34,129 nt of DNA. It comes from a virus. Where the stretch lies: the IMG/VR virus record IMGVR_UViG_3300018424_000092, positions 1 to 34,129 of that record. One strand, 5' to 3'. Shown here in pieces: positions 1 to 34,129 of the stretch (positions are counted from its first letter, which is position 1; each line of letters begins with the position of its first letter). The notes under the pieces are model-generated. The model saw nothing but the letters and a program-made list of their open reading frames with translations. It did no database searches and had not been told where the DNA came from. Position numbers and translations under genes: made by a program.

Positions 1-32
1 AATTAAAGTTACTCACCTTGAGATTGTCCCTA
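1..32 (+). repeat. 32-bp direct repeat, copy 1 (5' leader of the 87-aa gene)
   Basis: These 32 bases are identical to positions 378-409, and GTGTAAG follows in both copies. Both copies lie just upstream of a small gene, so this is a duplicated leader cassette. The copy is cut by the window edge, so the left arm of the hairpin seen at copy 2 would lie outside. Confidence 0.9.
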
Positions 33-51
33 AGGTGTAAGGGTGAGCAAC
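8..51 (+). repeat. Competing hairpins in the leader of the 87-aa gene
   Basis: Two mutually exclusive stems are visible. CTCACC (12-17) pairs with GGTGAG (42-47), extended by GTT (8-10) with AAC (49-51). CACCTT (14-19) pairs instead with AAGGTG (32-37). The right arm of the repeat hairpin (16-27) overlaps both. This arrangement could switch between folds, but that is inference from pairing only. Confidence 0.5.
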
Positions 52-80
52 CCACACAGACAAACCACTAAGTTACACAA

Positions 81-344
81 ATGAGCACTAAGTATCAAGG
101 TTGGACTAACTACGAAACCTGGAATGTAGCACTCTACATTAACAACGAGTATGACCTTTATTGTCTTGCTTGTGATTATGTAAAGCAGGCAAAGAAAGCA
201 GGTGCTAAGGTATCTTATGATAACCTGATTCCTGCGATTGAGTATCGTCGTAAATCACAAATCACCCCTGACGGTGTACGTTGGATGAATGGTCTGATTA
301 ACACTGAGGAAATGGACGAAATGTTAGAAGAACTCGTTGCCTGA
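81..344 (+). CDS. Small conserved phage protein, YETWNVALYI type (87 aa)
   Basis: This 87-residue acidic protein carries the N-terminal motif WTNYETWNVALYI at about residues 8-20. I recall this motif from a family of small uncharacterised proteins common in cyanophages and other phages; no function is known to me. The rest is helical and ends EELVA. No signal peptide or membrane segment is visible. The ATG at 81 has no Shine-Dalgarno site; the leader is C/A-rich like those of the next three genes. The gene is first in a run of small genes separated by hairpin-bearing spacers. Its stop sits in GCCTGAG, as do those of the next two genes. I am confident it is real and have no basis for a function. 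Confidence 0.85.
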   Translation: MSTKYQGWTNYETWNVALYINNEYDLYCLACDYVKQAKKAGAKVSYDNLIPAIEYRRKSQITPDGVRWMNGLINTEEMDEMLEELVA

Positions 345-351
345 GTTCCTG

Positions 352-367
352 TTACATAAGCACCACA
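352..367 (+). repeat. TTACATAAGCACCACA spacer motif, copy 1
   Basis: This post-stop motif recurs as TTACATAAGGACCGC at 610-624 and TTAACATAAGCACCACA at 1005-1021. Each copy lies in the spacer after a small gene. It could be a processing or regulatory site. Confidence 0.6.
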
Positions 368-404
368 ATCTCAAGGGAATTAAAGTTACTCACCTTGAGA
401 TTGT
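365..404 (+). repeat. 12-bp perfect inverted repeat between the 87-aa and 54-aa genes
   Basis: ACAATCTCAAGG (365-376) pairs perfectly with CCTTGAGATTGT (393-404) around a 16-nt loop. The right arm and loop belong to the 32-bp repeat. No U-tract follows, so an intrinsic terminator is unlikely; an mRNA-stabilising or processing hairpin fits better. Confidence 0.75.
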
Positions 405-409
405 CCCTA
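378..409 (+). repeat. 32-bp direct repeat, copy 2 (leader of the 54-aa gene)
   Basis: Identical to positions 1-32. It lies 33 bases before the ATG of the 54-aa gene and supplies the loop and right arm of the 365-404 hairpin. Confidence 0.9.
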
Positions 410-441
410 CAGTGTAAGCAACCAATCAAACCAAACCAACA

Positions 442-606
442 ATGAGACCTTACAAAATTGCCCGCCTTGATGATACTGGAAACTGGAAAGTTCTTGCTAG
501 TTTCACTACATACGAAAAGGCAGATGATGCCCTCGATAAGTATTCTGAGAAGTATCCAAGTGCCTGGGTGGATATTCTTGACGGTGCCCTAACTCTCGCC
601 GCCTGA
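442..606 (+). CDS. Small conserved cyanophage-type protein (54 aa)
   Basis: A 54-codon frame runs from ATG at 442 to TGA at 604-606. The protein begins MRPYKIARLDDTGNWKVLAS and continues with a helix rich in Lys and Asp, then a hydrophobic C-terminus ending LTLAA. Codon use is GC-rich and the frame fills its spacer, as in its neighbours. I recall similar short proteins in T4-like cyanophages but no function. There is no Shine-Dalgarno site; the leader is CAAACCAACA. A perfect hairpin follows the stop. Confidence 0.75.
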   Translation: MRPYKIARLDDTGNWKVLASFTTYEKADDALDKYSEKYPSAWVDILDGALTLAA

Positions 607-609
607 GTA

Positions 610-624
610 TTACATAAGGACCGC
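610..624 (+). repeat. TTACATAAGGACCGC spacer motif, copy 2
   Basis: Second copy of the ACATAAG(C/G)ACC(A/G)C motif, a few bases after the stop of the 54-aa gene. It runs into the left arm of the following hairpin. Confidence 0.55.
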
Positions 625-647
625 CTAGTTCCTTATACAAACTAGGC
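623..647 (+). repeat. Hairpin downstream of the 54-aa gene
   Basis: GCCTAGTT (623-630) pairs perfectly with AACTAGGC (640-647) around a 9-nt loop. There is no U-tract, so it more likely protects or processes the mRNA than terminates transcription. Confidence 0.7.
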
Positions 648-654
648 AACACAT

Positions 655-705
655 TCCCACTCTGGTGAGCACTTTATGTGTGAGGGTTCGATTCTCTCAG
701 TGGGG
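655..705 (+). other. tRNA-like minihelix (acceptor stem plus canonical T-arm, no D or anticodon arm)
   Basis: TCCCACT (655-661) pairs with AGTGGGG (699-705) as a 7-bp acceptor stem with one G-U pair at the end. Directly inside its 3' strand is a canonical T-arm: GAGGG (682-686), loop TTCGATT (687-693), CTCTC (694-698). The loop fits the TTCRANY consensus and the spacing matches a true tRNA. Only 20 nt (662-681) fill the place of the D arm, anticodon arm and variable loop; they can form a small stem GCAC/GTGT around TTTAT. No CCA is encoded. It is either a tRNA remnant or a selected tRNA-mimicking RNA, and it cannot decode as it stands. Confidence 0.65.
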
Positions 706-738
706 TAAAAAACACACACTTTGATTAACACTTTCATC

Positions 739-960
739 ATGCAATTCGCTATCTCCAACAGCACCGCTATCGAGAACATTGCTCTCGAAGATAACACCGC
801 TACCGTCACTTTTGCTGGTGGTCGTGACTACGATTACACCGTCAACGATGTTACTGCTTTCGTAACTTCTCTGACCAATGTGATCGAAGGCGGTCAATCT
901 GTCGGTCGGTTCGTGAACCAATCCGTCAAGAATGAGACCCTGAAAGCAATCGCTGCCTGA
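739..960 (+). CDS. Small KTSC-like protein (73 aa)
   Basis: This 73-residue protein resembles the KTSC domain, a small domain of unclear function known from bacterial and phage proteins. The similarity lies in an early SNSTAIENIAL segment, a strand TFAGGRDYDYTV, and a C-terminal GGQSVGRFVNQSVKN resembling the family's S-x-G-x-F-x-N ending. I chose ATG at 739 over the in-frame TTG at 721 because the domain begins right after it and no ribosome site favours TTG. Codon use is strongly GC-ended. The gene follows the tRNA-like element and is followed by a strong hairpin. The KTSC call is a pattern match by eye. Confidence 0.75.
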   Translation: MQFAISNSTAIENIALEDNTATVTFAGGRDYDYTVNDVTAFVTSLTNVIEGGQSVGRFVNQSVKNETLKAIAA

Positions 961-969
961 GGTACATTC

Positions 970-997
970 GTGGGGTTAGTAACACTTACTGCCCCAC
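970..997 (+). repeat. Strong hairpin downstream of the 73-aa gene
   Basis: GTGGGG (970-975) pairs with CCCCAC (992-997), then AGTAA (978-982) pairs with TTACT (986-990) around the loop CAC; a wobble and a bulged T lie between the two stems. This is a long GC-rich stem with no U-tract. Confidence 0.75.
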
Positions 998-1004
998 ACT
1001 AAGT

Positions 1005-1021
1005 TTAACATAAGCACCACA
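1005..1021 (+). repeat. TTAACATAAGCACCACA spacer motif, copy 3
   Basis: Third copy of the ACATAAGCACCACA motif. It matches copy 1 apart from one extra base near its 5' end, and lies between the hairpin and the 52-aa gene. Confidence 0.6.
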
Positions 1022-1048
1022 CTTTCGTCAACACTTTTCTTCGTTATT

Positions 1049-1207
1049 ATGTCCCGCAATCTGATGCTTACTCTTCTCTCTAAGGGTAACACTGGAAACG
1101 ACATTCTGTCCATCCTCGATGCTATCGTTCGTGATGATTCTTCGTCCTCTGATGATACTCAGGGCGGGGCAGTGAGTTACACTACGGGGGAGGCAATCGC
1201 GTTCTAA
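1049..1207 (+). CDS. Small conserved cyanophage-type protein (52 aa)
   Basis: A 52-codon frame runs from ATG at 1049 to TAA at 1205-1207. It begins MSRNLMLTLLSKGNTGNDIL, has an acidic Asp/Ser stretch in the middle (DDSSSSDD) and ends AVSYTTGEAIAF. I recall this N-terminus from small uncharacterised T4-like cyanophage proteins. Codon use matches its three upstream neighbours and it also lacks a Shine-Dalgarno site. The opposite strand is open here too, but the frame on this strand has the family-like N-terminus and the right spacing. Function unknown. Confidence 0.7.
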   Translation: MSRNLMLTLLSKGNTGNDILSILDAIVRDDSSSSDDTQGGAVSYTTGEAIAF

Positions 1208-1438
1208 TGTGATGCTAACTGTGTGTCCCTTATGTGTTATTCGTGAGGGACACTTATTCGTTATTCGTGATAACACAGTCCCCGCGATTAGGGGTCTTAT
1301 GTGTTAGCGGGCGGTGCGTATATAAAAACCCCTAACTACCTCAACCTACACTGTATGTCTTTTTCGACATAAGTATCGAACGCATAAAAAAAATTTCCCA
1401 GATTTATAAACCCTCTGAAACCCCTTTGAATAATCCCC
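1208..1438 (+). other. Non-coding block with overlapping inverted repeats
   Basis: I see no convincing gene here. Overlapping pairings include GTGTCCCT (1223-1230) with AGGGACAC (1246-1253), GTGTTAT (1234-1240) with ATAACAC (1270-1276), CCCC (1280-1283) with GGGG (1291-1294), and CCCGC (1281-1285) with GCGGG (1307-1311). TAACAC (1271-1276) can also pair with GTGTTA (1301-1306). GTTATTCGTGA occurs twice (1236-1246 and 1260-1270). Further on, TATGTC (1354-1359) pairs with GACATA (1366-1371) around a T-rich loop. The first half is GC-richer than the second. It could be a structured RNA or a transcription-end region. Confidence 0.5.
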
Positions 1439-1579
1439 ATGAGAAAACACCGTCCGTATTGGAATTTTTATAAGGTAGTCTTAGCGGGATGGGCAATAAG
1501 GTATCCGAAATTTTTTCTGAGATTACTGGGAGTGCCTCTAGGGATTTTGATAGTTATGGTATATAATGCGCTAAGGTAA
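1439..1579 (+). CDS. Putative small membrane protein (46 aa)
   Basis: A 46-codon frame begins at ATG 1439 and ends at TAA 1577-1579. The N-terminus is basic and aromatic (MRKHRPYWNFYKVVLAGW). A hydrophobic segment of about 18 residues lies near residues 26-43 (FFLRLLGVPLGILIVMVY), and the protein ends NALR. A single inner-membrane span is the natural reading. Its stop codon overlaps a GGTAAATA late-promoter-like motif, as at several later junctions. There is no clear Shine-Dalgarno site. Its length keeps confidence moderate; conservation in related phages would settle it. Confidence 0.55.
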   Translation: MRKHRPYWNFYKVVLAGWAIRYPKFFLRLLGVPLGILIVMVYNALR

Positions 1580-1582
1580 ATA
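1575..1582 (+). promoter_or_regulatory. Weak late-promoter-like GGTAAATA
   Basis: This has the TAAATA core of the T4 late motif with G in place of the second-position A. It overlaps the TAA of the 46-aa frame and lies 35 bases before the ATG of the 63-aa gene. TATAAT at 1562-1567, just upstream, could act as a sigma-70-type -10 element, but I see no matching -35. Confidence 0.35.
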
Positions 1583-1616
1583 TAAGTGGAGGAAAAAAAT
1601 CCCGGAAAAATTTTTT

Positions 1617-1808
1617 ATGAGTGAGAAGATTTATCACATATACGCAAAAGGAGAGTGTATCTATCATTCTCTGAGTAAATCAGAGTTTGACTTTACATGG
1701 GATGCTCTGAGTAAGTTAGTTCAAGTATTCTCAGATTATCAAAGGGAAGATTTAACATTTGAGGAAGTTGTGAGTAGTAAGAAAGAGTTTGCAGAGTCAT
1801 CTTATTGA
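1617..1808 (+). CDS. Small unknown protein, related to the 60-aa protein downstream (63 aa)
   Basis: This 63-residue protein begins MSEKIYHIYAKGECIYHSLS. Its pattern (aromatic-x-I-x-x-x-G-E/D-x-I, then L-S/T and an acidic residue, then AL-x-x-L) recurs in the 60-aa product at 2638-2820. The two are probably divergent members of one small family of a type I recall from cyanophages. No catalytic motif is visible. GGAGG at 1588-1592 is too far from the ATG to be a normal ribosome site, so initiation is unclear. A good late promoter motif follows the stop. Confidence 0.65.
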   Translation: MSEKIYHIYAKGECIYHSLSKSEFDFTWDALSKLVQVFSDYQREDLTFEEVVSSKKEFAESSY

Positions 1809-1822
1809 CTCTATTGACAAGA

Positions 1823-1830
1823 AATAAATA
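1823..1830 (+). promoter_or_regulatory. T4-type late promoter AATAAATA
   Basis: Exact match to the NATAAATA late motif of T4-like cyanophages (T4 itself uses TATAAATA). It is intergenic and lies 35 bases before the ATG of the glycosyltransferase-like gene, a typical distance. Confidence 0.65.
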
Positions 1831-1865
1831 AGGTATTAAAATTGAATTGAGGTTTTTATTCTCTT

Positions 1866-2660
1866 ATGGCTAAAGGATTTACAGTAAAGGCAAAAGCGCC
1901 TGAGAAAGCATCAAAGGAACCTGAGTGGGACTATGATGCAATTAAAGAAAGAATGAAAGGAAAGGCAATTGTATTTTGTCTACCTGGACGAGGAGTATCA
2001 TATGTCTTTCTGAAGAACTTTGTTCAACTGTGCTTTGACTTAGTACAGAATGGAATGAGTATTCAGATTAGTCAAGATTATTCATCGATGGTGAACTTTG
2101 CAAGATGTAAGTGTCTTGGTGCGAATGTTCTGAGGGGACCAGATCAGATTCCTTGGGATGGTAAGTTGAACTATGATTATCAATTGTGGATTGATAGTGA
2201 CATTGTTTTTAGTACTGAGAAGTTCTGGCAATTATGTGATCTTGCATTCCCTGCAGAAGCAGTAGAGGATGAGAGTAAGAAGCGTGAGATCACTGCTGGT
2301 TGGTACATGACTGAAGATGGACGTACTACATCAGTTGCTCATTGGTTGGAAGAAGATGATTTCCGAAACAATGGTGGAGTGATGAATCATGAGACTGGAG
2401 AAACCATTACGAAGCGTCGGAAACCATTTACAGTTGATTACACTGGATTTGGATGGGTGATGATTCAGAATGGAGTCTTTGAAAATGAAGAGATGAAGTA
2501 TCCATGGTTTGCTCCGAAGATGCAAGTCTTTGAATCTGGTGCAGTTCAAGACATGTGTGGGGAAGACGTATCTTTCTGTCTCGATGCGATTGAGGCAGGT
2601 TTCAAAATCTGGTGCGATCCACGGATTCGCGTAGGACATGAAAAATCAAGAGTCATCTGA
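1866..2660 (+). CDS. Glycosyltransferase-like protein, GT-A fold (264 aa)
   Basis: The features fit a GT-A type glycosyltransferase. After a charged N-terminal tail of about 30 residues comes a strand KAIVFCLPGRG (residues 33-43). A helix and second strand lead to WIDSDIVF, whose D-x-D (110-112) fits the metal and sugar-nucleotide site. A C-terminal GEDVSFCLDAIEAGFKIWCD (232-251) with a following His (258) fits the family's closing catalytic and metal-binding segment. No signal peptide or membrane span is present. Likely roles are modification of a virion protein, DNA or host glycan; the sequence does not say which. A late promoter precedes it, and its end overlaps the next gene by 23 bases. 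Confidence 0.7.
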   Translation: MAKGFTVKAKAPEKASKEPEWDYDAIKERMKGKAIVFCLPGRGVSYVFLKNFVQLCFDLVQNGMSIQISQDYSSMVNFARCKCLGANVLRGPDQIPWDGKLNYDYQLWIDSDIVFSTEKFWQLCDLAFPAEAVEDESKKREITAGWYMTEDGRTTSVAHWLEEDDFRNNGGVMNHETGETITKRRKPFTVDYTGFGWVMIQNGVFENEEMKYPWFAPKMQVFESGAVQDMCGEDVSFCLDAIEAGFKIWCDPRIRVGHEKSRVI

Positions 2661-2820
2661 GTTATTCAACATACTCTATGAGGGTGATGTCATACGTTCT
2701 GAGTTGACGTATGACGAAGTTACAGAAGCACTTGACGAACTAGCATCAGAGTATTATGATAATAATGCTTATGATCCACAAAAAATTGAATTGGAGTTTT
2801 TGAATTATGGCAAAGATTAA
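2638..2820 (+). CDS. Small unknown acidic protein (60 aa)
   Basis: This 60-residue acidic protein begins MKNQESSELFNILYEGDVIR. It resembles the 63-aa protein at 1617-1808 in its aromatic-x-I-x-x-x-G-D-x-I core followed by L-T, an acidic residue and AL-D-E-L. It starts 23 bases inside the end of the glycosyltransferase-like gene and runs 14 bases into the 48-aa gene, so the three are probably translationally coupled. No enzymatic motif is visible. It may be a small accessory or regulatory protein, which is a guess. Confidence 0.7.
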   Translation: MKNQESSELFNILYEGDVIRSELTYDEVTEALDELASEYYDNNAYDPQKIELEFLNYGKD

Positions 2821-2953
2821 GAAGTCGCTGATGGGTTCAGCATTCATCGAATCGCAACCCAAGAATACCCGTCAGGGTCAAGGGAAGCACACGAAGTATG
2901 CTGCATCCAGCAGAAATAATGCAAAGAAGCGTTATCGTGGTCAGGGTCGTTGA
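2807..2953 (+). CDS. Small basic conserved cyanophage-type protein (48 aa)
   Basis: A 48-codon frame runs from ATG at 2807 to TGA at 2951-2953. It begins MAKIKKSLMGSAFIESQPKN, continues through a Gly/Lys/Arg-rich stretch, and ends AKKRYRGQGR. I recall nearly this sequence as a conserved short protein in T4-like cyanophages. Its high basic charge suggests nucleic-acid binding, which is inference. It overlaps the preceding gene by 14 bases, and a strong terminator follows within 25 bases, marking the end of this transcript. Confidence 0.8.
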   Translation: MAKIKKSLMGSAFIESQPKNTRQGQGKHTKYAASSRNNAKKRYRGQGR

Positions 2954-2975
2954 GACACTCCACCTAAGGCACTTG

Positions 2976-3001
2976 AGACCCCCTCAGAGGGGTCTTTTTT
3001 T
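2976..3001 (+). terminator. Rho-independent terminator
   Basis: AGACCCC (2976-2982) pairs with GGGGTCT (2989-2995) around the 6-nt loop CTCAGA, followed by an unbroken T run to 3001. It ends the glycosyltransferase-like transcript before the late morphogenesis block. Confidence 0.92.
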
Positions 3002-3091
3002 ATGTCTGAGTATCTTTGTGTTCTTATGAGTGTTTATTGTTCTTATGGGCGCTTTTCTGCTCGCTAAGAAAGCGGAAGCTCGTTCTGGAGG

Positions 3092-3099
3092 GGTAAATA
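3092..3099 (+). promoter_or_regulatory. Weak late-promoter-like GGTAAATA
   Basis: Same variant as at 1575-1582, in the spacer after the terminator and 25 bases before the ATG of the 234-aa gene. Being intergenic right after a terminator supports it. The same octamer also occurs by chance inside a gene at 11338-11345. Confidence 0.4.
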
Positions 3100-3123
3100 A
3101 TAAAAACATAACGTTATTTAATT

Positions 3124-3828
3124 ATGTCTACATTAATTTGTAATCTTCCTTCAGAAGAAGTCTGGGTTCGAAAGGAATACCTTACGGATCATCAGAGTGG
3201 TCATGGTGAATTTGTAAAGGGAGTATGGGTATCTTGTAAGAGTATACCTGGACGTGCGTTTTATTTTGAAACTTATCTACCTGAGTATGCTGCGATGTAT
3301 GATAAGTTGCCCATCAGTGCCTTTGTAAGTGAACCTAAGACTCCTGAACCTGACATGAACCTTCCGAACTTACAGTTTTGGAATTGTATGGACTATGGAG
3401 TCGTCTCTATATACAAGCAATTCATTGGTTCAATGGACTTTGAGTTGTATACAAGAGACCATGGTATTCAAAAAGGTACTTATATTTGTACGATAGATAA
3501 TTATCATCAGGATTGTGACATGATTGACTATGCAACAAGTGAAAATCCTGCTGAACATAAGTCACATAACTTGATTTCTTTAGATAATGGGCAGTATGCA
3601 CTCTATCCAAACAATAGAATGCGTATTTTTGATAATAGTTTAACTCCTGTTGACCCTAAGATGCCTGATTTTAAGGTTTCAACGCAATATTATCAAGTTG
3701 AGAATGGATTTGAACGTCTTGGGATGGGTCAAGAGGATGAATACTTCTGGAAAACTGCCCAAGAACGTGAAAAATGTGAAAATTGCGGGCAAAGTCCTTG
3801 TAATCCACGATGCATCAACGCAACCTAA
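3124..3828 (+). CDS. Unknown protein with a C-terminal Cys cluster (234 aa)
   Basis: I do not recognise a named family. The protein has a mixed, aromatic-rich body with several Trp and Tyr (for example EVWVRKEYLTDHQSGHGEF near the start) and no signal peptide or membrane segment. The C-terminus has the Cys cluster CENCGQSPCNPRC (C-x2-C-x4-C-x3-C), a plausible zinc knuckle. CxxCGxxPC recurs in the 491-aa protein at 32117. The gene follows a terminator and weak late motif and leads into gp25, so a late structural or assembly role is plausible but unproven. Confidence 0.75.
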   Translation: MSTLICNLPSEEVWVRKEYLTDHQSGHGEFVKGVWVSCKSIPGRAFYFETYLPEYAAMYDKLPISAFVSEPKTPEPDMNLPNLQFWNCMDYGVVSIYKQFIGSMDFELYTRDHGIQKGTYICTIDNYHQDCDMIDYATSENPAEHKSHNLISLDNGQYALYPNNRMRIFDNSLTPVDPKMPDFKVSTQYYQVENGFERLGMGQEDEYFWKTAQEREKCENCGQSPCNPRCINAT

Positions 3829-3833
3829 AGGAG
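3828..3833 (+). promoter_or_regulatory. Good Shine-Dalgarno site (AAGGAG)
   Basis: AAGGAG lies 4 bases before the ATG of the 81-aa gene and begins at the last base of the previous stop. It is one of the few clear ribosome sites in the window. Confidence 0.8.
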
Positions 3834-3837
3834 AATA

Positions 3838-4083
3838 ATGGCAAATTCACCAAATCCAGATAGAGATACAAAGTACATGATGGATACTTGGGGAACAAAC
3901 CGACTTATTACAGACTATGTAGTAGAGATAAAAATGGAAGAAAAGATGCTTAGAGAGATTAATGAAGATGAAATGACGCCTAAAAGGTCAAATAAAAAGA
4001 AGGAGACTGAACTTTTTGAGCGTTTTGACGACTCTGGAGAAGTTTTCGAAAGAGAAGGTGATTCAGAACCTCTTTTTGGGTGA
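3838..4083 (+). CDS. Unknown charged protein upstream of gp25 (81 aa)
   Basis: This 81-residue highly charged protein begins MANSPNPDRDTKYMMDTWGT. It has a central Lys/Glu-rich helix with KRSNKKKETELFERF and an acidic tail ending EPLFG. It has no recognisable domain and no membrane segment. A strong Shine-Dalgarno site supports the start. Its TGA stop overlaps the late promoter of gp25, so it closes the preceding transcript. Its position suggests a late gene of unknown role. Confidence 0.7.
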   Translation: MANSPNPDRDTKYMMDTWGTNRLITDYVVEIKMEEKMLREINEDEMTPKRSNKKKETELFERFDDSGEVFEREGDSEPLFG

Positions 4084-4090
4084 ATAAATA
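4083..4090 (+). promoter_or_regulatory. T4-type late promoter AATAAATA ahead of gp25
   Basis: Exact NATAAATA motif starting on the last base of the previous stop codon, 21 bases before the gp25 ATG. It is the last convincing late motif before 18555, so it may drive gp25, gp6 and the gp7-like giant. Confidence 0.75.
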
Positions 4091-4111
4091 AGATAGATTT
4101 ATAGGTTTTTA

Positions 4112-4513
4112 ATGCCTTTAGAACGGGTCAGTAGAGGATTTAAAGACATCAGTGGGTCATTTTTAATGAATCCATTGAATAATGACCTGATTGCACTCAA
4201 AAACGAGACTGCAATTGCCCGTTCTATTCGTAATATTGTATTAACTCAACCTGGTGAGAGACCTTTTAATCCTGAATTTGGAAGCTTTGTCTCAGATTCT
4301 CTATTTGAGAACATGAGTGATGTTTCTGCAGATACAATTAGAGGTCAAATTAAAGAATCTATTAATCTGTATGAACCAAGAGTTGATTTAATTGATGTTA
4401 GAGTAAGTCCAAATTATTCTACGTTAGAATTTGACGTAACAGTAATTTATACAATCATAGGCATTAGTGCTTTACCGCAACAATTATCATTTGCATTACA
4501 GCAAACACGATAG
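4112..4513 (+). CDS. gp25: Baseplate wedge subunit gp25
   Basis: At 133 residues it matches T4 gp25 (132 aa) in length. Residues about 47-58 contain LTQPGERPFNPEFG, the hallmark LTxPGERPxxPxFG of the gp25 family, which is found across contractile tails and type VI secretion systems. gp25 anchors the tail sheath at the baseplate wedge, next to gp6. The N-terminus (about 1-30) contains the usual SFLMNPLNNDL lead-in and the C-terminus forms the expected beta strands. A late promoter lies just upstream, and gp6 starts directly after the stop codon. Confidence 0.97.
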   Translation: MPLERVSRGFKDISGSFLMNPLNNDLIALKNETAIARSIRNIVLTQPGERPFNPEFGSFVSDSLFENMSDVSADTIRGQIKESINLYEPRVDLIDVRVSPNYSTLEFDVTVIYTIIGISALPQQLSFALQQTR

Positions 4514-6451
4514 ATGACATTAGCAAATTTTTCAAATCTAGATTTCGACCAAATAAAACAAACAATTCGAGATTATATAAGATCGAATTCAAGTTTTACT
4601 GACTATGACTTTGAGGGGTCAAATCTTTCAGTCATTATCGATACGTTAGCTTATAACACATACATTACCTCATACAATGCTAACATGCTTAGCAATGAGG
4701 TTTTTATTGATAGTGCCACCTTAAGAGAGAATGTAGTTTCTCTTGCGAGGAACATTGGTTATGTGCCTAGATCAGTAACATCATCAAGAGCAAACATTAG
4801 TTTCTTTGTTGATATTACTGATCTTCCAATAAACAACGAGACAGCAGAAAATAAACCATTAAAATTAATTCTTCAGAAAGGAATTGTAGCAACTACAAAT
4901 TCTTTTGGTACTGGAACATCATCGCAATCATATACGTTTGCAATTCCAGAGACTATTACTGTACCTATTGTCAATAACATTGCAGAATTTAATAACATTG
5001 AAGTTATTGAAGGAACTTACATTACAGAATCATTCACAGTTGATACACAGATCCCAAATCAAAAATTCACCTTATCCAACCCAAACATCGATACTTCTAC
5101 TCTGAGTGTTTATGTAAGAGATAGTGAAGGATCTAGTGTAATTAGAAAATTCAATTTAACTAATACTATTTTTGATGTTGATTCAACATCTAGAGTATTT
5201 TACATTCAAGAAGTTGAGGATCAAAGATACGAACTTATTTTTGGTGATGGTGTTTTTGGTAAGAAATTAGATAATGGTAATGTTATTGAAGTTGCTTATA
5301 ATGTAAGTTCAGGCGAACTTTCAAATGGCGCATCTAATTTTAACTTTGCTGGTAGAATTCTTGATGATAGAGATAGATTAATTACACAAAATTTCTCTCT
5401 TGTAACTACAGATTCTGCTTCTCGTGGCGGAAAACCAATAGAATCTGTAGAATTTGTAAGAAAGTATGCACCAAGAATCTATGCCGCTCAAAACAGAGCA
5501 GTTACTGCTTCTGACTATGAATCCTTGATTCCAATAATTTATCCTGAAGCAGAATCAGTTTCTGTTTATGGTGGAGAAGATTTAAATCCTCCAAAGTATG
5601 GTAGAGTTTTTATTTCCATTAAACCAATTAATGGACAATTTATTTCAAACCAAGTAAAAGATAACATCAAAGCAAGAATCAAAAAATACAATGTTGCAGG
5701 CATTGTTCCTGAAATAGTTGATCTCAAGTATCTTTACATTGAATACGATACAGTAATTTACTTTGATACAAATAGAGCAAATTCAAGATCTGAAGTTTTG
5801 AGTGTTGTTTCCGATAACATTACAAAATACTCTCGGTCATCAGAATTGAATGCTTATGGGTCTAGATTTAAATACAGTAAGTTTTTGAATCTAATTGATA
5901 GTAGTAGCGCAGCAATTACTTCAAACATTACTAAAATAAGAATAAGAAGAGATTTGAAGGCAGAACTGAATAAGTTCTCTGAGTATGAAATTTGTTATGG
6001 CAATGCATTCCACTTACCAAATTGCAGCACTGGTTATAACATCAAGTCAAGTGCTTTCCAAATTGCAGGAGTGAATGGAAATGTGTATGTAACAGATTTT
6101 CCTATCGATAGTAAAACTGGGAAAATTGCAATTTTCAAAATTGAAAACGGTTCTCCAGTAATTGTAAAAAATAACGCTGGATCTATTGATTATGAGAAAG
6201 GAGAGATAAAATTAAGTATATTAAATATAACAGGAACACAAAAGACTAAAGGTGGTTTTGACATTATTGAAATTTCTGTAACTCCAAAATCTAATGATGT
6301 GATTGGATTGCAGGATTTATATTTGCAACTAGATATTAGTAACAGTGACTTAAATATTGTAGAAGATAACATTTCTTCTGGTAATGATGTTTCTGGTACA
6401 AATTACAGTGTAACGTCAAGTTATTCAAACGGTTCTTTAATTAGAAAATAA
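4514..6451 (+). CDS. gp6: Baseplate wedge subunit gp6
   Basis: This 645-residue protein is close to T4 gp6 (660 aa) and directly follows gp25, as in T4. The N-terminus (SNLDFDQIKQTIRDYIRSNS, then FTDYDFEGSNLSVIIDTLAYNT) is typical of the baseplate J/gp6 family. A later stretch, ARNIGYVPRS, also fits. A central FGDGVFGKKLDNGNVIEV (about residues 245-262) is the F-G-D-G-x-x-G-x-x-L motif of baseplate J proteins. gp6 forms the dimeric ring linking wedges and binds gp7 and gp25. No insertion is evident, which contrasts with the expanded genes that follow. The start directly abuts the gp25 stop. Confidence 0.95.
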   Translation: MTLANFSNLDFDQIKQTIRDYIRSNSSFTDYDFEGSNLSVIIDTLAYNTYITSYNANMLSNEVFIDSATLRENVVSLARNIGYVPRSVTSSRANISFFVDITDLPINNETAENKPLKLILQKGIVATTNSFGTGTSSQSYTFAIPETITVPIVNNIAEFNNIEVIEGTYITESFTVDTQIPNQKFTLSNPNIDTSTLSVYVRDSEGSSVIRKFNLTNTIFDVDSTSRVFYIQEVEDQRYELIFGDGVFGKKLDNGNVIEVAYNVSSGELSNGASNFNFAGRILDDRDRLITQNFSLVTTDSASRGGKPIESVEFVRKYAPRIYAAQNRAVTASDYESLIPIIYPEAESVSVYGGEDLNPPKYGRVFISIKPINGQFISNQVKDNIKARIKKYNVAGIVPEIVDLKYLYIEYDTVIYFDTNRANSRSEVLSVVSDNITKYSRSSELNAYGSRFKYSKFLNLIDSSSAAITSNITKIRIRRDLKAELNKFSEYEICYGNAFHLPNCSTGYNIKSSAFQIAGVNGNVYVTDFPIDSKTGKIAIFKIENGSPVIVKNNAGSIDYEKGEIKLSILNITGTQKTKGGFDIIEISVTPKSNDVIGLQDLYLQLDISNSDLNIVEDNISSGNDVSGTNYSVTSSYSNGSLIRK

Positions 6452-6457
6452 GATAAA

Positions 6458-9400
6458 ATGTTAGAAAAAAGAGTTAAAATTTCTTCCATACTGAACAATC
6501 AGTTACCAGAATTTGTTAGATCAGAATTTCCTCAATTATCGGAATTCTTATCCCAGTACTATAAGTCATTGGAATCTGGGGGTAATCCCTATGATTTAAT
6601 GAATAACATTGATCAGTATGTTAAAGTTGATAATATTGCAAATTTAATTAACTCTACTACATTATCTTCTAATGTTGAATTTTTTGATACTACTATTACT
6701 GTAGAATCCACTGCAGGATTTGCTGATAGTTATGGTCTCATTCAAATCGACAATGAAATCATTTCTTATGAAAGTAAAACTGCAACAACTTTTGAAAATT
6801 GCTACAGAGGATTTTCTGGAGTAACTTCGTATAATACCAATACATCAACTGACGAATTAACATTTTCAGAGTCTGAAACCGCAGAGCATACTTCAGGTTC
6901 CACCGTAATCAATTTAAATACTGTTTTATTATCCGAATTTTTCACAAAAGTAAAAACTCAAATTACTCCTGGATTCGAAAACAGATCATTTTTTGATGAT
7001 TTGAATAAGAGAACTTTTGTAAAGCAGTCTAATAACTTTTATAGTTCTAAAGGAACCAAAGAATCGTTTAGAATTCTATTTGGTGCATTATACGGCAAAC
7101 CTTCTGAAATAATTCTACCAAAAGATTATCTATTAGAACCTTCTGCATCTTCATATAGGGTAACAAAAGATTTTGTTGTTGAAAAAATTCAAGGCGATCC
7201 TTTAGATTTAGAGAATAGAACTCTCTATAATTTGGATGGTTCTAGTGGAACTGTAACATCAGTACAGGAAATTGAGATTTCTAATCTTTTTAGAGATAGT
7301 GTATTTCTTGATGATACATCAGAATTTTCTTCTGAAGCACTTACAAAGTCTTATTATCTTATTGGCATAGACTTTGATTATGATAAAGACATTGATGCCA
7401 GAGGAACAACCACAGGAAATTTCTCTATTCATCCAAAAACTAGATTAGTTTCTAGAGCATTTTCTGGAGATACTTATCTGGATGTAGATTCCACATTAGG
7501 ATTTCCAAGTAGCGGTTCTCTTTTGGTCAATCAACCAAATGGTTCTGTTGTAAACATTACTTATCAATCAAAAACAATAAATCAGTTTCTTGGTTGTGAT
7601 GGAATAAATCAAACAATAAATCCCAGAGAAGAGATAAAAGACACTTCATACTCTTTTGCTTTTGATGGAGATGATGAAATTAGAGTAAGGATTACTGGTG
7701 TAATTTCTGAATTAGATTATGATGATAGCAAAAACTTAAAAACTGGAGATGTTATAAAATCATCCACTTTAGGTAAGAGTGACTTAAATTCTCCGAAGTT
7801 TGATAGCTGGATTTATAATGTATCTTCTAGTTATGAGATTGAGAGCATTGTTGCATTAGAAGATACATCAGATAATACTTATCGTGTTAGAACTTATGAT
7901 AAAAATGATTTCAACATTGGCGACAGATTTGAATTAACCAATTCAAATGCATCTGGAATTATTCAAGCAGTAAACAATGAGAATACTGTAGTTATTAGGG
8001 GTCAAGGAGAGATACAAAAAGATTCTTCTGATAACTTCATTTTCACTTCTATTCGCAAATTAATTTCTAAACCAGAAATTGTAAATTATCCAGAATTGTC
8101 TATCTACAATTCAAATGTTTCGAATACTTATTATGATAGAACTGATGGATCTGTATATGTAACATCACCTTCATTGCCAAATTATAATGATACTAAAATT
8201 AGAATTACTGATCTGAGTGTCTCTGTATCTTCATTTGGAACTGATGATGAAAATAAAAAAACGATTATAAACTTAAACGTATCTGCATCACACTCATTTT
8301 TGACTGGTGATTTGGTTATACTAAAAGCAACTAATGGGCAAGAGATTGGTTATGTAAAGAGAATTGATGAGAAAACAATAAAAATTGCAAAAAATAAAGA
8401 ATTAATTATTTCAGATACCTTTTTAGATTTTTCAAATTATACTTCTACTGGAGCAAAAGTCGAATTCTTCAGATTCAATGAATTAAATCAAGATACTAAT
8501 TCTTATGAATCAAAATTATTGCAACCACAAAAGTTAATTAGAAAATTACAATCTCCAGTAAATACCAAAGAAATTTCTGAGACAAAATCAGGAGCTATTG
8601 GTATTTTCATTAATGGCGTAGAGATTCAAAATTATAAATCTGAAGATTATCTATACTATGGTGAAATAAAGTCTATAGATGTAACTTCTGGTGGTCTTGG
8701 GTATGATGTAATTAATCCACCAGAAGTAAGTATTGATTCTTCTTCCGGTTCTGGGGCAGTTGTTACTGCTTCTGTATCTGGTTCGTTGGAAAGAATTGAT
8801 GTTATAGATTCTGGATTCAATTACTTAGAAACTCCAAAGGTAATTATTGAAGGTGGTAATGGATCTGGAGCTAGCGCAGAAGCAAATTTAATACAATATG
8901 ATTATTCTAAATCAGTAATTGTTAATACGCAATCTCTTAGTGGAAATCAAATTACTTTTGAAGATGCTCATAATTTTTCCGACTTAGAAGAAGTGATTTA
9001 TGATCCAGGACAAAATAATGTAATTTCTGGATTATCCACGAACTCAACTTATTACGTTAAAGTAGTAGGAATTAACACGATAAAATTATATAATACAGAA
9101 GAAAGTTTTTCAAATGATGATTTTATTTCTATCGCAGCTTCTGGGGATTTAGGAAGTCAAACCTTCAAATCTAAACTGAAAAAAAGAAAAGTATCTTCTA
9201 TCAATGTTGTAAGTGGTGGTTCTGGATATACTAATAAAAAATTAATTGCTTTTTCATCAAAATCTGGAATTAACACTGCATCTGATACAATCACTATAAA
9301 AAATCATGGATTTGAGTATAGAGAAAAAGTTGTTTATACATCAAATGAAACTTCTATTGGTGGATTAACTACAAATACAACATATTTTGTAAATCCACTC

Positions 9401-12400
9401 GATAAAGATACATTTAGACTTTATGAAATTTCCTCTAGTGGTAACGAAGATTTTCTTTTAGAATCGGATCAATATGTAGATTTAACTTCTACTGGTGGGG
9501 AAGAACACATTTTCAATTATCCTCCAATAACAGTTAAAGTCATTGGAGATCTTCAAATTCCAACATCAAATACATCATCAACAAATTTCGAATGTGAAAT
9601 TCAACCCATTTTCAGAGGAGAAGTAAAATCATTATTTGTGGAAGATGGTGGATCACAATATGGAAATCAAGAAATTATTAATTATAGAGAGCAACCGAAC
9701 ATATTATTAAAATCTGGTAAAAATGGTGATGTTGGAGTAACTATTGAAAATGGAAGAATAACATCTGCGTTTGTTTTGGATCCTGGCATTGAATATAACT
9801 CACCTCCTACTTTAGTTGTTAATGGTGAAGGAAGAGGTGCAGTTTTAGTTCCAGTTATTCAATCTGGGCAAATTGTTGATGTAATTGTATCTTCTAGTGG
9901 AGTGGGATATAATAAAAATACTACCTCTGTAGATGTTTTATCCGCTGGAGAAGAAGCAAAGTTATTCACCAACATTCAATCTTGGAATATTCTAGCACCT
10001 AAAAGATATCCTTCACTTCTCAGTATATTCAATACTGCAAAGAACGGCGATGATGGTTATTTAATTGCTGGAAGTAGAGGAGGTCTTCAATATACACATT
10101 TTTATGCTAGTAGACCTTTAAGATCTCAACTTTTAAGTACTTATTTTGTTAATGGTGTTAAGTCATTCACATCAGATATTTTATCGGATGATCTTCAGGA
10201 AGGTAATGTTCTTTCTCATTCTGGGATAATTGGATGGGCATATGATGGAAATCCAATTTATGGACCATATGCATATGCAAATACTGATGGAACTGGTGGA
10301 ATAAAATTAATGACCTCGGGTTATAGATTGAATACTTCTACTAGTTCAAATAGACCTTCTGCTTCTGAATTTGGACTTGCATTTAACAATGGTCTATTTT
10401 TAGAAGATTATGTATTTGACAATTCTGGAGATCTTGATGTTCATAATGGAAGATTTTGTATAACGCCAGAATTTCCTAATGGTGTATATGCTTACTTTAC
10501 ATCATTCGAATCTGATTTAAATGATGATGGAGATAGAGTACCTTCTTTCCCATATTTGATTGGTAATAGTTATAAATCATTCCCAATTGACTTTAACTAT
10601 GATTTTACTTCAAATCAAGATCAACTTGACATAAACACTCAAAATTGGTTGAGAAATACGAAACCATATAATGAAGATAAAGAAAGAAGTACTTATGACT
10701 ATTTCTTGAATTCTTCAAATTTAACTATTGATTCTGAAGTTAAATCTACAACTTCTGGTAAAATTGAAGATTTAATAGTAAAAATTTCTGGTGATGGGTA
10801 TAAAGTTGGCGATTCTATAATTGCTAATGATAAAAATGACAAAATTGGAGAAGTATCTAAAATTTTAGGAAAAACTGTTGAAAGTATAGGTATTTCAACA
10901 ATCATTTCTATTCAGAATGTAGAGTTCTATAAAGAGAATTCTTCTTATGTTGGATATTCATCTTCTCCTCATAATTTTGTAGATAAAACTAATGTTAATG
11001 TATTTTCTCCTTTAGAATCTCCACAATATCTTTTAGCAAATGTAGACGAAAAAACTTTTAGATTATTTTCAGGAATTTCTTCAATTACCGATACTGGAAT
11101 TTCAACTTTCCTTTATGTTTCTGGAAATTTTTCTGAAGTTAGAGAAAATGACATTTATAAAATTGGAAATGAAGAAATAAAGATTCTCTCTATAGATTCA
11201 GTATCTTCTAGATTTAGAGTTCTCAGGGCACAAAATGGAACCAGTGGATTATCTTCATATTCTTCAGGTTCTATTCTTACAGAAAAACCTAGAAGAATTA
11301 AATTGAACTATAAAGTATCAAATACTTATAGTTCTGAGGTAAATAAAGAAATTTATTTCAATCCTTCAGAATCTGTGGGAATCGGTACTTCATTTGGTGT
11401 CGGAATAACATCTACGCTTTATTTTTCAAATCCAGGAGTAGGTGACACAACAGTAACAATTCCGACTAGAGCAATTTATCTTCCAAATCATGGATTGGAA
11501 AGTGGAGATTTGCTCTCATACACTACAAATGAAGGAGATTCTATTGAAGTATTAGAATATGGTTCTATTGTTTCTACTGGATTAACGTCATTTAACTCTC
11601 TTTACGCTACAAAATTTACTAATGACACTATTGGTTTATCTACACTTCCTGTAGGATTGAATTCTTTGGGTAACTATACTGGAATAGGTTCTACTCCAGC
11701 AAACTTACTTTTCTTTACTGGAATAGGAACTAATACATACCATAGTTTTAAAACTTCAAAGGATAATGTACTGACGGCAAAACTTTTGAAAAATATTGTC
11801 AATGTTTCAGTTGCAGAATCTCATGGTTTGTCTTTATTGTCTACTGTTGATGTAGAAGTTATACCTAAAAATACAAAGACAGTAGTAGTAAAATATAATG
11901 ATACTAATAGAAGATTTGTAATAGATCCGCTAAATGTTTCTTCTACAGATTTGCAAGATAATACATTAGTAATTAGTAATCATCAATTAAGTTTTGGAGA
12001 AAAGGTTTTATTTGAAAAGACTAGTGGATTTGATGGATTGGTGAATGAAAAACTTTACTATGTAACACCCGTGGATTCGAGTTCATTTAAACTTTCCACA
12101 AATTCTTACAATCTGAATAATAAAGTTTATGTAGATATTACATCTACTGGTACTGGAGGAGCAATTTCAAAAATTAATCCTGAAATAAATGTAGCAGAGT
12201 ATCAAAAATTAAAATTTGACTTATCCGATAGTAGTCTTTCCTATTCTACAGGAGGTTCTTCTTTAGAGGAAGCATTTGAACTAGAACTTTTCTTTGATGA
12301 GAATTTCTTAGATAAAATTTATCCTTCCAATAATGAAAGTTATAAAATAACAACTAATGGAAAAGTTGGAGTGGATGCTGATGCTAATTTAACATTAGAA

Positions 12401-15400
12401 ATAAATTCAGATACCAAGAAAAAATTATTTTACAAACTAACTCCACTTTTAACGGGAACAAATACTATTAAAAAGGAATTAATTGTTGATAATGATCAAA
12501 TTAACTTTAGTGCGATTAATTTAGTAGCAAGTAAATTTAATGGAACTTACAAAGTTACTGATGTAGTTGGTATTAATACATTCTCTTATGAATTGAGGAA
12601 TTATCCTGAGAAAGAATCTTATAATTCTTCAGAAGCAACTTTTAAATATTCAACAACAAATACCACTTTGACTGGACCAATTTCTGAAGTAGTATTGAAA
12701 AATAAAAACTTCGAATTTTCTTCAATACCAGAGATTTCTATACAAAGTGATTCTGGAAAGGATGGATATGTTTATGCATCTTCAGGTTCTATTGGTAAAA
12801 TCAAAACTTACTATTTTGATTCCATAGGTTTCAATTATTCAATAGATTCTACTATTAATCCTTCAGCAAAAATTCCAACTGTATTGGAATTAGATTCTTT
12901 GTCAATTTTTGATAAGGTAGAAGTTTTAACAAAAGGATTTTCCTATATTACCGATACTGATTTAGTAGTAATTGATGGATTGACAAAAAAAGTTGTTAAT
13001 GACGTTAAGTTGGAGTATTTACCAAGTGAAGGTAAAGTATCCATATTAAAAAATACTGCAGGAATAAATCAAGTTCAACCTAGATTAGTACCGATTTCTA
13101 ACTCAAATGGATTAAAAATTTCGAACATAACTTATGATTCCGTATTAAAAACTGTAACAGTTACACTAGAAACACAATTTAGTTCTTTTGATGATTTTCC
13201 TTTTGAAGTTGGGAATAAAGTTTTTATTGAAGGTGTTGCAATTAATGAACCAGAAATAGGAGTAGATGCAAAATCTTATAATTCATCAGAATTTGATTAC
13301 AATCTTTTTGAAATTACAGAAATTGATCCAAATATTGGCGGTATTAATGCAAACTTTACTTATAGTGTATCGGACTTTATTGAAACAGACCAAATCTTAG
13401 GAATTTTTAATTCTGATTTATCTAATGCTCAGGCAATACCAGAATCATATTTTCCAACTTTTAATTCTATACTCAAGCAATCTAATTTTATTGAAAGTGA
13501 AAGAATCATTTCAAACAACTCTACAGGAATTGTTCAAACTTGGAATTTCCAACCAGGTGTTCTTATAGTTGCTTCTTCGGATAAATTTGAAATTGGTGCT
13601 ACTTTAATTGGTGAAACAAGTGGAACTAAGTCTGTTATTAAAAACTTAATAGAGTCAAATGGTTACTATAAAATTTCCGATTCTTCAGATAGAAGAAAGG
13701 GGTGGAAATTCGAGAAAGGATTTTTAAATGACACTTTCCAAAGAATACATGATAACGATTACTATCAGTATTTTTCATATGTTGTTAAATCAGAAATTCC
13801 TTTAGAAACCTGGAATGACCCAGTTTCTTCTTTGAATCATACCGCCGGATTTAAGAAGTTCTCTACTTTAGAAATTCCATCATCTCCTGATGTTAATAGT
13901 GGAATCTCTACGGATCAAAATTTTGGATCTATAGGAGCGATTCAGAATTTAGATTCTGTTATTGATTTGGATTGCGTATTCAATTTTGATTTAGCTAGAG
14001 AAAACTTATTTACAATTGGAGATTTAACCACATCAAATCAAATTATCTTTAATTCCAGATCAATTCAAGATTATAAAGAATCTTCTGGAAATAGAGTTCT
14101 TGATATTGATGATATTTCAGAGTTTTTCAATAGTAACCCAAGATCTGAACCATTTACAGTGGTTAACAAAAAACCCTTTACTGACGTTCGTTATGTGAAG
14201 TATTTTGTTTCTGTAAGAGATCAGTTATTTTCTGATGAATCTATGTTCAACATAGTTTCTGTAATTCATGATGATTTATTTGTTTATGCAAATCAATATG
14301 CAAAAGTATATTCTAAAGATGACTTAGGTTATTTTGATGCTAGAATTGTTTCGGAAAACTTAGAATTGCTTTTCTATCCAGATAATTTTACTATCAATAA
14401 TTATAACTTGAACGTATGTAGTTTTAATTTGGATGAAACTATTTCTGGAATTGGAACATTATCTTTAGGTGATGTAGTATCACTAAACACCCATAAGACA
14501 ACTTTACCACAAGGAACATCAGGAATTTCTACAATTGTTTCTGTTGGAAGCACTTATAGAGCATTGAAACTTCACACTTTAATTTGTGATACTGATAATA
14601 GGGAATATGAATCCGTAGAGATGAATATTATTCATGATGATACTAATGTATATATCACAGATTATGCAAGTTTGGAGACAAATTTCTCATCTTCGTATGG
14701 AACTGGAATAGGAACATTTGATGCTTCTATTTCGGGTTCAGATCTGATAGTTTCATTTACACCAAATGTATCTACTGCTTCCACATATACAATAAATTCA
14801 TTGTCTATTGGAATTGCAAATACATCTGCAACTGGAGTGGCAACAAATGCAATGTTACAAAATTACATTGAATCCGAATACATTGCAATCTCTTCTTCAC
14901 CATCTCCATCTACAGTAGCAATTTCTTCTTTTGCTGGAAGTAATTACAATTCAGCATACTACGCAGTTTCTATTGAAGATTCTACAAATAATCAATACCA
15001 ATTTAGTGAAGTTGTATCTCTATTCAACCCAACTTTAGATACATCCGATCAAGTAGAGTATGGTATTGTAAATACTGGTTCTAATTTGGGAATTTTATCA
15101 ACTGGAACTATTGGTTCTGGTGCATCTGAAAAAGTTGTATTGTTCTTTACTCCAGATGCTGACATTGATTATGAAATAAGGTTGTTTAAGTTTGTTTTTG
15201 GAAATGCTCAGCAATATGATTTTATTGGAATTGAATCGGGCAAAACCGAAATTGAGCAGGATTTTGGATTATATACTGGAACTCTTAATGATGTTAAGAA
15301 GTCTTTTAATCTTACTCATCAAGATAATCCAATCTTCAAAAAAATCTTTGACGGGTCAAGCACAGATTATATTGATTTGGATGAAGATACTTTCTCAGTT

Positions 15401-18400
15401 CCAAATCACTTCTTTGCTACTGGAGAAGAGGTTGTATATAATCAGGGAGGAGAATTCGGTTCTCCAGTAGGAATAGCAACAACAACTATTCCTGGAATAG
15501 GTTCTACTGACATTCTTCCACCATCAGTTTATGTTGTCAAGATTAATGATTTAAGTATTAGAGTTTCTGGTTCTGCAACTGATGCATTAACCGTTCCTCC
15601 TGTTTACTTAGACATTACAAATACTGGAGTCGGAACAGATCATCAGTTTAATTCACTTAAGCAAAACACTAAATCATTAGTTTCTATCGATAATGTAATT
15701 CAATCTCCAGTAGTGTCTACTGCAAAAACTGCATTGCTTACAGCAGATGTAACAACTATTAATAACATTGTTCCTGTAGATAATGCATTAGAGTTGAATA
15801 GTGGAGATTATTTGAAGATCAATGATGAGATTGTCCAAATAAATGTTGTAAACTATCAAAACATTACAAATAATCTTTTAGTTACAAGAAATCAATTTGG
15901 AACAGTAGTTGACAATCATTTATTTGGAACTATTATTAGAAAAGTTCAGGCAAATTATAACATTGTAGATAATACAATTTATTTTGCAGAGGCACCTAAG
16001 GGAGAAGTTCCTAATGAAAACCCATCTGACCCAGAAGAAGTTGATTACAATACTATAAAAACTTCTTCAACATTTAGTGGGAGAATTTTCCTAAAGTCAG
16101 GAGTGGAAGGAACTGGAATAACTCCTTACAGCAATAACTACATCTTTGATTCTGTTTCCGATCAATTCAATGGCATTAATGATACCTTTACTATTCAGTC
16201 TGATGGACAAGATGTTGTGGGAATTTCTACTAATAATGGAGTTACTTTAATTGGAAGTGTTCTTCAGCAACCTGCTAGAGACAGTGTTATTCCAATTCAA
16301 GGTTCTTATGACCTTGTAGAGTCTGCAGGAATAACCTCTATAACCTTCACAGGAGACCCTGTACAAGCAAGTTATGATGTTAATACATCTAGCATACCCA
16401 GAGGTGGTATTATTGTTTCTGTTGGTTCTTCTGCCGGATTTGGATATCAACCATTAGTTTCTGCTGGTGGCACTGCCATTATTTCTGGTCTTGGAACAGT
16501 TTCTTCTGTAAGTATTGGAAATAGTGGATCTGGTTACAGAGCAGGAATTCAAACAGTAAATGTTGGTGTTACTACTGAAATTTCTGAAATTCCCACTGTT
16601 CAGTTTATTGGAACTGCCGTCGTCAACAATGGTAATGTTATTTCTGTAGACATTACAGAAAGTGTAGGTGGTTTCATAGCATCTATGCCTCCAACAGTAG
16701 TGTTTGATGCTCCATTAGCATACTCAAATATACCTCTGATTTATAGTTCATCTACTCCACAAGCAGGCATTGGTACACAGGCAACTATCGACATTCAAGT
16801 AAGTTTGGATAGTAGTGTTCTCAACTTCGAAATACAAAATTATGGGTATTCATACAAAAAAGATGACATTCTTACTGTTCCTATTAATGGACTAGAAGGA
16901 ATTCCAACAGATTCTTCATTATCATTCCAAGAATTCCAAATCTCTATTGAAGAAACATATGAAGATGAAATTGCTTCTTGGCATTTTGGTAAGATAATTT
17001 CTATTGACCCGATTGATGATTTGATTAATGGCAATAGAAGGTTCTTCCCTCTTAAAATTGATGGGAAACAAACTTCATTCGAAGCAAAACCAGGATCCAA
17101 TCTAAATCTTGCAAACAACTTTATTATTACTATCAATGACATTCTTCAAGTTCCAGGTGAATCTTACATCTTCAATGGAGGTAGTGTAATTGAGTTCATA
17201 GAAGCACCTCAATCTTTTGATGATAGAACATCAAAACTGACTAATGTAACTACTTCTAAGATTTTATTCTATGAAGGTACTAATGAGATTGATGTTAGAG
17301 ATGTTGATATTTTAGAAACTGTGAAAGTTGGCGATACCCTTAGATTGGATTCTGATGATCAAAATTTAAAAGAAAAATCTAGAGTTGTCAATGAAATTAT
17401 TTCATCAGATGCTGTTAGAACTAATGTTTATTCTGGTAGGGGAATTTCAGATGATGAAAATCTTCTCAGAAATGCAATTTGGTGTAAGCAAAGAAACGAT
17501 TTATTCTTGTCTTCAGCATCATTTGTTGGATCTGCAAGTTCTTCTAGAGGATTCTTAGTTTCTAAGGCAAGATCTTCTTTATCACCAAGTATAAACCCTT
17601 CTGCATACTTGATAAAAGATCTTTCTGTTTCCGATAATGTATTGTTTGTCGATAACTTAAAGACTTTCTTTGATAGTTTTGATGAACTTGGTGCAATTGA
17701 TGACTCCTTTAAAACCATTAAAATCTTCAATCAAGATAATTTGGTTTCGTGTGCAGCTACTGCTGTAGTATCTTCGGCAGGAACGATAACTTCTATAGAA
17801 ATCAATGAAGGTGGTATTGGTTACAGTACAACACCTTCAGTTACAATTTCATCTCCAGTTGGAGTTGGAACAACTGCTACTGCTACTGCAACATTATCTG
17901 GTTCTTCAGTTTCTGGAATAAGTCTTACAAATTCTGGTTCTGGTTATACATCATCTACACCACCATCAGTCCTTGTAGAGTTCCCAGAAAGAACTTTTGA
18001 AACTATTGATAAAGTGGAGTATGAAGGAGACTTTGGTATTGTTACTGGAATTGCAACTACTTCTATTGTTGGAGTAAATACTGGAATAATCTTTGATTTG
18101 TTTATCCCAGAAAACTCATTTATTAGAGATTCTGAAATAACGGGTTCTGCATCTACTTCTATAAGTGGGATTCAGACTGGATACTACTTCACTATTAGAA
18201 ATAGTAATGTTGGTTATGGATTAACTTCACTCGATGAAAATGATGAAATTATTGGAGTTGGATCTACATTCATAGATAATGTTTATAGAGTATCACAAGT
18301 TTCTATTGCACAAACTACAGTTACTGGAGTAGGAACTACATCTATTGCACAAGTAGTTGTAAGCGTATCTGATTACAATGGTCTAGTAAGTTTGGGACAA

Positions 18401-18559
18401 ACATATTATTATGGTGATTACAGTTGGGGTAGAATTAGCAATTTGATTAGACCTGATGCAAAACAATTTGATGTTTATCAAAACGGAATTTCTGGAATTG
18501 AAACATCTCCAATTGTTCAGAGATATAAACCATTAAAGAATGATCTTTATTTCTCATAA
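6458..18559 (+). CDS. gp7: Giant 4033-aa virion protein, probable expanded gp7-like baseplate wedge protein
   Basis: The gene lies between gp6 and gp8, where T4 has gene 7. Residues about 193-210 (NFYSSKGTKESFRILF) match the DFYSTKGIEASYKFLF stretch I recall from T4 gp7. Residues 2435-2468 (YFSYVVKSEIPLETW, then V-x-x-L-x-H-x-x-GF) match its later SYYVMKIKSNLPSSRW region. About 2,100 residues separate them, where T4 has roughly a hundred. That stretch holds SGG-x-GY beads (about 744, 918, 1146), modules with NHG, YYV/YFV and ITSTG, R-G-x-x-GT modules, and a YHYH-type motif GWAYDGNPIYGPYAY (1259-1273). About 1,550 further residues carry more beads. No signal peptide or membrane span is apparent. 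The wedge role rests on synteny and these two segments. Confidence 0.75.
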   Translation: MLEKRVKISSILNNQLPEFVRSEFPQLSEFLSQYYKSLESGGNPYDLMNNIDQYVKVDNIANLINSTTLSSNVEFFDTTITVESTAGFADSYGLIQIDNEIISYESKTATTFENCYRGFSGVTSYNTNTSTDELTFSESETAEHTSGSTVINLNTVLLSEFFTKVKTQITPGFENRSFFDDLNKRTFVKQSNNFYSSKGTKESFRILFGALYGKPSEIILPKDYLLEPSASSYRVTKDFVVEKIQGDPLDLENRTLYNLDGSSGTVTSVQEIEISNLFRDSVFLDDTSEFSSEALTKSYYLIGIDFDYDKDIDARGTTTGNFSIHPKTRLVSRAFSGDTYLDVDSTLGFPSSGSLLVNQPNGSVVNITYQSKTINQFLGCDGINQTINPREEIKDTSYSFAFDGDDEIRVRITGVISELDYDDSKNLKTGDVIKSSTLGKSDLNSPKFDSWIYNVSSSYEIESIVALEDTSDNTYRVRTYDKNDFNIGDRFELTNSNASGIIQAVNNENTVVIRGQGEIQKDSSDNFIFTSIRKLISKPEIVNYPELSIYNSNVSNTYYDRTDGSVYVTSPSLPNYNDTKIRITDLSVSVSSFGTDDENKKTIINLNVSASHSFLTGDLVILKATNGQEIGYVKRIDEKTIKIAKNKELIISDTFLDFSNYTSTGAKVEFFRFNELNQDTNSYESKLLQPQKLIRKLQSPVNTKEISETKSGAIGIFINGVEIQNYKSEDYLYYGEIKSIDVTSGGLGYDVINPPEVSIDSSSGSGAVVTASVSGSLERIDVIDSGFNYLETPKVIIEGGNGSGASAEANLIQYDYSKSVIVNTQSLSGNQITFEDAHNFSDLEEVIYDPGQNNVISGLSTNSTYYVKVVGINTIKLYNTEESFSNDDFISIAASGDLGSQTFKSKLKKRKVSSINVVSGGSGYTNKKLIAFSSKSGINTASDTITIKNHGFEYREKVVYTSNETSIGGLTTNTTYFVNPLDKDTFRLYEISSSGNEDFLLESDQYVDLTSTGGEEHIFNYPPITVKVIGDLQIPTSNTSSTNFECEIQPIFRGEVKSLFVEDGGSQYGNQEIINYREQPNILLKSGKNGDVGVTIENGRITSAFVLDPGIEYNSPPTLVVNGEGRGAVLVPVIQSGQIVDVIVSSSGVGYNKNTTSVDVLSAGEEAKLFTNIQSWNILAPKRYPSLLSIFNTAKNGDDGYLIAGSRGGLQYTHFYASRPLRSQLLSTYFVNGVKSFTSDILSDDLQEGNVLSHSGIIGWAYDGNPIYGPYAYANTDGTGGIKLMTSGYRLNTSTSSNRPSASEFGLAFNNGLFLEDYVFDNSGDLDVHNGRFCITPEFPNGVYAYFTSFESDLNDDGDRVPSFPYLIGNSYKSFPIDFNYDFTSNQDQLDINTQNWLRNTKPYNEDKERSTYDYFLNSSNLTIDSEVKSTTSGKIEDLIVKISGDGYKVGDSIIANDKNDKIGEVSKILGKTVESIGISTIISIQNVEFYKENSSYVGYSSSPHNFVDKTNVNVFSPLESPQYLLANVDEKTFRLFSGISSITDTGISTFLYVSGNFSEVRENDIYKIGNEEIKILSIDSVSSRFRVLRAQNGTSGLSSYSSGSILTEKPRRIKLNYKVSNTYSSEVNKEIYFNPSESVGIGTSFGVGITSTLYFSNPGVGDTTVTIPTRAIYLPNHGLESGDLLSYTTNEGDSIEVLEYGSIVSTGLTSFNSLYATKFTNDTIGLSTLPVGLNSLGNYTGIGSTPANLLFFTGIGTNTYHSFKTSKDNVLTAKLLKNIVNVSVAESHGLSLLSTVDVEVIPKNTKTVVVKYNDTNRRFVIDPLNVSSTDLQDNTLVISNHQLSFGEKVLFEKTSGFDGLVNEKLYYVTPVDSSSFKLSTNSYNLNNKVYVDITSTGTGGAISKINPEINVAEYQKLKFDLSDSSLSYSTGGSSLEEAFELELFFDENFLDKIYPSNNESYKITTNGKVGVDADANLTLEINSDTKKKLFYKLTPLLTGTNTIKKELIVDNDQINFSAINLVASKFNGTYKVTDVVGINTFSYELRNYPEKESYNSSEATFKYSTTNTTLTGPISEVVLKNKNFEFSSIPEISIQSDSGKDGYVYASSGSIGKIKTYYFDSIGFNYSIDSTINPSAKIPTVLELDSLSIFDKVEVLTKGFSYITDTDLVVIDGLTKKVVNDVKLEYLPSEGKVSILKNTAGINQVQPRLVPISNSNGLKISNITYDSVLKTVTVTLETQFSSFDDFPFEVGNKVFIEGVAINEPEIGVDAKSYNSSEFDYNLFEITEIDPNIGGINANFTYSVSDFIETDQILGIFNSDLSNAQAIPESYFPTFNSILKQSNFIESERIISNNSTGIVQTWNFQPGVLIVASSDKFEIGATLIGETSGTKSVIKNLIESNGYYKISDSSDRRKGWKFEKGFLNDTFQRIHDNDYYQYFSYVVKSEIPLETWNDPVSSLNHTAGFKKFSTLEIPSSPDVNSGISTDQNFGSIGAIQNLDSVIDLDCVFNFDLARENLFTIGDLTTSNQIIFNSRSIQDYKESSGNRVLDIDDISEFFNSNPRSEPFTVVNKKPFTDVRYVKYFVSVRDQLFSDESMFNIVSVIHDDLFVYANQYAKVYSKDDLGYFDARIVSENLELLFYPDNFTINNYNLNVCSFNLDETISGIGTLSLGDVVSLNTHKTTLPQGTSGISTIVSVGSTYRALKLHTLICDTDNREYESVEMNIIHDDTNVYITDYASLETNFSSSYGTGIGTFDASISGSDLIVSFTPNVSTASTYTINSLSIGIANTSATGVATNAMLQNYIESEYIAISSSPSPSTVAISSFAGSNYNSAYYAVSIEDSTNNQYQFSEVVSLFNPTLDTSDQVEYGIVNTGSNLGILSTGTIGSGASEKVVLFFTPDADIDYEIRLFKFVFGNAQQYDFIGIESGKTEIEQDFGLYTGTLNDVKKSFNLTHQDNPIFKKIFDGSSTDYIDLDEDTFSVPNHFFATGEEVVYNQGGEFGSPVGIATTTIPGIGSTDILPPSVYVVKINDLSIRVSGSATDALTVPPVYLDITNTGVGTDHQFNSLKQNTKSLVSIDNVIQSPVVSTAKTALLTADVTTINNIVPVDNALELNSGDYLKINDEIVQINVVNYQNITNNLLVTRNQFGTVVDNHLFGTIIRKVQANYNIVDNTIYFAEAPKGEVPNENPSDPEEVDYNTIKTSSTFSGRIFLKSGVEGTGITPYSNNYIFDSVSDQFNGINDTFTIQSDGQDVVGISTNNGVTLIGSVLQQPARDSVIPIQGSYDLVESAGITSITFTGDPVQASYDVNTSSIPRGGIIVSVGSSAGFGYQPLVSAGGTAIISGLGTVSSVSIGNSGSGYRAGIQTVNVGVTTEISEIPTVQFIGTAVVNNGNVISVDITESVGGFIASMPPTVVFDAPLAYSNIPLIYSSSTPQAGIGTQATIDIQVSLDSSVLNFEIQNYGYSYKKDDILTVPINGLEGIPTDSSLSFQEFQISIEETYEDEIASWHFGKIISIDPIDDLINGNRRFFPLKIDGKQTSFEAKPGSNLNLANNFIITINDILQVPGESYIFNGGSVIEFIEAPQSFDDRTSKLTNVTTSKILFYEGTNEIDVRDVDILETVKVGDTLRLDSDDQNLKEKSRVVNEIISSDAVRTNVYSGRGISDDENLLRNAIWCKQRNDLFLSSASFVGSASSSRGFLVSKARSSLSPSINPSAYLIKDLSVSDNVLFVDNLKTFFDSFDELGAIDDSFKTIKIFNQDNLVSCAATAVVSSAGTITSIEINEGGIGYSTTPSVTISSPVGVGTTATATATLSGSSVSGISLTNSGSGYTSSTPPSVLVEFPERTFETIDKVEYEGDFGIVTGIATTSIVGVNTGIIFDLFIPENSFIRDSEITGSASTSISGIQTGYYFTIRNSNVGYGLTSLDENDEIIGVGSTFIDNVYRVSQVSIAQTTVTGVGTTSIAQVVVSVSDYNGLVSLGQTYYYGDYSWGRISNLIRPDAKQFDVYQNGISGIETSPIVQRYKPLKNDLYFS

Positions 18560-18566
18560 ATAAATA
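18555..18566 (+). promoter_or_regulatory. Tandem overlapping late promoters ahead of gp8
   Basis: CATAAATA (18555-18562) and AATAAATA (18559-18566) overlap and include the TAA stop of the giant gene. They end 15 bases before the gp8 ATG. Two exact motifs four bases apart make this the strongest late signal in the window. Confidence 0.78.
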
Positions 18567-18581
18567 AAAAATCTACAAAAA

Positions 18582-20165
18582 ATGTCGGCAATTATAACTG
18601 ATCAATTAAGAATATTGAATGCTAGTAACTTTGTGTCTAAAGTTACTGATCAGACTGAAAATTCTTATTATGCTTTTATTGGATTGCCAAATGCTACTGA
18701 ATATGCTTCAGATTGGGACGTTGCTCCACCAGCACCTAAAGATTCTTTCGACCAAGAGAATGATTATTGGGATAGTATGATAGGATTGTCAAAAATTCTA
18801 CCAGAAGATACATCTCAGGTTGTTAAAAAGAATGAATGGGAGTCTGGAACGATTTATGACATGTATCGCCATGACATTACTTCCTCAAATATTTCTCCCC
18901 AATCTGGAGCAACAAGTCTTTATTCTTCAAATTATTATGTGATTAATGAAGATTTGAATGTTTATATTTGTCTTGATAATGGAGCATCTCCAGAAAATGA
19001 TTTCAAAGGTAATCAGTCTTTAGATCAACCTACTTTTGTTGCATTAGAACCAAGAAAAGCAGGTAATAGTGGTGATGGATATGTTTGGAAATATCTTTAT
19101 ACAATTAAACCAAAAGATTTGGTGAAATTTGACACTGTATTTTACATGCCTACTCCCAAAAATTGGGCAACAAATACAGATACTCAAGCAGTTAGAAATC
19201 ATGCCACATCTAGTGGACAATTGAAAATTGTAAAAATAAAAAATAGAGGTGTTGGAGTAAACTTCACTTCTGGAAACACTATTACTGATGTTCCAATTAA
19301 AGGTGATGGAACTGGTGCTTTTGCTACTGTTATTTTAAATAGTGACCAAAAAGTAGAAACAGTTGTTATTTCAAAAGGAGGTTCTGGTTATACTTTTGGT
19401 ACTCTTGATTTGGAATCAAGAGGAGTTACTATTCAAGATACTTCACCAGTATTTGATGTAATTATTCCTCCCAAAGGTGGGCATGGTTTTGATGTTTACA
19501 ATGAACTCGGAGCATCAAATGTCCTCCTCTACACTAGAATTGAAAATAGCACAGAAAATCCAGACTTTATTGTAGGGAATCAAATTTCTAGATTTGGCAT
19601 TGTTGAAAATCCTCTACAGTATGGTTCGACTGAAATTTTAACTGATACTACAGTTAGTTCTTTATATGCATTAAAATTAAAGTCTTTGAATACACAATCT
19701 ACAGATTTTTATAAAGAGGTAAGTATTGAAGCAGATTCATTCTTTACTCAAACATTAGATACTAATGTAACTGCAGTCGGTAGAGTCATTTCTTATGATA
19801 AGAATACTGGAGTTTTGAAGTATTGGCAAGATAGAAGACTTGTTGGATTTAATACTGATGGAAGTAGAAATTCTTCCCCTTCTTATGGATTCAATCTGGA
19901 AAGATTTACTGCTACTCCAACTTCAAATGGAAGTGTCGAAATAAACTTTGATAACGGTGTAGATTTGCAGATCAATACCAATTTCGATGGTTCAACTGAG
20001 ACAATAAATAATAATACATATCAATTGGGACAATCTTTTATTAAAGGGGTTTCCAATCCAGAAGTTGAGAAGCATTCTGGAAACATAATTTATGTTGATA
20101 ATAGACCTTCTATAACTAGATCATCAAACCAAAAAGAAGATATTAAAGTAATTTTGCAATTCTAA
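18582..20165 (+). CDS. gp8: Baseplate wedge subunit gp8
   Basis: The C-terminus KHSGNIIYVDNRPSITR followed by EDIKVILQF matches the RHSGEMIYMENRPPI and EEINILFTF ending of T4 gp8. Early motifs also fit: a short-chain lead-in, DVAPPAPKDSFDQENDYWDS, and DGYVWKYLY. At 527 residues it is about 190 longer than T4 gp8 (334 aa). Part of the excess is a bead-like insertion around residues 212-285 with GDGTGAFATV and SKGGSGYTFG, the same module type as in the giant, gp14 and the 2608-aa protein. gp8 dimers hold the wedge arms together and contact gp6 and gp7. It has its own late promoter. Confidence 0.94.
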   Translation: MSAIITDQLRILNASNFVSKVTDQTENSYYAFIGLPNATEYASDWDVAPPAPKDSFDQENDYWDSMIGLSKILPEDTSQVVKKNEWESGTIYDMYRHDITSSNISPQSGATSLYSSNYYVINEDLNVYICLDNGASPENDFKGNQSLDQPTFVALEPRKAGNSGDGYVWKYLYTIKPKDLVKFDTVFYMPTPKNWATNTDTQAVRNHATSSGQLKIVKIKNRGVGVNFTSGNTITDVPIKGDGTGAFATVILNSDQKVETVVISKGGSGYTFGTLDLESRGVTIQDTSPVFDVIIPPKGGHGFDVYNELGASNVLLYTRIENSTENPDFIVGNQISRFGIVENPLQYGSTEILTDTTVSSLYALKLKSLNTQSTDFYKEVSIEADSFFTQTLDTNVTAVGRVISYDKNTGVLKYWQDRRLVGFNTDGSRNSSPSYGFNLERFTATPTSNGSVEINFDNGVDLQINTNFDGSTETINNNTYQLGQSFIKGVSNPEVEKHSGNIIYVDNRPSITRSSNQKEDIKVILQF

Positions 20166-20171
20166 GGAAGC

Positions 20172-23100
20172 ATGTCACAGGAAACTAATCTCAACGTCTC
20201 ACCTTATTTTGACGATTTTGATCCCCAGAAAGATTACTATAAAGTATTATTCAAACCAGGGTATCCTGTCCAAGCTAGAGAATTAAACACTTTACAGTCG
20301 ATTGCTCAGAATCAAACTGAGCAATTTGGTAAGCATATCTTTAAAGAAGGGTCTGTAGTAATACCTGGACAGTTAAAGTATGAAAATCCGTTATATGCTG
20401 TTCAAATTGAATCGGAATTTAATGGTATTCCAATATCTTCTTACTTCAATGATCTTAAGGGAGTAAAAATAAAAGGTTTTACTAGTGGAGTTAGTGCAGA
20501 AGTAGTACTTTTATTGACTAATTCTGATTCCGAAAGAGGTAATTATACTTTATATGTAAAATACCTTGGTAGTGGTGGTGATAATTTTGATACTAAAACT
20601 TTTTTAAGTTCTGAGACTTTAATTTTAGAATCTGATGTTTCTTTTGGTTCCAATAGTTTTCTTCAAACAGGTGAGGGTTTTGCTAACACTATTTCAGAAA
20701 ATGCTGTAACTGAAGGAAGTGCTGTAAGTATTTCTGAAGGTGTCTATTTTGTTAGAGGAGTTTTTGCAAGGGTAAAATCTCAAACAATTATTTTGGATCA
20801 GTATGGAATCACTCCATCATATAAAGTTGGATTTGATGTTTTAGAAACTATTGTCAATTCTGATGAAGATGATACTTTATTTGACAATTCTAAAGGATTT
20901 TCTAACTTTGCTGCACCAGGAGCAGATAGATTCAAAATAGAACTTAAGTTATCAAAGAGAGAGATTGATGACTTAAATACCGATTCTTTTGTAGAAATAC
21001 TAAGAGTAGAAAATGCTGCTCCACAGTTTTTTGATGAAGATCCTCAATATAATTTAATTAGAGATGAATTAGCAAGAAGAACTTATGATGAATCTGGAGA
21101 CTATTTTGTAAAACCCTTTACGGTCAATGTTAGAGATAGTCTCAATGACAGAGTATTAAATAGAGGAATTTATTTTGAAGGTCAAACTACTTCAGAAGGA
21201 AATATTCCATCTGAAGATTCAATGGTCTATCAGATTGGTCCAGGAAAGGCATATGTTAGAGGATATGATGTTGAGACTATTTCTCCAACTTTAATAGACG
21301 TAAAAAAAGCAAGAACAACTGAAAAATCTCCACAGATTAATCTAAACTACAATTCTGGCACTTTAGCGATTTTAAATAATGGTACTGGTGCTCCATCAAT
21401 AGGACTTGGAACTGATTCTGTTGTCTATCTTCAAGATGAGCGTAAGGGTTCTGATTCTAACGTAGCAGCTGGTACTACTATTGGCGTTGCAAGAGTTTAT
21501 GATTTTGTTCCTGAGAGTGATTATGTAGATCAAACAAGCAGATTGCAGTTACGTCTTTTTGACATTAGAACATATACTACTGTTGGATTGACCACTTCAA
21601 TTCCTGGAGGATTATCATTACCAGCATTTATTAGAGGTAAAAATAGTAATGCTACTGGATTTCTCAAAACTGCTTTGGGGCCTTCAGATACAGAAATGAC
21701 TCTCTATGAAACCACAGGTAATTTCTTAGAGAATGAGCAGATAGTTATTAATGGTATTGATAATGGTAGATTAATCAATTCGGTGACTGATTACTCAGTT
21801 TCTGACATTAAATCAGTTTATGCAACAAATTCTGTTGGACTATCGACATTTAATGCAGACTTAGTTCTTTCGAAGAAATCATATATTGCAAAACCAGGAA
21901 CAACTTTCAAAGTAGATAATGGTGTTGTCTCTGCTGGACTAGACACTAAGTTTACTAATATAGTAAAAGTAGGTGATATAGTTTCGTATGCTAGCACTGA
22001 ATTTACTGGAGATCCTATTTACAATAGAGTAACTGATGTAGGCATTGCAGGAACAAACTTTACAATTTCTTCAATTACTGATGTATCTGGAGTTTGTAAT
22101 GGTACTCTTCCTTCTGGATCTTTTGAAGTAACTAATATTCTTAAGTATCAACCAAGTCTAAAATCTCGAAACAATTCACTTTTAACAAAATTAAATCATG
22201 AGAATGTCTCTGAAATCAGTTTAAATGAGACTGAAATTATTCAGAGAAGAACTTTTAATGTTGCAAGTTTTACTGGTTCTTCTTTTAGTATTACTATAGA
22301 TGCAGATGATGTCGATTTATTCTTCGAATCTTTTGATGAAGATAGATATTTAATTTCTTATGAGGATGGGACTACAGAATTGATGAGAGCAGATAAGTTC
22401 TTATTATCTCTCGATGGAAAAACTGTAACTTTCAATGGTTTATCGAAGGCGAGTGGAAGTAACGCTGAAGTCATCGCTACAGTTAAAAACATAAAACCAA
22501 GTTCAAAAAATAAAAAATTAAACAAAGTTGGTAAAATAACTATTGAAAATTCATCATCAGTTGCTTCTGGTATTGGAACAACAACTCTAAATGATGGATT
22601 ATCTTATAGTAATGTATATGGAACTAGAGTACAAGATAAAGAAATTAGTTTAAATGTACCTGATGTTGTTAGGGTTTTAGCAGTTTATGAATCCAATGAT
22701 ACTTCTAATCCCACTCTTCCCCAATTGCAATTAACTGGATCCTCTGGAAATTCTAACTATATCGTTGGCGAGCACATAGAAGGAAAAACTTCAGGTGCTG
22801 TTGCACTGGTGACTTCTAAGGTTGGTGTAGATAAGTTAGAATACGTTTATTTAAATACCAGTCAATTTTCTTTAGGAGAAGTCATTTTTGGAAAAGATTC
22901 CAAAGAAGAATCATTACTATCTTTAAAAATACTTTCAGATAAAAACATTACTCAAAACTTTGATTTTGATAATGGACAAAGAGATACATTCTATGATTTC
23001 TCAAGAATTCTCAGGAGACAAGGTGTAGAATCTCCAAAGAAGAAACTGACAGTTGTATTCCAAAATTACACTATTGACTCTTCAGATACTGGAGAATTTA

Positions 23101-26100
23101 TTACTGCAAATAGTTATTCGCAAGAAAACTTTAAGCACGATGTAGGTTTCTATCAAGGTTCAAGATTAACTGATTTTGTTGACATAAGACCAAGAGTTGC
23201 TCCATATACATTAACAAATAAGTCTCCATTTGAATTCGATTCGAGAAATTTTGCATCTGATGGGCAGTATTCTGAGTATATTTTAGTTCCTGATGAAAAT
23301 ATTCTTCTGGATTATGAGTATTATGTTGGTAGAATTGATACTATTTTCTTAAATCCCGATGGACAGTTCCAGATTCTTTCTGGAGAGCCATCGGCAAATC
23401 CACAACCAGCAGAATCTATATCTACTGGATTGAGTATTGCTACGGTATTCATTCCCCCATATGTATTCAATACAAAGAACATAAATGTGCTGATGTCGGT
23501 GCATAAAAGATATAGAATGGAAGACATCTCATTATTGGAAGATAGAATTCATAGAGTAGAAAGATTTACCACTCTTTCTATGCTTGAGTCTAAAACTGAA
23601 AACTTTATGATTAGAGACGCAGAAACTGGATTGGACAGATTTAAGTGCGGATTCTTCGTAGATAATTTTAGCAATCATGCTTATCACGATTTAATTAATC
23701 CCAATTTTAAAGCAGCAATTGACACATCATCAAATGCATTAAGACCAAGACATTATACAACTTCATTAGATCTTCAATTAGGTTCAGAAGTCATTGAGGG
23801 ATTTACTAGCACATTTACACCAAATGCAGATTCTAGTTTTGTATCTGATTTAGGATCTGTAAATGTTAGAAAGACTGGTGATTTGGTTACTCTAAACTAT
23901 GATTCTGTTCTTTACTTTGAACAACCATACGGAACTAAAACTGAAAGCGTTACTCCATTCTTAGTTAGGTACTGGCAAGGAAGTATTCAACTTAATCCTC
24001 CAGTTGATGTTTGGTTTGATGAAGTTGCTAGAGAAACAAATGCTACTCAAGAAGTCGTTAATCGCGTTGAGAGAGAAGATGAAAACATAACCGTTGTTAA
24101 TAATGTAACTGTAGACAATGAAGTTTTCGTTGGTGCAGGTGAAGTTCAACCTGTTCCTCAAACAGGAATTGCTCCTTTTGATTGGATTCAAAATGCAAGA
24201 GACATTGTTAATAACCTTCCCTCAACACTTTCCACCAAAAGAGCGAAACTGGGTGGATTAAGTATAGTAGTTGACAATAATAAAAACTCATCTAATGTTA
24301 GAAGTTCTGGAGCAGGTGAAAGAAAGTCCGTCATTGGTACTGATATAATTCATTTAAATGTATGGAAATCTAGTGTCAAACAAGCAGATAGAGACCTAAT
24401 CAATCAACTTCTTCCTCCAGATGCTGCTACTCAATTCTTAACTGCTATTGATACTAAAAATTGGAAAAGAAGAGCTGTTATAAACTTCATACCTTCAACT
24501 GGTGCTACTACTGTCACAGAAACTAACACTAGTGTAGAAACTACTACATCTACAGAAACAACTAGTGATGTATCAACTATTATAATTCCAGAAGAAATTA
24601 TAACAGATACAAATACTGAAACATCAACTGAGAACTTTACTGAAGAAGTTAGATTCCTTAGAAGTAGAAACATTGAGTTTGATACTACTGGATTAAGACC
24701 AAGAACAAGATTTTATCCGTTCTTTGAGGGTATAGATGTAAGCAATTACGTTATTCCAAAATTATTAGAAATTGAGATGATTTCTGGTAGTTTTACTGTA
24801 GGAGAAACTGTAATTAGTGATCCAGTAAGAAACGTCTCTAAAGAAATTTCATTTAGATTATGCACTCCAAATCATAAGTCAGGTCCATTTGATGGAACTG
24901 GAGATGGAACTGTTTTTAAATTGAATCCTTATACTTTACAGTCATTTGAAAACTCATATACAGCATCATCTACACTTCTCAATGTAGATACAAGGTCTCT
25001 GGAATTACCAGAAGAAACTGAATATTATGGTTGGATTGAGGAAAATATGAGGTTAATTGGTAAAGATTCGGGTGCTGTAGCAGAAATTAAATCTACAAGA
25101 TTAATCTCTGATAATAGTGGAAGACTTATTGGATCATTGTTTATCGTAAATCCAAATGTACCTGAAAATCCAAGATGGATTAATGGTGAAAATACTTTCA
25201 CTCTTATTGATACTCCTTCTTTAAGCAATTTGAATCAAGTATTCAATGAATTTACACCAAATCAAAGAATTACTGAAAGTGGAGGTGAAGCAGAATTCAC
25301 ATCTGCGGGAACTATTAATATAACTCAAACAAATATTCTCACAACTAGAAACGTAACAGTTCTTAGTTCGTTCAATAGAAATACAACTACTATTACAAAT
25401 ACAACAACAAATACAACTACAACTACTGAAACTACTACAACCACAACTACTCCAGGAAGTGGTGGTGGTGGTCAGATTGCTGTTTGGGAAAACCACGATC
25501 CACTAGCACAGTCTTTCTATGTTAGAGATAATACTGGAATTTTCTTAACTGATGTTGAAGTATTCTTTGAAACTAAAGATGAGGAACTTCCTGTAACACT
25601 TCAAATTCGTCCAATGATTGCTGGTGTTCCTAGCAATGAAGTTGTTCCCTTCTCGGAAGTTACTCTTGATCCCGATCAAGTAGTTCTTTCTGCTGATGGT
25701 AGTGTTCCAACTAAGTTCACTTTCCCATCTCCAGTATATCTTCCTGGACCACAAAGTCTTGAAGTTCGTTCTGCACCAATTGCAAGTCAACAAAGTTCAG
25801 TATTCTCAGTAGTTCTTTTATCAGGAAGTCCTAATTATAGAGTATACATTGCAGAATTGGGACAAGATGACATCCAGACTGGGATAAAAATTTCTAAGCA
25901 ACCAACATTGGGTAGTTTGTTTAAGTCTCAAAATGGTTCTACTTGGACTCCATCTCAATTGGAGGATATGAAGTACAGACTGTATAGAGCAGACTTTACT
26001 ACTAATCCAGGTCTTGTCAAGTTCTTTAATCCAAAACTTGGCGTTGGAAATAAAAAAGTAACTGTAACTGGAACTAATCAATTCTTACCTCTTTCCAAGA

Positions 26101-27998
26101 AAATTATTGTTGGTTTAGGTTCCGATGGTTACGATGCATCTGGTCTTGTTGAAGGTGCTTCCTTAGTTCAAGGAACTGCAACTGGAAACTTAGTTGGTCT
26201 TGCTGGAAGTGTAACTACTTTATCAGTAATTAATACAGGAACTGGTTATACTAGTGGAACATTTACTGGTGTTGAATTGCAGACTGATACTGGAGATGGA
26301 ACTGGTGCTATTGCTACTTTGGAAATAGATTCCTCAGGAATTGGAACGGCAACCATTACTAGTGGTGGATTAAACTACTTAGTTGGTGATGTTCTTTCTT
26401 TACCATCTAGAGAATTTGGACTTGATGTTGGATTTGGTGGAAAAGTTGGAGTTACTTCAATTTCCGCAATTAGTAATACATTAATCATTGATAACGTTCA
26501 AGGAGAATTTGAAGTTGGAATTAATTCAATTTTCTATACTAATGGGGGAGGAACAGACGTATCAACTGGAGCAACAATTTCTTCAATTATAAATGATCCT
26601 TATTACGATGGTCTTCACATGAAGATTAGTCACTTGAATCATGGAATGCATTCTTCAGAAAATTATGTGAAGATTGAAAAAGTAAGACCACTTCTTTCTG
26701 AAGTTAATAGTGCTCTTTCATCTGATATTACTAGTACAGACACTACATTGCCTTTAGATTCTGTATCTGGATTTGAAACTTTTGAAGGACAAACAGTTAG
26801 TGGAACTTATCCTGGATATGTAATTGTTGGGAATGAAGTGATGGAATATACATCTGTAAGTGGAAATACTCTTACAGTAAATCAAAGAGGAATTGATGGC
26901 ACATTGGCAATTAGTTACTCTTCGGGAACAAGAGTTGCAAAGTATGAATTTAATGGAGTTTCTTTAAGAAGAATTAATAAAGTTCATAATTTTGCAGAAG
27001 TTGATCGTGTCAATCATCCCACTACACTTAATTCTTACTTTATTAAGATTGATAATTCGGATACAGATTTTGATAATAATGTGATTGGAAAGGATAGGTC
27101 TATTACATCCAAATTGTATTTTGCAGATACCGAAAGAACGGGAAGAACTGGATCTTATCTTTCTAATAACATTCAGTATGAATCAATTGTTCCAAATATT
27201 GCAAACATACTTCCTGGAAAGACATCACTTAAATCTAGAATAAGAACATTTAGTGGTACTAGTATTTCTGGCAGTGAAAAATCATTTGTTGATAATGGTT
27301 TCCAAAATCTCAATTTGAATGAAATTAATTACTTAGGAGCACCTTGTTTAATTTGTTCCCAAGAAAATGAAAGTAGATTTATTACCGAATCTCCAGGAAA
27401 TCGTTCACTCTCCATCGAAGTTGATTTAAACACTACTGATTCTAGAGTGTCTCCAGTGATAGATACGGTTCAAACTAGCGTGGTCTTGACATCAAACCTC
27501 ATCAACAGTCCAACTGGAGGAGTGAATGAAACTGCTAATTATAAGGACAATACTTTAGTTAGAAGTATTAATGATGATGACCATGCTTGCATTTATCTCT
27601 CAAAACCAGTTAGGTTGAAAATTCCAGCAAACTCAATTAAAGTTCTCTTGAAAGCATCACACATGAGAGATAATGACATTAGAGTTCTTTATCAACTTTA
27701 TAGAGATGATGCTCCAGAATCTGCAATGAATTATGAATTGTTCCCTGGATTCTCCAACTATAGAATTGATGGTGATGGAATTAAGAGGGTAATTGATACT
27801 AGAGAAAGTGATGGAACTAATGATTCTAAAGTTATTTTTGGAGATGATCCCACTTTCAAAGATTATGAATATTCTGTGGATGATTTGCCCGAATTTAATG
27901 CTTTTGCAATTAAAATTGTAATGGCAAGTCAAAATCAAGCGTTAGTTCCTCAAGTCAAAGACTTGAGAGCAATCGCTACAATTAAACCTAAGTTGTAA
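20172..27998 (+). CDS. Large virion structural protein, DUF4815 type (2608 aa)
   Basis: The N-terminus (NVSPYFDDFDPQKDYYKVLF, then KPGYPVQARELNTLQSIAQN) is typical of the DUF4815 family of large cyanophage structural proteins. A DPLAQSFYV segment near residue 1777 starts a beta-rich module I recall from phage tail and baseplate proteins. Two Thr-rich linkers lie at about 1443-1492 and 1720-1755. An SGG-type bead occupies about 2012-2087 and an R-G-x-x-GT module about 2200-2258. No T4 gp9-gp12 or wac homologue is visible between gp8 and gp13, so this protein may take over fibre-socket or peripheral baseplate functions. AAGGA at 20164-20168 supports the ATG. The exact virion location is inference. 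Confidence 0.85.
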   Translation: MSQETNLNVSPYFDDFDPQKDYYKVLFKPGYPVQARELNTLQSIAQNQTEQFGKHIFKEGSVVIPGQLKYENPLYAVQIESEFNGIPISSYFNDLKGVKIKGFTSGVSAEVVLLLTNSDSERGNYTLYVKYLGSGGDNFDTKTFLSSETLILESDVSFGSNSFLQTGEGFANTISENAVTEGSAVSISEGVYFVRGVFARVKSQTIILDQYGITPSYKVGFDVLETIVNSDEDDTLFDNSKGFSNFAAPGADRFKIELKLSKREIDDLNTDSFVEILRVENAAPQFFDEDPQYNLIRDELARRTYDESGDYFVKPFTVNVRDSLNDRVLNRGIYFEGQTTSEGNIPSEDSMVYQIGPGKAYVRGYDVETISPTLIDVKKARTTEKSPQINLNYNSGTLAILNNGTGAPSIGLGTDSVVYLQDERKGSDSNVAAGTTIGVARVYDFVPESDYVDQTSRLQLRLFDIRTYTTVGLTTSIPGGLSLPAFIRGKNSNATGFLKTALGPSDTEMTLYETTGNFLENEQIVINGIDNGRLINSVTDYSVSDIKSVYATNSVGLSTFNADLVLSKKSYIAKPGTTFKVDNGVVSAGLDTKFTNIVKVGDIVSYASTEFTGDPIYNRVTDVGIAGTNFTISSITDVSGVCNGTLPSGSFEVTNILKYQPSLKSRNNSLLTKLNHENVSEISLNETEIIQRRTFNVASFTGSSFSITIDADDVDLFFESFDEDRYLISYEDGTTELMRADKFLLSLDGKTVTFNGLSKASGSNAEVIATVKNIKPSSKNKKLNKVGKITIENSSSVASGIGTTTLNDGLSYSNVYGTRVQDKEISLNVPDVVRVLAVYESNDTSNPTLPQLQLTGSSGNSNYIVGEHIEGKTSGAVALVTSKVGVDKLEYVYLNTSQFSLGEVIFGKDSKEESLLSLKILSDKNITQNFDFDNGQRDTFYDFSRILRRQGVESPKKKLTVVFQNYTIDSSDTGEFITANSYSQENFKHDVGFYQGSRLTDFVDIRPRVAPYTLTNKSPFEFDSRNFASDGQYSEYILVPDENILLDYEYYVGRIDTIFLNPDGQFQILSGEPSANPQPAESISTGLSIATVFIPPYVFNTKNINVLMSVHKRYRMEDISLLEDRIHRVERFTTLSMLESKTENFMIRDAETGLDRFKCGFFVDNFSNHAYHDLINPNFKAAIDTSSNALRPRHYTTSLDLQLGSEVIEGFTSTFTPNADSSFVSDLGSVNVRKTGDLVTLNYDSVLYFEQPYGTKTESVTPFLVRYWQGSIQLNPPVDVWFDEVARETNATQEVVNRVEREDENITVVNNVTVDNEVFVGAGEVQPVPQTGIAPFDWIQNARDIVNNLPSTLSTKRAKLGGLSIVVDNNKNSSNVRSSGAGERKSVIGTDIIHLNVWKSSVKQADRDLINQLLPPDAATQFLTAIDTKNWKRRAVINFIPSTGATTVTETNTSVETTTSTETTSDVSTIIIPEEIITDTNTETSTENFTEEVRFLRSRNIEFDTTGLRPRTRFYPFFEGIDVSNYVIPKLLEIEMISGSFTVGETVISDPVRNVSKEISFRLCTPNHKSGPFDGTGDGTVFKLNPYTLQSFENSYTASSTLLNVDTRSLELPEETEYYGWIEENMRLIGKDSGAVAEIKSTRLISDNSGRLIGSLFIVNPNVPENPRWINGENTFTLIDTPSLSNLNQVFNEFTPNQRITESGGEAEFTSAGTINITQTNILTTRNVTVLSSFNRNTTTITNTTTNTTTTTETTTTTTTPGSGGGGQIAVWENHDPLAQSFYVRDNTGIFLTDVEVFFETKDEELPVTLQIRPMIAGVPSNEVVPFSEVTLDPDQVVLSADGSVPTKFTFPSPVYLPGPQSLEVRSAPIASQQSSVFSVVLLSGSPNYRVYIAELGQDDIQTGIKISKQPTLGSLFKSQNGSTWTPSQLEDMKYRLYRADFTTNPGLVKFFNPKLGVGNKKVTVTGTNQFLPLSKKIIVGLGSDGYDASGLVEGASLVQGTATGNLVGLAGSVTTLSVINTGTGYTSGTFTGVELQTDTGDGTGAIATLEIDSSGIGTATITSGGLNYLVGDVLSLPSREFGLDVGFGGKVGVTSISAISNTLIIDNVQGEFEVGINSIFYTNGGGTDVSTGATISSIINDPYYDGLHMKISHLNHGMHSSENYVKIEKVRPLLSEVNSALSSDITSTDTTLPLDSVSGFETFEGQTVSGTYPGYVIVGNEVMEYTSVSGNTLTVNQRGIDGTLAISYSSGTRVAKYEFNGVSLRRINKVHNFAEVDRVNHPTTLNSYFIKIDNSDTDFDNNVIGKDRSITSKLYFADTERTGRTGSYLSNNIQYESIVPNIANILPGKTSLKSRIRTFSGTSISGSEKSFVDNGFQNLNLNEINYLGAPCLICSQENESRFITESPGNRSLSIEVDLNTTDSRVSPVIDTVQTSVVLTSNLINSPTGGVNETANYKDNTLVRSINDDDHACIYLSKPVRLKIPANSIKVLLKASHMRDNDIRVLYQLYRDDAPESAMNYELFPGFSNYRIDGDGIKRVIDTRESDGTNDSKVIFGDDPTFKDYEYSVDDLPEFNAFAIKIVMASQNQALVPQVKDLRAIATIKPKL
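24499..24645 (+). repeat. Thr/Glu-rich linker coding segment 1
   Basis: Encodes a run dominated by Thr, Glu and Ser, including VETTTSTETTSDVST, within the 2608-aa protein. It is probably a flexible or extended linker between domains. Confidence 0.6.
25330..25467 (+). repeat. Thr-rich ACA/ACT repeat and Gly linker
   Basis: Imperfect ACA/ACT codon repeats encode TNTTTNTTTTTETTTTTTT, followed by PGSGGGG. This low-complexity DNA could expand or contract by slippage. It sits just before the DPLAQSFYV module, so it probably works as a hinge. Confidence 0.75.
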
Positions 27999-28000
27999 TT

Positions 28001-28228
28001 ATGGATTACATTAAAGTAAAGGATAAAGACTATCTCATTAGAGAAGTTGACTCTAATGGGATAGTTAATACAGATTATGAAAACTATAAAAAGTATGTTG
28101 AGTCCTATAAACAAAAACTATCCGAAACTAAAAAAATAAAAGATCTTCAAGAAGAGGTTTCCTCAATGAAAGAAGATCTTAGTGAAATTAAATCTTTATT
28201 GAGGAGTATTGCAAATGAATCCAAATGA
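28001..28228 (+). CDS. Small coiled-coil protein (75 aa)
   Basis: The protein starts MDYIKVKDKDYLIREVDSNG and has a C-terminal heptad-rich helix (about residues 40-72, containing KIKDLQEEVSSMKEDLSEIK), a clear coiled-coil candidate. I recall short proteins of this kind immediately upstream of gp13 in cyanophages. Multimerisation or a chaperone-like role is possible, but no function is known to me. It starts 3 bases after the 2608-aa gene and overlaps the next gene by 14 bases, which suggests translational coupling through to gp13. Confidence 0.82.
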   Translation: MDYIKVKDKDYLIREVDSNGIVNTDYENYKKYVESYKQKLSETKKIKDLQEEVSSMKEDLSEIKSLLRSIANESK

Positions 28229-28379
28229 AATTGAATTGGATACAGTATCTAAATCTTTTGAATATGAGAAGATTTCTAGAGACATAGATAGTATAGAGGA
28301 TTTAGATACTTTGAGAGATGTAGCAAAGTCTTATCTAAAATTATATTTCAAACAACAAGAAGTCGTATTTAAACTATAA
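28215..28379 (+). CDS. Small conserved protein upstream of gp13 (54 aa)
   Basis: A 54-codon frame runs from ATG at 28215 to TAA at 28377-28379. It begins MNPNEIELDTVSKSFEYEKI and has a C-terminal helix with LRDVAKSYLKLYFKQQEV. I recall closely similar short proteins at this place in T4-like cyanophages. It overlaps the coiled-coil gene by 14 bases, and its last base is the first base of the gp13 ATG (TAATG). This tight packing implies coupled translation with the neck genes. Function unknown; an assembly factor is a fair guess. Confidence 0.82.
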   Translation: MNPNEIELDTVSKSFEYEKISRDIDSIEDLDTLRDVAKSYLKLYFKQQEVVFKL

Positions 28380-29209
28380 TGGCACAACCATCTACAAGAC
28401 AAGAGTTAATAGATTACTGCCTAAGAAAACTGGGAGCACCAGTTTTAGAAATTAATGTTGCTCAAGAGCAAATTGAAGATCTTGTAGATGATGCCGTTCA
28501 ATATTTCCAAGAAAGGCACTTTGATGGAGTATATCCTACCTTTTTAAAGTACCAAGTAACTCAAGATGATATTGATAGGGGAAGAGCAAAAGGTCTATCT
28601 GGTGTAGGCATTTCATCGGTTTCTGCTGTTGGGGCAGGAACTACATTTACTTATTACGAAAATAGCAATTATCTTCAAGTTCCAGATTCTGTAATTGGAG
28701 TAAATAAAATTTTTACCTATGATGGTTCAAATTCTATTTCAAGTGGAATGTTTAGTATTAAGTACCAATTATTCTTGAATGATATTTACTATTGGGGTTC
28801 TACAGAACTTTTAACTTATGCGATGACTAAGACATACTTGGAAGACATTGATTTCTTATTGAACACTCAAAAGCAAATAAGATTTAACAAGAGACAAGAT
28901 AGATTATATTTAGATATTGATTGGTCAAGTGTATCAGTTGGAGATTATTTTGTAATTGATTGCTATAGAATGATGAATCCAAATGATTATTCTCAAGTAT
29001 GGAATGATTCATTCCTTAAAAAGTATCTTACGTCATTAATTAAGCGTCAATGGGGTCAAAACTTAATTAAGTTCCAGGGAGTCAAACTTCCTGGTGGAGT
29101 AGAACTAAATGGAAGACAAATGTATGATGATGGTCAAAGGGAACTTGACATAATCATGGACCAAATGTCTTCTACTTATGAACTTCCACCCCTAGACATG
29201 ATCGGATAA
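28379..29209 (+). CDS. gp13: Neck protein gp13
   Basis: The N-terminus MAQPSTRQELIDYCLRKLGA, followed by PVLEINVAQEQIEDLVDDAVQ, is characteristic of gp13: RR/KLGAPV, EIN, and the acidic DDA helix. At 276 residues it is somewhat shorter than T4 gp13 (309 aa). gp13 forms the neck ring with gp14 beneath the portal and is needed to join head and tail. It directly precedes gp14, gp15 and gp16, the T4 order. The ATG overlaps the previous stop by one base. No extra domain is visible in this copy. Confidence 0.93.
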   Translation: MAQPSTRQELIDYCLRKLGAPVLEINVAQEQIEDLVDDAVQYFQERHFDGVYPTFLKYQVTQDDIDRGRAKGLSGVGISSVSAVGAGTTFTYYENSNYLQVPDSVIGVNKIFTYDGSNSISSGMFSIKYQLFLNDIYYWGSTELLTYAMTKTYLEDIDFLLNTQKQIRFNKRQDRLYLDIDWSSVSVGDYFVIDCYRMMNPNDYSQVWNDSFLKKYLTSLIKRQWGQNLIKFQGVKLPGGVELNGRQMYDDGQRELDIIMDQMSSTYELPPLDMIG

Positions 29210-29213
29210 ACAA

Positions 29214-30629
29214 ATGCTAAATCCATTTTTTCTTCAGGGTTCAAGAGGAGAGCAGGGTCTTGTTCAGGATCTAATCAACGAACAGTTAAAAATTTATGGT
29301 GTAGAAGTCTACTATCTTCCTAGAAGATACGTGACTGAAAAAACTATAATGAAAGAAGTTGTTGAGTCAGAATTCAGAAATGCTTATCCAATTGAAGCTT
29401 ATGTGGATAACTATGATGGATATGGTGGACAAGGAACTCTTCTCTCAAAATTTGGAATACAAGACATTGATGATTTAACTTTAATTATTTCTAAAGAGAG
29501 GTATGAAAATTATATTGGACCATTATCAAAAGATATACCAGACGCAAAACTTACTAGTAGACCAAAAGAAGGTGATTTAATTTATTTTCCACTAGGAGAT
29601 AGATTATTTGAAATTAAGTATGTTGAGCATGAACAACCATTTTATCAACTTAAGAAAAACTATGTCTATGAGTTGAAGTGTGAACTTTACAGGTATCAAG
29701 ACGAAGATATTGATACTGATGTGGAATTTATTGATGACAATACCGAAGATATTGGTTACATTCAGACACTGCAAATGATTGGTGCAGGTTCTACTGCAAC
29801 CGCAATTACAGGTATAGTAAATGGTGGTGTTCAGTATGTAGATGTAACTAATAGAGGTAAGGACTACCTTAAAGTTCCTAGAGTGGCATTCTCAGCAGCT
29901 CCATCTGGAGGAACAACTGCTGTTGGTGTTGCAACTATGCTTGGTGGTCTTATTTCTTGCACCCCAGATGATAAGACTAAACTTATGGTTCAAGGTGTTG
30001 AACTTAGAAATGCAGGTTCTGGATACACTGTAGCACCTAAAGTGCTTTTCTTTACTGATGGGGAACCAGGATCTGGAGCGGAAGCAACTGCATACATTAA
30101 TGACGGTGTAGTTGGAATTATTACCGTTACTAATGGTGGCGGTGGATACATAACAACACCAACAGTATCTTTTGTTGGTGTTGGTTCCACTTCTGCTCAA
30201 GGATATGCAGTTGTAAGTGCAGCAGGAACAATAACGGAAGTAAGAATTATTAATGCTGGTTATGGATATACTGAAACTCCGACAGTTGTAATTGCAGATC
30301 CAACTTCTCTCGGAGGTTCTGGAACTTATACTTACAATGAAATTGTTACTGGTTCGTCTAGTGGAGTTACTGGAAGGGTCAAATCTTGGAATGCTGTCAC
30401 AAATATTCTTGAAGTTGCCAACATAAATGGAGACTTTACAAATGGGGAATTCTTAGTTGGAGATGAATCTGGGGCATCTTACGCACTAAGAATACTAAAT
30501 ACAGATAACCTAGCAGATTCTGGAGATTCTACCAATAAAGCTGGTCAGTATGAAGATAATTATCAAATTCAAACTGAAGCAGATGGTATTTTAGATTTTA
30601 CAGAAAAAAATCCGTTTGGAATGCCTTAA
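29214..30629 (+). CDS. gp14: Neck protein gp14 with a long beta-rich C-terminal extension
   Basis: The first ~190 residues match T4 gp14: LINEQLKIYGVEVYYLPR, LSKFGIQD, then RPKEGDLIYFPLGDRLFEIK and YVEHEQPFYQL. gp14 forms the neck ring with gp13. T4 gp14 has 256 residues; this one has 471. The extension (about 197-430) is a chain of beads with VTNRGKDYLKVPRV, RNAGSGYTVAPKVLF, TNGGGGYITTPTVSF and NAGYGYTETPTVVI, the same module type as in the giant, gp8 and the 2608-aa protein. It probably decorates the neck surface, where T4 carries whiskers. ATG at 29214 follows the gp13 stop by 4 bases. Confidence 0.94.
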   Translation: MLNPFFLQGSRGEQGLVQDLINEQLKIYGVEVYYLPRRYVTEKTIMKEVVESEFRNAYPIEAYVDNYDGYGGQGTLLSKFGIQDIDDLTLIISKERYENYIGPLSKDIPDAKLTSRPKEGDLIYFPLGDRLFEIKYVEHEQPFYQLKKNYVYELKCELYRYQDEDIDTDVEFIDDNTEDIGYIQTLQMIGAGSTATAITGIVNGGVQYVDVTNRGKDYLKVPRVAFSAAPSGGTTAVGVATMLGGLISCTPDDKTKLMVQGVELRNAGSGYTVAPKVLFFTDGEPGSGAEATAYINDGVVGIITVTNGGGGYITTPTVSFVGVGSTSAQGYAVVSAAGTITEVRIINAGYGYTETPTVVIADPTSLGGSGTYTYNEIVTGSSSGVTGRVKSWNAVTNILEVANINGDFTNGEFLVGDESGASYALRILNTDNLADSGDSTNKAGQYEDNYQIQTEADGILDFTEKNPFGMP

Positions 30630-30651
30630 AAAATTATTTTAACGAGAGAAA

Positions 30652-31653
30652 ATGTTTGAGTATTTTTATCACGAGATTCTTAGAAGAACCGTAATTGGTT
30701 TTGGAACTCTGTTCAATAATATTATCATTAAGCAAAGAAATAGTTCTAACCAAATTGTATCACAAATTAAAGTTCCTCTAGCATACGGACCTACTCAAAA
30801 ATTTCTTGCGAGATTAAATCAGTCTCCAGACGATTTAAATAATCCAACTCAAATTACTTTACCAAGAATGTCATTTGAGTTCACAGGTCTTAATTATGAT
30901 TCTGCAAGAAAAGTAACTGCTACTCAATCATTTTTAGTTCCATTAAAAACTGACAACTCTAAAGTTGCTAAAGTTTTTATGCCTGTTCCATATAACATGG
31001 AATTTGAACTGAGCATTATGACCAAGCAAAATGATGATGCTCTGCAAATTATAGAGCAAATTCTTCCATACTTTCAACCAGCATATACTGTAACTATAGA
31101 TTTGGTTGATTCTATTGGAGAAAAAAAAGATGTTCCATTTACTTTGACAAATATCAATTTTGATGATGATTATGAGGGAGATTTTAGTTCTAGAAGGGCA
31201 TTAATTTACACACTTAGATTTACTGCAAAAACTTATCTGTTTGGACCAGTTCCTTCAGATTCTTCCAAAGATATTATCAAAAAAGCATCTATTGGATTTG
31301 TTGCTGGAGATTCAAATGCTTCTATCAGAGATGTTACTTATAGAACAACACCTGTTGCAACACAGAGTTACACCAATAATGTAGCAACAACACTTTCTAG
31401 TGATTTAGAAATTTCTACCGATACATTTAATGTAGTTGATGCTTCTCAACTTGTTGTAAATGAATACATTACTATTGACGGAGAGACCATGAAAGTTACT
31501 GCTGTTGATGGTACACAGATTCAAGTGGAAAGAGGTTCTTACGGAACACCAATTACACAGCATGTATTAGGAACTGATGTCAAACTCATAACATCTGCAG
31601 ATAATGACCTTATAGAATTTGGAGATAATTTTGGATTTGACACTACATTCTGA
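30652..31653 (+). CDS. gp15: Tail sheath stabiliser and completion protein gp15
   Basis: The N-terminus MFEYFYHEILRRTVIGFGTL, then FNNIIIKQ, and the central FELSIMTKQNDDALQIIEQI, then LPYFQPA, match T4 gp15 (MFGYFY, YELSIFTRYEDDMFQIVEQI). gp15 caps the sheath and tube at the head-proximal end and binds the neck. At 333 residues it exceeds T4 gp15 (272 aa). The extra C-terminus (about 247-313) contains YITIDGETMKV, then VERGSYGTPITQH, the R-G-x-x-GT module also found in the giant and the 2608-aa protein. It sits between gp14 and gp16 as in T4. GAGAG upstream may serve as a weak ribosome site. Confidence 0.94.
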   Translation: MFEYFYHEILRRTVIGFGTLFNNIIIKQRNSSNQIVSQIKVPLAYGPTQKFLARLNQSPDDLNNPTQITLPRMSFEFTGLNYDSARKVTATQSFLVPLKTDNSKVAKVFMPVPYNMEFELSIMTKQNDDALQIIEQILPYFQPAYTVTIDLVDSIGEKKDVPFTLTNINFDDDYEGDFSSRRALIYTLRFTAKTYLFGPVPSDSSKDIIKKASIGFVAGDSNASIRDVTYRTTPVATQSYTNNVATTLSSDLEISTDTFNVVDASQLVVNEYITIDGETMKVTAVDGTQIQVERGSYGTPITQHVLGTDVKLITSADNDLIEFGDNFGFDTTF

Positions 31654-31655
31654 TT

Positions 31656-32087
31656 ATGAAAGATCAATTTGAAAATCTGAATGAAGTTTTTAATACAAAG
31701 GATGAAGAACCAGTGGAATTAAAAAAAGTTGAAGTTGAAGCAAAAGATCTTAGTAATAAAGTCAAAGATGTTGTTGTAGACATTGATAAGGATTACAATT
31801 ATACGAGGGGTAATCTTTATTCTATTATTGAGAAGGGGCAGGAAGCACTTGATGGAGTTTTAGAACTTGCACAAGAGAGTGATTCTGCCCGTGCTTATGA
31901 GGTTGCTGGACAACTTATTAAAAGTGTTGGTGATGCTACAGATAAGTTATTAGACCTTCAAAAGAAACTTAAGGATCTTGAGGAGGATAATACAAAGAAA
32001 GGACCCACAAATGTTACCAATGCTTTATTTGTGGGTTCTACTGCCGAATTATCTAAACTTCTAAAGCAGAACAAAGAAGAAGAATAA
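31656..32087 (+). CDS. gp16: Terminase small subunit gp16
   Basis: This 143-residue, mostly helical protein directly follows gp15, as gene 16 does in T4 (164 aa). The central RAYEVAGQLIKSVGDATDKL and LDLQKKLKDLEE form the coiled-coil helices expected of gp16. The C-terminus carries TNALFVGSTAELSKLLKQ, which I recall as conserved in T4-like small terminases. gp16 forms a ring that regulates the large terminase during DNA packaging. The start lies 2 bases after the gp15 stop. Its TAA lies inside the following late promoter motif. Confidence 0.9.
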   Translation: MKDQFENLNEVFNTKDEEPVELKKVEVEAKDLSNKVKDVVVDIDKDYNYTRGNLYSIIEKGQEALDGVLELAQESDSARAYEVAGQLIKSVGDATDKLLDLQKKLKDLEEDNTKKGPTNVTNALFVGSTAELSKLLKQNKEEE

Positions 32088-32090
32088 ATA
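32083..32090 (+). promoter_or_regulatory. T4-type late promoter AATAAATA after gp16
   Basis: Exact NATAAATA motif containing the gp16 stop codon, 26 bases before the ATG of the 491-aa gene. It gives the modular Cys-rich gene its own late start. Confidence 0.72.
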
Positions 32091-32116
32091 ATAATTGTAG
32101 ATAATACTTACTACCT

Positions 32117-33592
32117 ATGCTTAGTGAAGGTAATAAAAGTGGAGATAGTTCTTTAAGAGATTGGTTTAGTAAGAGCAAGTCTTCTGATGGAACTCCTGGT
32201 TGGGTTCAATTGGGTGGTAAGTATGCAGGAAAACCCTGTGCAAAACAACCAGGACAAACCACAAAACCAAAGTGTGGATCTTCAAAGATGAAGAGAAACC
32301 TTAATAAAGACGAAGAGGAAGCAGCATTTCGCCGCAAGAACCGTCAAGATCCAAATCCAGATAGAAGAGGGAAGGCAAAGAACGTGGCAACTGAAGCAAA
32401 AGAAGAACTTCGCTATTGTCCTAAGTGTAAGAAAGCAGAAAAAAGATCTGACTGCGCTTATGGAACAAGTTATTGGGACAATAATGCTGAACCAATAACA
32501 GTAGAAGAAGGTAAGAAAGATGCCTGCTATCATAAGGTCAAGTCACGGTATAAAGTTTGGCCAAGTGCTTATGCTTCTGGCGCATTAGTAAAGTGTCGTA
32601 AGAAAGGTGCAGATAACTGGGGAAATTCTACTAAGAAAGAAGAGTTTAGTCCTGCACAAATTGCTGCATTAGAAGCAAATGGATTTGTAGAACTTGATGA
32701 AGCAGGTAAGAAGTGTTGGAAAGGTTACAGGAAAGCAGGGACTCAAAAACTCTTCGGCAAGACTTATAACCGTTGTGTAAAAGAAAGTTCATTTACTATT
32801 GATCCAAAAGCACACAACAAAGAAAAACGTGCTGCAAAGATTGGTAATCTTGCTAGAAACACTTCTAATCCCGGAGAGAAAGCAGCAGCAGAGAAAAAAT
32901 CAAAAGGTCCAAAACTTTATGGCGAAAACATTACTATTGAAGATGCAAACGGAAACACTTTTGCTGAAGTGATTGATTTAATTAAAAATCCTTTGGTTTC
33001 TGAATCTTGCTGTTCTAAGTGTGGTAAAGAACCTTGTGAATGTGGAACTAAGAGGTATCGTGGTGGTAGTGCTGCAAAACCAGGACCAAATAAGAACTAT
33101 GTAAAACCAATGGGTGAAGAAATTGAAGAAGCAGTAAGACTTCCAGCAAAAACTGGAAACATTGTTGCAGTTAATTTTGGGTGGAGAGGAAGATACTACA
33201 GCATTAGAATTTTCTTCCCTCATACAAAAGTTCCTAATAAAGCAGAAGTACAGAACGAAATTAGTAAAGTTTATCCAGGAGCAAAAGTTTATAACTTTAT
33301 GGTTTCTGATTATGAACCAGGACAACCTTTACTTCAGGTAACTGAAGGTGCTGCCTGGACCAAAAAGTCTGGTAAGTCCGAATCAGGTGGATTGAATGAA
33401 AAAGGTCGTAAGTCTTATGAAAGAGAGAATCCTGGTTCTGATCTAAAGGCACCATCAAAGAAAGTTGGTAATCCTCGTAGAAAATCATTCTGTGCAAGAA
33501 TGAAAGGTATGAAGAAGAAACTGACTTCTTCCAAAACTGCTAATGATCCAGATAGCAGAATCAATAAAAGTTTGAGGGCTTGGAATTGCTGA
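32117..33592 (+). CDS. Modular basic Cys-rich protein at the terminase locus (491 aa)
   Basis: A chain of small, mostly basic modules, not an enzyme I recognise. Residues about 13-91 contain GWVQLGGKYAGKPCAKQPGQ and an Arg-rich FRRKNRQDPNPDRRGKAKN. Residues 134-172 contain YKVWPSAYASGALVKCRKKG, which I associate with the DUF5872 family of phages and large DNA viruses. CWKGYRKAGTQKLFGKTYNR lies at 200-219, and a zinc-knuckle-like CCSKCGKEPCEC at 298-309. Residues 349-410 form a domain also present in the next gene. The C-terminus (424-491) contains RRKSFCARMKGMKKKLTSSK, DPDSRINKSLRAW, a module I recall from other phages. Late expression and strong basic charge suggest a DNA-associated or packaged protein; this is inference. 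Confidence 0.8.
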   Translation: MLSEGNKSGDSSLRDWFSKSKSSDGTPGWVQLGGKYAGKPCAKQPGQTTKPKCGSSKMKRNLNKDEEEAAFRRKNRQDPNPDRRGKAKNVATEAKEELRYCPKCKKAEKRSDCAYGTSYWDNNAEPITVEEGKKDACYHKVKSRYKVWPSAYASGALVKCRKKGADNWGNSTKKEEFSPAQIAALEANGFVELDEAGKKCWKGYRKAGTQKLFGKTYNRCVKESSFTIDPKAHNKEKRAAKIGNLARNTSNPGEKAAAEKKSKGPKLYGENITIEDANGNTFAEVIDLIKNPLVSESCCSKCGKEPCECGTKRYRGGSAAKPGPNKNYVKPMGEEIEEAVRLPAKTGNIVAVNFGWRGRYYSIRIFFPHTKVPNKAEVQNEISKVYPGAKVYNFMVSDYEPGQPLLQVTEGAAWTKKSGKSESGGLNEKGRKSYERENPGSDLKAPSKKVGNPRRKSFCARMKGMKKKLTSSKTANDPDSRINKSLRAWNC

Positions 33593-33593
33593 T

Positions 33594-33953
33594 ATGAAAA
33601 ATTTTAAAGAGTTTATAAACGAATCTAAAAAAGAAACCCTTTCAGAAAGCGTAAACATTGCTGGTGATTTTACTGGCAATCTTTACATGAATGGGCAACC
33701 AGAACAAGAACAAACAAATGAAGAAAACTTTTATGCTGATGTAGTTTGGGAAGGTAAAATTTACCGTTTACAGTTTGCTACTGAGCATAAGGGTCTTCCT
33801 TCTAGAGAAGAGTTGGCAGAACACATTCAAAATGAGTATCCTGGTGGAATTGTTCATAACATCTATCCAGTAATAGAAGCAAATAAAAATTACAGAGTGA
33901 AATCTGTAGAGAGGTATCAACCAGAAGCATTGACTTGGAAAACTGAACTTTGA
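33594..33953 (+). CDS. Small protein with a duplicated YPG domain (119 aa)
   Basis: The N-terminus MKNFKEFINESKKETLSESV, then NIAGDFTGNLYMNG, is a lead-in I recall in several cyanophage proteins. Residues about 46-112 resemble residues 349-410 of the upstream protein: W-x-G-[KR]-x-Y-x-[IL]-[RQ]-x-[FI], then P-x-[RK]-[AE]-E, then an I-x-x-x-YPG-x-x-V-x-N turn. The gene starts after a single base following the upstream stop, so the two are probably made together and may interact. Function is unknown to me; its place beside gp16 suggests assembly or virion content. Confidence 0.78.
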   Translation: MKNFKEFINESKKETLSESVNIAGDFTGNLYMNGQPEQEQTNEENFYADVVWEGKIYRLQFATEHKGLPSREELAEHIQNEYPGGIVHNIYPVIEANKNYRVKSVERYQPEALTWKTEL

Positions 33954-33961
33954 GGTAAATT

Positions 33962-34129
33962 ATGGCCCAATGGAATAAAAATAAACAAGACTACCTGAAT
34001 CAGGAAAGAACTCTTCATGAGGTTTATCTTCAGGCAGATCAGTATGGAAATATTATTAATGAAGGTGCTACTGGAAGAAGTTCTTTTGGAGAATATGCAA
34101 CTGCAGAACTAACACCAGTAGTTCAGTTA
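33962..34129 (+). CDS. 5' end of an unidentified gene, cut by the window edge (56 codons seen)
   Basis: ATG at 33962 opens a frame that runs off the window. It starts MAQWNKNKQDYLNQERTLHE and continues to ELTPVVQL. GAGGT at 33952-33956, overlapping the previous stop, is a good ribosome site. The start does not resemble the gp17 large terminase I expected after gp16. It recalls an uncharacterised structural protein type of T4-like cyanophages, but 56 residues are too few to be sure. Confidence 0.7.
   Translation, partial: MAQWNKNKQDYLNQERTLHEVYLQADQYGNIINEGATGRSSFGEYATAELTPVVQL

Follow-up and report, generated by a model that had tools for sequence, protein, structure and literature searches.

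Between two small protein genes of a cyanophage lies a run of 51 nucleotides that pairs like the acceptor stem and T-arm of a transfer RNA, with a 20-nt insert where the D and anticodon arms would stand. The question raised by this locus is whether the resemblance serves the phage as part of a messenger RNA, marks a site for host tRNA nucleases, or is a residue of tRNA decay or of chance. The window, by which we mean the whole stretch of DNA analysed, is a virus record of 34,129 bases. We assign it to a T4-like cyanophage on the basis of the baseplate wedge proteins and ferredoxin-like gene that follow its small-gene region, and of its DNA matches, which are to Synechococcus and Prochlorococcus phages. 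Small genes occupy the first 1.3 kb (81-344, encoding a DUF7249 protein, 442-606, 739-960 and 1049-1207), and the element sits in the spacer between the second and third of these. Further along, two very long open reading frames (6458-18559 and 20172-27998; 4033 and 2608 aa) lie amid the baseplate genes, and their products are probably tail or adhesion proteins.

Results

Architecture of the element and its flanks

The original prediction placed a 7-bp acceptor stem with a terminal G-U, a 5-bp T-stem, a TTCGATT loop and tRNA-like spacing between them at 655-705, and each was confirmed at those positions. The features are collected in Table 1, with reference to L007 (IMGVR_UViG_3300007541_000228), a divergent viral contig that carries the same element.

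Table 1. Features of the small-gene region surrounding the tRNA-like element, in window coordinates
Feature	Position	Strand	Remarks
Upstream small ORF, 54 aa	442..606	+	without known family; close relatives in 4 viral contigs
Hairpin H0	623..647	+	stem GCCTAGTT 623-630 / AACTAGGC 640-647, loop CCTTATACA; one base upstream of the 649-706 block
S1, 5' strand ACACAT	649..654	+	pairable with ATGTGT 676-681; adjoins the acceptor stem; conservation with L007 begins here
Acceptor-like stem, 5' strand TCCCACT	655..661	+	pairs with AGTGGGG 699-705; T655-G705 is a G-U pair
Loop CTGGTGAGCACTTT	662..675	+	resembles D-loop/3' D-stem (GGT-GAGC); L007 lacks one T
Alternative mini-anticodon-like stem	669..681	+	GCAC 669-672 / GTGT 678-681; mutually exclusive with S1
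S1, 3' strand ATGTGT	676..681	+	identical in L007
T-arm GAGGG-TTCGATT-CTCTC	682..698	+	GAGAG in L007 (G-U to A-U)
Acceptor-like stem, 3' strand AGTGGGG	699..705	+	followed by T706, without CCA; L007 has T-CCA
Unstructured leader	706..738	+	one G in 33 nt; no clear Shine-Dalgarno
Downstream KTSC-like gene, 73 aa	739..960	+	phrog_4357; one homologue annotated KTSC; presumably the gene served by the leader

The T-stem (GAGGG 682-686 / CTCTC 694-698) contains one further G-U pair, the T-loop at 687-693 matches the consensus TTCRANY, and the T-arm stacks directly upon the acceptor stem (698/699). The half of a tRNA made of a 7-bp acceptor stacked on a T-arm with a consensus loop is thus present, and in its form this acceptor-T-stem minihelix is that of an RNase P or RNase Z substrate. 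A D-arm and a 5-bp anticodon arm with a 7-nt loop are absent from the insert at 662-681, and neither ARAGORN nor the Rfam tRNA model recognised the 655-705 region as a tRNA gene. The earlier statement that these arms are missing is therefore upheld, but the insert is not featureless, as it can form either a mini-stem (4 bp with a 5-nt loop at most; the loop is 4 nt in L007) or the pairing S1 with the 5' flank. When S1 is formed, it runs into the acceptor and T-stem contiguously and without gaps (654/655, 681/682, 698/699), such that 649-706 can fold as an H-type pseudoknot with the T-arm held within its last loop. The minimum-energy fold of 649-706 (-16.5 kcal/mol) uses the mini-stem GCAC/GTGT, the preference of nested energy models for S1 or the mini-stem changes with the length of RNA folded, and the folding energy of the block is ordinary (z -0.44). 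The loop CTGGTGAGCAC looks like the D-loop and 3' D-stem of a tRNA; it is from this likeness that we guess at a tRNA ancestry for the element, and the leader fold is probably tRNA-derived. Some pairing of the 706-738 stretch is predicted when longer RNA is folded.

Upstream of the block, four of the eight pairs of hairpin H0 are altered on both sides relative to L007, yet all still pair and the loop is nearly kept; this covariation argues that the spacer acts as RNA. A promoter scan returned no sigma-70-type match just upstream of the element, which suits co-transcription with the preceding gene. The hexamer TATACA (634-639) was considered as a -10 box with a start at the knot, and was rejected on the negative promoter scan and on the TACACA found in L004. 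A start at the knot is likewise difficult to reconcile with some copies of the type B leader (described below) that come directly after a stop codon, and no start site is claimed here. A pairing of ATAAGG (614-619) with CCTTAT (631-636) was also dismissed, since the ATAAG motif recurs where its partner is absent.

The small-gene region is rich in other repeats. The TTGAGATTGYCCCTAAGGTGTAAGGG block, possibly a phage promoter or operator, is repeated before several small genes (window 1-41 and 378-418; L018 and L021; L007 at 1153-1195, 2045-2090 and 2324-2370). The string TTACATAAGSACC occurs in three spacers (window 352-364, 610-622 and 1006-1018), in two of them soon after a stop codon, and at 365-404 the spacer preceding the 54-aa gene contains a near-perfect 12-bp inverted repeat, ACAATCTCAAGG ... 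CCTTGAGATTGT.

Conservation and specificity

Three contigs (L002-L004) are near-identical to the window, and as such the informative comparison is with L007, in which the adjacent gene is identical at 186 of 219 positions and differs at 11 of 33 fourfold sites (33%). Across 649-706, L007 departs from the window sequence at two places, with a single substitution and the loss of one T from the loop. The substitution converts the T-stem to GAGAG/CTCTC, so that a G-U pair becomes A-U, kept and strengthened. At the rate seen in fourfold sites, the probability of no more than two changes among 57 positions is ~4e-8, a figure that draws on few sites and allows for no block exchange. Identity to L007 is lost immediately before 649 and again immediately past 706; the conserved block extends beyond 655-705, and its edges match those of the fold with S1 included. 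Conservation of this block is disproportionate to that of the flanking sequence, and the sequence permits the fold, which is specific. As the surroundings of the start codon are also well conserved, a recent exchange of a block between lineages could mimic selection. In the alignment proposed in the original prediction, in which both stems should show compensatory change around a constant T-loop, the T-arm shows a pair-keeping change and a kept loop, and the acceptor offers no variation. Both S1 and the acceptor are invariant in all copies, and with two lineages known to carry the element (that of the window, and L007), neither has covariation to weigh.

Chance was assessed with 150 shuffled windows (both strands, inserts of 8-45 nt). 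A minihelix with a consensus T-loop arose in two of these (approximately 1 in 75), and a minihelix with a contiguous S1 in none, the latter being a post hoc figure as S1 was spotted afterwards. A minihelix is thus expected by chance at a rate that makes it suggestive only, and the real support is comparative: it is the conservation in L007 that carries a tRNA mimic beyond chance. A descriptor scan of 2.02 million bases (both strands counted) returned the element, in the window, L007 and identical copies, together with ten full-length tRNAs, all of them ordinary phage tRNAs on one contig; since nothing else was returned, the descriptor is specific. A blastn search of INPHARED with the element gave short matches only, mostly to the T-arms of unrelated tRNAs, and pattern scans of IMG/VR with the T-arm, stems or loop held fixed gave, beyond the known contigs, matches that we read as unrelated sequence. 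An exact search for the 3' half of the element among tRNAs found none in 84,980 species genomes, which argues against a recent origin from any host tRNA in those genomes. The covariance model R2, run on 22 records, matched convincingly in the window, L003 and L007 only. A weak R2 match in L154 (E 0.004) and the other R2 matches did not resemble the fold, and L111 and L114, in which a partial acceptor/T-arm likeness was noticed by eye, yielded neither a full fold with the descriptor nor useful phage homology. Read from the sequence, the tRNA-like leader is real, specific and conserved in two lineages, and is neither a tRNA gene nor a member of a known Rfam family.

Leaders of related loci

IMG/VR contains 28 to 37 relatives of the KTSC-like gene, among which the element is confined to the window lineage and L007. 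At the same site, the others carry leaders of three further types or still other leaders, several of them pseudoknots unrelated to the element. Type B (AGAG-AA-TGAG-ATGCG-CTCT-AAAGACA-CTCA), type C (AGCGGG-GG-TGATG-CAT-CCCGCT-CAAAACA-CATCA) and type D (TGAC-C-TGGTG-AT-GTCA-TAAAACC-CACCA) are each readable as an H-type pseudoknot, and in types B and C the two interleaved helices both show compensatory change. For type B, eight compensated cells were counted over nine rows, some closely related, with a score reached in none of 500 shuffles and with slid controls lower; the B'' leaders (GGGGAACGGCAGCGCCC...), in which the second B helix is not formed, were excluded from these counts. For type C, there are two variable pairs, both compensated.

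Type B (GAGAATGAGATGCGCTCTAAAGACACTCA), for which no Rfam match was found, is a small pseudoknot of T4-like cyanophages that is not restricted to the KTSC-like gene: in the L007 contig it lies before a paralogue and one additional gene, and in the isolate DSL-LC02 before parB and a second gene. Its sites include L007:1506-1535, L146, and L138/L109 and L139 (DSL-LC02), and it occurs further in leaders of L005, L006, L008, L009, L012, L013, L016, L061 and L064. Type C stands before the KTSC-like gene in L010, L022-L029, L057 and L060, with a second copy at L022:4539. Several type C copies have a promoter-like TTGACA-TATACT pair just upstream, the -35 of which sits in a palindrome that is altered on both sides between contigs. 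In four distant isolates, S-CAM1, Sf-FR1, S-CAM3 and S-RIM32 (L035, L036, L037 and L038), a long A/T-rich spacer containing many inverted repeats precedes the KTSC-like gene.

In all leader types the distance from structure to AUG is 21-34 bases and the intervening sequence is G-poor. As each type thus pairs a compact structure with an open initiation region, we interpret the tRNA-like block as one of several interchangeable forms of a leader module. The original prediction was to be refuted by relatives that carry the flanking genes and lack the stems; most relatives are of this kind, although divergent L007 keeps both stems. The ACACAT/ATGTGT pairing, the covarying upstream hairpin and the exchange with other pseudoknots go beyond what had been predicted.

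Discussion

We consider it reasonably probable that the element acts in cis as a structured leader on the mRNA for the 73-aa KTSC-like protein, with a compact tRNA-like fold that would protect the 5' side, take part in processing and prepare translation. In such a leader, an acceptor stem and T-arm, with a pseudoknot or mini-stem substituting for the D and anticodon arms, would be followed by some 33 nt of unstructured, G-poor RNA and then by the AUG. The element would do the same job as the other knots of its relatives: it would set the KTSC-like gene apart from the message upstream, withstand nuclease trimming from the 5' side or determine its extent, and leave the ribosome-loading stretch accessible. 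Cyanobacteria possess the 5'-3' nuclease RNase J in addition to RNases E, P and Z (PMC10989914), and a cyanophage has been observed to raise host RNase E during infection (PMC9692554); protection of mRNA would therefore be a sensible need. Host RNase P or RNase Z might also recognise the tRNA-like version, which would place the 5' end of the mRNA near 655 or 707.

If such recognition were the whole purpose, the element would be where host tRNA nucleases process the transcript: RNase P ahead of 655, RNase Z behind 706, or both, would split the messages of the two genes and free a tRNA-like RNA of approximately 52 nt. The acceptor and T-arm together constitute the minimal recognition unit of RNase P, and the element has both. 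RNase P cuts H-type pseudoknots in vitro in loop 1 with a preference for U 5' of the cut, the T4/T2 gene 32 mRNA being a claimed natural substrate (PMC12710915), and U654 would supply the preferred base. The missing CCA is no obstacle, since the cyanobacterial enzyme prefers CCA-less substrates (PMC4264200), but the reported pseudoknot cleavage by the E. coli enzyme needed a 3' RCCA (PMC12710915), and S1, if formed, would pair the 5' leader up to the cut site. Most relatives moreover replace the element with structures that have no T-arm, so that tRNA processing is not the general need of the site, and we regard a dedicated processing site as doubtful. A combined reading, in which the leader is the tRNA-derived member of an interchangeable cyanophage set, a tRNA-like pseudoknot whose cleavage in vivo by host RNase P or RNase Z defines the downstream 5' end, appears unlikely; the action of RNase P on mRNA pseudoknots in vivo is itself stated to be an open matter (PMC12710915).

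A decayed tRNA or a chance minihelix of no present function would accord with the shuffled windows, with the D-loop-like string retained in the loop and with the small number of lineages that have the element. Near-identity to L007 across exactly 649-706, and the conservative nature of the stem change, speak against a functionless relic, and this explanation is very unlikely; of the earlier suggestion of a decayed tRNA, the ancestry stays plausible. It is also conceivable that the knot seeds the binding of a phage single-strand-binding protein, which then extends along the unstructured leader and shuts off initiation, in the manner of the T4 gene 32 translational operator, in which an H-type pseudoknot precedes an unstructured stretch that contains the start site (PMC535899). 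The phage studied here is T4-like, and its leader would follow this plan, with a 33-nt G-poor stretch (one G) before the AUG. The downstream gene, however, is not gene 32 and the UUAAA repeats of T4 are absent, such that this would be a candidate operator by analogy, and we judge it highly improbable.

The cis-acting leader that we favor has partial counterparts elsewhere. Armless mitochondrial tRNAs and mascRNA-type RNAs retain the acceptor and T-arm with the other arms reduced or lost; those are eukaryotic, whereas ours is an mRNA leader known from sequence alone. The tRNA-like structures of TYMV-type plant viruses are also viral RNA folds of an acceptor and T-arm assisted by a pseudoknot, and are RNase P substrates in vitro (PMC12710915). 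They differ in being 3'-terminal, CCA-ended and aminoacylated with the knot within the acceptor, while the phage element is internal to an mRNA of a DNA phage and its possible knot links the 5' flank to the insert. The gene 32 leader of T2 and T4, likewise from T4-like phage, would share the order of H-type pseudoknot, unstructured stretch and start codon (PMC12710915, PMC535899), but is without a T-arm and serves another gene, the likeness drawn here being one of layout. Structured 5' leaders are known from T4-like cyanophages in the manA and wcaG motifs (RF01745 and RF01761; PMC2864571), and an Rfam scan that included both models, at the gathering score, gave no match in the window or twelve related loci. 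None of the literature searched describes a cyanobacterial DNA phage with a tRNA-like fold in an mRNA leader.

Should cleavage by the host enzymes take place as in the combined reading above, the element would be a natural mRNA pseudoknot substrate for RNase P in vivo. The type B pseudoknot family, found before several cyanophage genes, may prove equal in usefulness to the original finding. Furthermore, in this group of phages the tRNA-like leader has been naturally swapped with plain pseudoknots before the same gene, which provides a ready-made comparison.
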